The notes below the pieces were generated by a model, which was not told the origin of the DNA, did no database searches, and saw only the letters and a program-made list of their open reading frames with translations. A stretch of 64,000 nt of DNA. It comes from Bifidobacterium asteroides DSM 20089 (lineage in GTDB: Bacteria; Actinomycetota; Actinomycetes; Actinomycetales; Bifidobacteriaceae). Below, piece by piece: positions 1 through 64,000 of this stretch. Numbering within the stretch: position 1 is the stretch's first letter; every line of letters starts with the position of its first letter. Both the position numbers and the translations under genes were made by a program. The stretch is taken from contig NZ_CP017696.1 in NCBI RefSeq assembly GCF_002715865.1, forward strand, positions 248,001 through 312,000, in the 5' to 3' direction.

Positions 1-56
1 TGGGCCTGGTGGGCTTCGTGGCCTGCCTGAGGAACAGGCAGGAAAGCCGACACTGA
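1..56 (+). CDS. C-terminal end of a sortase-anchored surface protein (partial, copy 0)
   Basis: The window opens inside a gene whose last 17 codons (3-53, stop TGA at 54-56) read GLVGFVACLRNRQESRH. This matches the membrane-spanning and charged tail of the three full-length paralogs that follow: copy 2 has an identical RNRQESR run and copies 1 and 3 have RNKQESRH. It is therefore the end of a fourth member of the tandem array, most of which lies upstream of the window. Only the C-terminal membrane anchor and positive tail are visible, so nothing can be said about its exposed domains. Confidence 0.85.
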   Translation, partial: GLVGFVACLRNRQESRH

Positions 57-72
57 CCTCGGTCGTATAAGA

Positions 73-129
73 CAGGGACCGCTCTCATCCTTCCAATTTC
101 ATGGAGATGAGCGCGGGCCCTGTTTTTTT
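73..129 (+). terminator. Rho-independent terminator after copy 0
   Basis: The arms CAGGGACC-GCTCTCATC and GATGAGC-GCGGGCCCTG form a long imperfect hairpin that is followed by a run of seven T. The position is directly behind the stop of copy 0. The same style of CAGGG...CCCTG terminator follows copies 2 and 3. Confidence 0.8.
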
Positions 130-250
130 AATTCCCGTGTTGCTGCCGTTGCCAAGGCAGTATTCGCCCCCAATCCGGAACGACCCGAAGAAGACAACAT
201 ATTGCTTCTTACCAGCTGGGTGCTGGTCCTGCATGGTCGAGAACTTGAAC

Positions 251-280
251 GGCTGCAAAACACCCGATTTGAATCCCAGA
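251..280 (+). repeat. 30-base block conserved upstream of each array gene (copy 1)
   Basis: The block contains ACACCC, GAATCCC and flanking G/C-rich bases. It recurs at 3452-3481 and 6813-6842, in each case about 180-200 bases before the TTG start of the next array gene. It may be a promoter or regulator element, or simply a duplicated remnant of the array unit. Confidence 0.5.
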
Positions 281-431
281 TTTTGCCCTTCATTTCTGTA
301 GCCTTGAAAAGGCAAAGAACAATTTATATGCATTGTTGTGCTCTATGTGCAGTTGCCTTAATTGGGGGTAGGTCAAAAGCAGACTTGATTTGTTCTGGAG
401 CATGATTTCATTGTGGTTTGGGGGTATTGTA

Positions 432-3335
432 TTGAAGCGTTTACAAGAACGGGACAATAAGGGATCATTGCACGTGAACCGTCCGATAATTGCCGTTCTG
501 GTAACCCTTCTGGCGACGCTGGCCATGGTTGTTCCGCTGGGGCTGAGCGCGCTTTCGGCCGGTCAGGCCAATGCCATCGATGGGCAGGACGAGACGGCCA
601 GCAGGAAGCCGCTGCTCTATAGGATGTTGGGCTACAACAACAAGCTTGATTCCTATCAGGATGAGCTGCGCATGGACTTCATCCTGCGGGTGAAACACAA
701 CGAGTTTGACCCTTCTTGCGCCGACGCCACTTCTGGTGCCGATACCAAGGGCAATTGTAATCTGGCCTTTGTCTATCAGTACAAGGGGTCAGATGACATT
801 TCCTTTTATCGCAGAATAAAGTATCTGAACACCATAGCCTCAGCATCATCCTCGGATCAGCCCTGGTCCGGAGCCTACAAGTGGGCGCAAAATCAAGATG
901 AGTATTTCACCGTGCACACCATAATAAACTCCGGTTTATATGACTATCTGACCATTTCCATTGAGGGTGATCTGGCGCTGAAGAACTCTGCCGATGCGTC
1001 ATATTACCAACCTGGTGGGGCCAACGAGCCGGTGAATATCTATGCAGTCGTTGGTAAACAGGACGATGCACTGTCCTGCCTTCGTCCTGGTAATTCGTGG
1101 AGCTGGAGCACCGGAATCGATAATTGTCGCAATTTTGACCCTGACACCATGATCAATGCGCCGGACAGGGTATCCAACATTACTTCAACTTTAGCGGCGA
1201 ACGACAAAAACTTCACTTTGTATATGCAAGAATGCCTGGGCACGGGCGCTGATCTTCAGTGCAGCGGCCCGTATTCTTGGGTTGGTTGGGACAGCAACCC
1301 AAATCTCTATGGAAACAATCAGGCTAACTGGGGCATGGTAACCGATTACGGTTTTCCTGACTATAAGAGCAATGCTACTGGGCCAATCGCCGGCACTGCT
1401 CCGGGAACAGCTCCGGCACGGTCGTTCTTCGTGTACTGGCTCAATGTGCGTGGCAGTACCAAAGCTAACCCTGATGGCATATGTTCTGAGACCAATTCCT
1501 ATTATTACCAGTGGGTGGCTCTGAAGGATAGCGAGTGGGTGCCTGTCGATGAGCTGACCCCTGAGCCGGTCCTGGTGACGGGCCAGCAGCCGTCCCCCAA
1601 TACGGCGACTTCCACGACCAGCAAGGCGTCCCAAGTCAGCAAGTATTCCGCTTTCAATTTGCCCAAACAGCCCAGCAATCCCAATGAGATGTTTGCCACT
1701 GACAGGAACGGCCAGACTATGCCTGCCCAGAAGTCTGATGGCTCCATCGATTTCAAGGAGGCCAAGGCGAAGCAGGATCTTGACGGCTATTTCAAGATGG
1801 TCACCTGGCCTGTCACCACGAATAGGGATGGCAGCGCTTGTACCGTCAGTCCTGAAGTGTACAACCCTGATCAGAAGGGCCTCGTCGGCATACGTGACGG
1901 TATGAACAGCTCGGATATAGAACGGAATATTGCTGCGGGCTGGACAATCAATAGTGCCTTTTATAAGTATGACGTGCCTCGTCCTGATGATCCGACGATC
2001 ACGAAGATCGAAAATGACGCCGACAGCGCTTTGGATGCTTCGGGCAGTGTGTATACGTCGAAGCTTGATCCGGTGATCAGTGGTGAGTGCACGCCTTCCA
2101 AGGATCCTGCGCGCCCCAACAAGGTTGTTCTCTACGGGGAGGATCCTGCCAATCCGATTGCGGAGGGGCAGGGCGCGAATGGCGATGACCTGGTGAAAGC
2201 CGCGGACACGTGGGGGTTCTGGTTGGGTGAAGTTGAGTGCAAGGTCGATCCTAAGAGCAAGCAGGGAGGGTCCTGGCAGATACAGGACACCAACAAGCAA
2301 TATCCGTCGCCGGATCCAGGCAACAAGTACAGCGGCTACAGGCGGTACCATGCCTGGGTGATCGAGTCTATCTCCGGATTCGGCTTGACCTCCTACTTCT
2401 CGAATATCGGCACTGCCTATTTCGTCTCCGCGGAGAACGTGCCGGATGCGAGCAAGTTCTCGCTGACGGTGCCCCATACGGTCAACGGGAGCCTGCCGGC
2501 GGACTCGGTCGTCGTGTTCAAGGGTGAAGTGTCTCCTGTATATACTGCCTGGTCCTCGGGAGCACTAGGGATGACGGATTCAAGGATGACTGTTTCGATG
2601 AAGCAGAAGACAGCCTCGGACTGGACCAGCCTGCTGACTACTCCGGCCAACACCTTCCTACGGGACGCGGCGGCTGGCACCACGTCTTCCGCCGAAGATT
2701 CCGCGACGGGCTTTACGCTGGGCCTGAACAAGATAGCAGCTTCCACCTGGTCCTGGACGCTGAACATCCCTGCCGACAAATTCAGCGGTTACAACGGCAA
2801 TGACGAGACACAGATGTATGATTTCCGCGTTGAAATGGTCAATCCGATGAACATCCGTTCAGAGCCGGCGTCCATCGAGCGGAAGGTCGACATGACACCC
2901 ACCACGCTGGTCCTGGAACGGTACGACGTCTTCCAGGTGGCAGGGAAAGCCTACAAGTATGTGGACGGGGATACGAAGGTTCCCGAGGCCAAGGGGACTA
3001 TGGTGCATATAGCCTGGCCCGGCGGCAGCGGCACGGATGTCGTTGTGGGGGACGAAGGTTCGTGGCAGGCGACTCCGCCTGAGGGGATCAACCAGGGGCA
3101 GTTCTCTGCTCAGGTGCATTCCGATGATGCCGAGGGCCCTGATGCCCAAGGCAGGTTCCAGGGCGGGAATCAGTCGGCCCCGGTGTCGCACACGCTGGAG
3201 TTCCGGCCTTCCAACTCGGCTTTGCCTCTGACCGGCGGATGGCCGCTTTCGGTGCTCAAGATCATGCTGCTGATGGCCCTGGGCCTGGCTGGCTTCGTGG
3301 CTTGTCTGAGGAACAAGCAGGAAAGCCGGCACTGA
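432..3335 (+). CDS. Large secreted sortase-anchored surface protein, array copy 1
   Basis: 967 aa with no recognised enzyme domain. I place the start at TTG 432, not at an upstream ATG, because the GGGGGTATTGTA-TTG context is almost base-identical to the start of copy 3 and gives good Shine-Dalgarno spacing. After a basic N-terminus (KRLQERDNKG) comes a signal peptide, roughly residues 17-46, ending near AGQANA. The long extracellular part is rich in W, Y, N and D. Near the C-terminus is an Ig-like module (around TPTTLVLERYDVFQVAGKAY), then an LPLTG sorting signal (about 931-935), a hydrophobic segment and the basic tail RNKQESRH. Residues around 105-190 resemble copy 2, while the middle and C-terminal parts resemble copy 3, so it looks mosaic. 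The likely role is adhesion or a surface coat, which is inference from architecture only. Confidence 0.85.
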   Translation: MKRLQERDNKGSLHVNRPIIAVLVTLLATLAMVVPLGLSALSAGQANAIDGQDETASRKPLLYRMLGYNNKLDSYQDELRMDFILRVKHNEFDPSCADATSGADTKGNCNLAFVYQYKGSDDISFYRRIKYLNTIASASSSDQPWSGAYKWAQNQDEYFTVHTIINSGLYDYLTISIEGDLALKNSADASYYQPGGANEPVNIYAVVGKQDDALSCLRPGNSWSWSTGIDNCRNFDPDTMINAPDRVSNITSTLAANDKNFTLYMQECLGTGADLQCSGPYSWVGWDSNPNLYGNNQANWGMVTDYGFPDYKSNATGPIAGTAPGTAPARSFFVYWLNVRGSTKANPDGICSETNSYYYQWVALKDSEWVPVDELTPEPVLVTGQQPSPNTATSTTSKASQVSKYSAFNLPKQPSNPNEMFATDRNGQTMPAQKSDGSIDFKEAKAKQDLDGYFKMVTWPVTTNRDGSACTVSPEVYNPDQKGLVGIRDGMNSSDIERNIAAGWTINSAFYKYDVPRPDDPTITKIENDADSALDASGSVYTSKLDPVISGECTPSKDPARPNKVVLYGEDPANPIAEGQGANGDDLVKAADTWGFWLGEVECKVDPKSKQGGSWQIQDTNKQYPSPDPGNKYSGYRRYHAWVIESISGFGLTSYFSNIGTAYFVSAENVPDASKFSLTVPHTVNGSLPADSVVVFKGEVSPVYTAWSSGALGMTDSRMTVSMKQKTASDWTSLLTTPANTFLRDAAAGTTSSAEDSATGFTLGLNKIAASTWSWTLNIPADKFSGYNGNDETQMYDFRVEMVNPMNIRSEPASIERKVDMTPTTLVLERYDVFQVAGKAYKYVDGDTKVPEAKGTMVHIAWPGGSGTDVVVGDEGSWQATPPEGINQGQFSAQVHSDDAEGPDAQGRFQGGNQSAPVSHTLEFRPSNSALPLTGGWPLSVLKIMLLMALGLAGFVACLRNKQESRH

Positions 3336-3650
3336 ACCAGGACATAAGACAGGTCCCCCCACCCCACGGAGTTGAGAGGATGGGTGGGGTCCTGCCGTTG
3401 CCCAACCGACCTCATTACCCATGCAGACAGTCCTTAGTCAAGATGGTGGACGGCCGCGAAACACCCTATCTGAATCCCAGATCACGCTTTCAGCCTCGGT
3501 ACTCTTAAAGCATGTAAGGGGAAGAGAAGATGCCATAAATAAGGATGTAGCACTTGTGCTCTAGGGTTTCGTGGCCTGCACCGGGGACCAATCAAGCGTG
3601 CAGTCCATCTGATTCTGGAGATGGTTGCATTGAGGTGTGGGGGTAACGTG
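3336..3650 (+). other. Intergenic gap 1 between array copies 1 and 2
   Basis: 315 bases without a gene. The first 60 bases hold an imperfect C-rich/G-rich hairpin (3351-3393) with no T-run, which may be a weakened terminator. The string CTGCCGTTG follows, as in the other gaps, but the tRNA remnants are not clear here. The conserved 30-base block is at 3452-3481, and the ribosome binding site GGGGG lies just before the TTG at 3651. Confidence 0.55.
3452..3481 (+). repeat. 30-base block conserved upstream of each array gene (copy 2)
   Basis: Second occurrence of the block at 251-280. It shares ACACCCTAT and TGAATCCCAG with the other two and sits about 170-200 bases upstream of the TTG start of copy 2. 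Confidence 0.5.
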
Positions 3651-6581
3651 TTGAACCGATTGCAAGAACAGGGCAATAAGGGTCCACGGCATGTGGATCG
3701 CCCCATAGTTGCTCTTTTGATAACCCTTCTGGCGACCCTGGCCATGGTTGTTCCGCTCGGGCTCAGCGCTCTGTCGGCAAACCAAGCCAATGCCATCGCT
3801 GGTCAAGGCGAGACAGCTAGCAGGAAGCCGCTGCTCTATAAGATGCTTGGTTACAACGACAAGATTGATTCCTGGCAGGATGAGCTGCGCATGGATTTTA
3901 TCCTGCGCGTGAGACATAACGATTTCAATCCTAATTGCGCCAATGCTACCAACGGTGCCGATACTCAGGGCACTTGTAATTTATCCTTTGTCTATCCGTT
4001 CTGGGGTTCGCAGAATCGAACCTGGTATCGCAGGATAAAGTATTTGAACACTATAGCTTCAGCATCGTCTACGAGTAAGCCTTGGTCTGGAGCCTACAAG
4101 TGGGCGCAAAATAGAGAAGAATACTTCACAGTACATAAGATAATAAACTCTGGTTTATATGACTACCTTGCTATTTCCCTTGAAGGCGATTTGAACCTCA
4201 GGGATAATTCCTCTAATCCTTCATACTATAAAGCTGGTGGTACAAGCGAGCCCTTAAATGTGTTCGCGGTCGTTGGCCAACAGCAGGGAGCGCTGTCGTG
4301 TGGTAGCCCCGGTTCTCCGTGGAATTGGAATTCCGGAGTTGATGAGTGTGGCAGTTTCGATTCTAAAACCATGATTAATGCGCCGGATAGAACATCCAAT
4401 ATAACCGAATCTTTAACGGCGAACGGTAAGAACTTCAAGCTGTATATGGGGGACTGCCTGGGCTCGGATGCTAATCTTCAATGCAGCGGACCGTACTCCT
4501 GGATCGGATGGGATGACCAGCCGAAGCTCTATGGTGGGAATCAGGCTAACTGGGGCATGGTGACCGATTATGGTTTTCCTGCCTATTCTGACGTTGGTAA
4601 TGGAAACGTTGTTGGAAATGTCAACGGTACTCAACCCGGGGTGGCTCCGGCCCGCTCTTTCTTCGTGTACTGGGAAAATCCTCGTGGAGGCAATATAGGC
4701 AAGGGTATATGCTCCGAGACCACCTCATATTACTATCAATGGGTAGGTCTCAAAAACAACACCCAATGGGTGCCTGTCGATGATCTGACTCCTGAGCCGA
4801 TCTTGGTGGAGGGTCAGAAGCCAAGCCCGAACACACTGACATCCACTTATTGGACCCAAGGAATAGTCGACGATAATGCGGCGTTCAATTTGCCTAAAAA
4901 ACCGAGTAATTCCAATGAGATGTTTGCCACGGACAGGAACGGCCAGCCTATGCCCGCTCAGAATGCTGATGGCTCCATTGACTTCAGGAAGGCCAAGGAA
5001 GACCAGGATCTTGACGGCTACTTCAAGATGGTCACCTGGCCTGTGACCAAGAATTTGAATGACACCGGCACCGACAACAACTGCAATGTCAATCCCGAAG
5101 TATACAACCCCATGCGCAAAGGTCTTGTGGGTATCGATGATGGCATGTCTGACGCGAAGAAAGATGAGAACCTGAGTGCAGGCTGGACTATCGATACTGC
5201 CTTCTATAAGTATGATGTGCCTCGTCCCGATGATCCGACCATCACCAACATTCAGAATGACACCGATGGCTCCTTGAATGCCTCGGGAAGCGTCTATACC
5301 GGCAAGCTTGATCCGGTGGTCAGCGGCGAGTGCACTCCCTCCAAAGACGACACGCATCCCAACACGGTTACTCTGTTCGGCGAGGATCCCGGCAATCCTT
5401 TCACGGAGGAGCAGAGCAAGAGCAGTGACGACCTGGTGAAAAGCTCGGACTCCTGGGGGTTCAAGCTGGGAGAAACGGTGTGCAAGGTCGATCCCAAGAG
5501 CAGGCAGGGAGGGTCCTGGCAGATACAGGACACCAATAAGCAGTATCCATCGCCGGATCCCGGCAACAAGTACAACGGGTACAGGCGTTATCATGCCTGG
5601 GTGACCGAGTCCGCCTCCGGGTTCGGCCTGACCTCCTTCTTCTCGAATATAGGAACAGCCTATTTCGTCTCCAACGAGAATGCTCCGGATGGCAAGCTCT
5701 CCGTCACAGTGCCCCATACGAAAAACGGGATTCTACCGGCAAACTCGGTCGTCACCTTCCAGGGCTCGGTTTCGCCTATATATACGGCCTGGTCCTCGGG
5801 AGGGCTGGGGATGACTGATTCCAGGATGGCCATTTCCATGAAACAGAACACTGCCTCGGACTGGACCAGTCTGGTGACCACTCCGGCCAACACCTTCCAG
5901 AGGGATGCGGCGGTCAATACCACGTCGCCTTCCGTCGCTGACCCCACATCGGGCTCTGTGCTCAAGGTCGTCAAGACGGCGGCTTCCACCTGGTCCTGGA
6001 CCTTGACGATACCTGCTGGCAGATTCACCGGCTACAACGGTGACGATGAGACAGAGAAGTTTACTTTCCAGGTTAAGATGATCAACCCTCTGAATGTCCC
6101 TTCGGATCCGGTTTCCACCAACCGGAAGGTTGACATGACGCCGACCACGCTGACCTTGGAACGGTACGACGTCTTCCAGGTGGCGGGCAAGGCATATAAG
6201 TATGTCAACGGAAACACCAGGGTTCCTGAGACTAAAGGGACTCTGGTCCATATAACCTGGCCCGACAACAGCAGCACCGATGTCGCCGTGGGAGACCAGG
6301 GTTCATGGCAGGCGACTCCGCCTGAGGGGATAAACCAGGGACAATTCACCGCTCAGGTTTCTTCCGATGATGCCGAAAGCGTTGATCCTCAAAGCGGTAA
6401 CTTCCGAGGTGGAAACGAGTCGGCTGCGGTGTCACACGCACTGGAATTTCGGCCGTCCAATTCTGCCCTACCCTTCGCTGGAGGATGGCCGCTTTCCGTG
6501 TTCAAGATCCTGTTGATGCTGATACTGGGTCTGGCCGGCTTTGTGGCCTGCCTGAGGAACAGGCAGGAGAGCCGATACTGA
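3651..6581 (+). CDS. Large secreted sortase-anchored surface protein, array copy 2
   Basis: 976 aa, paralogous along its whole length to copies 1 and 3. The start is set at TTG 3651 (NRLQEQGNKG) to match the other copies; GTG 3648 is also possible. It has a signal peptide ending near ANQANA, a variable N-terminal half, a conserved C-terminal half with the same Ig-like module, and a C-terminal hydrophobic anchor with tail RNRQESRY. The sorting motif is odd: where copies 1 and 3 read LPLTG it reads LPFAG (about residues 940-944), so the threonine at the usual sortase cleavage point is alanine. It may be anchored poorly, by another sortase, or not at all. The N-terminal region 105-190 is close to copy 1, while the region just after MVTDYGFP is unique to this copy. 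Confidence 0.85.
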   Translation: MNRLQEQGNKGPRHVDRPIVALLITLLATLAMVVPLGLSALSANQANAIAGQGETASRKPLLYKMLGYNDKIDSWQDELRMDFILRVRHNDFNPNCANATNGADTQGTCNLSFVYPFWGSQNRTWYRRIKYLNTIASASSTSKPWSGAYKWAQNREEYFTVHKIINSGLYDYLAISLEGDLNLRDNSSNPSYYKAGGTSEPLNVFAVVGQQQGALSCGSPGSPWNWNSGVDECGSFDSKTMINAPDRTSNITESLTANGKNFKLYMGDCLGSDANLQCSGPYSWIGWDDQPKLYGGNQANWGMVTDYGFPAYSDVGNGNVVGNVNGTQPGVAPARSFFVYWENPRGGNIGKGICSETTSYYYQWVGLKNNTQWVPVDDLTPEPILVEGQKPSPNTLTSTYWTQGIVDDNAAFNLPKKPSNSNEMFATDRNGQPMPAQNADGSIDFRKAKEDQDLDGYFKMVTWPVTKNLNDTGTDNNCNVNPEVYNPMRKGLVGIDDGMSDAKKDENLSAGWTIDTAFYKYDVPRPDDPTITNIQNDTDGSLNASGSVYTGKLDPVVSGECTPSKDDTHPNTVTLFGEDPGNPFTEEQSKSSDDLVKSSDSWGFKLGETVCKVDPKSRQGGSWQIQDTNKQYPSPDPGNKYNGYRRYHAWVTESASGFGLTSFFSNIGTAYFVSNENAPDGKLSVTVPHTKNGILPANSVVTFQGSVSPIYTAWSSGGLGMTDSRMAISMKQNTASDWTSLVTTPANTFQRDAAVNTTSPSVADPTSGSVLKVVKTAASTWSWTLTIPAGRFTGYNGDDETEKFTFQVKMINPLNVPSDPVSTNRKVDMTPTTLTLERYDVFQVAGKAYKYVNGNTRVPETKGTLVHITWPDNSSTDVAVGDQGSWQATPPEGINQGQFTAQVSSDDAESVDPQSGNFRGGNESAAVSHALEFRPSNSALPFAGGWPLSVFKILLMLILGLAGFVACLRNRQESRY

Positions 6582-6598
6582 TTCTCCGTCGGGCATAA

Positions 6599-6659
6599 GG
6601 CAGGGTCTGTGCTCATCTCCAAGGAATTTGGGGGTGAGGGCAGGCCCTGCTTGTGTTTC
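6599..6659 (+). terminator. Probable terminator after array copy 2
   Basis: GCAGGGTCTG pairs imperfectly with CAGGCCCTGC across a 30-base loop that itself contains a CTCATC/GGTGAG pair. A weak T-rich tail (TTGTGTTT) follows. The layout is homologous to the terminators behind copies 0 and 3. Confidence 0.6.
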
Positions 6660-6698
6660 CTGTGAATGAGATTGGACTCGTGCCCATACGTCTGAAGC
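6660..6698 (-). pseudogene. Decayed tRNA-Leu remnant (3' part)
   Basis: The + strand reads GAGATTGGACTCGTGCCCA and ACGTCTGAAG. This lines up with GAGATGGGACTCGAACCCA and ACGTCCGAAG in the intact tRNA-Leu at 9987-10067, that is, its acceptor, T-arm and variable-arm end. The anticodon and D arms are gone and the T-loop carries substitutions, so it cannot work as a tRNA. Confidence 0.75.
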
Positions 6699-6701
6699 CC
6701 A

Positions 6702-6760
6702 CTGGTGGAAGAGTCGCTTGACAGAAACGAACTGTCGACCTTTCCATGACAAAGTGGCCT
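6702..6760 (-). pseudogene. Decayed tRNA-Thr remnant with deleted middle
   Basis: The + strand GTGGAAGAGTCGCTTGACAG, ACGAACTGTCGACC and AAAGTGGCC match the intact tRNA-Thr region (GTGAAAGAGCCACTTGACAG, TCGAACTGTCGACC, AAAGTGGCC). The anticodon and D-arm segment between them is missing. The following bases CCACCTCCAACCCAGACC also resemble the sequence just beyond the real tRNA-Thr. This shows the duplicated unit carried the tRNA pair. Confidence 0.8.
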
Positions 6761-6812
6761 CCACCTCCAACCCAGACCAGCCAGATGAAGACCATAAACT
6801 GTTGCGCAATAC

Positions 6813-6842
6813 CGGTCGTGACACACCCTATCGGAATCCCGG
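6813..6842 (+). repeat. 30-base block conserved upstream of each array gene (copy 3)
   Basis: Third occurrence of the block at 251-280 and 3452-3481. It shares ACACCCTAT and GAATCCC and lies about 160-190 bases upstream of the TTG start of copy 3. Confidence 0.5.
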
Positions 6843-7001
6843 CTAATGGTTGCAATTCCAGTGCTCGTGGAGCATGTATGGAAAAAGCGAAGATGCTATT
6901 TTTTTATCTCTATGATAGAGTCGAAGCAATTGGGGACAGATTAAAAGAGCAAAGTTTAGCCGCTCTTAAGCATAATTGTAACTTGATTTGGGGGTATTGT
7001 A

Positions 7002-9935
7002 TTGAAGCGTTTGCAAGAACGGGGCGCTAAGGGTTCACAAGGTGTGAACCGTCCGATAATTGCCGTTCTGGTAACCCTTCTGGCGACGCTGGCCATGGTT
7101 GTTCCGTTGGGGCTGAGCGCCCTTTCGGCCAATCGGGCCAATGCCGTCGATAAACAGGACGAAACGGCCAGCAGAAAACCCCTGCTCTATAGGATGATGG
7201 CCTTCAACGACAGGATCGATGCCTACCAGGATGAGCTGCGCATGGACTTCATCCTGCGCGTGAAGCACAATGAATTTAAGCCGGATTGCGTCGGTGTTGG
7301 TGGGACTGATACCAAAAATCCGTCACAATGCAATTTGTCTTTCATATATCAGTTTGTTGGTTCTGAAAATCCTGACTATTACAGACGCGTGCGGTATATG
7401 AACACTATTACCCCGGATGATTACGTAGACAGCAATAAAAATGCCAACGCTTATGATGGCGCCCTAGCCTGGGCCAGGAATCAGGATGAGTTCTTCACCG
7501 TTCACAAGATCATCAATTCTGGTTTGTATGACTACCTGACCATATCCATTGAGGGTGATATGAACATTAAGGATAAGTCTCCAGATCCCGCAAAATTTGC
7601 GGTTGGCGGTCACCCTGAGCCCTTGAATGTCTTTGCCATCGTTGGTGACCAGAATGCCGCCCTGTCTTGCGGCAATTCTTCCTGGTCCTGGACTACCGAT
7701 AACTGCAAAAATTTTGATCCGGCTTCCATGAGTGATTTACATGCTCAGGATAGATATTCAAATATCACAGCGAGCATGTCCCAGGATAAACAGATGAAAG
7801 TGTATATGGGTTACTGCTTGGACAGCAAAGAGGATATGAAGTGCAGTGGCCCGTATTCCTGGGTCGGTTGGGACTACAATCCAAATCTCTACCAAAACAA
7901 TCAGGCTAATTGGGGCATGGTGACGGATTACGGTTTTCCTGATTATAAGAGCAATGTTACTGGGCCAATCGCCGGCACTGCTCCGGGAACAGCTCCGGCA
8001 CGGTCGTTCTTCGTGTACTGGCTGAATCCGCGTGGCAGTACAAATGACAATCCTGATGGCATATGTTCTGAGACCAATTCGTATTATTACCAGTGGGTGG
8101 CTCTGAAGGATAGCGAGTGGGTGCCTGTCAATGAGCTGACCCCTGAGCCGGTCCTGGTGACAGGCCAGCAGCCGTCTCCCAATACGGCGACTACCACGAC
8201 CAGCAAGGCGGCCCAAGTCAGTAAGTATTCCGCTTTCAACGTGAGTCCGAAGGATCCTCAATATCTCGACAACCCCAACGTGCTTTTTGCAACTGACAAG
8301 GATGGCAATCCTATGCCTGCTCAGAAGGATGATGGCGGGATTGATTTCAAGGAGGCCAAGGAGAAGCAGGATCTTGACGGTTACTTCAAGATGGTCACCT
8401 GGCCTGTCACCACCAATCGGGACGGCAGCGCTTGTACCGTCAGTCCTGAAGTGTACAACCCCAAGAGCGCTGGTCTTGTCGGGATAAACGATGGTATGTC
8501 CACCGTGGAGAAGGATACGAATATCTCTGCGGGCTGGACGATTAACAGTGCCTTTTATAAGTATGATGTGCCTCGTCCTGATGATCCGACAATCACCAAG
8601 ATCGAGAATGATGCGGATGCCGGTTTGGATGCTTCTGGGAGCGTGTATACGACCAAGCTTGATCCGGTAATCAGCGGCGAGTGCATGCCTTCCAAGGATC
8701 CTGCGCGTCCCAACAAGGTCGTTCTCTACGGCGAGGATCCCACCAATCCGATTGTGGAGGGGCAGGGCACGAATGGCGATGACCTGGTCAAAGGCTCGGA
8801 TACATGGGGATTCAGGCTGGGCGAGACCGTGTGTGAGGTCGACACCGGTAGCAAGCAGGGGGGTTCCTGGCGGATACAGGACACGAACAAGCTGTATCCG
8901 TCCCCGGATCCGGGCAACAAGTACAGCGGCTACAGACGTTATCATGCCTGGGTGACTGAGTCTATCTCCGGATTCGGCCTGACCTCCTACTTCTCGAATA
9001 TCGGGACGGCTTATTTCGTCTCAGGCGAGAACGTCCCGGATACGAGCAAGTTCTCGGTCACCGTGCCCCACACGGTAAACGGGAGTCTCCCGGCGGATTC
9101 GGTGGTCACATTCAAGGGTGAGGTGTCGCCTGTGTATACGGCCTGGTCCTCGGGAGGGCTGGGGATGACGGATTCCAGGATGGCTGTTTCCATGAAGCAG
9201 AATGCTGACTCGGACTGGACGCCCCTGGTGACCACCTCGGCCAACACCTTCCTACGGGACGTAGCGGCCGGCACTGTGTCTTCCGTCGCGGATTCCGCGA
9301 CAGGTCTTACGCTGGGCTTGACCAAGACGGCGGATTCCACCTGGTCCTGGTCGCTGGATATTCCTGCTGACAAGTTCGCTGGCTACAACGGCAGCGACGA
9401 GACGCAGACCTATACCTTCCAGGTTGAGATGATCAACCCGATGAACCTCCGATCGAATCCGGCATTCATCGAGCGCAAGGTCGACATGACGTCCACCACA
9501 CTGGTCTTGGAGCGGTACGACGTCTTCCAGGTGGCTGGCAAGGCCTACAAGTACGTGGACGGGGACAGGAAGGTTCCCGAGACCAAGGGGACCGCTGTCC
9601 GGATAACCTGGCCTGGAAATGGCAACAACAGCACCGATGTCATTGTGGGGGACCAGGGTTCATGGCAGGCGACTCCGCCTGAGGGTGTCAACCAGGGTGA
9701 GTTTACAGCTCAGGTGCTTTCCGACGATGCCGAGGGCCCTGATGCCCAAGGCAGGTTCCAGGGCGGGAACCAGTCGGCTCCGGTGTCGCATGAGCTGGAG
9801 TTCCGTCCTTCCAACTCGGCTTTGCCTCTGACCGGTGGATGGCCGCTTTCGGTGCTCAGGATCCTGTCGCTTATGGCGTTGGGCCTGGTCGGCTTTGTGG
9901 CCTGTCTGAGAAACAAGCAGGAAAGCCGGCACTGA
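7002..9935 (+). CDS. Large secreted sortase-anchored surface protein, array copy 3
   Basis: 977 aa. TTG start with GGGGG seven bases upstream. The signal peptide spans about residues 16-46 (ending near ANRANA), followed by a long exposed region. A C-terminal Ig-like module precedes LPLTG at about 941-945, a hydrophobic segment and the tail RNKQESRH. It differs from copies 1 and 2 mainly in residues 90-260 (for example RYMNTITPDDYVDS in place of KYLNTIASASS). From MVTDYGFPDYKS onward it is nearly the same as copy 1, with the DNA also almost identical over long stretches, which suggests recent duplication or gene conversion. The function is not known; a host- or matrix-contact role is inference. 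Confidence 0.85.
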   Translation: MKRLQERGAKGSQGVNRPIIAVLVTLLATLAMVVPLGLSALSANRANAVDKQDETASRKPLLYRMMAFNDRIDAYQDELRMDFILRVKHNEFKPDCVGVGGTDTKNPSQCNLSFIYQFVGSENPDYYRRVRYMNTITPDDYVDSNKNANAYDGALAWARNQDEFFTVHKIINSGLYDYLTISIEGDMNIKDKSPDPAKFAVGGHPEPLNVFAIVGDQNAALSCGNSSWSWTTDNCKNFDPASMSDLHAQDRYSNITASMSQDKQMKVYMGYCLDSKEDMKCSGPYSWVGWDYNPNLYQNNQANWGMVTDYGFPDYKSNVTGPIAGTAPGTAPARSFFVYWLNPRGSTNDNPDGICSETNSYYYQWVALKDSEWVPVNELTPEPVLVTGQQPSPNTATTTTSKAAQVSKYSAFNVSPKDPQYLDNPNVLFATDKDGNPMPAQKDDGGIDFKEAKEKQDLDGYFKMVTWPVTTNRDGSACTVSPEVYNPKSAGLVGINDGMSTVEKDTNISAGWTINSAFYKYDVPRPDDPTITKIENDADAGLDASGSVYTTKLDPVISGECMPSKDPARPNKVVLYGEDPTNPIVEGQGTNGDDLVKGSDTWGFRLGETVCEVDTGSKQGGSWRIQDTNKLYPSPDPGNKYSGYRRYHAWVTESISGFGLTSYFSNIGTAYFVSGENVPDTSKFSVTVPHTVNGSLPADSVVTFKGEVSPVYTAWSSGGLGMTDSRMAVSMKQNADSDWTPLVTTSANTFLRDVAAGTVSSVADSATGLTLGLTKTADSTWSWSLDIPADKFAGYNGSDETQTYTFQVEMINPMNLRSNPAFIERKVDMTSTTLVLERYDVFQVAGKAYKYVDGDRKVPETKGTAVRITWPGNGNNSTDVIVGDQGSWQATPPEGVNQGEFTAQVLSDDAEGPDAQGRFQGGNQSAPVSHELEFRPSNSALPLTGGWPLSVLRILSLMALGLVGFVACLRNKQESRH

Positions 9936-9950
9936 CCACGGCAGCATCAG

Positions 9951-9979
9951 ACAGGGCCTGTTCGCAGGCCCTGTTCTTA
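9951..9979. terminator. Terminator after array copy 3
   Basis: Perfect 10-bp stem ACAGGGCCTG / CAGGCCCTGT with a TTCG tetraloop, followed by TCTTAATT. It ends copy 3. The symmetric stem lies just beyond the tRNA-Leu 3' end and could also serve the - strand. Confidence 0.85.
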
Positions 9980-9986
9980 ATTCCTG

Positions 9987-10067
9987 TGCGCGAGATGGGA
10001 CTCGAACCCACACGTCCGAAGACACAGGAACCTAAATCCTGCGCGGCTACCATTACGCCACTCGCGC
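9987..10067 (-). tRNA. tRNA-Leu (anticodon UAG)
   Basis: Read on -, the acceptor stem GCGCGAG pairs with CTCGCGC and the discriminator base is A. The anticodon arm is CAGGA-TTTAGGT-TCCTG, giving UAG. A long variable arm (around TGTCTTCGGACGTG) marks a class II tRNA, and the T-arm reads GGGTTCGAGTCCC. 81 nt without encoded CCA. Confidence 0.93.
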
Positions 10068-10107
10068 GTACGACATGCCCTGCCGTTGAAAGGGCAGCTG
10101 GTGAAAG

Positions 10108-10180
10108 AGCCACTTGACAGAATCGAACTGTCGACCTTCTCATTACGAGTGAGACGCTCTGCCAACTGAGCTAAAGTGGC
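10108..10180 (-). tRNA. tRNA-Thr (anticodon CGU)
   Basis: Read on -, the acceptor GCCACTT pairs with AAGTGGC. The anticodon arm TCTCA-CTCGTAA-TGAGA gives CGU, which reads ACG threonine codons. The T-arm is GACAG-TTCGATT-CTGTC and the D-arm TAGCTCAGTTGGCAGAGC. 73 nt, with no encoded CCA. Confidence 0.93.
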
Positions 10181-10293
10181 CTTCGCCTTCCGTCCGGACC
10201 TGCCGGAAGAAGACAACATGCTACATCATACTGGATGCGCGCGATAAAAACGCCTTGAGCTTCGGGCCAAGGGTGTACAAGCTTCTTGACACA

Positions 10294-11427
10294 ATGGAGG
10301 GCATGGATCTCAATGATTTCTATGCCGTCATTCCGGCCGGTGGCGTGGGTACCCGGCTCTGGCCATTGAGCCGCCAGGACCGGCCCAAGTTCCTCTACGA
10401 TCTGTTGGGGTCAGGCAGAACAATGATCCAGGGCACCTTTGACCGGCTGGCTGGCATCTGCGGGACCGATCATGTGGTCGTCTCCACTGGCCAGCGGCAT
10501 GTGGATCAGGTGCGTCAGCAGCTTCCTGATCTGGCTGAGGACGCGCTCTTCGCCGAGCCTGTTCCTCGCGATTCCACGGCGGCCATTGCCCTGGCTACTG
10601 CTGTGCTGGCACAGCGGCACGGCGGGGAAATCATCGTGGGCTCCTTCGCCGCCGACCACGTCATCCGAGACGACAAGGCGTTTGCGGCCTCAGTGGGGCA
10701 GGCGGTGGCAGCGGCCCGAGCCGGGTATGTGACCACCATCGGCATCGCCGCCTCCCGTCCCTCCACCGCCTTCGGCTACATCCACCAAGGCCCTTCCCTG
10801 GCCGATCGCATTCCCGGGGCCCCTGATGCCCGCTTGGTCAGCGAATTCGTCGAGAAGCCGGATGCCTCTACGGCACAGGCCTACCTGTCAACAGGAGAGT
10901 ATCGCTGGAATGCCGGCATGTTCGTCATGCAGGCGCAGGTGCTCCTGGATTGCCTTCGTCGTTACAAGCCGGAGCTCCACGCCGCCGTCATGGCCATCGC
11001 CCAGGTCTGGGATCAGGGTGGGCAGGCTCGTAGCCAGGCTATGGAGGAGCATTGGCCGGGCATCGAGAAGATTGCCTTCGACTATGCCGTGGCCGAGCCC
11101 CTATCGGCGGCTGGCGGCGTGGCGGTTGTTCCCGGGGGTTTCGATTGGGATGACATCGGCGACTTCAATTCAGTGGCGGGTCTGCTGCCGTCCTCCAACA
11201 GGCGCAACATCAAGATTCTTGGGGATGCCGACCGGGTCATGTATCTGGATTCCGCTGGGGACATGGTCGTGCCAGGCTCCGAACGCACGGTCGCCCTTCT
11301 CGGTGTGGATGACATGATCGTCGTCGACACTCCCGACGCGCTCCTGGTGGCCCCCCGGGCCCGCAGTCAGGAAGTCAAGGACATGGTGGCCAAGCTGGCC
11401 CAGTACGGCTGTGACGACATACTCTGA
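10294..11427 (+). CDS. manC: Mannose-1-phosphate guanylyltransferase
   Basis: Makes GDP-mannose from GTP and mannose-1-phosphate in the cytoplasm. The N-terminal nucleotidyltransferase signature AVIPAGGVGTRLWPLSR is present. It is followed by KF, the acceptor-side motif VEKP, and the sugar-binding WNAGMFVM region seen in actinobacterial enzymes of about 360-380 aa. The start is either ATG 10294 or ATG 10303, and TTG 10255 would add an unlikely leader; I use 10294. It stands alone downstream of the tRNAs. GDP-mannose would feed mannosyl transfer, for which the GT2 enzyme at 58417 is a candidate user. There is no C-terminal isomerase domain, so this is the single-function type. Confidence 0.88.
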   Translation: MEGMDLNDFYAVIPAGGVGTRLWPLSRQDRPKFLYDLLGSGRTMIQGTFDRLAGICGTDHVVVSTGQRHVDQVRQQLPDLAEDALFAEPVPRDSTAAIALATAVLAQRHGGEIIVGSFAADHVIRDDKAFAASVGQAVAAARAGYVTTIGIAASRPSTAFGYIHQGPSLADRIPGAPDARLVSEFVEKPDASTAQAYLSTGEYRWNAGMFVMQAQVLLDCLRRYKPELHAAVMAIAQVWDQGGQARSQAMEEHWPGIEKIAFDYAVAEPLSAAGGVAVVPGGFDWDDIGDFNSVAGLLPSSNRRNIKILGDADRVMYLDSAGDMVVPGSERTVALLGVDDMIVVDTPDALLVAPRARSQEVKDMVAKLAQYGCDDIL

Positions 11428-11445
11428 GCACAATCCGACTTGGCT

Positions 11446-11485
11446 CAGAAGATTGACTGATTTTGTTGTCTTCTGTCTGCTTTTG
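11446..11485 (+). terminator. Possible terminator after manC
   Basis: CAGAAGA (11446-11452) can pair with TCTTCTG (11469-11475), and TCTGCTTTTG follows. The stem is short and AT-rich with a long loop, so the call is tentative. Confidence 0.4.
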
Positions 11486-11556
11486 TGAGTAGTTTGGGTT
11501 ACAGAACCGGGTGCTCGGTAGACCGGGCATCACCTCATGAAAGGACCCGAACAACC

Positions 11557-13254
11557 ATGGCCATCAATCCTCCAGTGGACGCTACCAGCACCAAGGCCTG
11601 GGCGGCCTTGCACCAGCACTTCGACGACATGCAGCGCCAGGGGATCGATCTGCGCGCATGGTTCGACAAGGACCCGCAGCGCACAGAAAAGCTCAGCTTC
11701 GAGCTGGGCGATCTCTATATCGATCTGTCCAAGAACCTGATTCAGCCCGAGACCCTGTCCCTGCTGGCCCAGCTGGGCCGCGAGGTCGGCCTTGAGGAGC
11801 GGATCGAGGCCATGTTCAACGGCGAGCACATCAACAACACCGAAGACAGGGCCGTCCTACACACAGCGCTGCGCCGCCCCGAGGAGGACCGCGGCCGGCT
11901 GATGGTGGACGGCCAGGATGTGGTGGGCGACGTCCGCGACACACTCAAGCGCATCTACGCCTTTGCCGACCAGGTTCGCTCGGGCAGCTGGACCGGTCTG
12001 ACCGGCAAGCGAATCACCACCGTGGTCAACATCGGCATCGGCGGCTCCGACCTTGGCCCGGTCATGGCCTACGAGGCTCTGAAGCCCTACGCGGATGCCG
12101 GCATCAGCGCCCGCTACATCTCCAACATCGACCCCAACGACCTGGCCGAGAAGACGCGCGATCTGGATCCGGAGACCACGCTCTTCATCATCGTCTCCAA
12201 GACCTTCACCACCTTGGAGACCCTGACCAACGCCCGCCAGGCCCGCGCCTGGCTCCTCAAGAGCCTGGGGGAGCGCGGCCTGCTGTCCAAGGACGGCGAG
12301 GACCTCTCGGCCGAGGCCATCCGCCGGCACTTCATCGCCGTCTCGACCGCCCTGGACAAGGTGCGCGACTTCGGCATCGATCCGGACAACGTCTTCGGCT
12401 TCTGGAACTGGGTCGGCGGCCGGTACTCGGTGGATTCCGCCGTGGGCACCTCCCTGGCCATCACCATCGGCCCCGAGCGCTTCGAGGAGTTCCTCAAGGG
12501 CTTCAACACCGTTGATCGCTACTTCCGCGCCACTCCTCTGGATCGGAACGTGGTGGCCCTGATGGGCCTGCTCAACGTCTGGTATGTCAACTTCTTCGGC
12601 GCCCACTCGCACGCCGTGCTGCCCTATGACCAGTATCTGCACCGTTTCCCGGCCTACCTGCAGCAGCTGACCATGGAGTCCAACGGCAAGTCCGTGCGTT
12701 GGGACGGCACGCCAGTGACCAGCCTGACCGGCGAAATCTTCTGGGGGGAGCCCGGCACCAACGGCCAGCACGCATTCTACCAGCTGATCCACCAGGGCAC
12801 CCGTTTGATCCCCGCTGACTTCATAGCCTTCGCCAACACCCCCAACCCTGCCAAGGACGGCGACCAGGACGTGCATGAACTCTTCCTGGCCAACTTCCTG
12901 GCCCAGACCAAGGCGTTGGCCTTTGGCAAGACCGCCGACGAGGTCCGCGCCGAGGGCACTCCGGAGGCCATCGTCCCTGCCCGTGTCTTCACCGGCAACC
13001 GGCCCACAACCTCCATTTTCGGTGACGCGCTGACTCCAGCCGCTCTGGGCGAGCTGATCGCCCTCTACGAGCACATTACGCTGACCGAGGGCACTGTCTG
13101 GGGCATTGATTCCTTCGACCAGTGGGGCGTTGAGCTGGGCAAGAAGCTGGCTCGCGAGATCACCCCAGCCATCTCCCGGGACGATCAGGCGCTGGCCGAG
13201 CAGGATCAGTCCACAAAGTCCCTGATTGCCTTCTACAGGGCCCACCGCCGCTGA
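11557..13254 (+). CDS. pgi: Glucose-6-phosphate isomerase
   Basis: Interconverts glucose-6-phosphate and fructose-6-phosphate; in bifidobacteria this links sugars to the phosphoketolase shunt. 565 aa, the normal long bacterial/eukaryotic type. Visible signatures: [45 protein letters not shown], the catalytic-loop region [12 protein letters not shown], and [18 protein letters not shown]. The start is ATG 11557 with GAAAGGA upstream; the longer GTG/TTG-type extension to 11485 has no support. Monocistronic, between manC and rplS. Confidence 0.96.
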
Positions 13255-13476
13255 TATCCAGCCGGGCCCTTGCAGGTCCGGCTCGTGGTATATTATTGAA
13301 CAGTTGTTCGCCGGAAGGGCGGCTGCCGCATGGGCTCCCTTCCTTTCAGGTCCAGCCGGATGCTCCGGCGGATCGGCACCCCCGACGGCAGACCGTCGGG
13401 TTCCGTCCAGGATCGCCTCCTTTGGTGGTTGCGATCCATGTCATGGGTCGATGTGCGGCGGCCATGGAGGAACAGC
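13255..13476 (+). promoter_or_regulatory. Promoter region and structured leader of rplS
   Basis: About 220 bases. The start can fold as AGCCGGGCC...GGTCCGGCT (about 13259-13284). A TATATTATT string at 13289-13297 is a candidate -10. Downstream, CCCGACGG-CAGA-CCGTCGGG (13381-13400) is a perfect 8-bp hairpin, and GCCGGA-TGC-TCCGGC lies just before it. These sit in what would be a long 5' leader of the L19 mRNA, so autoregulation by a leader structure is possible but unproven. Confidence 0.4.
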
Positions 13477-13848
13477 ATGAACGCGATTCAGGAATTTGAC
13501 GCAAGTCACATGAAGCCTGCGGAGCAGATCCCCGACTTCCGCCCCGGCGATACCGTCGAGGTCAACGTCAACATCACTGAGGGCAACAACTCCCGTATCC
13601 AGGCTTTCACTGGCGTGGTGATCGCCCGTCAGGGCTCCGGCGTGCGCGAGACCATCCTGGTGCGCAAGGTCAGCTTCGGCGTGGGCGTCGAGCGTCGCTT
13701 CCCTCTGCACTCTCCGCAGATTGACTCCATCAAGGTACTGCGCCACGGCCGTGTCCGCCGCGCCAAGCTCTACTACCTGCGTGGTCTGCACGGCAAGGCC
13801 GCCCGCATTGTCGAGCGTCGCGACAACAAGGCCGATTCCAACAAGTAG
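13477..13848 (+). CDS. rplS: 50S ribosomal protein L19
   Basis: A 123-aa large-subunit protein at the 30S-50S interface. The full family is recognisable: [53 protein letters not shown]. The start ATG 13477 is chosen because GGAGG lies six bases upstream and the family begins with a short N-terminus; the upstream in-frame 49 codons are leader. A strong terminator follows. Confidence 0.97.
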
Positions 13849-13888
13849 GTTTCGGCCAGGGCGACCCAGCCCAGGCCTGACCGCTAAC

Positions 13889-13916
13889 ACCCGGGAAGCA
13901 ATTATCCCGGGTTTTT
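13889..13916 (+). terminator. Terminator after rplS
   Basis: ACCCGGGA (13889-13896) pairs perfectly with TCCCGGGT (13905-13912) over an 8-base loop and is followed by TTTTT. Confidence 0.92.
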
Positions 13917-13993
13917 CCATGCTTGGGTGTGTACGCTATGAGGCATGCGGAACCTGTTTGCGTGCGGGTTCCGGTGGATGACAAGGAGTGGAT

Positions 13994-14758
13994 ATGGCCT
14001 TTCGGGATGAGGAAGCGACCCCGTCGGGAATCCCGTACCCCGACGGCATACGAGCCACCTCAGCCCCAGTGCCGCCCCGTCATGCCTTGGACCGTCCCGA
14101 TGGACGCGGCTCCACCAAGGGCAGTCACCCGCGGCTGGGTGAACGCGGTTTCCTGCCCGAGTTTCTGTTCGAGCTGGTTACCCTCTTGGCCGTCGTTGCC
14201 ATCCTGCGCATATTTTTGTTCAGCATCTATGTCATCCCCTCCGGCTCCATGGAGAACACCCTTGGCATTGGGGACAGAATCCTGACCACTCACCGGCTGA
14301 CCAGATCCATGGTGACCCCCCGCCGAGGGGATGTGGTGGTCTTCACTGACCCTGCCAACTGGCTGGGTGAAGAGTCCGGGCCCAGCTTCCGTGGCAATCA
14401 CCTGGTCAAACGCCTGATTGGCATGCCCGGCGACACGGTGGCCTGCAAGGGTCATGGCGCCCCGGTCACCGTCAACGGCGTCGCCCTGGACGAGAGCTCC
14501 TACCTGCGCCCAGGAGTGGAGCCCAGCTCCTTTGCCTTCAAGGTCAAGGTGGATCCTGGGTACGTCTTCGTCATGGGCGACAACCGTTCCAACTCCGCCG
14601 ACTCCCGCCTGCACAAGGACGACGGTCACAATGGCCTGGTCCCCATGGACAACATCAAGGGCACCGCACTGCTGACCTATTACCCGGTGGGCAGCTGGAA
14701 GCTGCTCAACAACCAGCACAAGGTCTTCGACTCCGTGCCCGAGCCGACGCAGGACTGA
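13994..14758 (+). CDS. lepB: Signal peptidase I
   Basis: Membrane-bound serine/lysine protease that cleaves signal peptides outside the membrane. 254 aa. A proline-rich cytoplasmic N-terminus is followed by one transmembrane helix (about residues 56-75). Then come the catalytic box IPSGSMENTL (Ser85), HLVKRLIGMPGD (general-base Lys139) and GDNRSNSADSR. Start ATG 13994 has AAGGAG five bases upstream; GTG 13988 overlaps that site and is less likely. It is followed at 7 bases by rnhB, the usual rplS-lepB-rnhB order of actinobacteria. Confidence 0.95.
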   Translation: MAFRDEEATPSGIPYPDGIRATSAPVPPRHALDRPDGRGSTKGSHPRLGERGFLPEFLFELVTLLAVVAILRIFLFSIYVIPSGSMENTLGIGDRILTTHRLTRSMVTPRRGDVVVFTDPANWLGEESGPSFRGNHLVKRLIGMPGDTVACKGHGAPVTVNGVALDESSYLRPGVEPSSFAFKVKVDPGYVFVMGDNRSNSADSRLHKDDGHNGLVPMDNIKGTALLTYYPVGSWKLLNNQHKVFDSVPEPTQD

Positions 14759-14765
14759 ACCGGCT

Positions 14766-15473
14766 GTGAGACGGATTCTGCCGACCCTGGCCACCGAGGT
14801 TGCCTTGGCTGACCAGGGAGCTGAGTATGTGCTGGGCCTGGACGAGGTCGGCAGGGGAGCCTTGGCGGGGCCGGCCATGGTCGGCGTGGTGGCGGTCAGG
14901 TCGGCCGACCTGCCCCATTTGAAAGTCCCTGACGGGGTGGCGGATTCCAAGATGCTGACCCCCGCGCGTCGGCTGGCCATGTATCGTGACCTGGAGGACT
15001 GGGCTGCAGGCTGGGCGGTGGGAGCCTGCTCCAATCATGAGATCGATCAGTGGGGCATCGTCCATGCCCTGGGCATTGCCGCCCTGCGTGCGCTGGCCGA
15101 TTTGGAGCATGGGATGAACCTGGGGCCTGGCCGCCGCCTGGCTGCCATCCTTGACGGCCCCAATGACTACATCACCCCGGCAGCCGACAGTTTTGACGCC
15201 CCCGACCTTCCGGTTCTGCCCAAGGTGTCCACCCAGGTCAAGGGCGATGCCCACTGTGCCAGTGTGGCCTGCGCAGCGGTCATCGCCAAGGTCACCCGTG
15301 ACCGGCTTATGGTCCGCCTGGCCGCCTCCGATCCCGCCCTGGCCCCATACCAGTGGGAGCACAACAAGGGCTATGGGTCACGTGCACACCTGGAGGCCAT
15401 TCGCCGTCTGGGGCCCAGCCGTCTGCACCGGGTCAGCTGGCATTTGCCCTCGTCCGGTCCCTGCAGGGGCTAA
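14766..15473 (+). CDS. rnhB: Ribonuclease HII
   Basis: Cuts the RNA strand of RNA-DNA hybrids and starts removal of misincorporated ribonucleotides. 235 aa. The first catalytic block is GLDEVGRGALAGP (Asp and Glu metal ligands); ILDGPNDYI and the HCASVACAAVIAKVTRD region follow, and the family ending NKGYGSRAHLEAI is present. GTG start at 14766, eight bases behind lepB, so probably co-transcribed. Confidence 0.93.
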   Translation: MRRILPTLATEVALADQGAEYVLGLDEVGRGALAGPAMVGVVAVRSADLPHLKVPDGVADSKMLTPARRLAMYRDLEDWAAGWAVGACSNHEIDQWGIVHALGIAALRALADLEHGMNLGPGRRLAAILDGPNDYITPAADSFDAPDLPVLPKVSTQVKGDAHCASVACAAVIAKVTRDRLMVRLAASDPALAPYQWEHNKGYGSRAHLEAIRRLGPSRLHRVSWHLPSSGPCRG

Positions 15474-15511
15474 TATCGGAACGGTCGACACGGCTATCGG
15501 AAGAAGGTCAC

Positions 15512-16633
15512 ATGCCCGCAGGCAACGGGGGCAGGTCACGGTCCAAGCGCCCCTCCATGTTCGAGGTTGCCCGGCTGGCCGGGGTCTCCCATCAGACTGT
15601 GTCCAGGGTCATCAACAATTCCAAGGACGTTTCTCCCGCCACCCGGATCAAGGTCCAGCAGGCCATCAGGAAGCTGGGTTATCGACCCAGCAACTCTGCG
15701 CGGGCCCTGGCATCCAGCCGCAGCCGGACCATTGGGTTGGTGGCTGGCGGTGTCAGTCTCTTCGGTCCTGTCTCATCGATAACGGCCATCGAGACCGTGG
15801 CCCGTTCCCATGGTCTGTTCATGTCGGTCATGATGGTGGACGAGTCAGCCTGCACGCTTGCCGGATTCCAGGAGCTCTGCGGCACCTTCCTGGAGCAGAA
15901 TGTGGATGCCTTCATCTTTCTGACGCCCACCGACACCATGTTCCGGGCCGCCTGCCAGGTTGAGGTGAGCCAGCCCCGGGTCATCGTCACCTCGACGCAT
16001 GGGATCACCAGCGTCGAAGAGGCCCTGAGCCGCCGCCGGGGCGACGGCCGGATTGCCCTGACCGGAATCGATCAGTGGGGTGCAGTGCAGCGGCTGGCCC
16101 GGCTGCTGGTCTCCCGAGGCCATAGACGGGTGCTCTATATGGCCGGTCCTGCGCAATGGCGGGACGCCGCCACCCGACTGGCTTCCTGGAAGGTGGCCTG
16201 CGCCCGCTGCCGCATACGAACGGCTGTGGTCCACGCCCGCAGCTGGGAGGCTGGGGAGTCCTACACGCTGATGAACCACCTGATTGATCAGCGGGGGATG
16301 AGCGGCACCTCCCTGCCCTCAGCCGTGGTCACGGCCAACGACAACCAGGCCGTGGGTGTGGCCCGATCCCTGCAGGAGCACGGCATACGCATTCCCGGTG
16401 ACATCAGTCTGGTGGGCTTCGACGACGTTCCCACGGTAGACAACATGTTTCCGCCGCTGGCCACGGTTCGTCCCCGCTTTGAGGATCTGGGGGTGGCTAC
16501 CATGCGGCAGGTCCTGGCCCTTCTTCACCAGGGGCAGCCGGTGGAATTCCCGGTCACCCATCACGGTGTGGGGCTGATCCAGGCGGATGTGATTCAGCGT
16601 CGGTCCCTGGGCTACGCAGTCAAGCGCCTCTGA
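15512..16633 (+). CDS. LacI-family transcriptional regulator, probably of the arabinose genes
   Basis: 373 aa. N-terminal helix-turn-helix and hinge (SMFEVARLAGVSHQTVSRVI ... ALASSRSRTIGLVAGG), then a periplasmic-binding-protein-like effector domain with the usual late motifs TANDNQAVGVARSLQEHG and SLVGFDDVP. ATG 15512 follows AAGAAGG. It stands directly upstream of araB, and two near-palindromes that look like LacI-type operators lie between them (16681-16716). I therefore infer that it controls the arabinose genes and senses a sugar or sugar phosphate from that pathway. Note that only araB-N still follows that promoter because of the inversion. Confidence 0.85.
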   Translation: MPAGNGGRSRSKRPSMFEVARLAGVSHQTVSRVINNSKDVSPATRIKVQQAIRKLGYRPSNSARALASSRSRTIGLVAGGVSLFGPVSSITAIETVARSHGLFMSVMMVDESACTLAGFQELCGTFLEQNVDAFIFLTPTDTMFRAACQVEVSQPRVIVTSTHGITSVEEALSRRRGDGRIALTGIDQWGAVQRLARLLVSRGHRRVLYMAGPAQWRDAATRLASWKVACARCRIRTAVVHARSWEAGESYTLMNHLIDQRGMSGTSLPSAVVTANDNQAVGVARSLQEHGIRIPGDISLVGFDDVPTVDNMFPPLATVRPRFEDLGVATMRQVLALLHQGQPVEFPVTHHGVGLIQADVIQRRSLGYAVKRL

Positions 16634-16659
16634 CCACCGTCGGTCCGCATCCCGCGGGC

Positions 16660-16688
16660 TTGCCTGATGCTCGGGTCTCAGTTACAAT
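16660..16688 (+). promoter_or_regulatory. Promoter of araB
   Basis: -35 TTGCCT (16660-16665), 17-base spacer, -10 TACAAT (16683-16688). The -10 lies inside the first near-palindrome, which would allow steric repression. Confidence 0.7.
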
Positions 16689-16716
16689 CGTAACCAGACT
16701 ATGTGAGCGTTAACAT
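16681..16716. promoter_or_regulatory. Two candidate LacI-type operators
   Basis: GTTACAATCGTAAC (16681-16694) is a palindrome with one mismatched pair, and ATGTGAGCGTTAACAT (16701-16716) is an imperfect palindrome with a central CG, typical of LacI-family sites. They overlap the -10 and the presumed transcription start and are 20 bases apart centre to centre. Confidence 0.6.
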
Positions 16717-16735
16717 ATCAGGCAAAGGAGCGGAC

Positions 16736-18130
16736 ATGGTTGTTGGCGAACAAGGCGTCATCGTAAGCGAACTAAAGGAGGGCACGACCAGTCTGGGCAT
16801 CGAATTCGGCTCCACCCGCATCAAGGCTGTACTGATCGACCATGACTACCGGACGCTGGCCACCGGGGACGTCGAGTGGGAGAACCGGCTGGAGGACGGC
16901 CTCTGGACCTACTCCATGGACCAGATCCACCAGGGTCTGCAGGCGGCCTATGCGGCCATGGCCGAGGACGTCCGTCGCCGGTACGGGGTGACGCTGACCA
17001 AAATCGGCGCCATGGGGGTCTCGGCCATGATGCACGGCTACCTGGCCTTCGACAAGGATGGCCAGCTGCTGGTGCCCTTCCGCACCTGGCGCAACACCAA
17101 CACCCGCCAGGCACACGAGGAGCTTTCGCGGGTCTTCAAGATCAATATTCCCGAGCGCTGGTCCATCGCCCACCTCTACCAGGCCATCCTGAACGGCGAA
17201 GAGCATGTGCGGAAGGTGGCCTACATCACCACCCTGGCAGGCTACATGCACTGGAGGCTTTCCGGCCGCAAGGTCATCGGCATCGGCGATGCCTCGGGCA
17301 TGTTCCCCATCGACTCCTCCCGCAAGGAGTTCGACCAGGGCCTGCTGGACATCTTCTCCCGGTTGCCCCGTGTCCAGGCCCAGCCCTGGGACATCCACGA
17401 CCTGCTGCCCGAGCCATTGACCGCCGGCAGCGATGCGGGGGTACTGACCGCAGAAGGTGCCGCCCTGCTCGATCCCAGTGGTCGGCTGCAGCCGGGCGTG
17501 CCCATGGCCCCGCCCGAGGGCGACGCGGGAACCGGCATGGTGGCGACCAACGCGGTTCGTCCCCGCACCGGCAACGTGTCTGCAGGCACGTCCATCTTCG
17601 CCATGGTGGTTCTGGAGCATCCCCTGCGTGACTTCCACCCCGAGGTGGATCCGGTCACCACACCGGCTGGGGATCCGGCCGGCATGAGCCATGCCAACAA
17701 CTTCACCTCGGATCTGAACGCCTGGGTGGGGCTGTTCGGGGACTTCGCCAAGGCCGCCGGTCTGGATCTCAAGGGGGATGCGCTCTACGCCACCCTGTTC
17801 AACCAAGCGCTCCTTGGAGACAAGGATGCAGGCGGGCTGATCAACTACTGCTTCTATTCCGGGGAGTTCCTGGCTGGCCTGGAGGAGGGCCGGCCCGTCT
17901 TCGCCCGTGGCCCCGAGGGACGGATGACCCTGGCCAACTTCATGCGCGCCCAGCTCTTCTCGGCCTTCTCGCCGGTCACCATCGGCATGGATGTGATGAC
18001 CCGCCAGGAGCATGTCCAGGTGGACACCATGGTCGGGCACGGCGGCATCTTCGCCACCCCCAAGGTGGCCCAGCGGATCCTGGCTACCGACAAAGTAGGG
18101 ACAACGCAAACCGACAAGCCGAACATGTAA
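16736..18130 (+). pseudogene. araB: araB, N-terminal part of split FGGY sugar kinase (L-ribulokinase type)
   Basis: FGGY-family kinase, inferred to phosphorylate L-ribulose because araD and araA adjoin it. Intact N-terminal part: nucleotide-binding LGIEFGSTRIKAVLID, the MGVSAMMHGYL segment, GDASGMFPID, and the second-domain phosphate loop GNVSAGTSIFAM. Start ATG 16736 has AAAGGAG five bases upstream. True homology ends at codon 451 (RILAT, to 18088); the last 13 codons (DKVGTTQTDKPNM) are foreign and run to a chance stop. The missing C-terminus lies on the other strand at 20486-20750. Without the C-terminal hinge helices the 464-aa product is probably inactive, unless the two parts assemble. 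Confidence 0.85.
18085..18089. other. Left inversion breakpoint in araB
   Basis: The 5 bases TACCG here recur inverted (CGGTA) at 20746-20750. Flanking bases on either side do not match, so the inverted match is 5 bp only. Joining araB-N up to 18089 with the - strand from 20745 restores the frame RILATAFNAPI. Confidence 0.8.
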
Positions 18131-18167
18131 AGGCCCCGCCACTTATACAGCGGCAGGGCCTTGTTAT
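18130..18167. terminator. Bidirectional terminator between araB-N and araA
   Basis: AAGGCCCCGCC pairs with GGCAGGGCCTT around ACTTATACAGC. T-rich bases follow on + (TTGTTATCTTT), and the - strand continues with a short T-run. It lies next to the araA 3' end and was probably the original end of the ara operon, carried along in the inversion. Confidence 0.75.
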
Positions 18168-18185
18168 CTTTCCTGGAACAGGCGA

Positions 18186-19700
18186 TCAGTGCCTGTTATC
18201 CAGCCGATGGTAGAGTTCGGCTGCACGCAGGTCGGCCTCGAAACGCCGAGGTTCGGTGTTTTCGTCTATGACGGCCAGTTCCACGCCAGCCATGCGGGCG
18301 AAGTCCTCCCAGGCCTCACGACCCACGGTGGTGGTCATGCAGGTATGGTGGGCCGCGCCGGCGCGCAACCAGCATTCAGCCGAAACCTTGAGCGATGGCC
18401 GGGGCTTCCAGAGAGCGCGTGCCACAGGCAGCTTGGCCAGGGACCCGCCGGGCTCGACCACATCCACCACATTCATGACCAGGCGGAAACGCTCGCGTAC
18501 ATCCGCCAGGGAGACGACCACAGCATCACTGCAGGGGGTGGCCGTGAAGACCAGACGCACCGGGTCCTCCCTGTCGCCTATGGACAGGGGGTGGATCTCC
18601 AGGCGGGGCCGTCCCTCGGTCAGCAGCGTGGGCGAGACCTCCAGCATGTGGGCGCCCATGATCTCCTCATGGCCTGGCACGAAGTTGTAGGAATAGTCCT
18701 CCATGAGCGAGCAGCCGCCCTTGAGCCCATAGCCCATGACGTTGCCGATCCGGATCAGAACCGAGGTCTTCCAGTCACCCTCTGCCGAGAATCCGTACCC
18801 GTCAGCCATCAGCCGCTGGGCTCCCACGCCGGGCAGCTGACGCAGGCCTCCCAGATCCTGGAAGTTGTCAACGGCGGCAGTGGCGCCCACCTCTTCCATC
18901 ATGGCCCGCATGCCGAGCTCCTCGCGGGCGGCCACCACAAGGGAGTCGTACCGGGAGTCCAGAAGTTCGGGAGCCACCTCATAGCTGCGCTTGTAGTCCT
19001 CTATCAGATCCTTGACCTGGTCGTCGGTGACGGCGTTCACATGGCCCACCAGTTCGTTGACCGGCCAGGTGTTGACGGAGACGCCGAAGACCCTCTCGGC
19101 CTCGGTCTTGTCGCCCTCGGTGACGGCGACGTCGCGCATGTTGTCGCCCCAGCGGCAGACCTTCATGTTGTTGGCGGCATCCCAACCGGCGCAGGCGCGC
19201 GCCCAGACGCCGATCTTGTCGGCAACCTCGGGGTCGGCGTAGTGGCCGACCACGATCTTGCGCGGGATTCCCAGCCTGGTCAGGATGTAGCCGAACTCAC
19301 GGTCGCCATGGGCCGACTGGTTCAGGTTCATGAAGTCCATGTCGATGGTGTCCCAGGGGATCTCCACATGATGCTGGGTGTTCAGTTGCAGGAGAGGCTT
19401 GCGCAGCTTCTCCAGACCCCTGATCCACATCTTGGCAGGACTGAAGGTGTGCATCCAGGCCACCACGCCGATGCAGGCCGGGTTCGACGAGGCATCGACC
19501 ATGAAGTTCAGGATGGAATCCGAATCCTTCAGCGTGGGCTTCAAGACCAGCTTGACCGGGATCCTACCCGAGTCGTTGAGCGACTGGGCGATGTCCGCCG
19601 CCTGGACGCCCACCTGGCGCAGGGTCTCCTCGCCGTATAGGTCCTGCGAACCAACGGCGAACCAAAGCTCCTTGCCCTCAAAGGGATTTTTCATGCTCAT
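18186..19700 (-). CDS. araA: L-arabinose isomerase
   Basis: Converts L-arabinose to L-ribulose, the first step of arabinose use. 504 aa, the usual family length. Visible: N-terminal [26 protein letters not shown], the metal/substrate region with [17 protein letters not shown], and [18 protein letters not shown] near the C-terminus. Start ATG 19700 has AAAGGAG five bases upstream; ATG 19694 is less well spaced. Follows araD by 28 bases on the same strand. It now runs against araB-N, so it has lost the araB promoter. Confidence 0.96.
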
Positions 19701-19728
19701 ACTTGCTCCTTTGCTTATGCTTTACGGC

Positions 19729-20421
19729 TCAGTGCTGGCCGTAGACGTGCTGGTACCGGTCGTTGAGCTTGGCTATATCGGCCGGATCAATGGGCTTGGG
19801 CGTGCCGATCTGCTCAGCCGCCCAGACCGTGTGGGCCACCTCCTCGGTCATGGCCGCCGCCTTGACGGCAGCCTCGGCATCGGCCCCCACGGTGAAGGGC
19901 CCATGGTTGCGCATGAGCACGGCCGGGCAGCCCGGATGATCCTTTAAGGTATCGACCACGCCCTTGCCGATGGCCTCGGAGCCAATCAGCTCGAAGGGAC
20001 CCACCGGCACGGGGCCGCCAAACTCGTCGCCCATCATGGTCAGCACGCAGGGGATGTCCCTGCCCGTGGCCGCCCAGGCGGTGGCATAGGTGGAGTGGGT
20101 GTGGACCACGCCATAGACCTCGGGCATGTGCCGGTAGATATAAGCGTGGGATAGTGTGTCCGAAGAGGGAGCCTCAGTACCATCCACCACATTGCCATCC
20201 AGATCGGTGACCACCATGGATCCCGGGGTCAGATGCTCATAGCGCACCCCCGAGGGCTTGATGACCATCAGATCAGCGGAGCGCAAACGCTGCGAGACGT
20301 TGCCCGCCGTCCAAACCACCAGATTCCACCTGGTCAGCTGCGCATGCAGGGTGGCCACCTGCTCGCGCACCAGTTTCACCTCATCGCGCACCTCGGGCGA
20401 ATAATCAGCCAAGGACACCAT
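19729..20421 (-). CDS. araD: L-ribulose-5-phosphate 4-epimerase
   Basis: Converts L-ribulose-5-phosphate to D-xylulose-5-phosphate, the entry point to the phosphoketolase pathway. 230 aa, a zinc-dependent class II aldolase fold. Seen: NVSQRL, the zinc-binding HTHSTYATAW, and RNHGPFTVG. Start ATG 20421 with AAAAGGAG six bases upstream. Between araB-C (65 bases upstream) and araA, the order expected for an araBDA operon read on this strand. Confidence 0.95.
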   Translation of the reverse strand: MVSLADYSPEVRDEVKLVREQVATLHAQLTRWNLVVWTAGNVSQRLRSADLMVIKPSGVRYEHLTPGSMVVTDLDGNVVDGTEAPSSDTLSHAYIYRHMPEVYGVVHTHSTYATAWAATGRDIPCVLTMMGDEFGGPVPVGPFELIGSEAIGKGVVDTLKDHPGCPAVLMRNHGPFTVGADAEAAVKAAAMTEEVAHTVWAAEQIGTPKPIDPADIAKLNDRYQHVYGQH

Positions 20422-20485
20422 CAGCAACTCCTTTTCCCGGCCCGATCACGCTGATCCGGCCGCTTGACGTTTTCAGCTCTCGTCC

Positions 20486-20750
20486 TCATCCCTGCAGGGG
20501 GATGGTCTTCACAGCCGCCTGCTCGATGGGCAGACCCTTGGTGAAGCGGTCGAAGAAGGTTCTGAAGCCCTTCACGTCGGCCGGGTCCGGCTGTTCTGTT
20601 GTAGACTGAACGCCCGCGAATACATTGGCATCCAGATAGTCGGCCAGGGTCTGGTCGGCATGACCCAGGTAGTCGGCCAGCACGGCCATCCCCCAGGCAC
20701 CTCCTTCCACAGCGGTGGACATGACCTTGATGGGGGCATTGAAGGCGGTA
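20486..20750 (-). pseudogene. araB: araB, detached C-terminal part of the FGGY kinase
   Basis: The frame reads TAFNAPIKVMSTAVEGGAWG, then MAVLADYLGHADQTLADYLD and on to a stop at 20486. This is the last 87 codons of an FGGY kinase, with the conserved EGGAWGMA helix. Upstream in the same frame, beyond the TACCG at 20750, the translation is unrelated sequence that overlaps the pilin start region. It fits exactly, in frame, onto codon 451 of the araB-N fragment, giving 537 codons. It has no start codon or ribosome binding site of its own at the junction. Confidence 0.88.
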
Positions 20751-20893
20751 CAGTGATGATTAGGCAATGGGAACAGTGGCATGTCCCAAAGTTGACATAT
20801 TGCCCACCCCCCTGAGTCGGGGAAGTGATCGGTTGGGGAGGCGAAGATGTGCCTGGCCATCCTGTGCCTATTAACAAAGAAGGGAATGCGTGC

Positions 20894-22870
20894 ATGCACA
20901 TGCAACGAGATAATGAAGGGATAAGGCTCCCTAAGCTTTTAGGCTTGGCGGTTGCCGGAGCGACGCTCCTGGCGGGCATGGTCGTTTTGCCAGCCACCCA
21001 GGCTTCTGCCGATGAAAACTATGGATTCACTAGTGAAGATAACTTTGTGCCCGGTGCCCTGGACGCTACCAAGGTGCCTCAGTTAACGGTCACCAAGTAT
21101 CTGTCTCTGGCTGATGGGTATGCGCCCACCGGCTCAGCTAAAGATGCCGACACGTTGAACGGCAACCATGATCTCACTCCTGCCCAGGGCATCCTGTTTA
21201 ATGTTAAAGAGGTTGTGCCGAAATCAGGTAAGAACCTAGCTGATATCGATGCAAACGACCCAAACACTTGGGATGCCAAGTACACCGATTCCAGCAAGAA
21301 TTTTGCTGGTATCACCGATGGTCATGGTGTCATTAGTACGTGGTACCAAAGCGATGAGAACGGGAAGCCGACTGCGACGGAAGCAGCTTTCCCGGCAGGT
21401 CCCAACCATTACTATGTTCTGATCGAGAATACCGCTAATTCACCAGCTTTCGATACCAATAACAAGCATGGGATTGATCAGAACAAGTACAAGACTGCTG
21501 CAAACTCTTTCTTTGGTCTGCCCTATGCAACTAATGGATCGGATTCAAACCAGACTCGTGGTTTTATCTACCACCTTCACCTGTATCCAAAGAATGTCAA
21601 TACGCAATCTTTCGCTAAGACTGTGCAGAGCATTAAGGGTGCTGACGGCAACGTTAAGACTCAAACAACGGCGGTTGCCGGTGATACGATCACTTACAAG
21701 CTGTCTCAGAAGCTCTACAAAGATACCACTCCCCACAAGAATGATGGTAAGCTCGACGTCTCGGAGCTGAAGGGTGAGGGCAAGGATGTACGGCTCGCCG
21801 ATCGTATGTCAAGCTCGCTGAAGGGTGATCCAAACACCGTCAAGGCTGTCATTCATGATAGTGCCGGAAATTCGGTGGATTTAGCCGCTGCTGATTTCAG
21901 TAAGGATGTCGCTACTAATACGAATCCCGCTCGTCTGAACGATCCTACAAAGAAGATGTTTGCGGATGCGCCCACGAGTGACGTGACTTACTGGGTATTT
22001 GACTTCTTTACCGCTTCCGGCGTTACGAAAGCTCAGAGTGTCGGAACATCGGTTATGGAGCTGGAGGTCACCTATGATGCATTGGTGACTGGCAACGGTG
22101 ATTCCACAGGTACTGGTGGTGTGGTTAACGATGCCGCATCAGACTACAGCGAGAACACGAACAGCGATGGTACGTCGAAGGATCCTGAACAAGATCATAC
22201 AAATGTGACTAATGCTGTAATTGCTTTTGGTTCTGTTCAGAATAAGAAGACCAATTATGCAGCATTGCCGGGCACTGAGTATCGTCTGGTTCAGAACGCT
22301 GATTCTATTGACAAGTATCTGGCTTCGGATGGTAAGTTCTATGCTGAAGGTGACGCTCCAGCAGGTGTCCAGGTTTACAAGGCTACGGCCAATAATAAAG
22401 GTCTGGTATCCTTTGCGGCCCTGCCCATCTTTGGAACTGGGGCAGGAAGAGCAGCTGATAAGACTGTACAGAGTGTAAACTGGATGTTGGTTGAGACCAA
22501 GACTCCGACGGATTGGCGCAATCCTGGTATCCCCTTCGAAAAGATTACTTATGGGGATACAGGTTTAACTGAGGCTCAGATTGTTGAGAAGTATGGTCGT
22601 AATGCAACTCTTACGCCAGATTATCAGCAGTTGAACTTTGGTAAGTTCGAAGCTCCTGTGGGTGAAATGCCGGAAGGCAACAAGATGGTATTCAACCACG
22701 ATGCTGTCGTCAGGTATTTGGCTCACTATAAGACAACTGACAGCGATTCACCATTGGCCTTGCCTCTAACCGGTGGTCGTGGCATCCTGCTGCTGCTTGT
22801 TGTCGGCGCACTGATCATGGGTGGTGCTCTCTATGCCCGCAATCGGCGCAATAACGCCGCCCGGGCCTGA
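20894..22870 (+). CDS. Major (backbone) pilin of a sortase-dependent pilus
   Basis: 658 aa. Signal peptide about residues 15-40 (ending near TQASA). Then N-terminal pilin modules with a pilin-like motif FIYHLHLYPK (candidate cross-link lysine about 233). A D2-type fimbrial domain follows, then a SpaA/CNA-B-like domain ending with an E-box-like VETKTPTDW (about 532-540). The sorting signal LPLTG is at 623-627, before a hydrophobic helix and the tail RNRRNNAARA. The lysine motif, E-box and LPXTG together define shaft pilins polymerised by class C sortase. Start ATG 20894 follows AAGAAGGGA; ATG 20900 is possible. It is AT-richer than the flanking housekeeping genes, consistent with horizontal origin. 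It is followed by a terminator, then a minor pilin and the sortase. Confidence 0.88.
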   Translation: MHMQRDNEGIRLPKLLGLAVAGATLLAGMVVLPATQASADENYGFTSEDNFVPGALDATKVPQLTVTKYLSLADGYAPTGSAKDADTLNGNHDLTPAQGILFNVKEVVPKSGKNLADIDANDPNTWDAKYTDSSKNFAGITDGHGVISTWYQSDENGKPTATEAAFPAGPNHYYVLIENTANSPAFDTNNKHGIDQNKYKTAANSFFGLPYATNGSDSNQTRGFIYHLHLYPKNVNTQSFAKTVQSIKGADGNVKTQTTAVAGDTITYKLSQKLYKDTTPHKNDGKLDVSELKGEGKDVRLADRMSSSLKGDPNTVKAVIHDSAGNSVDLAAADFSKDVATNTNPARLNDPTKKMFADAPTSDVTYWVFDFFTASGVTKAQSVGTSVMELEVTYDALVTGNGDSTGTGGVVNDAASDYSENTNSDGTSKDPEQDHTNVTNAVIAFGSVQNKKTNYAALPGTEYRLVQNADSIDKYLASDGKFYAEGDAPAGVQVYKATANNKGLVSFAALPIFGTGAGRAADKTVQSVNWMLVETKTPTDWRNPGIPFEKITYGDTGLTEAQIVEKYGRNATLTPDYQQLNFGKFEAPVGEMPEGNKMVFNHDAVVRYLAHYKTTDSDSPLALPLTGGRGILLLLVVGALIMGGALYARNRRNNAARA

Positions 22871-22908
22871 TGATCACGGTCACATCAAGAATCATGTGAG
22901 GTGACCCG

Positions 22909-22945
22909 ATGGCGGACGGTTCCTCCGTGGATCGTCCGCCATTTT
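22909..22945 (+). terminator. Terminator after the backbone pilin
   Basis: ATGGCGGAC (22909-22917) pairs perfectly with GTCCGCCAT (22934-22942), followed by TTTT. It would limit read-through into the minor pilin and sortase, giving excess shaft subunit. Confidence 0.85.
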
Positions 22946-23065
22946 CATACGGATCGTTGAGATATTCTTCGGTTCGCACATGTCGGGACACTGGTTCGGT
23001 TTCATTTGGATTAGCGAATCCGACGCAACCACGTCGTCGAAAGGCGGCCTTGGAAGGGAAGGTTT

Positions 23066-23917
23066 ATGAAGGGAATTGCCTTGCCGAAATGCCTCACCCA
23101 CCGGGTCTTGCCCTGTCTGATTGCGGTCTTGGCCTGCTTAGGCCTTTCCGTTTTCGATATGACGCCGGCGGCAGAGGCGGCGACGGTCAACCCGACCCTG
23201 ACGGTGCAACTCAAGAGAGGACCTTCAGGTCAAGGAGATCAGAAAGACATCCTACCGAGTTCTCCTGTATCGGCTGGGGCTGGGTACGTCTTTCGTGCCC
23301 TAAGATTGGATGCAGGTACTCTGAAGAGCCGGGTGGAGGCATTAGACCATAATCCTGGCGCTGATAAGGCACAAGCGGCCATCAGTAATGAGGTGGCAGC
23401 CAACCCAGATGCTTTCAAGGACAAGACGCAACCCGCTGAATACTATGGTGTCTCTGATCAAGAAGGCACTATAACCAACGCATCAGAAGACAAATCACAA
23501 GGTGTTTGGCTTACAGGAGCTCACCTCGATTTAGAGGCACCCAGCCTGACAGGCGGAAGTCCGGCTGTTTTTGATGGCGACTACTTCAACGCCTCATACT
23601 GGCTGGTCACTATGGTAGCCACACCCAACAATGCAAAGGTGAAAGCCGATCCTGTGGTCGTGCAGTTGCCGCTCTACCGTGAGCAGGGTGAGGTCCATCC
23701 GCTTTATGATGTGACTATAAGTCCCAAGCTTGTGGATGTACCTCAAGACGTGCCTCAGGATGTGTCTCAGGTCGTGCCAGTCGTGCGACCAGGATCAGGA
23801 AAGCTTGCAGCTACTGGTGTATCCATGGTAGCGCCTGTCATTTTGCTTACGATTCTGGCCATGATGGGTCTCTACTTGGCGGTAGTCGCGCGATCCTGGA
23901 ACAGAGATGAGCGCTAG
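23066..23917 (+). CDS. Putative minor pilin / small sortase substrate
   Basis: 283 aa with no strong family match by eye. N-terminal signal peptide (residues about 10-38, ending near AEAA). The middle domain contains a FNASYWLVTMVATP segment, and a Pro/Val/Asp-rich linker follows (VDVPQDVPQDVSQVVPVV). The sorting signal is LAATG (247-251), with a hydrophobic helix and the basic tail RSWNRDER. Its place between the shaft pilin and the class C sortase makes a minor (base or tip) pilin the best reading. It is much smaller than the usual large tip adhesins, so a base or anchoring subunit is more likely. The LAXTG-type motif differs from the shaft pilin LPLTG. Confidence 0.7.
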   Translation: MKGIALPKCLTHRVLPCLIAVLACLGLSVFDMTPAAEAATVNPTLTVQLKRGPSGQGDQKDILPSSPVSAGAGYVFRALRLDAGTLKSRVEALDHNPGADKAQAAISNEVAANPDAFKDKTQPAEYYGVSDQEGTITNASEDKSQGVWLTGAHLDLEAPSLTGGSPAVFDGDYFNASYWLVTMVATPNNAKVKADPVVVQLPLYREQGEVHPLYDVTISPKLVDVPQDVPQDVSQVVPVVRPGSGKLAATGVSMVAPVILLTILAMMGLYLAVVARSWNRDER

Positions 23918-23983
23918 GCATACTCATGGCCATGTCGGTGTGATGCCATCAACTGGCGTCAAAGGCATCTGTGAGGGTGTATT

Positions 23984-24019
23984 AAGGCCGGCGGCATCGT
24001 ACAGGTGCCGCCGGCCTTT
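23984..24019 (+). terminator. Terminator after the minor pilin
   Basis: AAGGCCGGCGGCA pairs with TGCCGCCGGCCTT across ATCGTACAGG, followed by TTGT. A strong stem; the sortase gene begins 56 bases later. Confidence 0.85.
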
Positions 24020-24074
24020 GTATGCCAAGGCCTATAACTGGACTATTTGAAGCGGAGCACAAGGAGGGCTATAG

Positions 24075-25577
24075 ATGGACCAGGACACTGACCCAGCTAC
24101 TATGACACCATCTCAAGCCACCGGCAACGATGATGTTGCGTATGCGTACATGACCGCTGGGCCATCCTCGTCGGAAAAGGCTACTGAGCAAGAGGAAATG
24201 CCGCCTGCCTATGCGCCTAGTTCCGATGTACCACCTTCTTATCCGCCTTCGGCTACACCTAAGGATCGCGGAGGCTCAGAATCGGATGATTCAGATTCAA
24301 TAGAAGCTTCAGTGTCTGTTCCAGGCCAAGCTACAACGTCGGCTCCGATAATTGTAGTTTCAGGAAATCATTTCCAGGATAAAAATCAGCAAGGCAAAGC
24401 TGGTCAGGCAGCTGCGACTGCATCCAAGCAGGCCAAGAACGGTGGCAAGGCCAGCAAGTCGGGACGAGGGTTCGGGCTCCTGGAGACCTTGGCCTTCCTG
24501 ATAGGCCTGGCAATTTTCCTCTATCCGCTGTTGTCAGCCTACGTGAACTATTCCAAGGATTCCGCCGCAGTGGACAACTACGATCAGATCGTGGATGCAC
24601 TCTCGCCTGCACAGCGCAGAGCCATGTGGCGAGATGCCAAGAAGTACGATGAGGAATTGGGCAAGCCCACACTGAGGGACCCTTTCAAGTACAAGGAAGT
24701 CCAGGAACCACTGGGTCGCTACTACAAAATTCTCAATGTAGATGGCAAGGGCATGATGGCCTATGTGGAGATCCCCAAGATCCATGTCAAGCTGCCCGTC
24801 CGGCACGGTACCAGCGATGAGGTGCTCAAGGACGGCACAGGGCATATCGCCACAACCCACGTGCCTACAGACAACCGGACTATTCACTCCGTCATCACCG
24901 GGCACACAGGCGAAGTCGGCTACATGCTTTTTGACAATCTGACCCAGCTGCGCAAGGGTGATGTCTTCCAGATTCGAGTACTCAAACGGCATATGAGCTA
25001 CAAGGTGGACCAGATTAAAGTCATCTTGCCTACCGATGTCAGCGCACTGCAGCCAATCCAGAATTCCAACTATGTGACCCTGCTGACCTGCTATCCCTAT
25101 GGAGTCAACTCCCACCGCCTGATTGTGCGTGGGCACTATATCGGCGATGACGTGCCACCCACCCAGCCTGAGGGGGCGCCCATTTACATGGTCTGGGTGC
25201 TTCTGGCCCTGTTTTTGATCTGTCTAGTGGGCTGGTACCTGCTCTCACGTCGCCGGCGCAACTGCCGTCACGAACTGGAGCAGATGGAGCATCTGGAGTC
25301 TCGGGCGACAGGATCGGGGACTATGGGCGAGCCGCTGGCCACAATCATGGTCAGCCATGACCAGGAGACCCGGTCAGAAGCCACTCGACGCCGCCGGTTG
25401 ATCAGAACGCGGCGAATCTGCAGCGCCCTTATGTGGCTGTTGGCTGTACTCGGCCTCTTCTTCGCCTGGGGCACGGTCGGCATGATGATGAGGATCAGCT
25501 TGCTGCCCGTATTCGATCTTGGCTACCGCTGGTTCGATACCCACGTGTTGTACTTCTTCGGCATCAGCAAATTCTAA
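24075..25577 (+). CDS. srtC: Class C (pilus-polymerising) sortase with long C-terminal membrane region
   Basis: 500 aa. It joins pilin subunits by cleaving LPXTG-type signals and linking them to a lysine of the next subunit. Residues 1-130 are an acidic, Pro/Ser-rich cytoplasmic stretch, followed by a transmembrane helix about 137-158. The extracellular catalytic domain has His277 (ITGHTG), Cys339 (TLLTC) and Arg352 (HRLIVRG). After it come a second helix (VWVLLALFLICLVGWYLL), about 75 basic residues, and a third hydrophobic region to the end. The family is usually nearer 300-400 aa, so both ends are long. Start ATG 24075 has AAGGAGG seven bases upstream. Confidence 0.92.
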   Translation: MDQDTDPATMTPSQATGNDDVAYAYMTAGPSSSEKATEQEEMPPAYAPSSDVPPSYPPSATPKDRGGSESDDSDSIEASVSVPGQATTSAPIIVVSGNHFQDKNQQGKAGQAAATASKQAKNGGKASKSGRGFGLLETLAFLIGLAIFLYPLLSAYVNYSKDSAAVDNYDQIVDALSPAQRRAMWRDAKKYDEELGKPTLRDPFKYKEVQEPLGRYYKILNVDGKGMMAYVEIPKIHVKLPVRHGTSDEVLKDGTGHIATTHVPTDNRTIHSVITGHTGEVGYMLFDNLTQLRKGDVFQIRVLKRHMSYKVDQIKVILPTDVSALQPIQNSNYVTLLTCYPYGVNSHRLIVRGHYIGDDVPPTQPEGAPIYMVWVLLALFLICLVGWYLLSRRRRNCRHELEQMEHLESRATGSGTMGEPLATIMVSHDQETRSEATRRRRLIRTRRICSALMWLLAVLGLFFAWGTVGMMMRISLLPVFDLGYRWFDTHVLYFFGISKF

Positions 25578-25706
25578 GCCCGTGCGCAATGGAGCGGGTT
25601 TGACCACATGCGCCTGTTCTGTGGTAACCGGGCTTTTGTCTGGCTCTAGAATGGAGCGAGCATGGCCCGGCAGACTGCTGGGCTGCATCCTGGGAAGGTG
25701 TGGACC

Positions 25707-26555
25707 ATGACAGCAGTTCCTGACATCTTATTGTCTGACGGCAATCGCATTCCGCAGGTTGGCCTGGGTGTGCTCAGGATCGACGATGATCAAACCGCTG
25801 GAGTAGTGCGTTCTGCCCTGGAACTGGGTTATCGCCACATCGATACGGCGGCGGGCTACCGTAATGAAGGAGGTGTGGGCCGTGGCCTCAAGGCCTTCGG
25901 TTGCCAGGATGGTTCTAAGCGTGCCAACCTTTGGCTGACCACCAAACTGCGTGACTCCGAGCAGGGGTATGACAGCGCTCTGCGGGCCTTCGACCGCCAG
26001 TTGGCCCTGCTGGGCACTGACTATGTAGACATGTATATGATCCATTGGCCCACTCCATTCGATTGGCGGGCCGACCAGGTTTGGCGAGCATTCCATCGGT
26101 TGCGCGATGAGGGGGTGGTGAAAACCCTTGGGGTCTGCAACTTCCTGCCGGAACATCTGGAACGGCTGCACCGGGAGACGGGGGAATACCCTGTAGTGGA
26201 TCAGATAGAGCTGCACCCCAGCTGGCAGCAGCGCACGGTGACAGCTTTCTGCAAGGAGCAAGGCATAGCCGTCGAGGCATACTCGCCATTGGCACGTGGC
26301 GCAGACCTGACAGCCGGTGGCGGAAGGCTGGAGCAAATCGCCCAGGCCCACAGGGTAACGCCTGCCCAGGTAGTGTTGCGCTGGCACATTGAAAACGGGA
26401 CCATCATCATCCCCAAGTCTGTCCACCGGGAAAGGCAGGCGGAGAACCTGGACCTGTTCGGTTTCACACTGACCGCTGAGGAGCATGCCGCCATCGATGC
26501 CATGGACTCCCAGGTGCGCGCAGGACACGACCCGATGACCTATGCCTACGCCTGA
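25707..26555 (+). CDS. Aldo/keto reductase
   Basis: NADPH-dependent reductase of small aldehydes or ketones; 282 aa, a complete single-domain TIM barrel. The tetrad is visible: Asp and Tyr in GYRHIDTAAGYRNE, Lys in LWLTTKL, His in MYMIHWP. The cofactor region is IIIPKSVHRER. It is close to the 2,5-diketo-D-gluconate reductase-like bacterial group, but the substrate cannot be told. Start ATG 25707 follows GGGAAGG; the upstream in-frame ATG 25662 is less likely. Confidence 0.92.
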   Translation: MTAVPDILLSDGNRIPQVGLGVLRIDDDQTAGVVRSALELGYRHIDTAAGYRNEGGVGRGLKAFGCQDGSKRANLWLTTKLRDSEQGYDSALRAFDRQLALLGTDYVDMYMIHWPTPFDWRADQVWRAFHRLRDEGVVKTLGVCNFLPEHLERLHRETGEYPVVDQIELHPSWQQRTVTAFCKEQGIAVEAYSPLARGADLTAGGGRLEQIAQAHRVTPAQVVLRWHIENGTIIIPKSVHRERQAENLDLFGFTLTAEEHAAIDAMDSQVRAGHDPMTYAYA

Positions 26556-26609
26556 CCGCTATGATGGATGATTCATGCATGCAGTCGACATAGGAGGTAT
26601 CGGCGGTAG

Positions 26610-27407
26610 ATGACCGGTCCGAGACGCAGAAGATATCGGTATCGCGGCCGCAGCCGGTATGGTTCGGCATGGAGGAATCCCGCCCCGGCCCGCTTCCGTC
26701 GCGAATCGCTCACGGAACGGGTGCTGATCCTTCTGGTAGTGGCTGTGGTCCTGGGCATCACCATCGGCCTGATATTGCCAAGGGTCAATGGTGGAGTCGG
26801 ACGGCTGACCGGCCGATACACGGCGACCGGCGATGCGGCTCAGACCCTGCAGAATCTGACGGTGGATGATCACGCACGCCCCGGCCGCCAGTACCGGCGC
26901 GATGCCTTCGGCTTCAAAGAGACCGATGAGGACGGCAACGGCTGCAATGTGCGCGAGGATGTGCTGACCCGTGACCTGACTGACCTGCGAACCACTACCC
27001 CCGGCGGGTGCAAGGTGGCCAGTGGCCGTCTGCAGGACCCATATACCGGACGGACCATCGAATTCGTCAGAGGCCCCAAGACCAGCTCGGCTGTACAGAT
27101 TGACCATGTGGTCGCCCTGGAGAATGCCTGGCGGTCAGGAGCCAGCAAGTGGGACACGGCCCGTCGCTACCGCTTTGGTAACGACCCCTACAATCTTCTC
27201 GCCGTGGACGGCCCCGCCAACCAGGCCAAGGGGAGTGCCTCGGCTGACTACTGGCTGCCCGAGAACAAGGACTATCAGTGCTCCTATGTGGCCCGTCAGA
27301 TAGGAGTCAAGGACAAGTACTCCCTGAGCGTCACCAGTTCGGAAAAGCAGGCCATGCTGGCCGTTCTGCATACCTGCCCAGGCCAGCCCCTTCCACAGGA
27401 TCGCTGA
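26610..27407 (+). CDS. Membrane-anchored or secreted HNH-family (DUF1524-like) nuclease
   Basis: 265 aa. A very basic N-terminus (RRRRYRYRGRSR) precedes one hydrophobic helix (about 35-55), so the rest should lie outside the cell. The domain has IDHVVALENAWRSGA and NDPYNLLAVDGPANQAKGS, the His/Asn pattern of secreted HNH/DUF1524 proteins of actinobacteria. Cysteines (NGCN, GGCK, QCSY, HTCP) could form disulphides. A role in breaking down external DNA or in uptake of nucleotides is inference. AGGAGG lies about 12 bases before ATG 26610. Confidence 0.8.
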   Translation: MTGPRRRRYRYRGRSRYGSAWRNPAPARFRRESLTERVLILLVVAVVLGITIGLILPRVNGGVGRLTGRYTATGDAAQTLQNLTVDDHARPGRQYRRDAFGFKETDEDGNGCNVREDVLTRDLTDLRTTTPGGCKVASGRLQDPYTGRTIEFVRGPKTSSAVQIDHVVALENAWRSGASKWDTARRYRFGNDPYNLLAVDGPANQAKGSASADYWLPENKDYQCSYVARQIGVKDKYSLSVTSSEKQAMLAVLHTCPGQPLPQDR

Positions 27408-27538
27408 TTGCGAGCCTACAGGAGATCGACGCTTCCGTCGAAAGGGTTGACTGACAACTGACATCCTTCAATTGATGTCTTGTATTTACCGGTCTGTCGA
27501 TCCTGCACCTTGCGATGAATCCGGTCAAATCCAGCAGG

Positions 27539-27559
27539 TACCGGAGAAAGACTCTCCGG
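27539..27559. terminator. Perfect hairpin between the nuclease and the MFS gene (weak terminator?)
   Basis: ACCGGAGA / TCTCCGGT, an 8-bp perfect stem with a 5-base loop, in the convergent gap just past the end of the MFS gene. No T-run on either strand. A second small hairpin, GACATC / GATGTC (about 27461-27480), followed by TTGTATTT may end the nuclease gene. Confidence 0.4.
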
Positions 27560-27565
27560 TGATCA

Positions 27566-29137
27566 TCAGTCCTGGGTCTTGGAGTCTGCAGTGGAGGCAG
27601 TGACGGCAGGCGCGTCGGTGTGGATGATGTGCATGTGGCGCAGAAGCATGCGGGTCATCTGGCGGCCGGAGCCAGCGCCGTTTCCGCGAACGCCGAAGTA
27701 GACCAGCAGGACCATGCCCAGGCAGATCAGTGCCGAAATGCGCAGGGCCCACTGCACGCCGAAGATGTTGGCTGCGATCTGGGTGGAGTGGCCTCCGCCC
27801 AAGGCGTTGTGGCGCAGGGCGGTGATGGACTCCATGAGGATGACCAGGATGGGTGCGCCGACAGCGCCGGCGATCTGCCGGGCCGTGTTGGTGACGGCAG
27901 AACCTGCGGAAACATCCTTGGGAGCCAGGTTGTTCAGGGACCAGGTGGTCAAGGGCATCAGTGTGAAGCCCATGCCGATCTGGCGGATGAACTGACAGAT
28001 GGAGACCAGGCCGATCCAGGTGTTGGCACCGATCATGCTCATGGCGATGGTGCCCAGCAGCAGGACCGAGCAGCCGGTCATGGCTACAGGACGGGCTCCC
28101 CAGCGGTCCAGCAGCCTGCCTCCGAAGAACTGGGCGATGGCGGTGCCGATGGCTCCTGGCAGCATGACCAGGCCGCTCATGGTGGCCGAGAAGCCGCGAT
28201 CCGTCTGGATGTACATGGGCAGAATGACGGTGACCGAGCTGAAGGCGAAGAAGGACATGGAGGCGATGATGGTGCCCACAGTGAAGTTCCTGATCCGCAG
28301 CACATGCAGGTCCAGCAGGGGCTTGTCATGGTGAAGCTGGCGAAGAACGAACCAGATGATCCCGATTAGGCCGACCAGCATGAATGGCCAGGTCATGATG
28401 GAGGTGATGGGGAAGTTCTCGATGTTGGTGAAGCCGAACATGAGCCCGCCGAACCCGAAGATGGACAGGGCCACCGAAAAGAAGTCCGCCTTGACACTGG
28501 TGTCGCGTTGGCCGAAGTTGCGCAGGCCGAAGATGGACAGGAGCAGCGCCACAGCCCCGCAGATGCTCAGCGTCAGGAAGATGGAACGCCAGCCGTTGGC
28601 GTCGGTCTGCCAGCCGCCCAGGGTGGGGCCGATGGCCGGAGCCACACTCATGGCCAGACCTACGGTGCCCATGGCCATGCCGCGTTTGGCAAGAGGGTAT
28701 ATGGAGAAGACGGTGATTTGCAGGACGGGCCACATGGTTCCCGTGCCTATGGCCTCGAGGATGCGGCCCAGCAGGACCAGGGCGAAGGTCTGCGACTGCC
28801 AGCTCAACAGAGAACCCAGGGTGAAGACGGCCATGGAGGTGATGACGATCTGCCTGGTGGAGAAGCGCTTGGTCAGAAAACCGGTCAGGGGCACCATGAC
28901 GCCCATGACCAGCTGGAATACCGAGGTCAGCCACTGGCCGGTGGTCAGGGTGATGTGGAACTCGTCCACTATGGTGGGCAGGGCCGAAGCCAGCTGTAGC
29001 TGGGTGAAGTTGCCCAGGAAGGTGATGACGGTCAGGATGGCCAGCGACAGGAAGGCTTCATGGGTGAGCTTTCCGTTGACGAAGGCTCCATCCTTGCTGA
29101 GGGTCCGCCCTTGCTTGGCGAGCTCCTGCTTCCTCAT
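27566..29137 (-). CDS. MFS drug-resistance transporter, DHA2 (14-helix) family
   Basis: 523 aa proton-coupled exporter of the EmrB/QacA type. Many hydrophobic helices; the helix 2-3 loop has the A-motif-like LTGFLTKRFSTRQI, and motif C-like GWQ and PAIGPTLGGW follow helix 5. Start ATG 29137 with AGGAAG upstream; the longer frame to 29236 adds an unlikely Cys-rich leader. The substrate cannot be predicted. Transcribed toward the nuclease gene and divergent from pst. Confidence 0.9.
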   Translation of the reverse strand: MRKQELAKQGRTLSKDGAFVNGKLTHEAFLSLAILTVITFLGNFTQLQLASALPTIVDEFHITLTTGQWLTSVFQLVMGVMVPLTGFLTKRFSTRQIVITSMAVFTLGSLLSWQSQTFALVLLGRILEAIGTGTMWPVLQITVFSIYPLAKRGMAMGTVGLAMSVAPAIGPTLGGWQTDANGWRSIFLTLSICGAVALLLSIFGLRNFGQRDTSVKADFFSVALSIFGFGGLMFGFTNIENFPITSIMTWPFMLVGLIGIIWFVLRQLHHDKPLLDLHVLRIRNFTVGTIIASMSFFAFSSVTVILPMYIQTDRGFSATMSGLVMLPGAIGTAIAQFFGGRLLDRWGARPVAMTGCSVLLLGTIAMSMIGANTWIGLVSICQFIRQIGMGFTLMPLTTWSLNNLAPKDVSAGSAVTNTARQIAGAVGAPILVILMESITALRHNALGGGHSTQIAANIFGVQWALRISALICLGMVLLVYFGVRGNGAGSGRQMTRMLLRHMHIIHTDAPAVTASTADSKTQD

Positions 29138-29468
29138 GCAACCACCACTTCCTCTGGGTTCGGTTTTCGCTGCGCATACCACTCCCTGCGGTGCCGTCCT
29201 AGAAAGCAAATCAGGGCATACCGATACCGGTGACACTAAGAAAAGAACAAGAGAGCTAAGCGTCTGACAATGACCTTATAATATACCCGGCTGTGGATTG
29301 TGATCGGGTTTTTCCACATGGCTGACGCGGATGTTGAGGAGCTTGTCCGGCGGTCAGCGTTTCCAGTATGCTGTGTGAGGCGGGCTTCGCTAATGTGAAT
29401 ACGGGAAGGTCCAACACGGGCTGATAAGGACGGACGTTTGAAATGAAACGGCGGTCAAGGTAGGTAGC
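29138..29468. other. Divergent gap between the MFS gene and pstS
   Basis: 331 bases. An AT-rich patch (TTATAATATA near 29276-29285) could give a -10 to either strand, but I find no good -35 partner. A further 180 bases show nothing recognisable. The pstS ribosome binding site AAGGTAGG lies at the end. No clear PHO box seen. Confidence 0.4.
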
Positions 29469-30617
29469 ATGCACGCACATGGTCATGGTCGTGGAAGATT
29501 CACGGCCCTCCTCATGTCCCTGGCAATGATGATTTCCCTGGCGGCCTGCGGAGACAATGTCCCCGCCGATGGCGGCGGAACAGGCAATACTGTAGATCAG
29601 GCCCTATTCCAGGGCGAGTTCGCCGGATCTGGCGCATCCTCCCAGCAGAGCGCCGACGAGGCCTGGATAGCCGGTTTTCGCAAGCAGCATCCAGGGGCGC
29701 GAATCTCCTATGATCCGGCAGGTTCTGGTGCTGGAGTCAATGCTTTCCTGTCTGGTTCGACCATCTGGGCTGGCACCGATGCGCCGCTGACCGCCGACCA
29801 GCTTGAGCGCTCGCGCAAAGTCTGCGGTTCCGGTACAGCCTTTGACTTGCCTGTCTATGCCACTCCGATTGCTGTGGCCTACAATCTGCCTGATCTGTGG
29901 CCCAAGGGTTCAAGCGGCCATCTGCGGATGGACCCGGCTCTGATCGCCATGATCTTCTCCGGAAAGGTCACCAACTGGCGGGATCCGCGCATCGCAGCCC
30001 TCAATCCGGAAGCCGATCTGCCCGACCTGGACATCACCGTGATTCATCGTTCGGACAAGTCGGGCACCACGAAAAGTTTCCTCTCCTATCTGCACGACAC
30101 GGCCGGATCCGCCTGGCCTTATCCAGCGGGCGAAAATTGGCCCAATGACCTGGGGCAGGGTGCCAAGGGCACTGCCGGAGTGGTCATGACCATGAACCAG
30201 GCGACGGGCACCTTCGGCTATGCGGACGCGGCTCAGACCACCGGGCTGGGTACCGTGGCCGTCCAGGTGGGAAAGACCTGGCAGCCGCCTACAGCCAAGA
30301 CTGTGGCCAACCTTCTGGATGTGGCCCAGCGGGATCCACAGGCCAGTCAGCCTGGCCGGGTGGTTCTGACTGTGGATCACCGCACCAGCCGGGAGCACAC
30401 CTATCCCATCGTCCTGGTCTCCTACGACGTGGTCTGCACTGCCTACCGAGATGATCGGGACGGGTCCAAGGCCCGGTTCGCCAAGGCCTGGCTGACCTAT
30501 CTGCTGAGCGAGCAGGGCCAACGCATGGCTGCAGCCAACGCGGGCAGCGCCGAGTTGGGGCAGGGGCTGCGTAGCCAGGCCATGGCTTCGGTGGAGACCA
30601 TCGGAGGGAAGTCATGA
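29469..30617 (+). CDS. pstS: Phosphate ABC transporter, substrate-binding lipoprotein
   Basis: 382 aa. Lipoprotein signal with lipobox SLAAC (Cys about 20), so it is tethered outside the membrane. Phosphate-binding loops: the GSGASSQQS segment, DPAGSGAGVNAFLSG, GTDAPLT, and HRSDKSGTTKSF. Catches phosphate and delivers it to PstCA. First gene of pstSCAB; its stop overlaps the pstC start by 4 bases. Confidence 0.95.
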   Translation: MHAHGHGRGRFTALLMSLAMMISLAACGDNVPADGGGTGNTVDQALFQGEFAGSGASSQQSADEAWIAGFRKQHPGARISYDPAGSGAGVNAFLSGSTIWAGTDAPLTADQLERSRKVCGSGTAFDLPVYATPIAVAYNLPDLWPKGSSGHLRMDPALIAMIFSGKVTNWRDPRIAALNPEADLPDLDITVIHRSDKSGTTKSFLSYLHDTAGSAWPYPAGENWPNDLGQGAKGTAGVVMTMNQATGTFGYADAAQTTGLGTVAVQVGKTWQPPTAKTVANLLDVAQRDPQASQPGRVVLTVDHRTSREHTYPIVLVSYDVVCTAYRDDRDGSKARFAKAWLTYLLSEQGQRMAAANAGSAELGQGLRSQAMASVETIGGKS

Positions 30618-31567
30618 GTGACAAATCGGACCAGACCGCCACTCTGAACAAGGCCAAGCGGGTGGATCGGATCTTCAAGGCCTGCGCCACTGGTGCGGGC
30701 ATTCTGATCTTGTTGGCCCTGGCTGCGGTCACCCTCTTTCTGATCCTGCGGGCCTTTCCGGCATTCACCGGGGACCCGGATTCCCGAACCCAGGCCATCC
30801 TCTCCCTGAGCGGCGGACGGGCGAGCAACTTCCTGGGCTACGTGGGACCGCTGGTTTTTGGCACCATTCTGATTGCCGGCCTGGCCCTGCTCTTGGCCTT
30901 CCCCGTATCCCTGGGCATCGCCCTCTTCATTGGCTACTATGCCCCCGCCCGCCTGTCCACGCTGCTCAGCACGGTAATCGACCTGCTGGCTGCCGTGCCC
31001 TCGGTGATCTACGGCCTCTGGGGGGCTCTGGTCCTGGTTCCCAACATCACCGGCTTCTGGCGCTGGCTGTCTGTTCATTTGGGCTGGATTCCGCTCTTTT
31101 CCGGACCCGTTGCAGCCCCGGCCCGATCCGTGGCCACGGTGGCCCTGGTGTTGGCGGTCATGATTCTGCCAATCATCACCTCGGTCACCCGTGACATCCT
31201 GATCCAGGCCCCTCGATTGCAGCAGGAGGCCGCCTTGGCTCTGGGCGCCACCAAGTGGGAGATGATTCGGCTTGCGGTTCTGCCCTTCGGCCGCTCGGGC
31301 ATTATCTCGGCCTCCATGCTGGGGCTGGGGCGCGCCCTGGGCGAGACCATGGCGGTGCTGATGATCCTCTCGCCAGGCTTCAGCTACTCCCTGCGGTTGC
31401 TGCAGGCTTCAAAAAGCCAAACAATCGCCGCCAACATCGCCGCCCAGTTCCCCGAGGCGGACTCCCAGGGCGTGGCCCTCCTGGTGGCCACCGGTCTGGT
31501 CCTCTTCATCATCACTTTTATTGTCAACTATCTGGCGCGCAGGATCACAGCAAAGGCGGGTGCATGA
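30614..31567 (+). CDS. pstC: Phosphate ABC transporter, permease subunit
   Basis: 317 aa, six-helix permease with the binding-protein-dependent transport signature (EAALALGATKWEMIRLAVLP) that contacts the ATPase. ATG overlaps the pstS stop, and its own stop overlaps the pstA start, showing translational coupling. Confidence 0.95.
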   Translation: MSDKSDQTATLNKAKRVDRIFKACATGAGILILLALAAVTLFLILRAFPAFTGDPDSRTQAILSLSGGRASNFLGYVGPLVFGTILIAGLALLLAFPVSLGIALFIGYYAPARLSTLLSTVIDLLAAVPSVIYGLWGALVLVPNITGFWRWLSVHLGWIPLFSGPVAAPARSVATVALVLAVMILPIITSVTRDILIQAPRLQQEAALALGATKWEMIRLAVLPFGRSGIISASMLGLGRALGETMAVLMILSPGFSYSLRLLQASKSQTIAANIAAQFPEADSQGVALLVATGLVLFIITFIVNYLARRITAKAGA

Positions 31568-32544
31568 TGGCAAGCCGAACTGATCGCGGTCCAGTTATCG
31601 ATTTCGATCGCTTCAGACCAACCAGATCTTCCATCCGGGCGCGCAAGCGCAAGGACCTGCTGATGACCATCCTGATCGGGCTCTCCTTCCTGGTCGCCCT
31701 GATCCCGCTGGTTTCGGTGCTCTGGGTCAGCCTGTCCAGGGGGGTGCGACGGCTGACGCCGGACTTCCTCACTCACAACATGAGCGGAGTGGTAGGGGGC
31801 AACCCAACGCCGACCGGAGGCTACGGCGGTATCCTGCATGCGGTAATCGGAACCCTGGAGATCACCTTTGGATCCATGGTCATATCCATTCCGTTGGGTG
31901 TCATGTGCGCGGTCTACCTGGTCGAGTACGCCCATGGAGGCCGCCTGGCCAAGGCCATCAGTCTCATGGTGGACGTTATGAGCGGGATCCCCTCCATCGT
32001 GGCCGGCCTCTTCGCATTCTCCATGTTCGCCTTGGTGGTCGGACCGGGCACCGTCAACGGTCTGGCCGGTTCGGTGGCCCTCTCCCTGCTCATGCTGCCC
32101 ACGGTGGTCAAGACCTCCGAGGATATGTTGGCCGTGGTTCCCAACGACCTACGAGAGGCGGCCTATGCCCTGGGGGTGACCAAGCAACGGACCATCACCA
32201 GCATCGTTCTGCGCACGGCCCTGCCTGGCATCGTCTCGGGCACCATCCTGGCTGTGGCACGGGTGATCGGGGAGACGGCACCCCTGCTGATAGCCTCGGG
32301 CTTCATCGCAACGACCAACCCCAACCTCTTCTCGGGGAGGATGACCACCCTGCCGGTCTTCGTCTACAACGAGTATTCCCAAGGGCTGGCCGTCTGCGGG
32401 CCAGGTGCTGACCCGGGGTGCCTGACAGACATCCACATGCAGCGGGCCTGGGCTGCGGCCCTGGTGCTGATTCTTATCGTCCTGCTGCTCAACCTGCTGG
32501 GACGGCTGGTCTCGCGCATCTTTGCGGTTGGGCGGACCCGTTGA
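31564..32544 (+). CDS. pstA: Phosphate ABC transporter, permease subunit
   Basis: 326 aa. Start ATG 31564 overlaps the pstC stop (ATGATG; 31567 also possible); the longer upstream frame is only overlap with pstC. Six hydrophobic helices and the coupling motif [20 protein letters not shown] are visible, as is the family segment [13 protein letters not shown]. Partner of PstC in the membrane. Confidence 0.95.
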
Positions 32545-32575
32545 TCGCCGCCATGAGAGAAACGGAGGCCGGAAC

Positions 32576-33355
32576 ATGGGCCAACGCATAGACATCAACC
32601 ACCTCAACGTCTACTACGGCGACTTCCTGGCCGTCCAGGACGTGAACATGCGCATCCAGGCCAACAAGGTCACCGCCTTCATCGGTCCCTCCGGCTGTGG
32701 CAAGTCCACGGTCCTACGCACCCTGGACCGCATGCACGAGATCACTCCGGGGGCGCATGTGAGCGGGCAGGTGCTCTTGGAGGGGCGTGACCTTTACGGG
32801 CCGGATGTGGATCCGGTCGAGGTGCGACGGGACGTGGGCATGGTCTTTCAGAGGGCCAACCCCTTCCCGACCATGTCCATCCGGGAGAACGTCCTGGCTG
32901 GCATACGACTGAACAAGAAGCATATCGCCAAGTCGGACGCCGACGATCTGGTGGAGTGGGCCCTGCGCGGGGCCAACCTTTGGAATGAGGTCAAGGATCG
33001 CTTGGACAAGCCGGGCATTGGGCTCTCAGGCGGTCAGCAGCAGCGGCTCTGCATTGCCCGTGCCGTGGCCGTGCACCCCCAGGTCCTGCTCATGGACGAA
33101 CCCTGCTCGGCGCTGGATCCCATTTCCACCCTGGCTGTGGAGGATCTGATCAACGAGCTTAAGCGGGACTACACCATCGTCATCGTCACCCATAACATGC
33201 AGCAGGCCGCCAGGGTATCGGACTATACAGCCTTCTTCAATCTCAAGGCCGTGGGTCAGCCTGGCCACCTGGTGGAGATGGACGACACCACCACCATCTT
33301 CTCCAATCCGCACGAGCAGGACACTGAGCGCTACATCTCCGGCCGCTTCGGCTGA
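32576..33355 (+). CDS. pstB: Phosphate ABC transporter, ATP-binding subunit
   Basis: 259 aa. Walker [11 protein letters not shown]-loop [10 protein letters not shown], signature LSGGQQQR, Walker B VLLMDEP, switch His in VTHN. Start ATG 32576 with GGAGG upstream. Last gene of the operon; no phoU follows here. Confidence 0.97.
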
Positions 33356-33423
33356 GACTGAACCGGTCTGCGCACCCGTCCGTCAGGTATCATGGTTCCG
33401 GTATCCGCGGAAGGAGTGACGGC

Positions 33424-34410
33424 ATGGGAGTACTGCTGGAACCGGCCACCCTCTTGGGCATCATCCTGGTGGGTTACCTGTTCAAGCGCCTTGGCCTCTT
33501 CCGTCCCTTGGACTACCGGGTACTGCAGACCATTGTGTTCGACCTGGTACTGCCCGGAGCCATAATTTATTCCTTCGCCACCAACCCCCACGATCCCAGC
33601 ATGCTTTTGGTCTCGGCCTTCGCTTTTGTGGCCTCGCTGATTCCGCCCCTGGCAATCTTCCTGACCAGCAGGCATCGTCCCACGGCTCAGCGGGCTTTTC
33701 TTATGCTCAACGGATCGGGTTTCAACATCGGATGTTTTTGCTTCCCCATGCTCCAGTCGCTGCTTGGCACGGCGGCCCTGGTGCCCGCAGCCATGTTCGA
33801 CATCGGCAACTCGGTCATGGTCTCCGCAGGAACCAACGTCATGACCCAGGGGCTCCTGCATATTCGACCGGGCCAGTCCTTGGATCCCGACGCGGGGGAG
33901 CCGGTCAGGCTGGATGACCCCGATGCCCGCAAACTCCATCGCAAGGCCACAGCCATCTCCATAACCAAGGGCTTTCTGAGCTCGCCCTCCTTCGACACCT
34001 ACATGGTCATGGTGGTCTTCATGCTGACCGGGGCCTCACTGCCCGGATGGTCAGCACAGATAACCAGACCCTTTTCAGTGGCCAATGCCTTCTGCTCCAT
34101 GCTTATGGTCGGCATGCTCATGGAGTTGCCCGGCGGTCATGATGATGTCAAGGCCGTACTGCAGATTCTGGCCTGGCGACTGCCTTTCGGCATCCTGTTC
34201 GCCGCAGCAGCCTGGTATCTGCTGCCCTTCGGGCCTCTGGTCCGTCAAGCGGTTGCCCTGTGCTGCCTGGCTCCGACGGCGGTTTTCGCCACCATGTTCA
34301 CCGACAAGGTTCTCGGCAACGCCCGTCTGGCGGGATTTACCCTGGCCCTGACTGCGCTGATTGGCGCCGTGCTCATGGTTTTGACGCACCTGCTGCTCGG
34401 CAGCCTCTGA
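33424..34410 (+). CDS. AEC-family (auxin efflux carrier-like) transporter
   Basis: 328 aa, about ten hydrophobic helices, with a short acidic loop in the middle (DPDAGEPVRLDDPDARKL). The N-terminal LGIILVGYLFKRLGLF and C-terminal APTAVFATMF segments fit the bile/auxin/malonate carrier superfamily. Substrate unknown; organic acids are typical. AAGGAG lies seven bases before ATG 33424. Confidence 0.85.
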   Translation: MGVLLEPATLLGIILVGYLFKRLGLFRPLDYRVLQTIVFDLVLPGAIIYSFATNPHDPSMLLVSAFAFVASLIPPLAIFLTSRHRPTAQRAFLMLNGSGFNIGCFCFPMLQSLLGTAALVPAAMFDIGNSVMVSAGTNVMTQGLLHIRPGQSLDPDAGEPVRLDDPDARKLHRKATAISITKGFLSSPSFDTYMVMVVFMLTGASLPGWSAQITRPFSVANAFCSMLMVGMLMELPGGHDDVKAVLQILAWRLPFGILFAAAAWYLLPFGPLVRQAVALCCLAPTAVFATMFTDKVLGNARLAGFTLALTALIGAVLMVLTHLLLGSL

Positions 34411-34414
34411 GGAT

Positions 34415-34618
34415 TCAGTCCTTCTTACTGTCTTTATCCTGGTCGTTGCGCTCCTGCTCCTGGCGCAGGGTGCGGCCTTCGCGGGTGCGCTGCTTGTTTA
34501 CTGTGGCTGCTGCAATACGCTCAGCAGCGCGTTCATCCTGTCCACGATCGACTTCGCTGTCATGGACGTGCTGATACTGCTTCTGATCGTCCTGGTCCCA
34601 ATGATTGTTCCTGGCCAT
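34415..34618 (-). CDS. Small hydrophilic protein of the actinobacterial 'plasmid stabilisation' type
   Basis: 67 aa, highly charged, no membrane segment. The core RAAERIAAATVNKQRTREGR fits the short family with EIAARTVNKxR that is often annotated as plasmid stabilisation or addiction-like without proof. A strong site GAGGAGGGG precedes ATG 34618, which supports it as a real gene. It ends against the AEC transporter. Confidence 0.7.
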   Translation of the reverse strand: MARNNHWDQDDQKQYQHVHDSEVDRGQDERAAERIAAATVNKQRTREGRTLRQEQERNDQDKDSKKD

Positions 34619-34822
34619 ATACCCCTCCTCGAAAACGCCCTGCCCTTCAACTCATCCCCATGTGGGACGGCTTCAGGGCCGTGCCGGTATGCCGATTATA
34701 GGTGAGCGGAAAGTTCTGCAGCGGTATTGGAGCTCAATAGGGGAACTTGTAACAGAAAAAGCCGAGAGCTCGTGATATTCTTCTCTTGTCTCATCGCCAA
34801 ATAAGACAATAAGGAATCGAAT
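34619..34822 (+). promoter_or_regulatory. Leader of the purine permease, hairpins of unknown role
   Basis: 204 bases. GAGCTC occurs twice (about 34729 and 34767) and can pair across an A-rich stretch. TTGTCT (34786-34791) pairs with AGACAA (34804-34809) just before the ribosome binding site AAGGAA. I could not match it to the purine or another known riboswitch core. Confidence 0.35.
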
Positions 34823-36223
34823 ATGCATAAGCTATTTCGGCTTTCGGATAATAATACCACAGTCTCTACGGAAGTGGTAGCAGGCATCACCACCTTCTTC
34901 GCCATGGCCTACATCATCGTGGTCAATCCCTCGGTGCTTTCCACGGCGGGTATGCCTTGGGGTGCCGTCTTTCTCGCCACTTTGATTGCTGCGATCATCG
35001 GTACCCTGATCATGGGGCTGGTGGCCAACGTGCCCTACGGCGTGGCGCCAGGAGTCGGGCTGAATGCCTTCTTCACCTTCACCGTGGTCAAGGGATTGGG
35101 CTTCACCTGGCAACAGACCATGTGCATGGTCTTCCTGTGCGGCCTGATCAACATCCTGGTCACAGCCACCAAGCTGCGCAAGATGATCATTCAGGCAATT
35201 CCGCCCCTGCTCCAGCATGCCATCGGCGGCGGCATCGGCGTCTTCATCGCCTATGTGGGTCTGCTCAATGTGGGCATCATCAAGTTCGCTCCCGACAAGA
35301 CCTCGGCGGCTGGTGCCAACCCTGGGCTGACAACCTTCAACACCCCCGGTGTCATCCTCTTCGTCATCGGCCTGTTACTGACCATCTTCCTCTTGATCTT
35401 CAAGTTCAAGGGCCACTTGGCTTTCATCAACAAGGGAGCCTTCGTCATAGCCATCATCGTGGTTACGTTGCTGGGTATCCCCATGGGGGTCACCAACATG
35501 GCCAAGTCGGTCGATCTGGGCCAGGCCTGGTCGCAGCTGCCGCAGACTTTCCTGGCCATTTTCACTCAGGATGGGTTCCCTGCCCTCTTCTCCGATCCGG
35601 CCAGGCTGCCAGTGGTTCTGGTGACCATCTTCGCCTTCTCCCTGTCGGACACCTTCGACACCATCGGCACCTTTGTGGGCACCGGCCGGCGTTCAGGCAT
35701 CTTCTCCGCCGAGGATGAGCAGGCTCTGGAGAACGGCCGCGGCTTCAGTTCCAAGATGGACAAGGCCCTGTTCGCCGACGCTACGGCAACCTCCATCGGA
35801 GCGCTCTTCGGCACTTCCAACACCACTACTTATGTGGAATCCGCAGCGGGCATCGCAGCTGGTGGCCGGACTGGTCTGACCTCGGTGGTCATCGCCATAT
35901 GCTTCGCGCTTAGCGCCGTCTTCGCTCCGTTGATCTCCGCTGTGCCCTCGGCGGCCACTGCGCCTGTTTTGGTCATTGTGGGCTGCATGATGATGAGCTC
36001 CTTCGCCGAGATTGAGTGGGGCGAGCTGTCTGAGGCCATTCCGGCCTTCTTCACGGCTATCTTCATGGGCTTTGCCTACTCGATCTCCTACGGTGTGGCC
36101 GCCGGCTTCATCACCTACAGCCTGACCATGGTCTGCAAGCGCAAGGGCAAGGAGGTCCACCCCATCATCTGGGGGGTTTCGGCTCTCTTCATTCTGGACT
36201 TCGTGCTTCAGGCTGTGCTTTAG
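34823..36223 (+). CDS. NCS2-family purine (adenine/guanine/hypoxanthine) permease
   Basis: 466 aa, about 13 hydrophobic segments. Family marks: GITTFFAMAYIIVVNPS near the N-terminus, GLNAFFTFTV, the substrate loop DTFDTIGTFVGTGRRSG, and GTSNTTTYVESAAGIAAGGR. This places it in the AzgA/PbuG branch of proton-purine symporters rather than the uracil/xanthine branch. ATG 34823; a bidirectional terminator follows at 36366. Confidence 0.93.
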   Translation: MHKLFRLSDNNTTVSTEVVAGITTFFAMAYIIVVNPSVLSTAGMPWGAVFLATLIAAIIGTLIMGLVANVPYGVAPGVGLNAFFTFTVVKGLGFTWQQTMCMVFLCGLINILVTATKLRKMIIQAIPPLLQHAIGGGIGVFIAYVGLLNVGIIKFAPDKTSAAGANPGLTTFNTPGVILFVIGLLLTIFLLIFKFKGHLAFINKGAFVIAIIVVTLLGIPMGVTNMAKSVDLGQAWSQLPQTFLAIFTQDGFPALFSDPARLPVVLVTIFAFSLSDTFDTIGTFVGTGRRSGIFSAEDEQALENGRGFSSKMDKALFADATATSIGALFGTSNTTTYVESAAGIAAGGRTGLTSVVIAICFALSAVFAPLISAVPSAATAPVLVIVGCMMMSSFAEIEWGELSEAIPAFFTAIFMGFAYSISYGVAAGFITYSLTMVCKRKGKEVHPIIWGVSALFILDFVLQAVL

Positions 36224-36365
36224 CAGGATTCGGCAAACACAAGCCATCCACAAGCAGCATACGTCTGGATTATTGCTCAGCTGTGCCGGTAATAGTCACG
36301 CTGTTGTCAGATTGATCTGACTGTTTGAGGGTGTGTATAGAGCAAATCAGGCACAGAGACCACAA

Positions 36366-36400
36366 CAGGGCCCCGCCACTACATAGGTGGCGGGGCCCTG
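36366..36400. terminator. Bidirectional terminator between the permease and the RCC1 protein
   Basis: CAGGGCCCCGCCAC pairs perfectly with GTGGCGGGGCCCTG around TACATAG. It lies in the gap between two convergent genes, 15 bases past the RCC1-protein stop. It resembles the terminator at 18130-18167. Confidence 0.88.
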
Positions 36401-36414
36401 CTCGTACGTGACCG

Positions 36415-39400
36415 TCAGTGCTTGTGCCGAGCGGCTGCTTTTCCGCCTTGCATGCTTTGCGTTTCAAGACGTTGCCGTCTGGCTGCCAGGCCACCGACTG
36501 TGGCTAGTGAGCCGACCATGATGGTGGCTAAGATGCCTGCCTCTCCGGTCAGAGGGAGGACGCCATAATGGATGAAACGGAAGGTATTGGTTTCATCGTT
36601 GGGTTGTGGAGCCCCGTTGAGAGTCCAGACGATGCTGACAGTCGTGTCACCGGCCTGATGGTTTGGCGTCAGCACGGTCCAGGCACCGTCCTGTTGACCT
36701 GTGGAGCTTAGGCTGGTTCCGCTGACGCCTCCGAATTGCACTGTGGACGGGGTGCCGAGCCTGAAGGGGAAGAGCACGCTGACAGGCGAATAGACCGTCT
36801 CTGTCGCATTGTTCCCCAGCCTTCCTTGGCTGTTGTCTCCCCACCCCAATGTGCTGCCGTCGGAGGCTACGGCCAAGGTGTGCCCAGTGCCGGCGCAAAC
36901 CTTGACGAAGTGGTCAATGCCTGATGGATTGCTCATCTTGGTTGGCCTGTTCAGACTGCCTGTGCCTCCGGTCCCCAACATGCCTGATGAGTTTTGACCC
37001 CAACCCCAGATGTTTCCGTTCTGGTCCAGTGCCAGTGAATTACCGCTGACCCTGCTGCCTGTCAACTGAGTGAACGTGCTGACATTTGCAGGCATGGCTA
37101 CCATGGACGGAGCAGTCCTCGTGGTGGTGTCGCCCAGGCCGAGCTCCCCATTGCTGTTCCCGCCCCAGGACCATATGCGTCCCAGATCATCAAGGGCTAA
37201 GGAGTGGCCGCTGCCTGCAATGATCTGCGCAGGATTGAAACCGCCTGATGGATTGGTGCCCGGCTTGGCTTGAACAGGTGTGGTGGTGTAGCCATTAAGC
37301 GCCACATCACTCGTATTACCCAGGGCACCGTTCTGGTTCGATCCCCAGCCCCAGGCACGGCCTTGGGTGTCAGTCGCCAGGGAATGTGAGCCGCCCGCAC
37401 TGACCTGTGCATAGTGGAATCCCGTCGTTTCGCCTTGCGGGGTTGCGACCTGGACGGGTCTGGTGGTAATCCCTGTCGTCGCCACAGTGCTGGCAGGAAC
37501 GCCCAGTTTGCCGAACTCATTGGACCCCCAGCCCCAGGCTCTGCCCTGCCCGTCTACGGCGAGGACATGAGTGATTCCTGCACTGATGCCGGTGAGAGTG
37601 AAGTTTGTTGCCGTCATCCCGCTCGGGGCTTGCACACGAATCGGGCTGGAGCTGTATGCAGATGAGCCATTGGTGGCAATGGCATTGCTGCCCAGCTGTC
37701 CGGAGCTGTTGAGTCCCCAAGCCCAGACGTGGCCCTGACCATCCAAGGCCAAGGAGAAACCTGTTCCTGCGCTGACCTGTGTGAATCGGTTCACGCCTGT
37801 CGGTTTGGGAATCTGAACCGGGGTCAAGCGGTCCGTTGCGGTCCCATCGCCCAGCTGCCCGTATTTGTTGGCACCCCAAGAATAGACGTTTCCATCCGAC
37901 CCCAGAGCCAATGAATGATCATCGCCGGCGCTGACCTGACTGAACCTAATGCCTCGCGCTGCAGGTGGAACCAGGGTCACCTTGGTCTGACCGCTGTCGG
38001 GGCCCTGGTTGGGGGATATGGTCCATTGCCCGGCGCCGGCCGTCCAGTGGGCTGTCAGTTTCGTGGGACCCTTGACGGGGGAAGAAAAGTCGTAGGCTAC
38101 ATCGCCGTTGAACCAGCCGTCGAATAAAAAGCCCGGTCGGGTCGGGTCTTGATCCGGTCTGGAAGCCGTCTGGTCCTCGATGACTGACTGACTGGTGGGC
38201 TGGCTGCCGTCGGCCTTGTCGAAAGTGACGACATAAATGGGCGGGTCATAGGTGTAATCCAGGATCTCATCGGGTTGCGGACCATAGAGATTCCAGGTAA
38301 TGGCCGCTTTTATTTGACCTTTCCTATGAGCTGGCGTCGCCACCTGCCAGTTTGTACCTGCTCTTTTGAGATCGCGGCCCAGTGTTCGGTCGAATTTGAC
38401 CGCAGTAACATCTGGCGAAAGCGGGAAAGCAGCCAAGCTTGGTGTCAGCCTCATTGCCTGGCTATTATCCGTGCCTATAGGAACGGTTGGATCGCCTAGC
38501 TGTCCGCCGTTGTTCCATCCCCAGGTGTACAGGTTTCCATCCGATCCTAATGCAGATGATTCTCTCCATCCTGCATTGATCTGAGTCCAAGTGAATTTTT
38601 GGGCAGTTGAGGAAGTTGATTGATCGACAATGTGCGGTCTACTGATGTACGAACCGTCGGTGTTTATATCTTTGATCCCTAGTTGGCCGTATTCGTTAAG
38701 CCCCCAGGAGTAGAGATTGCCGTCCGAGCCAATGGCCAGGACGTGATCGTCTCTTACCATGACTCGAGCCCAGGTGAATCCTGCCGATGCCCCGTCGGGC
38801 GGGGATATGAGAGTGGGCGTCCTTCTGTCTTCAGCATTGCTGCCATCTCCTAGCCGTCCGTACCCGTTCCATCCCCAGGCGTAAAGATCCCCATTCGTGC
38901 TGATTGCGAAACAAGATGTATCTCCTGCGCTGAACTGGGAAAAGGTAACGCCGGCGGGTTGACGGACCGGAACAGGAGTAAATCGCTGAATGTCAGTCCC
39001 GTCACCCAAGCGGCCGCTGGTGTTTAAACCCCAGGCGTACAATTGCTTATCTGAGCCTAGGGCCAGAGAATGATACCGTCCAGCACTTAACTGAGTGAAA
39101 GTGACTCCGGCTGGCGTGCTGACAAGTACAGGTTTGCTACTGTATGCAGCTGGATTATCGCTGCCTGTAGGGACGCTGGTGTTACCGAGCTGGCCGTACC
39201 CGTTCCATCCCCAGGCGTAGAGATTGTGATTTGAGCCCAATGCCAGGGTGTGATCCCATCGGGCGCTTACTTGGGTCCAAGTGAATTCATTTGAGACACC
39301 GGCAGGTTTCGGAACCTTGACGGGAGTCAACTTGTTTTCGGTAGTTCCATCACCAAGTTGTCCACGGGTATTGTTTCCCCAAGCGTAGAGGTTGCCGTCA

Positions 39401-40260
39401 GAACCGATAGCAAGAGATGAATGGTCGCCGGCGGCAATGGTAGTGAAAGTGAATTGGTCTGATGCATTGGCTGGTTTGTTTGTTTTCACTGGAGTTTGCC
39501 GCAAAGTGGTGCTGTTGTCGCCCACTTGCCCTGAACTGTTATCACCCCAGGCATAAAGACTTCCATCCGACCCAAGAGCCAAGGAATGGGTTGCTCCTGA
39601 AGTAATCTGAGAGAATTTGATACCACGGGTCGCTGGGGGAGTCAGAGTCACTGTGGTGCCTCCCAATGCGGTTCCGTGTGCGGGTGAAAGGGACCAATGG
39701 CCGTCTCCAGCTGTCCATTTTGCGCTCAGCTTCAGATTGCTGGTGACGGGCTGGTTGAAGTCGTAGGCTACTTGGCCGATGAACCAGCCGTCGAAGAAGT
39801 ATCCGCGCCGGGTGGGATCGGTCGGGCGTTTCGCCAGACCCCCCGATGGCATGGTCTGAGTGGCAGGGGTCGCTGTGTCAGCCTGGGTTGTGTCAAAGGT
39901 GACCGAACATTGATTATTGGGGCAGGAGCTTGTCGATCGGGTGGAAGGGGCAGAGCTTGCTGAGGTCAGTGCAGTGGGGGATGGAAAAGCAGGGGAGGGT
40001 GTTGTTTGGATAGGGGAATCTGGCTTTTGGGCCACTGTTGGCGTGGGGGTATTAGAGGGAGTTTGAGTTGAGCCAGATATGCCCGGAATCAGACCCCCCC
40101 CCCCCCCCTGATTTTCTATGCTTTGCGATGCTGTTGGGGATGCAGTGGCATCCGCTTGTGCCAGGTCGATTCCCGAGAGATTTGCCAATACGAGCCCTGA
40201 TGCGACAATGGCTGCAAGAGAAGCTATGCAGCATGCACGACTCCTGGATGACGATTGCAT
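36415..40260 (-). CDS. Surface protein with two RCC1 propellers and InlB-type repeats, poly-G switch
   Basis: 1281 aa. Signal peptide about 8-36 (ending near AQADA). A poly-G tract codes G52-G56. Then a Ser/Thr/Pro linker and an InlB/Flg_new-type module (ending GYFFDGWFIGQVAYDFNQP). A WSLSPAHGTALGGTTVTL segment leads into seven RCC1 repeats (typical unit SLALGSDGSLYAWGDNSSGQ). A second InlB-type module (GFLFDGWFNGDVAYDF) and seven more RCC1 repeats follow. LPLTG at 1235-1239 is followed by a hydrophobic helix and a basic tail. Start ATG 40260 has GGAG eight bases upstream; the frame runs on to 40602 without support. Seven RCC1 repeats form one propeller, so there are probably two. A binding or adhesion role is inference. 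Confidence 0.88.
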   Translation of the reverse strand: MQSSSRSRACCIASLAAIVASGLVLANLSGIDLAQADATASPTASQSIENQGGGGGLIPGISGSTQTPSNTPTPTVAQKPDSPIQTTPSPAFPSPTALTSASSAPSTRSTSSCPNNQCSVTFDTTQADTATPATQTMPSGGLAKRPTDPTRRGYFFDGWFIGQVAYDFNQPVTSNLKLSAKWTAGDGHWSLSPAHGTALGGTTVTLTPPATRGIKFSQITSGATHSLALGSDGSLYAWGDNSSGQVGDNSTTLRQTPVKTNKPANASDQFTFTTIAAGDHSSLAIGSDGNLYAWGNNTRGQLGDGTTENKLTPVKVPKPAGVSNEFTWTQVSARWDHTLALGSNHNLYAWGWNGYGQLGNTSVPTGSDNPAAYSSKPVLVSTPAGVTFTQLSAGRYHSLALGSDKQLYAWGLNTSGRLGDGTDIQRFTPVPVRQPAGVTFSQFSAGDTSCFAISTNGDLYAWGWNGYGRLGDGSNAEDRRTPTLISPPDGASAGFTWARVMVRDDHVLAIGSDGNLYSWGLNEYGQLGIKDINTDGSYISRPHIVDQSTSSTAQKFTWTQINAGWRESSALGSDGNLYTWGWNNGGQLGDPTVPIGTDNSQAMRLTPSLAAFPLSPDVTAVKFDRTLGRDLKRAGTNWQVATPAHRKGQIKAAITWNLYGPQPDEILDYTYDPPIYVVTFDKADGSQPTSQSVIEDQTASRPDQDPTRPGFLFDGWFNGDVAYDFSSPVKGPTKLTAHWTAGAGQWTISPNQGPDSGQTKVTLVPPAARGIRFSQVSAGDDHSLALGSDGNVYSWGANKYGQLGDGTATDRLTPVQIPKPTGVNRFTQVSAGTGFSLALDGQGHVWAWGLNSSGQLGSNAIATNGSSAYSSSPIRVQAPSGMTATNFTLTGISAGITHVLAVDGQGRAWGWGSNEFGKLGVPASTVATTGITTRPVQVATPQGETTGFHYAQVSAGGSHSLATDTQGRAWGWGSNQNGALGNTSDVALNGYTTTPVQAKPGTNPSGGFNPAQIIAGSGHSLALDDLGRIWSWGGNSNGELGLGDTTTRTAPSMVAMPANVSTFTQLTGSRVSGNSLALDQNGNIWGWGQNSSGMLGTGGTGSLNRPTKMSNPSGIDHFVKVCAGTGHTLAVASDGSTLGWGDNSQGRLGNNATETVYSPVSVLFPFRLGTPSTVQFGGVSGTSLSSTGQQDGAWTVLTPNHQAGDTTVSIVWTLNGAPQPNDETNTFRFIHYGVLPLTGEAGILATIMVGSLATVGGLAARRQRLETQSMQGGKAAARHKH
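40094..40108 (-). repeat. Homopolymer tract of 15 G (C on +) inside the RCC1 gene
   Basis: Fifteen identical bases at codons 51-56, just downstream of the signal peptide. A gain or loss of one base shifts the frame and ends translation early. This is the classic layout of a slipped-strand phase switch. In this sequence the count keeps the gene ON. Confidence 0.9.
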
Positions 40261-40458
40261 ACGGTCTCCTTCGAAAGCAACAGCGCATGCAACGTGGCAC
40301 CTGCATCCCCGACTCAATCCCCAAGACCAGCTTGCATGACGTTCAATCGCAATCAGTCTATCACTGCCTTGGAATACCGGGGTTTCATTCAGGCTTTGCC
40401 CCTGCCTTGACGATCGAATTGTAGGCAGGTGATCAACTGATTGCTTCTTAGGCAAAAA

Positions 40459-40497
40459 AGAACTTCCGGCAAGCCGAACCGGCCTGCCGGAAGTTCC
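40459..40497 (-). terminator. Terminator of the G5/transglycosylase gene
   Basis: GAACTTCCGGCA and TGCCGGAAGTTC form a perfect 12-bp stem. On the - strand it is followed by TTTTTTGCC. Lies about 25 bases past the stop of the gene at 40521-41528. Confidence 0.92.
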
Positions 40498-40520
40498 CGA
40501 TTGAGTTGTATAAAAACCAA

Positions 40521-41528
40521 TCAGTACCAATTGGTCGCCTGGGATTGGGCCCATGCACCGCATGGGTTCCCGTAACGGCCCTGGATATAGCCCAGTCCCC
40601 AAACAATCTGGGTATGAGCATCTGTCTGCCAGTTGGGACCGGCCGAGGCCATCTTGCTACCAGGCAATGCCTGAGGAATGCCATAGGCACCCGATGGGTT
40701 GGATGCATTGGTTCGCCAGCCCGACTCCTTATTCCACAGCTGCACCAGGCAGGTGAACTGGTCTTCTCCCCAGCCGCGGGAGGTGACCAGACCGTGGGCG
40801 ATGCTTTGGGCTTCGCCCACAGGGACTGTAGTGGTGGTCGAGCCGACCTGCGCAGGTGTGCCACCGCCGGTGCCCACCAGCACCACCTTGTCGACGGGAA
40901 CCGTCTTGACGAATGAGGCGAAGATATTGCTGGTCAGGTTCTTGTTGCCGGCTGCAGTGACCAGGCTGGTGGTCTCCATGACGCCGTTCTGGCCCTCCGT
41001 CTTGACCTTGGTGGTTCCTGCCGGAAGGGAGCTGGTCTTCTCTTCAATGGTGTTGAAGGGAATGGGCGACTCTTCCGTCTTGACCTGGGCGTCAGCTCGG
41101 TCGATGCGGATGACGGTCTTTTCATTGACGCGAGTGGTAAGGGACGGGTTGATCTGGTCCCCCGGCTGCAGGGTGATGTCCCCGGCCTCCAGAACGGATT
41201 TGACATCGGTGAAGCCTGTGCCCAGGACCACCTTGTTCTTCCCGTTGATCTGTACATTCACGTAGGAGGTGTTCGCGTTAGCGCCGCCCGCTCCGTTGCG
41301 GATGGCCTGCCTGGTGCTGCCACGGGATACCGTGTCCCGATCCTGGGTGGCGGAATAGGACGTTACGCCTGAATTGGCTGAGCTTTCAGTGGATGTGTAG
41401 AAGTCGCGCGAGACGAAGCCTGCGCCAACGACCATGCCGAGAACAGTGACACCGGCAGCCAACCGCAGCCACTGACGCCTGGTCAGAGCCTTGACCGCAC
41501 TCATCCGTCCTCTACGGTGGTTCGCCAT
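40521..41528 (-). CDS. Secreted G5-domain / transglycosylase-like cell wall enzyme (RpfB-like layout)
   Basis: 335 aa. Basic N-terminus, then a signal anchor about 20-40. One DUF348-like segment (LGTGFTDVKSVLEAGD) and a G5 domain (PFNTIEEKTSSLPAGTTKV). A linker rich in Thr and Val follows. The C-terminal lytic-transglycosylase-like domain has LWNKESGW (likely catalytic Glu), SGAYGIPQALPG and IQGRYGNPCGAW. Layout resembles RpfB, but the last domain is of the SLT/actinobacterial 'aggregation' type rather than a classic Rpf domain. It cuts or remodels peptidoglycan. Start ATG 41528 with GAGGAG upstream. Confidence 0.85.
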   Translation of the reverse strand: MANHRRGRMSAVKALTRRQWLRLAAGVTVLGMVVGAGFVSRDFYTSTESSANSGVTSYSATQDRDTVSRGSTRQAIRNGAGGANANTSYVNVQINGKNKVVLGTGFTDVKSVLEAGDITLQPGDQINPSLTTRVNEKTVIRIDRADAQVKTEESPIPFNTIEEKTSSLPAGTTKVKTEGQNGVMETTSLVTAAGNKNLTSNIFASFVKTVPVDKVVLVGTGGGTPAQVGSTTTTVPVGEAQSIAHGLVTSRGWGEDQFTCLVQLWNKESGWRTNASNPSGAYGIPQALPGSKMASAGPNWQTDAHTQIVWGLGYIQGRYGNPCGAWAQSQATNWY

Positions 41529-41677
41529 TACTCTCCTCTGTTGGACCGACAGATCCTCAGTGATCAGTCGACGTAACGCTTCCTATCGACCGCATGCTTC
41601 CGGTAGCTCCGAAAGGGTCACTGGACAAACACATCACTACTTTAGTGCAAATCGGCCGTGGAGCCAACTTGACCTAC

Positions 41678-42022
41678 TCAGGCCTGTGCCGGGGTTGACA
41701 AATCAGCCTTGCGGGCCTGATCGATCAGGTCGTCCAGGTCCGAAGACCTGAGAGCACCGGCCTGCTTGAAGATAATCTGGCCCTGCTTGGTGATCATCAG
41801 CGTGGGCACCGCCTGGATGTCGGCGGCCGCGGCCAGATCCTGGTTCTGGTCGATGTCCACCTTGCCGAAGACGATGTCGGTGTTGGCCTGCGAAGCCTTC
41901 TCGAAAATGGGGCCGAAGGCCTTGCAGGGTCCGCACCAGGTGGCCCAGAAGTCAATCAGCACCAGGTCGTTGTCCTTGATGGTTTGCTCGAAGTTTTCCG
42001 AAGTAATAGTCGTGGTGGCCAT
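41678..42022 (-). CDS. trxA: Thioredoxin
   Basis: 114 aa redox protein that reduces disulphides in cytoplasmic proteins. Active site WCGPCK in FWATWCGPCKAFGPIF; the cis-proline region is AVPTLMI. Start ATG 42022 with AAGGAG seven bases upstream; the frame to 42088 is not needed. Divergent from the NUDIX-like gene. Confidence 0.96.
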   Translation of the reverse strand: MATTTITSENFEQTIKDNDLVLIDFWATWCGPCKAFGPIFEKASQANTDIVFGKVDIDQNQDLAAAADIQAVPTLMITKQGQIIFKQAGALRSSDLDDLIDQARKADLSTPAQA

Positions 42023-42193
42023 GATAACGCTCCTTGAAGTCGTTTGACTGTCGCGCGGGAAGCTCCCGTGCTTAGCAACCGCTTTCAATCATCAGCATTC
42101 CATCAAGGCTGGAGAAAGCGCCCGAATATGCTCTGGGTGGAGATGTCCGCCGGGGTCACGTGGGCGGTCAAGACTGGTACGGATAATGGAGCC

Positions 42194-42823
42194 ATGCCAG
42201 TGCTGAACGACGAGATTCCCGATGATGACGACTTCGATGCCGATCGCGACCGTGGCGCCTTCTCACACATCACCCCAGAGGACTTCAACCGGGGTTTTTC
42301 GGGCTCGAATCCCCCCGGATGGCTGGATCGTGACGCCATCGACCGTGCCCGGCGCTGCCTGCCCATGCCCTATGTGGAGGTGGTACCGGTTCGCGTGGAT
42401 GACATGAGCGCCGTCACCCAGGTGGGAACCCTTCTGCGCGTGGATGACCAGGGCAATATCGAGCGCACCCTGATCACCGGACGGATCCTTTACCACGAGA
42501 CCATCAGGGAGGCTCTGGCCAGAAACATCGCCAAGGATCTGGGCCAGCTGGCCCTGCCCATGCTGCCTGCAAGCCCCCAGCCCTTCACCGTGGCAGAGTT
42601 CTTCCCGACGCCGGGGGTCTCGGAGTACTACGATCCGCGCCAGCATGCCATCGCTCTGTGCTACCTGGTGCCGGTGGCCGGCGACTGCAAGCCCCAGGAC
42701 GAGACCCTGGACGTGGAGTGGATCGATCCCAAGGGCGATATGCTGGAGTCCTTCATGAGCCAGATGCCCGGCGGGCACGGCAAGGTGCTGATGAGCGCCC
42801 TGACCTGGGCTGGTGCACTGTGA
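42194..42823 (+). CDS. DUF4916-like NUDIX-fold protein
   Basis: 209 aa. An acidic N-terminus (DEIPDDDDFDADRD), then a domain with RCLPMPYVEVVPVRVDD and TGRILYHETIREALARNIAKDLG. The second stretch is reminiscent of a degenerate Nudix box: REALARNIAKDLG in place of REVxEExGL, without the full set of metal-binding glutamates. The family is known from actinobacteria as NUDIX-like proteins without assigned substrate. ATG 42194 is my choice; other in-frame starts upstream (42142) exist. Its stop TGA overlaps GTG 42820 of the next frame, consistent with one operon. Confidence 0.7.
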   Translation: MPVLNDEIPDDDDFDADRDRGAFSHITPEDFNRGFSGSNPPGWLDRDAIDRARRCLPMPYVEVVPVRVDDMSAVTQVGTLLRVDDQGNIERTLITGRILYHETIREALARNIAKDLGQLALPMLPASPQPFTVAEFFPTPGVSEYYDPRQHAIALCYLVPVAGDCKPQDETLDVEWIDPKGDMLESFMSQMPGGHGKVLMSALTWAGAL

Positions 42824-42846
42824 GCCGCGAATTCTTGGAGGCGGGC

Positions 42847-43704
42847 ATGACCATTGCCAATACCGTATACCGTCATGGGGAGGGGCTGCCGCTGGTCCTG
42901 GTCCATGCTTTTCCTGTGGATCACCGCATGTGGGATCGGTGTGCGGCCTCGCTGATTGACCAGGCTGATCGCGCGGGCATGACCCCCTTCCCTGTCTATG
43001 CTCCGGATATGCCCGGAGCAGGCGATTGCCCCCGGCCCGGGCCGGCTTCCTGCGGTCCTGCAGATTCTGACGGCGCCCTGCCTGGCGCGCTGGATGCCAT
43101 GGCTCGAGCCTTTGTGGACATGATCGTCGCCACGGGTGCGCAGAAGGCCATTTGGGTCGGGCTTTCCATGGGAGGCTACCTGGTCGAGGCCATAGCCAGG
43201 CTTTACCCGCGGATGGTGGCCGGGCTGGCCCTGTGCGACACCACCATGATGGCTGACCGACCGGCATCCCGGGCCAACCGCCTGCAAATCGCCCGAACCT
43301 GCGAGGAGGAAGGGAGGCTTGATCCGGTCATGCACTTTGCCAGACCCCAGGAGGGTGATTCCACGGTCAAGCGTTCACCCGCCTTCGTGCAGACCATGAC
43401 CGAATGGATACAGTCCCAAGATCCCAGGGGCATTGCCTGGCGGGAGCGGATGGCTGCAGGTCGTCCGGATCAGAGCGATCTGGCCGGCCGCATCATGGTG
43501 CCCGTGACCTTGGTCAGCGGCCGCTGCGACCCATCCAGCCCCCCAAGCACCATGGAGCCGCTGGCCCGGACCATGCGTCAGGCCGGAACCGACGTTACTT
43601 TTGCCGCCATCGACGACTGCGGCCACTTCAGCGCCGTCGAGCATCCGGATCAGGTGGCCGCGGCCCTGCTGGACCTGGTTGGTCGCGTGGGGAGGCAGTC
43701 ATGA
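42847..43704 (+). CDS. Alpha/beta hydrolase
   Basis: 285 aa. The fold is clear: oxyanion region LVHAFPVDHRMWDR, nucleophile elbow GLSMGGY (Ser), late acid loop SGRCDPSSPPS and histidine in DCGHFSAVEHPDQ. A small-molecule esterase, lactonase or similar; substrate unknown. Start ATG 42847 with GGAGG six bases upstream. Its stop overlaps the nudC start, so it is translated with nudC. Confidence 0.85.
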   Translation: MTIANTVYRHGEGLPLVLVHAFPVDHRMWDRCAASLIDQADRAGMTPFPVYAPDMPGAGDCPRPGPASCGPADSDGALPGALDAMARAFVDMIVATGAQKAIWVGLSMGGYLVEAIARLYPRMVAGLALCDTTMMADRPASRANRLQIARTCEEEGRLDPVMHFARPQEGDSTVKRSPAFVQTMTEWIQSQDPRGIAWRERMAAGRPDQSDLAGRIMVPVTLVSGRCDPSSPPSTMEPLARTMRQAGTDVTFAAIDDCGHFSAVEHPDQVAAALLDLVGRVGRQS

Positions 43705-44738
43705 GCGATCCCGATACGGTCTTCTCCCCGCTGGCGCTTACCGGGCCTCTGCCCTTCCTTCCCCTGGCCCAGGGGGATGTGGACTACGACACGGCGTCTC
43801 GGCAGCAGCCCGGGCTGATTGACCATCTGCTGGACCAGGACGGCACGGGGGTCATCCTGGTGCGGGGCGAGAAGGTGGCCGTGCCCAGAGGCAAGGGGGC
43901 CTTGGCTGGTCGCACTGGGGCCAGCATCCGTCTGGCCACCTTGCCCGCTGCATACTTGCGAGGTCCTCTGGCAGGCTCGACAGACCAGTCTGAGCCGCCC
44001 TGCTACTACCTGGGGACGGTCGACCGACAGGCCTGGCTGGCCATGGATCTGGATCTTGCCTGCGCCGGTCGGGCTGCCCAGGATTCCCTTCGTGACCTGG
44101 CTCAGGCCGCTGATCAGCGCTTTGACTGGCTTGCCCTGCGTGAGTATGCCCCTCATGGTCGTCCGCGTCAGGTAGGCCTGGCGACTTGCGCGGTCGCCCT
44201 GTCACGATGGCATGGGCTCCAGGCCTTCTGCCCCCGCTGCGGCGCACCGGTCCATCCCTGTCAGGCCGGATGGGCCCAGATCTGCCAAGGGGTTGCATCG
44301 GGGGACAGACACACGCTCTTTCCCCGCATTGAGCCCGCAGTGATCATGGCCGTGGTGGACGGCCGCGATCGGCTTCTGCTCCAGCACAACCAGAAGTGGC
44401 CTCCTGGCTTTCGTTCGGTCACTGCCGGATTCGTGGAGGCTGGCGAGAATCTGGAGCATGCAGTCCGGCGGGAGACCTTGGAAGAGGTGGGCCTGAACCT
44501 GGGGGAGATGCGGTACCTGGGCTCACAGCCCTGGCCTTTCCCCTCCTCTCTGATGGTGGCCTTCAGAGCCAGATCCCTGAATACGGACATCCGGGTGGAT
44601 GGTCAGGAGACCGATGATGCCAACTGGTTCACACGGGAGGAATTCGGGACCGCTCTGGCTGCTGGCCGGTTGCACATACCCCAGGCGGCCAGTGTGGCCA
44701 GGTACATGATTGAGCAGTGGTACGGCAGCGAGCTCTGA
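43701..44738 (+). CDS. nudC: NAD(+)/NADH diphosphatase
   Basis: 345 aa. Hydrolyses NADH or NAD to NMN(H) and AMP; family members also remove NAD caps from RNA. A four-cysteine zinc region (CPRC ... HPCQAGWAQIC) sits mid-protein. The Nudix box is GFVEAGENLEHAVRRETLEE. The NudC-specific SQPWPFP follows 20 residues later. ATG 43701 overlaps the upstream hydrolase by four bases. Confidence 0.92.
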   Translation: MSDPDTVFSPLALTGPLPFLPLAQGDVDYDTASRQQPGLIDHLLDQDGTGVILVRGEKVAVPRGKGALAGRTGASIRLATLPAAYLRGPLAGSTDQSEPPCYYLGTVDRQAWLAMDLDLACAGRAAQDSLRDLAQAADQRFDWLALREYAPHGRPRQVGLATCAVALSRWHGLQAFCPRCGAPVHPCQAGWAQICQGVASGDRHTLFPRIEPAVIMAVVDGRDRLLLQHNQKWPPGFRSVTAGFVEAGENLEHAVRRETLEEVGLNLGEMRYLGSQPWPFPSSLMVAFRARSLNTDIRVDGQETDDANWFTREEFGTALAAGRLHIPQAASVARYMIEQWYGSEL

Positions 44739-44819
44739 TTCATCGGGGTGGCGCCGCGACCCCGGACCTGGTCTCGTCGTAAGATATTTCAAGGAATTGA
44801 CAGCAGCGAAAGGTGTGTT

Positions 44820-46424
44820 GTGGCTATGGAGGAGCAAGAAGAGCCTCGTATCTCTGATGTCGACCAGGCTGAAACAGTGACCTTGCCGCCGACGATGGGC
44901 AACGGCCCCGATCCTGTGGACCTGTTCGCTGACGGAGAAGCAGAGCGGGCTTTCGGCGCAGGTGCCAGCCACAAGGCTCCTTCGAGCGGTCATCGGGGAC
45001 GTACCATCCTGGCTCTGCTCCTTTTGGTTGTGCTGATTCTGGTGGGTTGCTGGTTCGGCGCCCGTGCCTTCTTCCGCGATCGGGTGGCCCCCGGTGTAAC
45101 CCTGGGAGGACAGGTCATGATGGGCCGGACCAAGGATCAGGTCAGTCAGATCGTCGATCGGCAGGTACGTGACTCCCAGGTGGAGATCAAGGGTGAAGGC
45201 ACATCCGCCCGGGCGGGGCTGAAGGACCTGGGTGTAAGCGTGGATTCGGATGCCACGGTCACCAGGATCATGGATGCCAAGGGCTCCGCAGGCATCTCCC
45301 GGCTGAACCCTTTCCACGGCGAGGCTGTGCCGCTGGTGGCCGAGCGGAATCAGCAGGCCATGGACAAGTATCTGACTGAACGTTTCGTCCCCGGTCAGGA
45401 CCGATCCGTTCCCTCGACCATCGTCTTCGACCAAGGCGCACATGCTTTCCGGGCCCAGGAGGGTCGCGGCGGCAAGGCGCCTGAGCTGGACCGCGTGCAG
45501 GATGCCGTCTCCTCCTTGATAGACAAGCCTGGCAGGCGTCTGGCCGTAGGGGTGGTCTACAAGGACGTGACCATGCCCATCAGCCTGGACACCGCCGATA
45601 AAGTGGCCTCTCAAGCCAACCAGCGACTGGCCAAGGACTTGGTCATCAAGGGTGCCGATGATGACCTTATGACGGTCCCGGCCTCCACCGTGGCCACCTG
45701 GGTCAAGCCAGTCACCGATCTGCAAAAGGGGACCATGGAGCTAGGCTTCGATCGGCAAGCCATCAAGCAGTATCTGGATCAGGAGCTGGCCCGACAGCTG
45801 AACCGGGATATGGTCACCGCCGTCAACGTCAAGAACACCAAGGGCGATGTGGTGGCCGAGACCACCAAGGGAGTGGACGGTGTCCGGGTCACGGATGTGT
45901 CCGCAACGACAGATCTGGTCGTCAAAGCTCTGCAAGAGGGCGACACGAGCCCGATCCAGGTGAAAGCCGAGATTACGCCCCACAAGGAGCAGACACGGGT
46001 GGCCCGCTACGACGTGCCCGACGGCGACACCTGGATTCGGGTCAACCTCAGTGACCAGACTGCCACCGCCTACCACGGCACCACCCCGGTCAAGACCTTC
46101 CCCATATGCTCAGGCAAGCCCCGTGACGACAGATGGTCCGACACCGGCACCTTCTTCATCTATCTTCGCCACACGGTCCAGACCATGCGCGGGGATGGCT
46201 ACGTCTTGCCCAATATCACATGGGTCTCCTACTACAACGGCGATGAGGGCTTCCACACGGCCAATTGGAACTCTGTCGGCATCGCCAAGGGAGACCCCAA
46301 CAACTACGGATCCCACGGCTGCATCAACATGTATGAGCAGGACGCCAAGTGGATCTTTGACAACGCCCCGGTCGGGACCATGGTCAAGGTTGAGGGGCAG
46401 GTTCCGTCGGGTCCGGCCCGCTAG
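44820..46424 (+). CDS. L,D-transpeptidase (YkuD) with putative peptidoglycan-binding repeats
   Basis: 534 aa. Acidic cytoplasmic N-terminus, membrane helix about 62-82, and two VanW-associated/PG-binding-4-like segments (APGVTLGGQVMMGRTKDQV and the later KVASQANQRLA). The catalytic YkuD domain ends with SHGCINMYEQDAKWIF, where the Cys of HGCIN is the nucleophile. It makes 3-3 cross-links or attaches proteins to peptidoglycan. I prefer GTG 44820, which has AAAGG six bases upstream; ATG 44826 is close. Confidence 0.9.
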   Translation: MAMEEQEEPRISDVDQAETVTLPPTMGNGPDPVDLFADGEAERAFGAGASHKAPSSGHRGRTILALLLLVVLILVGCWFGARAFFRDRVAPGVTLGGQVMMGRTKDQVSQIVDRQVRDSQVEIKGEGTSARAGLKDLGVSVDSDATVTRIMDAKGSAGISRLNPFHGEAVPLVAERNQQAMDKYLTERFVPGQDRSVPSTIVFDQGAHAFRAQEGRGGKAPELDRVQDAVSSLIDKPGRRLAVGVVYKDVTMPISLDTADKVASQANQRLAKDLVIKGADDDLMTVPASTVATWVKPVTDLQKGTMELGFDRQAIKQYLDQELARQLNRDMVTAVNVKNTKGDVVAETTKGVDGVRVTDVSATTDLVVKALQEGDTSPIQVKAEITPHKEQTRVARYDVPDGDTWIRVNLSDQTATAYHGTTPVKTFPICSGKPRDDRWSDTGTFFIYLRHTVQTMRGDGYVLPNITWVSYYNGDEGFHTANWNSVGIAKGDPNNYGSHGCINMYEQDAKWIFDNAPVGTMVKVEGQVPSGPAR

Positions 46425-46463
46425 GAGCGCCTGCCGCGGCAGACGGCCGAGTAGGCTGGAACC

Positions 46464-46877
46464 ATGAGCGATGAACACAGTGATGGAACTTCCCGTCTGG
46501 ATGTGCCCGAACACCTGCGGTATTCCCAGGATCATGTCTGGATTGACCCCAGTCAGTCACCGGCGCCCATGGGCGTGACCGAGTATGCGGCGGACCAGCT
46601 AGGAGACCTGGTTTTTCTGGACCTGCCCGAGACCGGCACCCACGTCGATGCCGGGGATGAGGTCATCGAGCTGGAGTCCTCCAAGGCTGTCGAGCCGGTG
46701 GTCTGCCCGGTGGCGGGTACCATCGCCTACGTCAATAGGGCGGCCTCGGACGACCCGGAGGTCATCAACTCCGATCCCTACGGGGAAGGCTGGATAGCCA
46801 AGATCGACCTGGAGGACGATGAGCCCGATTTGATGAGCGCCGAGGAGTACGGTCAGCTGCTGAAGGGCCTGAACTGA
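46464..46877 (+). CDS. gcvH: Glycine cleavage system H protein (lipoyl carrier)
   Basis: 137 aa. Carries the lipoyl arm on the lysine of ELESSKAVEPV. Family blocks: LRYSQDHVWI, GVTEYAADQLGDLVFLDLPE, NSDPYGEGWIAKI. No gcvP, gcvT or lpd is in the window. Its stop is 10 bases before the next gene. Confidence 0.93.
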   Translation: MSDEHSDGTSRLDVPEHLRYSQDHVWIDPSQSPAPMGVTEYAADQLGDLVFLDLPETGTHVDAGDEVIELESSKAVEPVVCPVAGTIAYVNRAASDDPEVINSDPYGEGWIAKIDLEDDEPDLMSAEEYGQLLKGLN

Positions 46878-46887
46878 CGGTCCGGTT

Positions 46888-48078
46888 ATGACCAAGCGAT
46901 CCGGACGCAATGAAGGATCTCTGCGGGTCCGGTCGGTCAGCACGACTTTCGATTCAGCCGCGCCCGGGGAGGGCATCGAGAGCAGACCGGCTCCGGTGCG
47001 TCTGCTACGGCGTCTGATTACCGGTGCCTTCGACTTGTGGGTGGGCCTGTCCATCAATATGACCGGGCGCCTGGGCTGGTCGGCCGACGTTCAACCCTAT
47101 GTGGGCTACGGTACCGAGTCATACTCCCGGCTGATTTGCCGTACCATTCTGACTGACGGCCGCAGACGTGAGGATCCGGCAATACGTGGCATCCGCGGCC
47201 TGCTGACTGTACCTGCGCCCAGAACCAGGGTCAGGCTGGCCATCGACAGCACGGCCATCGGGAGGGTTCAGGTAGGCGATTCCTCGGTCTACGATGCCGT
47301 CGATCCAAGCCGCAGCCTGAGTGCGGATGCGGTCTTTTCCGACCGATCAGGCTACCTGGATCTGGTGGCCGAGCATCGGCTGACCCCAGGCGTGCACCGG
47401 GTCTCCTACCAGGTTCGGGGCCGCCGGCCAGTGGACGCGCCTTTATACATCGTGCCCGGTCAGACTCCTGTCGGCGTCATATCCGACGTGGACGACACCA
47501 TCATGATCAGCCAGGTGCCCAATCATTGGAAGGCTGCCTGGAACCTGCTCCTGTCAGACCCGCACCGCCGGTCTTCGGTGCCGGGCATGGCCGTGCTTTA
47601 CAACCGCATCCGCGATCTGGACCCCCGGATGCCTTTCTTCTACCTGTCGGCCTCTCCTTGGAATGTGGAGGGATCCATACGCGGCTTCATCCATGACCAC
47701 GGATTTCCGGCCGGCCCCCTGCTGCTACGGGATCTGGATCCCCGGCCCAAGACCTTCGTGCCTTCCATCGTGCAGCACAAGATGGAGTTCATCCACCAGC
47801 TCATGGCCGACTTTCCCAAGATGCGCTTCGTGCTCATGGGCGACGACGGGCAGAGCGACCCCTCCACCTTCGCCCAGGTGGTACGGCAATATCCGGGCCG
47901 GGTTCTGGCAATCGGCATCCGTCAGCTGAGCCCCCAGGAGACCGGGCTGGGAACCTTGGTCAAACGCACTGCCACCCAGCCGATGCCAGTGACGGAGGTG
48001 CCGGTCTTTTACGGGACCACAGGTGCCAATTTGATGCGAACCCTGCTGCCTTATCTGCGTCGTTGTGCCCGAATATAA
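46888..48078 (+). CDS. App1-like phosphatidate phosphatase (DUF2183)
   Basis: 396 aa. HAD-like catalytic motif ISDVDDTIMISQ (nucleophile Asp), FFYLSASPWN as motif II, KMEFIHQLMADFP, and the third acidic motif in FVLMGDDGQSDPSTF. Related to yeast App1, which dephosphorylates phosphatidate; in bacteria its substrate is not established. Starts 10 bases after gcvH, so probably co-transcribed. The promoter of ptrB lies inside its last codons. Confidence 0.88.
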   Translation: MTKRSGRNEGSLRVRSVSTTFDSAAPGEGIESRPAPVRLLRRLITGAFDLWVGLSINMTGRLGWSADVQPYVGYGTESYSRLICRTILTDGRRREDPAIRGIRGLLTVPAPRTRVRLAIDSTAIGRVQVGDSSVYDAVDPSRSLSADAVFSDRSGYLDLVAEHRLTPGVHRVSYQVRGRRPVDAPLYIVPGQTPVGVISDVDDTIMISQVPNHWKAAWNLLLSDPHRRSSVPGMAVLYNRIRDLDPRMPFFYLSASPWNVEGSIRGFIHDHGFPAGPLLLRDLDPRPKTFVPSIVQHKMEFIHQLMADFPKMRFVLMGDDGQSDPSTFAQVVRQYPGRVLAIGIRQLSPQETGLGTLVKRTATQPMPVTEVPVFYGTTGANLMRTLLPYLRRCARI

Positions 48079-48079
48079 T
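48051..48079 (+). promoter_or_regulatory. Promoter for a leaderless ptrB transcript
   Basis: -35 TTATCT (48051-48056), 17-base spacer, perfect -10 TATAAT (48074-48079). ATG 48086 is only six bases after the -10, where transcription normally starts. No Shine-Dalgarno sequence is present, so the message would be leaderless. Confidence 0.7.
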
Positions 48080-48085
48080 CGCCCC

Positions 48086-50509
48086 ATGAGTTTTTCGGCC
48101 GTCAATCCCGTTCCTCCACGTGCACAACGCCGTCCCTCTGATCGATGCTTCCATGGGGATCACTTCGAGGATCCATACGAGTGGATGCGCAACCGGGAGG
48201 ATCCGGCCACCAAGGCCTATGTGCGTGATCAGAACCGATACTGCCAGGAACGGCTTGCCGGTCAGGAGGGTTTGCGGGCCACCCTGCTCAAGGAGTTCAC
48301 CGACCGGGTACAGCAGACCGACATGTCGGTGCCCACCCGGATGCACGGCTACTGGTACTTTTCCCGGACGCTCAAGGGCCAGGAGTATGGGGTGCAGTGC
48401 CGCCTGCCGGTGCGCGACCAGGATGATTGGGATCCCCCCGCCGTCCAGGCTGATGCGGCGCCTGGATCCATGCCGGGTGAGGAGGTCATCTTCGATGCCA
48501 ACGCCGAGGCCAAGGGGCATGACTTTTTCTCCCTGGGGTGCCTGGACCTGAGCGTCGACGGCCGGTGGATGCTCTATGGACTGGACACCAAGGGCAATGA
48601 ACGCTACGACCTGCGCATCCGGGATTTGGCCGAGAGCCGAGACCTGCCTGATCGGATCGACCAGGTTTCCTCCGGGGCAGTGCTGACTCCCGACGGCCAC
48701 TGGGTCTTCTACACCGGCCTGGACAAGGCCTGGCGTCCGGACACGGTCTGGAGGCATAAGGTGGGCACTTCGGCCGATCAGGATGTCATGGTCTACCAGG
48801 AGGCCGATGAGCGCTTCTGGGTGGGGCTGGGCCTGAGTTACGACGAATCCGCCATGCTGATTGCCACCGGGTCCAAGACCACCAGCGAGGTGCTCATGCT
48901 GGACCTGAAGGATCCGCAGGGGGAGTTTGTACCCTTGATCCCCCGCAAGGAGGGGGTCGAGTACGACATCAGCCTGGCCCGGTTTGAAAATGCAGGTCCG
49001 GCGGGACAGGACCTGCCGGTGGCCGTGGTCTACCACAATGTGAACAACCCCAACTTCGAGGTGGACCTGATCGATCTGCGCAGCCACCGTCCGCCCTTCC
49101 GCCTGGGAGAAGGGGTGCGGTTGGCACAGGGCAGTCCATATGGCTGCGAGCGCTCCGGAGACCCGGCGTCCCTGCCGCCCGAGAAGCCTTATCGGGACCC
49201 GGGCAATCCGGCCATCCTCCAGGGCGCTCGCGGACTGGGCATCGAGGGGCTGGGCATCCACCGCAGCTTCGTGGTCCTGACCTACCGGGCCGACAGTCTG
49301 CCCCACATGGCCGTCATCGGCAAGGACCAGGCGTTGGAGGATCTGCGGGCGGGCCGGCCCTGGCGCTTCCGTGAGGTCCTGCCCGACCAGGGCAGGAACG
49401 GCATTGATCGTCTCTACAGCATCGGCCCCACGGACAACCCCTCCTACCAGGCTCCCGGGCTGCGCTACATCCGGGGCAGCTATGGAATCCCGGCTGAGTT
49501 GCGGGAGCTGGATCCGGTCCGGGGTGTGGATCGGCTGCTTAAGCGGGCTCGGGTTTTAGGTGACTTTAAACCCGAGCGTTACTCCGAGCGTCGGATTCTG
49601 GTTCGCGTCAGGGATGGGGCTCTGGTACCGGTCTCGCTGGTCTGGCGGCGGGGGATGCATCCTGGGCTGGATGCCTCTGGCAGGACCGGGCCCGATGACA
49701 CGGTCATCCAGGCACCTGATCATCCCGAACGCCGTCCCTGGCCGGACCAGGATCCGGACAGGCCTGCGCCCATGTTCATCACCGGGTACGGCGCCTATGA
49801 GATCAGCCAGGACCCCGGCTTCTCCACCGGCCGGCTCAGCCTGTTGGACCGAGGCGTGCTCTATGCGGTCCCCCATGTGCGCGGCGGTGGGGAGATGGGC
49901 CGCGCCTGGTACGAGCAGGGCCGTCGGCTGCACAAGGTCAACACTTTCCTGGACTTTATCGACGTGACTGCCGCACTGCAGGCCCAGGGCTGGGCGGATC
50001 CCCGTCATACGGTGGCCAACGGCGGGTCGGCCGGCGGGCTGTTGATGGGTGCCGTGGCCAATATGGCTCCCCAGCTCTATGCCGGCATAGAGGCGGATGT
50101 GCCCTTTGTGGACGCGCTGACCAGCATCCTGGATCCGGACCTGCCGCTGACCGTGACCGAATGGGACGAGTGGGGAGACCCCCTGCATGACCAGCAGGTC
50201 TACCGGTATATGCGCTCCTACTCGCCCTATGAGAACGTTCCTGATGCTGATCGTCGGCGCCGGCTCTTCGGCGGCGACCATTTCCCTGCCATCCTGGTGA
50301 CCACATCCATGAACGACACCCGCGTGCTCTACGTTGAGCCGCTCAAGTGGGTGGCCAGGCTGCAGGAGCCACAGGTGGGGGCCGATGCGCTGATCAGAAT
50401 CGAGGTCCAGGCAGGCCACGGGGGCATCAGCGGCCGTTACCGGCAGTGGGAGGAGCTGGCCTTCGAGAACGCCTGGTGCCTGTCCATCATGGTCCCCGAA
50501 AGCCGCTGA
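48086..50509 (+). CDS. ptrB: Oligopeptidase B (S9A prolyl oligopeptidase family)
   Basis: 807 aa cytoplasmic serine peptidase that cuts small peptides after basic residues. N-terminal propeller with DPYEWMR; C-terminal hydrolase domain with VRGGGEMGRAWYEQG and HKVNTFLDF typical of the OpB group. Nucleophile Ser648 in NGGSAGG, Asp in MNDTRVLY, His in QAGHGG. The 48065 GTG frame adds seven codons, but the TATAAT position argues for ATG 48086. Confidence 0.92.
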   Translation: MSFSAVNPVPPRAQRRPSDRCFHGDHFEDPYEWMRNREDPATKAYVRDQNRYCQERLAGQEGLRATLLKEFTDRVQQTDMSVPTRMHGYWYFSRTLKGQEYGVQCRLPVRDQDDWDPPAVQADAAPGSMPGEEVIFDANAEAKGHDFFSLGCLDLSVDGRWMLYGLDTKGNERYDLRIRDLAESRDLPDRIDQVSSGAVLTPDGHWVFYTGLDKAWRPDTVWRHKVGTSADQDVMVYQEADERFWVGLGLSYDESAMLIATGSKTTSEVLMLDLKDPQGEFVPLIPRKEGVEYDISLARFENAGPAGQDLPVAVVYHNVNNPNFEVDLIDLRSHRPPFRLGEGVRLAQGSPYGCERSGDPASLPPEKPYRDPGNPAILQGARGLGIEGLGIHRSFVVLTYRADSLPHMAVIGKDQALEDLRAGRPWRFREVLPDQGRNGIDRLYSIGPTDNPSYQAPGLRYIRGSYGIPAELRELDPVRGVDRLLKRARVLGDFKPERYSERRILVRVRDGALVPVSLVWRRGMHPGLDASGRTGPDDTVIQAPDHPERRPWPDQDPDRPAPMFITGYGAYEISQDPGFSTGRLSLLDRGVLYAVPHVRGGGEMGRAWYEQGRRLHKVNTFLDFIDVTAALQAQGWADPRHTVANGGSAGGLLMGAVANMAPQLYAGIEADVPFVDALTSILDPDLPLTVTEWDEWGDPLHDQQVYRYMRSYSPYENVPDADRRRRLFGGDHFPAILVTTSMNDTRVLYVEPLKWVARLQEPQVGADALIRIEVQAGHGGISGRYRQWEELAFENAWCLSIMVPESR

Positions 50510-50563
50510 TTCGGTCCTGTCCGGGATTCGGTCGGGGTCGGGAAGGGGGCTTGGCTGGCTCGT

Positions 50564-50569
50564 TATGCT
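50564..50569 (+). promoter_or_regulatory. Candidate -10 for a leaderless leuB transcript
   Basis: TATGCT six bases before ATG 50576, the same spacing as for ptrB and the DeoR gene. The -35 region is weak, and no ribosome binding site lies near the ATG. Confidence 0.45.
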
Positions 50570-50575
50570 CGTGGT

Positions 50576-51619
50576 ATGACAAATAGCAAGCAGAAAACAT
50601 ATCACATTGCGGTCATTGCCGGTGACGGCATCGGCAAGGAGATTGTTCCCCAGGCTCAGGCCGTCCTGGAGAAGGTTACCCGAGGCAAGGCTGACATACG
50701 ATACGAGGACTTCGACCTGGGCGCTGAGCGCTACCTGCGTGATGGAGCCATTCTGCCCGACGAGGATCTGGACCGGCTCAAGCAGCAGGATGCCATCCTT
50801 CTTGGGGCCATCGGCGATCCACGCATCAAGGCCGGCATCCTGGAGCGGGGACTGCTGCTCAAAATGCGTTTCGAGCTGGACCAGTATGTCAATCTACGGC
50901 CTTCCAAGCTCTACAAGGGCGTGGTGTCGCCACTGGCCAATCCGGGTGACATCGACTTCGTGGTCGTGCGGGAGGGCACCGAGGGGCTCTATGCCGGGGC
51001 CGGCGGCTCCATTCGTCGGGGCACTCCCCAAGAGGTGGCCACCGAGGTCTCCATCAACACGGCTTACGGGGCGGAACGGGTCATCCGCTATGCCTTCCAG
51101 CTGGCCATGAAGCGTCGCCGTCGCCTGACCCTGGTCCATAAGAAGAACGTGCTGACCAATGCGGGAGACATGTGGCAGCGACTGGTCGACCAGGTGGGCC
51201 AGGAGTATCCCGACGTGGAGCGCGAGTACCTGCATATCGATGCCTCCACCATATTCCTTGTGACCGAGCCCAGCCGTTTCGATGTGATCGTGACCGACAA
51301 CCTCTTCGGTGACATCCTCACGGATGAAGCGGGGGCTGTGGTCGGAGGCGTGGGATACTCGGCCTCCGGCTGCATCAACGCCTCGGGCACCTACCCATCC
51401 ATGTTCGAACCCATCCACGGCTCCGCTCCTGATATAGCCGGCAAGGGGATAGCAAACCCCACGGCGGCCATTCTCTCGGCGGGGATGCTCCTGGATCATC
51501 TGGGCTTCGAGGATGAGGCAGCCAGCATCGAACGGGCCGTGGAGGACGACATCGAGCGCTCCGGCTCCACCCAAAGAAGCACCGCGCAGATCGGTAGGGA
51601 TATTCTGGCCCGTCTGTGA
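50576..51619 (+). CDS. leuB: 3-isopropylmalate dehydrogenase
   Basis: 347 aa. Third step of leucine synthesis: oxidative decarboxylation of 3-isopropylmalate with NAD. Signatures: [34 protein letters not shown], and the metal/substrate site [15 protein letters not shown], then [14 protein letters not shown]. This is the actinobacterial short form. It stands alone, without leuCD. Confidence 0.94.
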
Positions 51620-51655
51620 TCGGAACGGATGGAGGCTAGACTGGAGGCTATGACT

Positions 51656-52558
51656 ATGGATGATGCCCCTCAGCCGGACGACCGGCAGTCCAGCAATACG
51701 CCGACAGGGAATCCTGGTTTCGGCCCATCCCCATCCCCGCAGGTACCGCCCGCGCATCGGGATCCTGCCGGTGGGGATGCTCCTGTCGGAGCAGCTGACG
51801 GTCAACGGCAGGCTCCGGGCTGTCCTGCTGGTCATGATGCCGGCGTCAGGAATCAGAATCCGTATCCCGCCGGTCAGTATTCCCAAGGCGGATATCCTAC
51901 GGGGCAGAGGGCCAATGCCGGATACCCGTTCGTCCCTCAGAACGGCGGCCAATATCCTGGAGCCGATCAGGCAGGGCCTTATCGGCCTAATCAGTACCCG
52001 ACCGCCGGGTATCCAGCCGGTCAACAATATCCCGCTCAGTATTCCGGCGGACAATATGCAGGCGGTCAGAATCCCCAAAGGCCCTATCAGCCGGGACCGG
52101 GCTACCCCGGCCAATACCCATCCGGCCAGTATCCGTCTGGCCAATACCCACCGAGCGGGTACCCGGGCAATCAATACCCATCCGGCCAGTATCCCGGAGG
52201 GCAGTATCCGCCGCAGACCTCCATGCCCTGGCCCTACCCGGTCATGCCCCAGGGCGGGTACCCCGGAGCCATGCCAAACGGCAGAGGCCCCTATCCCATA
52301 TCACCCATCCCGCACAGCAAGCTGGCAGCCGGTCTGCTCAGCATCTTCCTGGGCTGCTTCGGCGTGGGCAACTTCTACCTGGGTAGGACCGGCCGTGGCG
52401 TGGCTCAGCTCATGCTCACCCTGATCGGCTTCCCCTTCTTCTTCATCGGGCCGACCATAGCCGTGATCTGGGGGCTGATCGAAGGCATCCTGATTCTGAC
52501 ATCTTCAACCGGTTCCTTCTGGCATCGTGATGCTCGCGGATGGGAGCTGACGGATTGA
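51656..52558 (+). CDS. TM2-domain membrane protein with Gly/Tyr/Pro/Gln-rich N-terminus
   Basis: About 300 aa. The first 220 residues are low-complexity, with many units of the type QYPSG and GQYP. The C-terminal 75 are the TM2 domain: [20 protein letters not shown], then [14 protein letters not shown] and a second helix. TM2 proteins are membrane proteins of unknown biochemical role. ATG 51656 has GGAGG eight bases upstream (ATG 51650 is too close). Its last 19 bases overlap the start of the lipoate ligase gene. Confidence 0.8.
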
Positions 52559-53787
52559 ATCCGGCCCGCCTGCGCGGTGTCGGCAAGCAGATGGGCGGCA
52601 AACTGGCGGCCGTAACCCTGACCCTGGGCCAGGGGTCCGACTCCCGTCCGGCCATTGCCTCCTGCAGGATTGACGGTGATTTCTTCACGGAACCAGCCCC
52701 GACAGCTTCTCAGGAGCCAGAGGGAGATCATGGGGCAGTATCCCGACTGGAATCCGCAATCTGCGACCTTCCGTTGCCCCTGGATCCTGATTTGGCCCTG
52801 GAAAGGCTGGACAGGGTCATGGCGGAGGGGGATGGCCAGCGGGTAGTCGGTGTGTCCCCATGGACCCTGGTGACCGCGCTGGAACGTGCCCTGCCGGCTG
52901 AGATGGTCATCCAAAGACAAGGGGAGTCCGATCAACCGTCGTCAGCGCCTGACCGGACATTTTCCGGGCAGTCGCAGCCGGACGAGGTTGAATGCCTCCG
53001 ACGTTGGTCTGGCCTCAAGCTGGACCTGATCAGGGACGGTCCACGTCAGCCGGTCATGCAGATGGCCATGGACCAGGCTCTCAATGACGCTGTGGCCCAG
53101 GGCCGGTTGCCGCCTACCCTGCGCATCTGGAATTGGTCTGCACCGGCTGTGATTCTGGGGCGTTTCCAGTCCCTGAGCCGAGAGGTCCACGTCGAGCGGG
53201 CACGCAGTCTGGGCTTTACTCTGGTTCGCCGCTGCACCGGCGGTGGCACCATGGTCATTCAGCCGGACCGGGCCATTACCTATTCCCTCTATCTGCCCTT
53301 GGACTTCGTCAAAGGAGCCGACCTGATCGACTCCTATCGGATCTGCGACTATTGGCTGGTCCGTGGTTTGCTCATGCAAGGGATTCAGGCCGGTTGGCAG
53401 GGCATGAATGACATCGCCTCCCCACGGGGCAAGATGGGGGGCGCCGCCCAGCGCAGACTGCCGTCAGGAGCTCGCGGACCGGGCGGGCTGCTCCACCACA
53501 CCACGCTTTCCTATTCGGTGGATGCCGAGCTGATGGCCCAGGTGCTCAAGGTGGACCCGGAGAAGTTCCATGACAAGGCCGTGACCTCGGTCAGAAGCCG
53601 GGTGGACCCCATCGACAGGCAGACCAGTCTGTCCCGTCAATCCCTGATCGATGCCCTTCTGGACACTCTGCCCTCCCTGGTGGAGGACCTGCGCATATCC
53701 AGTCCAGCGCCCGAGGTCGAGCAGCGGGCCCGAACCCTGGTTCGGCAGCGCTACGGCCGCGGGGGGTGGACCGCCCAGATCGCCTGA
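52540..53787 (+). CDS. lplA: Lipoate-protein ligase with accessory domain at the N-terminus
   Basis: 415 aa. The catalytic part (about 150-415) has MDQALNDAV, the [10 protein letters not shown] box, YSLYLPLDF and the lysine-bearing [10 protein letters not shown] where the family has IKGSAQ. The N-terminal 100 residues ([13 protein letters not shown] and [10 protein letters not shown]) match the small accessory domain (LplB-like) that normally follows or is separate from LplA. So the order is swapped in this fusion. It attaches lipoate to carrier proteins, and the window's gcvH is the obvious client. ATG 52540 overlaps the TM2 gene. Confidence 0.83.
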
Positions 53788-53814
53788 CCGGGAAAGGGGG
53801 TTGGTGTATGTGGG

Positions 53815-53820
53815 TATAAT
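53815..53820 (+). promoter_or_regulatory. Candidate -10 of the CRP/FNR regulator gene
   Basis: Perfect TATAAT 92 bases before the ATG, without a convincing -35. It leaves a leader of about 85 bases with no reading frame of note. Confidence 0.45.
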
Positions 53821-53911
53821 CGTGCTCAGTCGCGTCGAACCCGGCGTGAGGTCATCAACCATGCGTGAGTCGGTGCAGACCCGCCAGACATGGCGAAAAG
53901 GAGTGCGGAGT

Positions 53912-54631
53912 ATGGCGGTTCACAAGCCCAATGAGATTCCCGATGACGGGAACGCCCTCAGGCAGACCGCCCTATTCAAACAAGTGCCCAGGCAGGACGC
54001 CGACCAGCTTTTGGACACCATGCACGAGACCACATACGCCAAGGGGTCCACGGTCTTTCGACAGGGGGATACCGACCACCGCATGTATCTGTTGGAGGAG
54101 GGACGGGTCAAGCTGGTCCGCCAGTCGCCCGACCGCCGCATCCAGCTGCTCAGCATCCACGGGCGCGGGGAGATCCTGGGCGAGATCCCCGTTTTTGACC
54201 CCTCCGGTGGGCCGCGTACAGCCTCGGCCGTGGTCATGGTCAACAAGACCAAGGTGGCGGCTCTGGACCACGATACCCTCTTCGACTGGCTCAACCAGCA
54301 TCCCAAGGTGGCTGTGGACATGCTTCAGGTGCTGGCCCACCGTCTGCGGACCGACAACGAGCGCATCTCCGACCTGGTCTTCCTGGATGTGCCGGCCCGC
54401 CTGGCCAAGACCCTGCTGGATCTGGCCACACGCTTCGGCGAACCCTTCGAGCAGGGGCTGATGGTCCCTTACGATCTGACTCAGGAGGAGCTGGCCCAGC
54501 TGGTCGGCGCCTCACGGGAGACCGTCAACAAGGCCCTGATGGACTTCTCAAACCGGGGATGGATCTCTCGCAAGGGCCGCACCATCATCATCTTCCAGCC
54601 TGGACCGCTGATTCGACGCTCGCGCATGTGA
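53912..54631 (+). CDS. CRP/FNR-family transcriptional regulator
   Basis: 239 aa. N-terminal cyclic-nucleotide-binding-like beta-barrel (GSTVFRQGDTDHRMYLLEEG ... GEILGEIPVFDPSGGPRTASA) and C-terminal winged helix with LTQEELAQLVGASRETVNKAL. No Cys cluster, so not an iron-sulphur sensor. Closest in layout to the global GlxR/Crp regulators of actinobacteria. Start ATG 53912 with AAGGAG eight bases upstream; the longer frame is leader. Confidence 0.92.
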   Translation: MAVHKPNEIPDDGNALRQTALFKQVPRQDADQLLDTMHETTYAKGSTVFRQGDTDHRMYLLEEGRVKLVRQSPDRRIQLLSIHGRGEILGEIPVFDPSGGPRTASAVVMVNKTKVAALDHDTLFDWLNQHPKVAVDMLQVLAHRLRTDNERISDLVFLDVPARLAKTLLDLATRFGEPFEQGLMVPYDLTQEELAQLVGASRETVNKALMDFSNRGWISRKGRTIIIFQPGPLIRRSRM

Positions 54632-54663
54632 ACGCCGCTACCCGGTAGAGCCGACGGCCTAGG

Positions 54664-56898
54664 ATGGAGACCATGCCCGAACAAAAGAAATCCATGTCGG
54701 TCAGGCGCTTCTTCACGCTGCTGCTGGCTTACCTCATCTTCTGCGTCGCAGGTGGCGTGGTCGTCTCTGGTTTCCTGTCTCCCGCTGTCTTCGGCATCAA
54801 CGCCGCCTCCAGGAATCTGATGCCTGCCCTGAAGACGGACAATATCGATTTCAACGTCAACGATCTGCCCCAGCAGTCCCGCCTCTACGCCTCCGACGGG
54901 CATACGGTCATCGCCACCTTCTATGTGCAGAACAGGATCGTGGTGCCCATCAAGGACGTTTCCGACTACATGCAGAAAGCCGTGGTGGCCCGCGAGGACC
55001 GTCGTTTCTTCGAGCATGCCGGCGTGGACACCCAGGGTGTGCTCAGGGCCTTCATCCAGACCTACATCAAGCAGGGCGACACCCAGGGCGGCTCCTCCCT
55101 GACCCAGCAGTATGTCAAGAACGTGCTCATGAGCCAGGCCGAGGAGAACAACGACCCCATCGCCGCGTATCATGCTCAGGAGGAGACCATAGCCCGCAAG
55201 ATGCGGGAGATGCTGATTGCGGTGCAGATGGAGAAGAAGTACTCCAAGGCCGAGATTCTTCAAGGATATTTGAATATCGCCCAGTTCGGCACGAACGTCT
55301 ACGGGGTTGAATCGGCAGCCAGGCGCTACTTCAGCAAGTCGGCCAAGGATCTTGACCCGGGCGAGGCCGCCACCATCGCCGCTGTGACCAAGAATCCCGC
55401 CCGCTTCGACCCCACAGTCAATCTCAAGGCCTCCCAGGAGCAGCGGGACATCGTCCTGGATCTGATGAGGCAGGAAAACTACATCAGCCAGCGCCAGTAT
55501 GACGAGTACAAGGCCAAGCCGCTGGATCAGATGCTGCATGTGCAGTCCGCGGACGCCGGCTGCCAGGCGGCTGGGGACGCGGCTTTCTTTTGTGACTACG
55601 TGACCAAGCAAATCCTCAACTCCAAGGAGTTCGGCAAGAGCCAGGGGGAGCGCAACAAGCTCCTCAAGGAGGGTGGTCTGGATATCTACACCACAATGGA
55701 TGTCAACGCCAACGCCGCAGCCATGAAGGCGGCCCAGGACACCATCCCCGTGGATGATCCGACCGGGTTCGAGGTCACGATGGCGGCCATTCGCCCGGGC
55801 ACAGGCGAGGTCCTGGGCTTCGGCATCAACCGCATTTACGACGCCACCCAGAACTCCGGCGGCGGCACCCGCACGGCAATCAATTATGCAGTGGATCAGC
55901 AGGACGGCGGCGGCTGGGGGTTCCCCGTGGGCTCCTCCTGGAAGCCTATCAATCTGGTGGCCTGGATGAAGGCCGGCAAATCCATCAACCAGCCCTTGCG
56001 CACATCCACCAACTACCCACAGGCCACATTCGCCTGCACTGAGACTGACGGCACCTCTTACGGGTTCGGCACTGGCAACTGGCATGTGGAGAATGCAAGC
56101 GGCGGCACCGTCTCGCCGGAGACCCCCCTGCAGGGCCTGATCCGCTCGCACAACACCGTCCAGGCCTCCATGGCCCAGCAGATCGGCCTGTGCAGCATAG
56201 CGGACACGGCCAAGGAAATGGGCTACCACAATTCACCCAAGGACCAGATGGATATCCACTCGGACAACACCTTCCAGCCGCCTATGGTCATCGGAGCGGT
56301 CCAGGCTTCCCCACTGACCATGGCCAATGTCTTCGCCACCATCGCCGCCAAGGGCGTGGCCTGCAGCCCCATCGCCATGACCAAGGTGGTCGACAAGAAC
56401 AATCGGTCCATCAAGGTGCCCAAGGCCAACTGTCATCAGGCCATCGACCCGGGCATCGCCGAGACCACCGCCTATGCCATGAACCAGGGCGTGGTCCAGC
56501 CCGGAGGCGTGGCGTCCGTGGCCCAGCTGGACGGGGGCCGTAAGACCTTCGCCAAGACGGGCACCCATGAGGACAAGTACATGCTGACCGGCGGATTCGT
56601 GCCCCAGGTGGCCGCCTTCGTCACCGTGGGCAATGCGGAGGGTCAGGTCTCCTTCAACAACAAGACCATCAACGGACGGTCCTTCCACATCTGGGACGGC
56701 GTATCCATCGCCGCCCCGGCCTGGAAGGACTTCATGAACACCTACCTGGCCGCAGCCAATATACAGCCGGACAACTCCTACGGCAATCCCGATCCCCGCT
56801 TCACAGGTGGGGTCCAGCAGTCTCAGCCATCTCAGCAGTCCCGGCAACAGTCCTCGGGCGGACAGCAGCAGACCTATAGTCACAGCCAAAGGGAGTAA
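54664..56898 (+). CDS. Class A penicillin-binding protein
   Basis: 744 aa, bifunctional cell wall enzyme. One N-terminal membrane helix (about 18-40). GT51 glycosyltransferase domain: AREDRRFFEHAGVD (catalytic Glu), GGSSLTQQYVKN, EKKYSKAEILQGYLN. Transpeptidase domain: SSWKPINL (Ser and Lys of SxxK), RSHNTVQAS (SxN motif as SHN), FAKTGTHED (KTG). A Gln/Ser-rich tail ends the protein. Start ATG 54664, or ATG 54673 nine bases on. Likely in one unit with the CRP-type gene 32 bases upstream. Confidence 0.94.
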   Translation: METMPEQKKSMSVRRFFTLLLAYLIFCVAGGVVVSGFLSPAVFGINAASRNLMPALKTDNIDFNVNDLPQQSRLYASDGHTVIATFYVQNRIVVPIKDVSDYMQKAVVAREDRRFFEHAGVDTQGVLRAFIQTYIKQGDTQGGSSLTQQYVKNVLMSQAEENNDPIAAYHAQEETIARKMREMLIAVQMEKKYSKAEILQGYLNIAQFGTNVYGVESAARRYFSKSAKDLDPGEAATIAAVTKNPARFDPTVNLKASQEQRDIVLDLMRQENYISQRQYDEYKAKPLDQMLHVQSADAGCQAAGDAAFFCDYVTKQILNSKEFGKSQGERNKLLKEGGLDIYTTMDVNANAAAMKAAQDTIPVDDPTGFEVTMAAIRPGTGEVLGFGINRIYDATQNSGGGTRTAINYAVDQQDGGGWGFPVGSSWKPINLVAWMKAGKSINQPLRTSTNYPQATFACTETDGTSYGFGTGNWHVENASGGTVSPETPLQGLIRSHNTVQASMAQQIGLCSIADTAKEMGYHNSPKDQMDIHSDNTFQPPMVIGAVQASPLTMANVFATIAAKGVACSPIAMTKVVDKNNRSIKVPKANCHQAIDPGIAETTAYAMNQGVVQPGGVASVAQLDGGRKTFAKTGTHEDKYMLTGGFVPQVAAFVTVGNAEGQVSFNNKTINGRSFHIWDGVSIAAPAWKDFMNTYLAAANIQPDNSYGNPDPRFTGGVQQSQPSQQSRQQSSGGQQQTYSHSQRE

Positions 56899-57046
56899 CA
56901 AGGCAACCAGGAGACCGGTCCGGACCGATCCCAGACTGTGGATTCGCCGGAGGACCAGGGCCTGTGCCTACAATGGAGGCCATTAGGGATTCGTCAACGG
57001 GCGGACCACGAGGGTTGCGGCCGCCCGCCGGGAGAGGCAGGAACTG

Positions 57047-58408
57047 ATGGTCCAGGAATATTCAGAGCTGGATGACAAGGCCCCTCGGGCCGACGGCCGG
57101 GTCAACGACGATCAGGCAATGCCGGGGCCGGTCAGCGGTTCTGGCAGGTTGGATGTGTCCAAACCGATCTGGTCCGCTGGGACCGATCAGGCCGACGGAA
57201 AGAAGAAAACCGGCAATGCCGTCAAGCCGATCAAATCATCCAAGAGGGGCAAGAAGGGCAAAAGAGCCAAAAAGTCCAGGTTGTCAAAATCGGGAAAAAG
57301 GCGGGAGACGGCCCTGCCTGCACTCTTCCAGCCCATGGAACTTCGCGACCAGCATATCCGCAACAGGATCTGGATGCCCCCCATGGACACCTATTCGGCC
57401 CTGCGGCACGACGGGATTCCTACCAACTTCCACTATCAGCACTATGTGTCTCGGGCCTTGGGCGGCTTCGGAGCCGTCATCGGGGAGGCCACGGCCGTCA
57501 ATCCCCAGGGACGTATCTCACCCTGTGATGTGGGACTGTGGAACGACGAGCAGGCCAGGGCCTGGCAGGGCATCGTTCGGGATGTCAAGGCCGCCGGGGC
57601 AGTGCCCATCGTCCAGCTCAACCACTCGGGGCGCAAGGGTTCCTCCGGATGCTCCTCCATGGGCTACATCAATGCCACCGTGCCTGTGGCCGAGGGCGGC
57701 TGGCAACCTGTGGGCCCCAGCCCCATCGCCTTTGGGAGGATGGCTGTGCCGGTCCAGCTCTCCCGGGCTCAGATAACCTCCATTGTGGCTGACTTCCGTT
57801 CCGCTGCCATGCGAGCCGTTCGGGCCGGCTTCCTGGGAGTGGAGCTGCATGCTGCCCATGGCTACCTGCTCTCAGAATTCCTCGATCCCCTGGTCAACCG
57901 ACGCGACGATGAATACGGTGGCGATCTGTCCGGCAGGATGCACCTGCTGATCCAGGTGACCGATGCCGTGCGCGAGGTCATTCCCTCGGGCATGCCCCTG
58001 CTGGTGCGCATGTCCGCCACCGACTGGGCCACCGGCGGGTGGGGTCTGGACGAGACCATCCACACTGCCAAGGTGCTCAAGCTGCACGGGGTGGACCTGA
58101 TCGACGTCTCCACCGGGGGCCTGCTGCCCGGCGTGAAGATTCCCGCCGCTCCCAACTATCAGGTGCCCTTCTCCTATCAGGTGCGCAGCCAGGCGCTGAT
58201 TCCCACTACGGCGGTGGGGCTGATCACCAAGCCCAGGCAGGCCGACCGGATTGTGCGCAAGGGCCTGGCTGATGCGGTGGAGATCGGGCGAGCCAGCCTG
58301 CGCGACCCCTACTGGCCGCTCAGGGCCGCCTACAAACTGGGGCTGTCCGCTCAGCAGACCCCCTACCCTGAGCCATACCGGCGTGGGGCCTACGGCATCG
58401 TACGCTGA
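57047..58408 (+). CDS. NADH:flavin oxidoreductase (old yellow enzyme family) with basic N-terminal extension
   Basis: 453 aa. FMN barrel from about residue 97: LFQPMELRDQHIRNRIWMPP, QLNHSGRKG, the catalytic ELHAAHGYLLSEFLDPLVNR and RRDDEYGGDL, then GLADAVEIGRASLRDPYWP. It reduces activated C=C bonds or similar; substrate unknown. The first 95 residues are not part of the fold: an acidic start followed by about 35 residues packed with Lys and Arg (around GKKGKRAKKSR). The extension may bind nucleic acid or membrane, or be disordered. The GT2 gene follows eight bases later. Confidence 0.88.
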   Translation: MVQEYSELDDKAPRADGRVNDDQAMPGPVSGSGRLDVSKPIWSAGTDQADGKKKTGNAVKPIKSSKRGKKGKRAKKSRLSKSGKRRETALPALFQPMELRDQHIRNRIWMPPMDTYSALRHDGIPTNFHYQHYVSRALGGFGAVIGEATAVNPQGRISPCDVGLWNDEQARAWQGIVRDVKAAGAVPIVQLNHSGRKGSSGCSSMGYINATVPVAEGGWQPVGPSPIAFGRMAVPVQLSRAQITSIVADFRSAAMRAVRAGFLGVELHAAHGYLLSEFLDPLVNRRDDEYGGDLSGRMHLLIQVTDAVREVIPSGMPLLVRMSATDWATGGWGLDETIHTAKVLKLHGVDLIDVSTGGLLPGVKIPAAPNYQVPFSYQVRSQALIPTTAVGLITKPRQADRIVRKGLADAVEIGRASLRDPYWPLRAAYKLGLSAQQTPYPEPYRRGAYGIVR

Positions 58409-58416
58409 GAGCGGCC

Positions 58417-59160
58417 ATGGACGTTGTTGGTGGGGGAGCAGGGACCATTGTGGTCATGCCTACGTATCAAGAGGCTGACAATATCGTGGTGACCCTTCCA
58501 CAGCTGTTGGCCTGCTGCCCGGAAGTCGATGTCCTGGTCGTCGACGACAACTCGCCGGACGGCACCGGCGCCAAGGCCGAGGATATGGCCAGGAGCAATC
58601 CTCGCGTGCGTGTCATCCATCGGCATGCCCGCCGTGGGCTGGGTCCAGCCTACGTGCAGGGGTTCCGTTGGTCGCTGGAGCATGGCTATGACCTGATCTG
58701 CGAGATGGACATGGACGGCTCCCATCGGCCCCGGGATCTGGCCAGGATGCTGGCGGTGGCCCAAGGTGAGGCGCATCCGGGTCTGGTCATCGGTTCGCGC
58801 CGGGTGCGCGGAGGCCGCACACAGCATTGGCCCTGGTATCGGAACCTGATCTCGCGTGCGGGATCCTGGTATGCCCGCACCGCATTGGGATCCTCAGTAA
58901 GGGACATGACTGCCGGCCTGCGGGTCTATCGAGCGGACGTGCTGAGGCGGATCGATCTGGGAAGGGTCCGATCCAGCGGCTACGTCTTCCAGGTGGATAT
59001 GCTGCGTCGGGTCCAGGCCATGGGCGTTAGCGTAGTCGAAGTGCCTATAGTCTTCGTGGAGCGAGTTCGTGGCAGCTCGAAGATGGATGCTGGGATCGTT
59101 CTGGAGGCCATGGCGCAAGTGACTCTGTGGGGACTTGAACGGTTGATTCGTCGAAACTGA
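58417..59160 (+). CDS. GT2 glycosyltransferase, polyprenol-phosphate mannose synthase-like
   Basis: 247 aa. Uses a GDP-sugar to glycosylate polyprenyl phosphate on the inner membrane face. Family pattern: VVMPTYQEADNI, DVLVVDDNSPDGTG, GLGPAYVQGF, the DxD in CEMDMDGSHRP, VIGSRRVRGG, and a late FVERVRGSSKM. No membrane helices, as in the catalytic-only Ppm1 D2 type. With manC in the same window, mannose is the likely sugar. Starts eight bases after the flavin enzyme. Confidence 0.87.
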   Translation: MDVVGGGAGTIVVMPTYQEADNIVVTLPQLLACCPEVDVLVVDDNSPDGTGAKAEDMARSNPRVRVIHRHARRGLGPAYVQGFRWSLEHGYDLICEMDMDGSHRPRDLARMLAVAQGEAHPGLVIGSRRVRGGRTQHWPWYRNLISRAGSWYARTALGSSVRDMTAGLRVYRADVLRRIDLGRVRSSGYVFQVDMLRRVQAMGVSVVEVPIVFVERVRGSSKMDAGIVLEAMAQVTLWGLERLIRRN

Positions 59161-59362
59161 CATCGCATCCCCTTTGTGTTCGTTTTTATGAGCGACCCAA
59201 AAGGTCCTTATTGGGATTTTGCAGAACAAATTACGCCTTGGTGATTGGATTTCCGTAGGAGCTCTGGCAGGCTTCAGGTGTATGGAAGAATGGTCCAAGC
59301 ATGGCAGGGATGTCGATTTTTCGCCCCCGCTTTGGAACAGCGACCACTGTCCGATGGCCGGC

Positions 59363-59392
59363 TTGCCAATTTGGGCGAATGTGTGCGATAAT
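59363..59392 (+). promoter_or_regulatory. Promoter for a leaderless DeoR-gene transcript
   Basis: -35 TTGCCA (59363-59368), 18-base spacer, -10 GATAAT (59387-59392), then six bases to ATG 59399. No ribosome binding site upstream of the ATG. Confidence 0.7.
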
Positions 59393-59398
59393 GTTCGA

Positions 59399-60262
59399 AT
59401 GATATCGTCACAACGCCAACACCTGATATTGAACCGGTTGCGTACTCGTGGCGCAGTCCGCATTACCGCCCTTTCCAAGGAGCTGGGCGTCTCCGCCATG
59501 ACCATCCGCCGTGATATTGCCGACCTGGCGGACAAGGGCCTGCTCAAGAGAGTCCATGGAGGGGCCGTCACGACGAGCTCGCTACTGGCCGAGCCGCTCT
59601 TCTCGGTCAAGTCACAGATGGACATGGGTCTCAAGGACACCATCGCCCGGCGCGCCATCGACTATGTCTCCCCGGGCGATGTCATCGCCATCGGGGGCGG
59701 GACCACGGCCTACGTCTTCGCCCAGCACCTTCTGGAGAGCCGTCAGTGCGCCGGCGTGACCCTGCTGACCAATTCCATCCCCGTGGCCGAACTGGTCCAG
59801 GCCATGGAGAGCAAGGACGTGGAGGTCATCGTCACCGGCGGCGTCATCACCCGGTCCAACTCCCTGGTCGGCCCCATTGCGGATAAGGTCATCGCCTCCC
59901 TGCGGGTCAATACGGTCTTTCTGGGGACCCACTCGGTCTCCATACCGCGTGGCTTCCTGATGCCCAACTCCCTGGAGGCGGCCACGGATATGGCGCTGAT
60001 GGACATTGCCGACCGGACCATCATCCTGACCGACCATACCAAGTGGAGCTGCACCTCCCTGTCCCTGTTTGCCTCATTCGACCAGGTGGACACCGTCATC
60101 ACCGACGACCAGCTGGATCAGGAGTCGGCGGAGGCCACCCGGTCCCTGGTCAAGCGGCTGGTTTTGGTGCCGGTCAACCCCGAGGAAGGCCAGGCTCAAG
60201 ACGGGTCCTCCGACGGACCCGAAGCCAAGGCGGGTGCCGGGGAAGCGGTCCAGGCTCAATGA
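59399..60262 (+). CDS. DeoR-family transcriptional regulator of the galactose genes
   Basis: 287 aa. N-terminal winged helix (RQHLILNRLRTRGAVRITAL ... GVSAMTIRRDIADL) with the KRVHGGAV strand. The C-terminal sugar-phosphate-binding domain has GDVIAIGGGTTAYVF and DHTKWSCTSLSLFASFDQV. Effector probably a phosphorylated sugar of galactose metabolism, as judged from galT-galK downstream (82-base gap). The start ATG 59399 is set by the homology and by the leaderless promoter; the frame to 59219 is non-coding. A Gly/Ala/Gln-rich tail ends it. Confidence 0.9.
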   Translation: MISSQRQHLILNRLRTRGAVRITALSKELGVSAMTIRRDIADLADKGLLKRVHGGAVTTSSLLAEPLFSVKSQMDMGLKDTIARRAIDYVSPGDVIAIGGGTTAYVFAQHLLESRQCAGVTLLTNSIPVAELVQAMESKDVEVIVTGGVITRSNSLVGPIADKVIASLRVNTVFLGTHSVSIPRGFLMPNSLEAATDMALMDIADRTIILTDHTKWSCTSLSLFASFDQVDTVITDDQLDQESAEATRSLVKRLVLVPVNPEEGQAQDGSSDGPEAKAGAGEAVQAQ

Positions 60263-60344
60263 TCAGCCAGTTGTTCAAGGGTGCGCAGGTTGTCATAGCA
60301 GGTTGCCATGGATTGTCGATCATCACGGAAGATGAAGGAGCAGC

Positions 60345-61628
60345 ATGAAGTCAGAGCAGTATATCCCCCAGCGGTATGTTCCCGGCGACTACGCCAGGGA
60401 GCATATCCGTATCACCCCCACCCGGCTGGCCGACGGGCGCCGGTTCTTCTACTTGGATGACGATCCTGAGTATGTCTCCGGCCGCAAGACCAGGCGTCTG
60501 GATGACCCTCGTCCGCTGACCGACCGGTTCGCCCCCCATCAGGATCAGGAGGGCAGGACGGTGCCCTTCCAGCCGCCGCAGATGCGCCGTGATCCTCTGA
60601 CCGGAGACTGGATCCCCATGGCCACGGCTCGGATGAACCGGCCCATCACCGCCGGTCCGCAGGCCACCGCCAAGGGCAACCCTCTGGCCGCCAGAAAGCC
60701 CGGAGACCCCTACCAGGATGGGGAGATCCCCGATGTGGACTACAACGTGGCGGTCTTCGAGAACCGTTTCCCCTCCATGATGCAGGTGCCCGATACGCAG
60801 GCGGTCGACCAGCCTTCACTGGTGGACGGCAACCCCCTATGGCCGGTGCGCGAGGCCAACGGACGCTGCGAGGTGGTCTGCTTCGACCCTGATGAGCACG
60901 CATTGCCTGCCGATCTGCCGGTCTCCCGTCTGCGGACGGTGGTTGAGGCCTGGGCCTTCCGCACTGCTGAGATTTCGACCATGGAGGGCATCGAACAGAT
61001 CTTCCCCTTCGAGAACCATGGCCAGGAGATCGGCGTCTCCCTGGCCCACCCCCACGGTCAGATCTACTGCTACCCCTTCATCGCCCCCCGGCTGGAGCAG
61101 GAGCTGAAGCAGTGCGCCGCCTACCGCGAACGCACCGGCGGCAACCTCCTGGCGGACATCCTCAAGGCCGAGCTGGACTCCGGTCGACGCATAGTCTTCC
61201 GCAACGCCACCTGGGTGGCCTATGTGCCCGCCGCCGCCCGCTGGCCCCTGGAGGTCCACATGGCCCCCGTGCGCGACGGGATCCTGAGCCTGGACCAGCT
61301 CAACGACCAGGAGCGCTGGGATCTGGCCGTCATGTATTCCACCCTGCTCAAGCGGGGCAACGCCTTCTTCGACAAGGGCGACGGCAAGGGAATGGATCTG
61401 CCCTACATCGCCGCCTGGCATCAGGCCCCGCTGCACGATTCGCGGCGGGAGGACTACCGGCTCAACCTGCAGTTCTTCTCCTTCCGTCGTGCCGTGGACA
61501 AAATCAAGTATCTTGCAGGGTCCGAGTCAGGCATGGCTGCATGGGTGTCTGACACCACCCCTGAGCGCATCGCTGACCGATTCCGCCAGCTGGGACCCCT
61601 GGACCTGGAGAATGGAGAGAATCAATGA
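60345..61628 (+). CDS. galT: Galactose-1-phosphate uridylyltransferase
   Basis: 427 aa. Swaps UMP between UDP-glucose and galactose-1-phosphate. Early block MRRDPLTGDWIPMATARMNR, zinc/active-site region, and the nucleophile motif AHPHGQIYCYP (HPH). This is the longer GalT type found in actinobacteria. AAGGAG is six bases before ATG 60345. Its stop overlaps the galK start by four bases. Confidence 0.95.
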   Translation: MKSEQYIPQRYVPGDYAREHIRITPTRLADGRRFFYLDDDPEYVSGRKTRRLDDPRPLTDRFAPHQDQEGRTVPFQPPQMRRDPLTGDWIPMATARMNRPITAGPQATAKGNPLAARKPGDPYQDGEIPDVDYNVAVFENRFPSMMQVPDTQAVDQPSLVDGNPLWPVREANGRCEVVCFDPDEHALPADLPVSRLRTVVEAWAFRTAEISTMEGIEQIFPFENHGQEIGVSLAHPHGQIYCYPFIAPRLEQELKQCAAYRERTGGNLLADILKAELDSGRRIVFRNATWVAYVPAAARWPLEVHMAPVRDGILSLDQLNDQERWDLAVMYSTLLKRGNAFFDKGDGKGMDLPYIAAWHQAPLHDSRREDYRLNLQFFSFRRAVDKIKYLAGSESGMAAWVSDTTPERIADRFRQLGPLDLENGENQ

Positions 61629-62887
61629 CGAGGACAGTGGAATTCATACAGCCCTGGACCCAGGGTGCTGACGGCCAAGGGGCCACCAAGGCCCGAGAGC
61701 TCTTCCGGAAGGTCTATGGCGGGGACCCCCAGGGCGTCTGGAGTGCCCCCGGCCGGGTCAATCTGATTGGCGAGCATACGGATTACAACGCCGGGCTCTG
61801 CCTGCCCATCGCCCTGCCCACTCGCACTTATGTGGCCGCCAGTCCCAGGACGGACAGTCGGGTGCGTCTGGTCTCCACCATGGATCCGGAGAACCCGGTC
61901 CAGGCTGACCTGGATGGGCTTCAGGCCCGTGGGGTGAGCGGCTGGGCGGCCTATCCGGTCGGCGTGGCTTGGGCTCTGCGGCGGGATGGCTTCCCCCAGG
62001 TTCGAGGGTTCGACCTGGCCCTGGCATCCTGTGTGCCCGTGGGGTCCGGGTTGAGCTCCTCGGCCGCCATGACCTGTGCAATGGCCCTGGCCCTGGATGA
62101 CCTGTTCGGTCTGGGTCTGGGCGGCGACGAGGGTGGCCGGGTCAGGCTGATTCAGGCCGCCATCACGGCTGAGAACGATATGGCCGGCGCATCCACCGGC
62201 GGCATGGATCAGAGCGCCGCCATGCGGTGTCGATCCGGCTGCGCCCTGCGGCTGGACTGCCGCCCGGAGCTGGATGCCATGAGCAACGTGCGCCAGGTTC
62301 CCTTTGACCTGCGGGCTGCGGGCCTGGAGCTGCTGGTCGTCGACACCAGGGCCCAGCACCAGCTCAACGATGGCCAATACGATCAGCGTCGGGCCACCTG
62401 CGAGCAGGCTGTGCATTTGCTGGGGGTGGCCAACCTGCGCCAGGCGGCAGACCAGGTCAATGGCGCCGCTGATCCGCCATCCGCCCTGGCTGCGCTGCTT
62501 GAGCAACTGCCCGATGAGACCATGCGTCGGCGGGTCCGCCATGTCATCAGCGAGATAGGACGGGTGGACCGCTTCATCGAGGCTTTCGGCAGGGGCGATT
62601 ACGTCCTGGCCGGCCGCCTGATCAACGCCTCCCATGACTCCCTGAGGGATGACTACGAGGTCACCTGTCCGGAGCTGGACGAGGCCGTGGATGCAGCACG
62701 TCAGGGTGGGGCCTACGGAGCTCGTATGACCGGCGGCGGGTTCGGCGGATCCATCATCGCCCTGGCTGATGCCGGCAAGGGCTCCGGTCTTGCCCGTGAC
62801 ATCGCCGAACGATTCGCCTCCAAGGGATTCAAGGCCCCCAGGGCCCTGATCGCCCTGCCCTCCTCGGCGGCCACCCGCGAATCCTGA
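61625..62887 (+). CDS. galK: Galactokinase
   Basis: 420 aa. Phosphorylates galactose at C1. GHMP kinase motifs: GRVNLIGEHTDYNAG (galactokinase signature), VPVGSGLSSSAAMTCA (phosphate loop), and RMTGGGFGGSIIALAD. ATG 61625 overlaps galT, giving tight coupling. Followed by a strong terminator. Confidence 0.95.
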   Translation: MTRTVEFIQPWTQGADGQGATKARELFRKVYGGDPQGVWSAPGRVNLIGEHTDYNAGLCLPIALPTRTYVAASPRTDSRVRLVSTMDPENPVQADLDGLQARGVSGWAAYPVGVAWALRRDGFPQVRGFDLALASCVPVGSGLSSSAAMTCAMALALDDLFGLGLGGDEGGRVRLIQAAITAENDMAGASTGGMDQSAAMRCRSGCALRLDCRPELDAMSNVRQVPFDLRAAGLELLVVDTRAQHQLNDGQYDQRRATCEQAVHLLGVANLRQAADQVNGAADPPSALAALLEQLPDETMRRRVRHVISEIGRVDRFIEAFGRGDYVLAGRLINASHDSLRDDYEVTCPELDEAVDAARQGGAYGARMTGGGFGGSIIALADAGKGSGLARDIAERFASKGFKAPRALIALPSSAATRES

Positions 62888-62907
62888 GTCAGTCTGCAGG
62901 CCCCTGC

Positions 62908-62960
62908 GACCCCGCTTCTCCCGGCGCTCCTCTAAGCTGGGGGAGCGGGGTCCCGGTTTT
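62908..62960 (+). terminator. Terminator after galK
   Basis: GACCCCGCT (62908-62916) pairs with AGCGGGGTC (62944-62952), extended inside by CTCCC/GGGGG pairs, then CCGGTTTT. Confidence 0.85.
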
Positions 62961-63002
62961 CGCGGGCTCCGGTCAAGGGCGTGGTGGATGAGGAGGACGG
63001 CC

Positions 63003-63275
63003 ATGGACAAGGCGATCATCACGGTGGTGGGCAAGGATGCCATAGGCATCATCGGCAAGGTCTGCACAGACCTCTCCCAGCAGGGTGTCAATGTGCTGGA
63101 TATTTCGCAGACCATTCTGGACGGCTTCTTCACCATGATGATGATTGTTGACTGCACCGCCTGCCGGGATGATTTCGATGCACTGAGCCAGCGGATGGAA
63201 TCCCTGGGAGAGGATATCGGAGTCTCCATCCGCTGTCAGCGCGAGGAGATCTTCACCAGGATGCACCGGGTCTGA
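63003..63275 (+). CDS. ACT-domain protein (UPF0237 type)
   Basis: 90 aa, one ACT domain over nearly the whole length ([20 protein letters not shown] ... [14 protein letters not shown]). Likely binds an amino acid and regulates a partner. Start ATG 63003, with AGGAGG five bases upstream. The next gene, a UPF0210 protein, begins 10 bases later; the two families are commonly paired, so they probably act together. Confidence 0.9.
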
Positions 63276-63285
63276 GGAGGCGGCC

Positions 63286-64000
63286 ATGATCACACGCGAC
63301 GAGGTCCTGGAGACCAACGACATGATCGACCGGGAGCGCCTGGACGTGCGCACCATCACCATGGGCATCAGCCTACTGGATTGTGTGAGCGGGGATGTGG
63401 ACATGCTCTGTCGGAACATCCATCGCAAGATCGTCTCCCTGGCCGGCGACCTGGTGTCCACTGGGGACTCCATCGCCCGCGAGTACGGCATTCCCATCGT
63501 CAACAAGCGCATCACCGTCACCCCTATCTCACTGGTGGCCGCCGGAGCCTGCCATTCCGTGGAAGACTATGTAGCCGTGGCCAAGGTCCTGGACCGTTCG
63601 GCCCAGGAGGTCGGTGTCAACCTGATTGGTGGCTATTCGGCCCTGGTCGGCAAGGGCATGACCCCGGCCGAACGGCTGCTGATCAAGTCCCTGCCCAGGG
63701 CCCTGAGCCAGACGGAACGGGTCTGCGCCAGCGTCAACGTGGGCTCCACCAGGACCGGTATCGATATGGATGCCGTAGCTCTGATGGGACGGGTCGTCAA
63801 GGCCACTGCCGAGAGCACTGCCGACTCGGACAGCTCCGGCTGCACCAAGCTGGTGGTCTTCTGCAACGCTCCGGACGACAACCCTTTCATGGCCGGTGGT
63901 TTCCATGGGGTCAGCCAGGGATCGGCCGTCATCAACGTGGGGGTCTCCGGTCCCGGCGTGGTCAAGACCGCCTTGGAATCAGCAAAAGGAGCGGACTTCG
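63286..64000 (+). CDS. UPF0210 (DUF711) family protein, 3' end outside the window
   Basis: At least 238 codons are visible; the frame stays open to the window end. Seen: [14 protein letters not shown] near the N-terminus, [70 protein letters not shown]. Family length is about 450 aa, so roughly half is present. Distantly related to pyruvate-formate-lyase-like folds; function not established. GAGGAGG lies before ATG 63286. Confidence 0.92.

Follow-up and report, generated by a model that had tools for sequence, protein, structure and literature searches.

A 2.66-kb inversion severs araB and divides a conserved pilin-upstream block in a bee-gut-type Bifidobacterium

INTRODUCTION

Invertons are segments that carry inverted-repeat recombination sites at their crossovers, usually have a dedicated invertase nearby and occur in both orientations within one population. 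For bifidobacteria, PMC5928203 describes an araBDA operon with the LacI-type regulator AraQ. Small inversions between short inverted repeats were studied in Salmonella, where, according to PMC3411829, verified inversions showed homology of 12 bp or more at their junctions, while candidates with 7 and 9 bp failed. None of the titles listed in a literature search concerns the present inversion. The locus presented here offers a base-resolved small inversion whose joints are nearly devoid of homology, in an actinobacterium in whose genome no Ku gene was found. The inversion was caught before decay of the severed end of araB, it predicts that arabinose use is lost in one bee-gut-type bifidobacterium, and it happens to dissect, and hence points to, a conserved element 5′ of a pilin gene.

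GENOME AND COMPARISON SET

The window is the whole stretch of 64,000 nucleotides that was analysed, and all coordinates refer to it. Its host is a Bifidobacterium of the bee-gut type, assembled as a single contig of 2.19 Mb with a completeness of 99.99. One genome per species was compared. The locus comparison covers 107 loci from relatives, with 92 different araB sequences among them, the base-level comparison the 12 closest relatives, and the invariant-column alignment 35 relatives drawn from 79 distinct loci (the best 80 of 405 candidates), with B. apousia and B. choladohabitans among the close named relatives. In the comparison of codons unique to this genome (‘own-unique’), gpi was left out, one flanking gene was represented by 9 of 13 rows and araD was taken minus two codons.

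A KINASE GENE IN TWO PIECES

The two parts of araB, and the foreign tail that the first has acquired, are as follows.

16736..18084, + strand: N-terminal part of araB, an FGGY-family kinase (L-ribulokinase by context), collinear with relatives, 94–97% amino acid identity to the 12 closest
18090..18130, + strand: 3′ tail, including the stop, that truncated araB has gained out of context, equal to the reverse strand of the relatives’ araA–pilin intergenic region
20486..20745, − strand: severed araB C-terminus, about 85 codons plus stop, joined directly to the N-terminal part in 107 of 107 relative loci

Truncated araB starts at ATG 16736, inside a listed open reading frame (16703–18130), and ends at the stop at 18130. 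Likeness to relatives ceases at residue 451, and residues 452–464 are new sequence; an earlier note on this DNA had placed the break of the + strand kinase at codon 451, and had located the missing C-terminus on the − strand, followed there by araD and araA, both of which are borne out. The 537 codons that it obtained by rejoining the pieces agree with the 537 amino acids of the intact kinase in close relatives. Both FGGY_N and FGGY_C are matched in the truncated protein, the latter over only 2–170 of its 198 profile positions, and the lost part, from residue 452 onward, contains 31 columns that are invariant among the 35 aligned relatives; a search of solved structures gave partial matches only, to other FGGY kinases. 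Truncated AraB lacks the complete C-terminal domain of a functional FGGY L-ribulokinase, and L-ribulokinase activity is probably lost. A full-length araB in the same strain, which the earlier note held would speak against its reading if it stood at this site, was not found: the genome yielded no second araB, only one other FGGY_C gene, which is xylulokinase-like, and no further copy of the severed end.

Own-unique changes in the severed end comprise 10 silent codons and 0 replacements, which argues that it was under selection until recently. For the N-terminal part, the corresponding figures (4 replacements, 9 silent; Fisher P 0.10) give no significant sign of relaxed selection.

As a separate observation, 12 own-unique substitutions cluster in a 300-bp stretch on the inner side of the right break (20446–20745; Poisson P 0.001, about 0.01 after nine windows). 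The coding part of this cluster carries no own-unique replacement, and no close donor for it was found among the compared loci (best 93.0%).

THE INVERSION AND ITS JUNCTIONS

Alignment by blastn against the 12 closest relatives gave one pattern of three blocks throughout (12 of 12): the order is collinear up to 18084, reversed between 18085 and 20746/20748, and collinear again from 20746. The flipped segment (18085–20750, 2.66 kb) is thus reversed relative to all 12, in which araB, araD and araA, then the pilin gene, lie on one strand. Since the breaks hit identical bases against each of the 12, chance does not account for the pattern. Both the inversion of araD and araA and the ancestral + strand order araB-araD-araA, as the earlier note had proposed, follow from these blocks. 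In the wider comparison with related strains that it had suggested, all 107 loci, with their 92 distinct araB sequences, have araB continuous with its own C-terminus and uninverted, and none shows the inverted arrangement. The same-strand order araB-araD-araA, from which the window departs by the reversal of araD and araA, is complete in 93 of these loci; in 14, araD (10) or araA (4) was not found within the stretch examined.

18085..18089: left inversion junction, TACCG; other bases stand here in relatives
20746..20750: right inversion junction, CGGTA; all 12 close relatives have these bases here, flanked by araA and the pilin gene
18046..18060, + strand: 15-nt inverted repeat, arm 1 (14/15 match), just outside the left break
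20835..20849, − strand: arm 2 of the same repeat (14/15 match), outside the right break

Codon 451, at the left site, begins with G in 107 of 107 loci but with A here, and the base before it is T in only 12 of the 107. The corresponding pentamer in the 12 closest relatives is CGCCG (8), GGCTG (2), CGCAG (1) or AGCCG (1), never TACCG, with CCG present in 9. The left junction would hence have received at least its A, and probably TA, as a copy from the right end, and CCG is the likely pre-existing identity. The five-base identity at the breaks described in the earlier note does exist today, as TACCG and CGGTA, but is not supported as a pre-existing cause, about three bases having been shared in the ancestor; on the sequences compared, it seems mostly to have been created by the event. 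Around the two breaks, the ancestral sites match at 9–13 of 45 bases, i.e. at chance level (11.25 expected).

The inverted repeat has its arms 24 and 84 bases beyond the breaks, and the crossovers do not fall within it. Against the same pilin flank, 14 matches were attained by none of 150 control pieces taken from the window, in a test designed after the pair had been seen. The 3.8 kb concerned contain 21 inverted pairs, most of them longer and weaker than the 14/15 pair, so that single pairs there are often due to chance. The repeat stays inverted in both orientations and could in principle act again.

The reading preferred here is a single, recent and non-programmed inversion of 2.66 kb, with a probability of roughly 0.86 (0.87 before the 14/15 repeat was weighed, which raised the odds of the switch and the toggle discussed below). 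One break fell within araB and the other in the araA–pilin intergenic region; the ends would have been joined crosswise via about three shared bases (CCG), and repair may have copied the terminal TA of the right break onto the left junction. The nearby 15-nt inverted repeat may have brought the two break sites together. The outcome is an AraB cut at residue 451 and deprived of the 31 invariant positions, araD and araA reversed and no longer downstream of the operator-like site of araB, and a pilin gene severed from the distal portion of its conserved upstream block.

CONSEQUENCES FOR ARABINOSE GENES AND THE PILIN LOCUS

15353..16633, + strand: LacI-family regulator adjoining araB (LacI and periplasmic-binding domains)
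16700..16717, + strand: candidate operator of LacI type 5′ of araB, with the same bases in all those relatives, 6 of the 12, for which an exact anchor displayed them
18130..18163: GC-rich terminator-like hairpin, seen in the sequence and the relatives’ alignment, absent from the pattern-scan list
18186..19700, − strand: araA, L-arabinose isomerase, intact (NF002795, 743.6 bits, cut-off 622)
19729..20427, − strand: araD, L-ribulose-5-phosphate 4-epimerase, intact (NF005123, 368.9 bits, cut-off 251)

By context and PMC5928203, the regulator, which occupies the position of AraQ in bifidobacteria, is probably AraQ. At up to four mismatches, the candidate operator recurs in the window only as its own reverse complement. 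With araD and araA now on the opposite strand, they are cut off from the region before araB, as had been anticipated in the earlier note. The promoter scan, limited to organisms with promoters of the type it models, gave one site, upstream of araB on the + strand and no more than in shuffles, and none for the inverted araDA. The hairpin, which lies 3′ of araA in relatives, here stands between the converging truncated araB and araA. Impaired arabinose use and growth can reasonably be expected.

The right break has a second effect, missed in the earlier note: it falls within a conserved non-coding block 5′ of a SpaH-type pilin gene and splits it.

18089..18117, − strand: displaced distal part of the pilin-upstream block, with three TTGTC boxes (spacing 13 and 11 bases), conserved in 12 relatives
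20751..20890, + strand: part of the pilin-upstream conserved region still in place, with 21–25 of every 25 columns invariant when 12 relatives are aligned
20825..22870, + strand: SpaH/EbpB-type LPXTG major pilin gene (listed open reading frame; likely start ATG near 20891; NF033902, 107.9 bits, cut-off 95)

The exact three-box TTGTC pattern occurs once in the genome, at 18089..18117. With up to two mismatches it occurs at nine places, versus six for a reversed control, so that only the exact match counts. No second genomic copy of the pilin-upstream region was found, and an Rfam search of 16000–25000 returned no family. The inversion may affect pili.

ALTERNATIVE EXPLANATIONS

The same inversion could have been retained by selection, for changed pilin expression or for silenced arabinose use, a reading that is compatible with the preferred one and adds a reason for retention. 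The right break does strip the pilin gene of the distal part of the block with its three TTGTC boxes, and among 26 further genomes of the genus 2 have no araB match, so that loss of araB is tolerated; yet a single event in a single genome cannot demonstrate selection, and this reading is judged unlikely.

Very unlikely is a reversible switch, driven by a recombinase or by repeats, that turns arabinose use on and off. The absence of decay in the severed end would also fit an araB kept in use, the 14/15 inverted repeat flanks the segment, and the segment adjoins a pilin locus, invertons often lying near surface genes according to PMC11892184. However, the breaks share no common site (9–13 of 45 bases match), with five bases of identity now and about three before, the crossovers fall outside the flanking repeat, and none of the 107 relative loci is inverted. 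The recombinase complement was surveyed with PF00239 and PF00589, which matched one and three places, respectively, in the whole genome (XerD, a second tyrosine recombinase of unrefined type, a stop-containing fragment and one serine recombinase) and none within the window, where a dedicated invertase would usually be close by. The serine recombinase is weakly similar to an invertase family (54.1 bits with the Mpi model against a cut-off of 272; the best model, XisF, is also below its cut-off), but it is distant, 1.87 Mb from the segment along the contig, or about 0.32 Mb should the chromosome be circular, and patchily distributed, with a match in 15 of 27 genus genomes, the host included.

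Hardly to be expected is a live two-way toggle, aided by the 15-nt repeat, that couples arabinose use to the full pilin-upstream block. If true, the other orientation would combine absence of ribulokinase with a shortened pilin-upstream region, and the unbroken coding quality of the severed araB end would be due to the segment often going back to its ancestral orientation.

An assembly or library artefact concealing an uninverted genome is highly improbable: a short overlap could in principle give rise to a chimeric template, but the genome is the single, 99.99-complete contig of 2.19 Mb, no long inverted repeat that could mislead an assembler lies at the segment ends (the nearest is the 15-nt pair beyond the breaks), and the left-junction base, found in 0 of 107 relatives but at the right end, would not be made by a computational flip. 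Among the fixed mutation, reversible switch and assembly error left side by side in the earlier note, the evidence thus favours the first, the switch having neither matching sites, nor a recombinase in the window, nor a second case, and the assembly flip no long repeat.

COMPARISON WITH KNOWN SYSTEMS

The locus resembles the bifidobacterial araBDA/AraQ operon, as PMC5928203 describes it, in its genes, in their order in relatives, in a LacI-family neighbour and in a palindromic site before araB; in contrast, araB is here split and araDA inverted, an arrangement seen in 0 of 107 compared loci. With invertons and intragenic invertible elements it shares the disruption of a coding gene by an inversion, which supplies a different 3′ end, whereas its breaks carry no inverted-repeat sites, the window has no recombinase and one orientation only is in evidence. 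It also resembles the inversions between short inverted repeats treated in PMC3411829, likewise small, intrachromosomal and of short junction homology, but here about 3 bp are shared at the joint and a 15-nt inverted repeat lies near, yet off, the crossover; this places the event at the rare end, verified Salmonella inversions having had at least 12 bp. Few shared bases and a singular occurrence, the marks of an illegitimate (microhomology) inversion, are both found here, and the kind of event is an ordinary one.

Gene order at the araB locus

The araB gene of Bifidobacterium asteroides DSM 20089 is split by a 2.66-kb inversion which is real, probably recent and one-off, and which breaks araB, reverses araD and araA and shortens the conserved stretch ahead of a pilin gene. 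The genome is a single contig of 2,190,368 bases (completeness 99.99), with the window at bases 248001-312000.

Features of the inverted region and its flanks (window coordinates)
16700-16717: candidate palindromic site TATGTGAGCGTTAACATA
16736-18130, + strand: truncated araB, start to stop
18085-20750: inverted segment, junctions included
20486-20745, - strand: remaining part of araB, followed on that strand by araD and araA
18085-18125 and 20746-20905: conserved non-coding block, divided by the inversion
20825-22870, + strand: ORF of a SpaH/EbpB-type LPXTG major pilin, with its likely start at an ATG near 20891

The relatives compared include B. apousia, B. polysaccharolyticum, B. mizhiense, B. 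mellis, B. choladohabitans, B. asteroides and Bifidobacterium sp. 7101, a group of bee origin. In all, the relatives provide 107 araB loci, 28 from the 12 closest, 12 further members of the genus and 4 of the family, plus 79 from named contigs (the distinct loci among the best 80 of 405 candidates); 92 araB sequences are distinct, with 15 pairs of loci being duplicates. B. apousia, B. polysaccharolyticum, B. choladohabitans and B. asteroides are described in PMC9429759 as honey-bee isolates. DNA identity to the 12 closest relatives is 89.7-94.9% in the two main blocks.

The arrangement described in the earlier note is confirmed. The AraB protein matches relatives only up to residue 451, the rest of the gene lies on the opposite strand with araD and araA behind it, and both of the latter are intact by family score. 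The comparison with relatives that the note had proposed gave the pattern collinear, inverted, collinear by blastn in all 12 closest, with collinearity to 18084, inversion from 18085 to 20746 or 20748 and collinearity again from 20746. In these 12 the order araB-araD-araA, regarded as ancestral, lies on one strand and is followed by a GC-rich hairpin and then the pilin gene. More broadly, araB runs continuously into its own C-terminus in 107/107 loci, araD and araA come after it in the same orientation in 93, and neither lies opposite araB in any of the 107. No araD turned up in the stretch examined in 10 loci, and no araA in 4. In the ten loci that gave no araD (L047, L048, L049, L075, L076, L083, L085, L112, L113 and L116), among which two pairs share identical sequence, araA comes after araB. 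An open araB frame of at least 544 codons is present in 24 of the 26 other genus genomes; the other two, G008 and G015 (2.4-2.5 Mb), gave no araB match.

Bases at the junctions

Both present-day junctions carry the identical five bases, TACCG or in reverse complement CGGTA, as the earlier note had read them. Among the 12 closest relatives the right site is invariably CGGTA, and the left site is CGCCG (8), GGCTG (2), CGCAG (1) or AGCCG (1). Because the left site of relatives is not TACCG and codon 451 begins with G in 107/107 loci (Ala in 106, Gly in 1, Thr in none), the A at the left junction would have been copied from the right end during joining, most likely as TA. Identity between the two sites before the event was thus probably CCG. 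Aligned over 45 bases, the two ancestral sites in each of the 12 relatives share 9-13 identical positions, where 11.25 would be expected. Such a pattern reads as the trace of illegitimate joining, not as two recombination sites.

Age of the event

Set against each of the 12 relatives, the severed C-terminal end of 85 codons shows 0-4 replacements and 18-29 silent changes; among changes seen only in this genome, there are 0 replacements and 10 silent codons. The chance that ten independent neutral changes are all silent is about 1e-6, but the ten may be non-independent, as unique changes cluster in this stretch. Because replacements are so scarce relative to silent changes, selection evidently acted on the fragment until not long before sampling. 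An undecayed end would also be expected if araB were regularly restored, for which reason a switch stays in consideration as an unlikely rival. Unique replacements number 0 in araD and 3 in araA, and the N-terminal part of araB has 4 against 9 silent changes, an excess that is not significant (P 0.10). Twelve unique substitutions cluster in 20446-20745, the 300 bp beside the right breakpoint, the coding part of which has no unique replacements; no close donor was found among the loci compared.

Kinase function and control of araBDA

Truncation has likely abolished L-ribulokinase, as judged from sequence. The FGGY_C match breaks off at position 170 of 198, and 31 positions at or beyond residue 452, including G466-L474, are invariant in 35 aligned relatives of the 79 loci. 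An intact relative's protein matches the PRK04123 ribulokinase model over residues 423-521 only (39.6 bits, cut-off 428), and this model is not among the matches of the truncated protein. Since neither protein passes any curated kinase cut-off, it is from the araDA context that the name L-ribulokinase is taken. The sole other FGGY_C gene found is xylulokinase-like (XylB 371.3 bits, cut-off 380.25).

A LacI-family gene adjoins araB and would correspond to AraQ, a LacI-family regulator predicted in PMC5928203 to repress araBDA. The inverted araD and araA no longer lie behind the palindromic site, and the promoter scan detected nothing promoter-like for these two genes.

The conserved block upstream of the pilin gene

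The right break, in a feature overlooked by the earlier note, falls inside a non-coding block that lies between araA and the pilin gene and is well conserved in all 12 close relatives. Toward the pilin gene, which is intact, 21-25 columns per 25 are invariant all through the region ahead of it and into its first codons. Past the break in the other direction the counts are 19 and 17 and then fall to 9 and 10, so that some 35-40 bases of the block would have been on the inverted side. This part carries three TTGTC boxes at intervals of 13 and 11 bases; the exact pattern occurs once in the genome, now at 18089-18117 near the 3' end of the truncated araB, with 2.6 kb separating it from the pilin gene. 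Binding of a regulator to these boxes is conjecture, prompted by how they are spaced and conserved.

Elsewhere in the window, three tandem paralogues (390-3335, 3621-6581 and 7002-9935) of about 980 aa, 66-77% identical and with LPLTGG- or LPFAGG-type C-terminal ends, had no Pfam or NCBIfam match.

Route of joining

Searches with PF00239 and PF00589 found no recombinase within the window and, genome-wide, one serine recombinase, a XerD, a second tyrosine recombinase and a fragment with an internal stop. The serine recombinase (200 aa, C1:2133525-2134124 on the genome's contig) is 1.87 Mb away on the contig, a distance that shrinks to about 0.32 Mb should the chromosome be circular, and is matched in 15/27 genus genomes, its own included. 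It is on the strand opposite a neighbouring putative ABC-transporter-like ORF. No Ku gene was found in the genome by a search whose single positive among 14 control genomes was Bacillus subtilis. Joining probably proceeded by alternative end joining or template switching.

This picture of illegitimate joining is tempered by a 15-nt inverted pair (14/15 matching) at 18046-18060 in araB and 20835-20849 in the pilin-upstream block, its arms standing 24 bases beyond the left break and 84 beyond the right one. Both arms occur in the 12 relatives, some with small changes, and in a post hoc control 0/150 random window pieces reached 14/15 against the same pilin flank (maximum 13, in 3). The crossovers are not inside the arms, and recombination between them is therefore ruled out. 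The arms, which stay inverted in either orientation of the segment because of their position beyond its ends, may have kept the two break places close to each other.

This kind of event is already known, and its interest would rise if reads gave both orientations or if an effect on the pilin gene proved real. Among the Salmonella inversions described in PMC3411829, those that were verified shared at least 12 homologous bases at the junction, and candidates sharing 7 and 9 did not hold up; beside them, the present event stands on the low-homology side.
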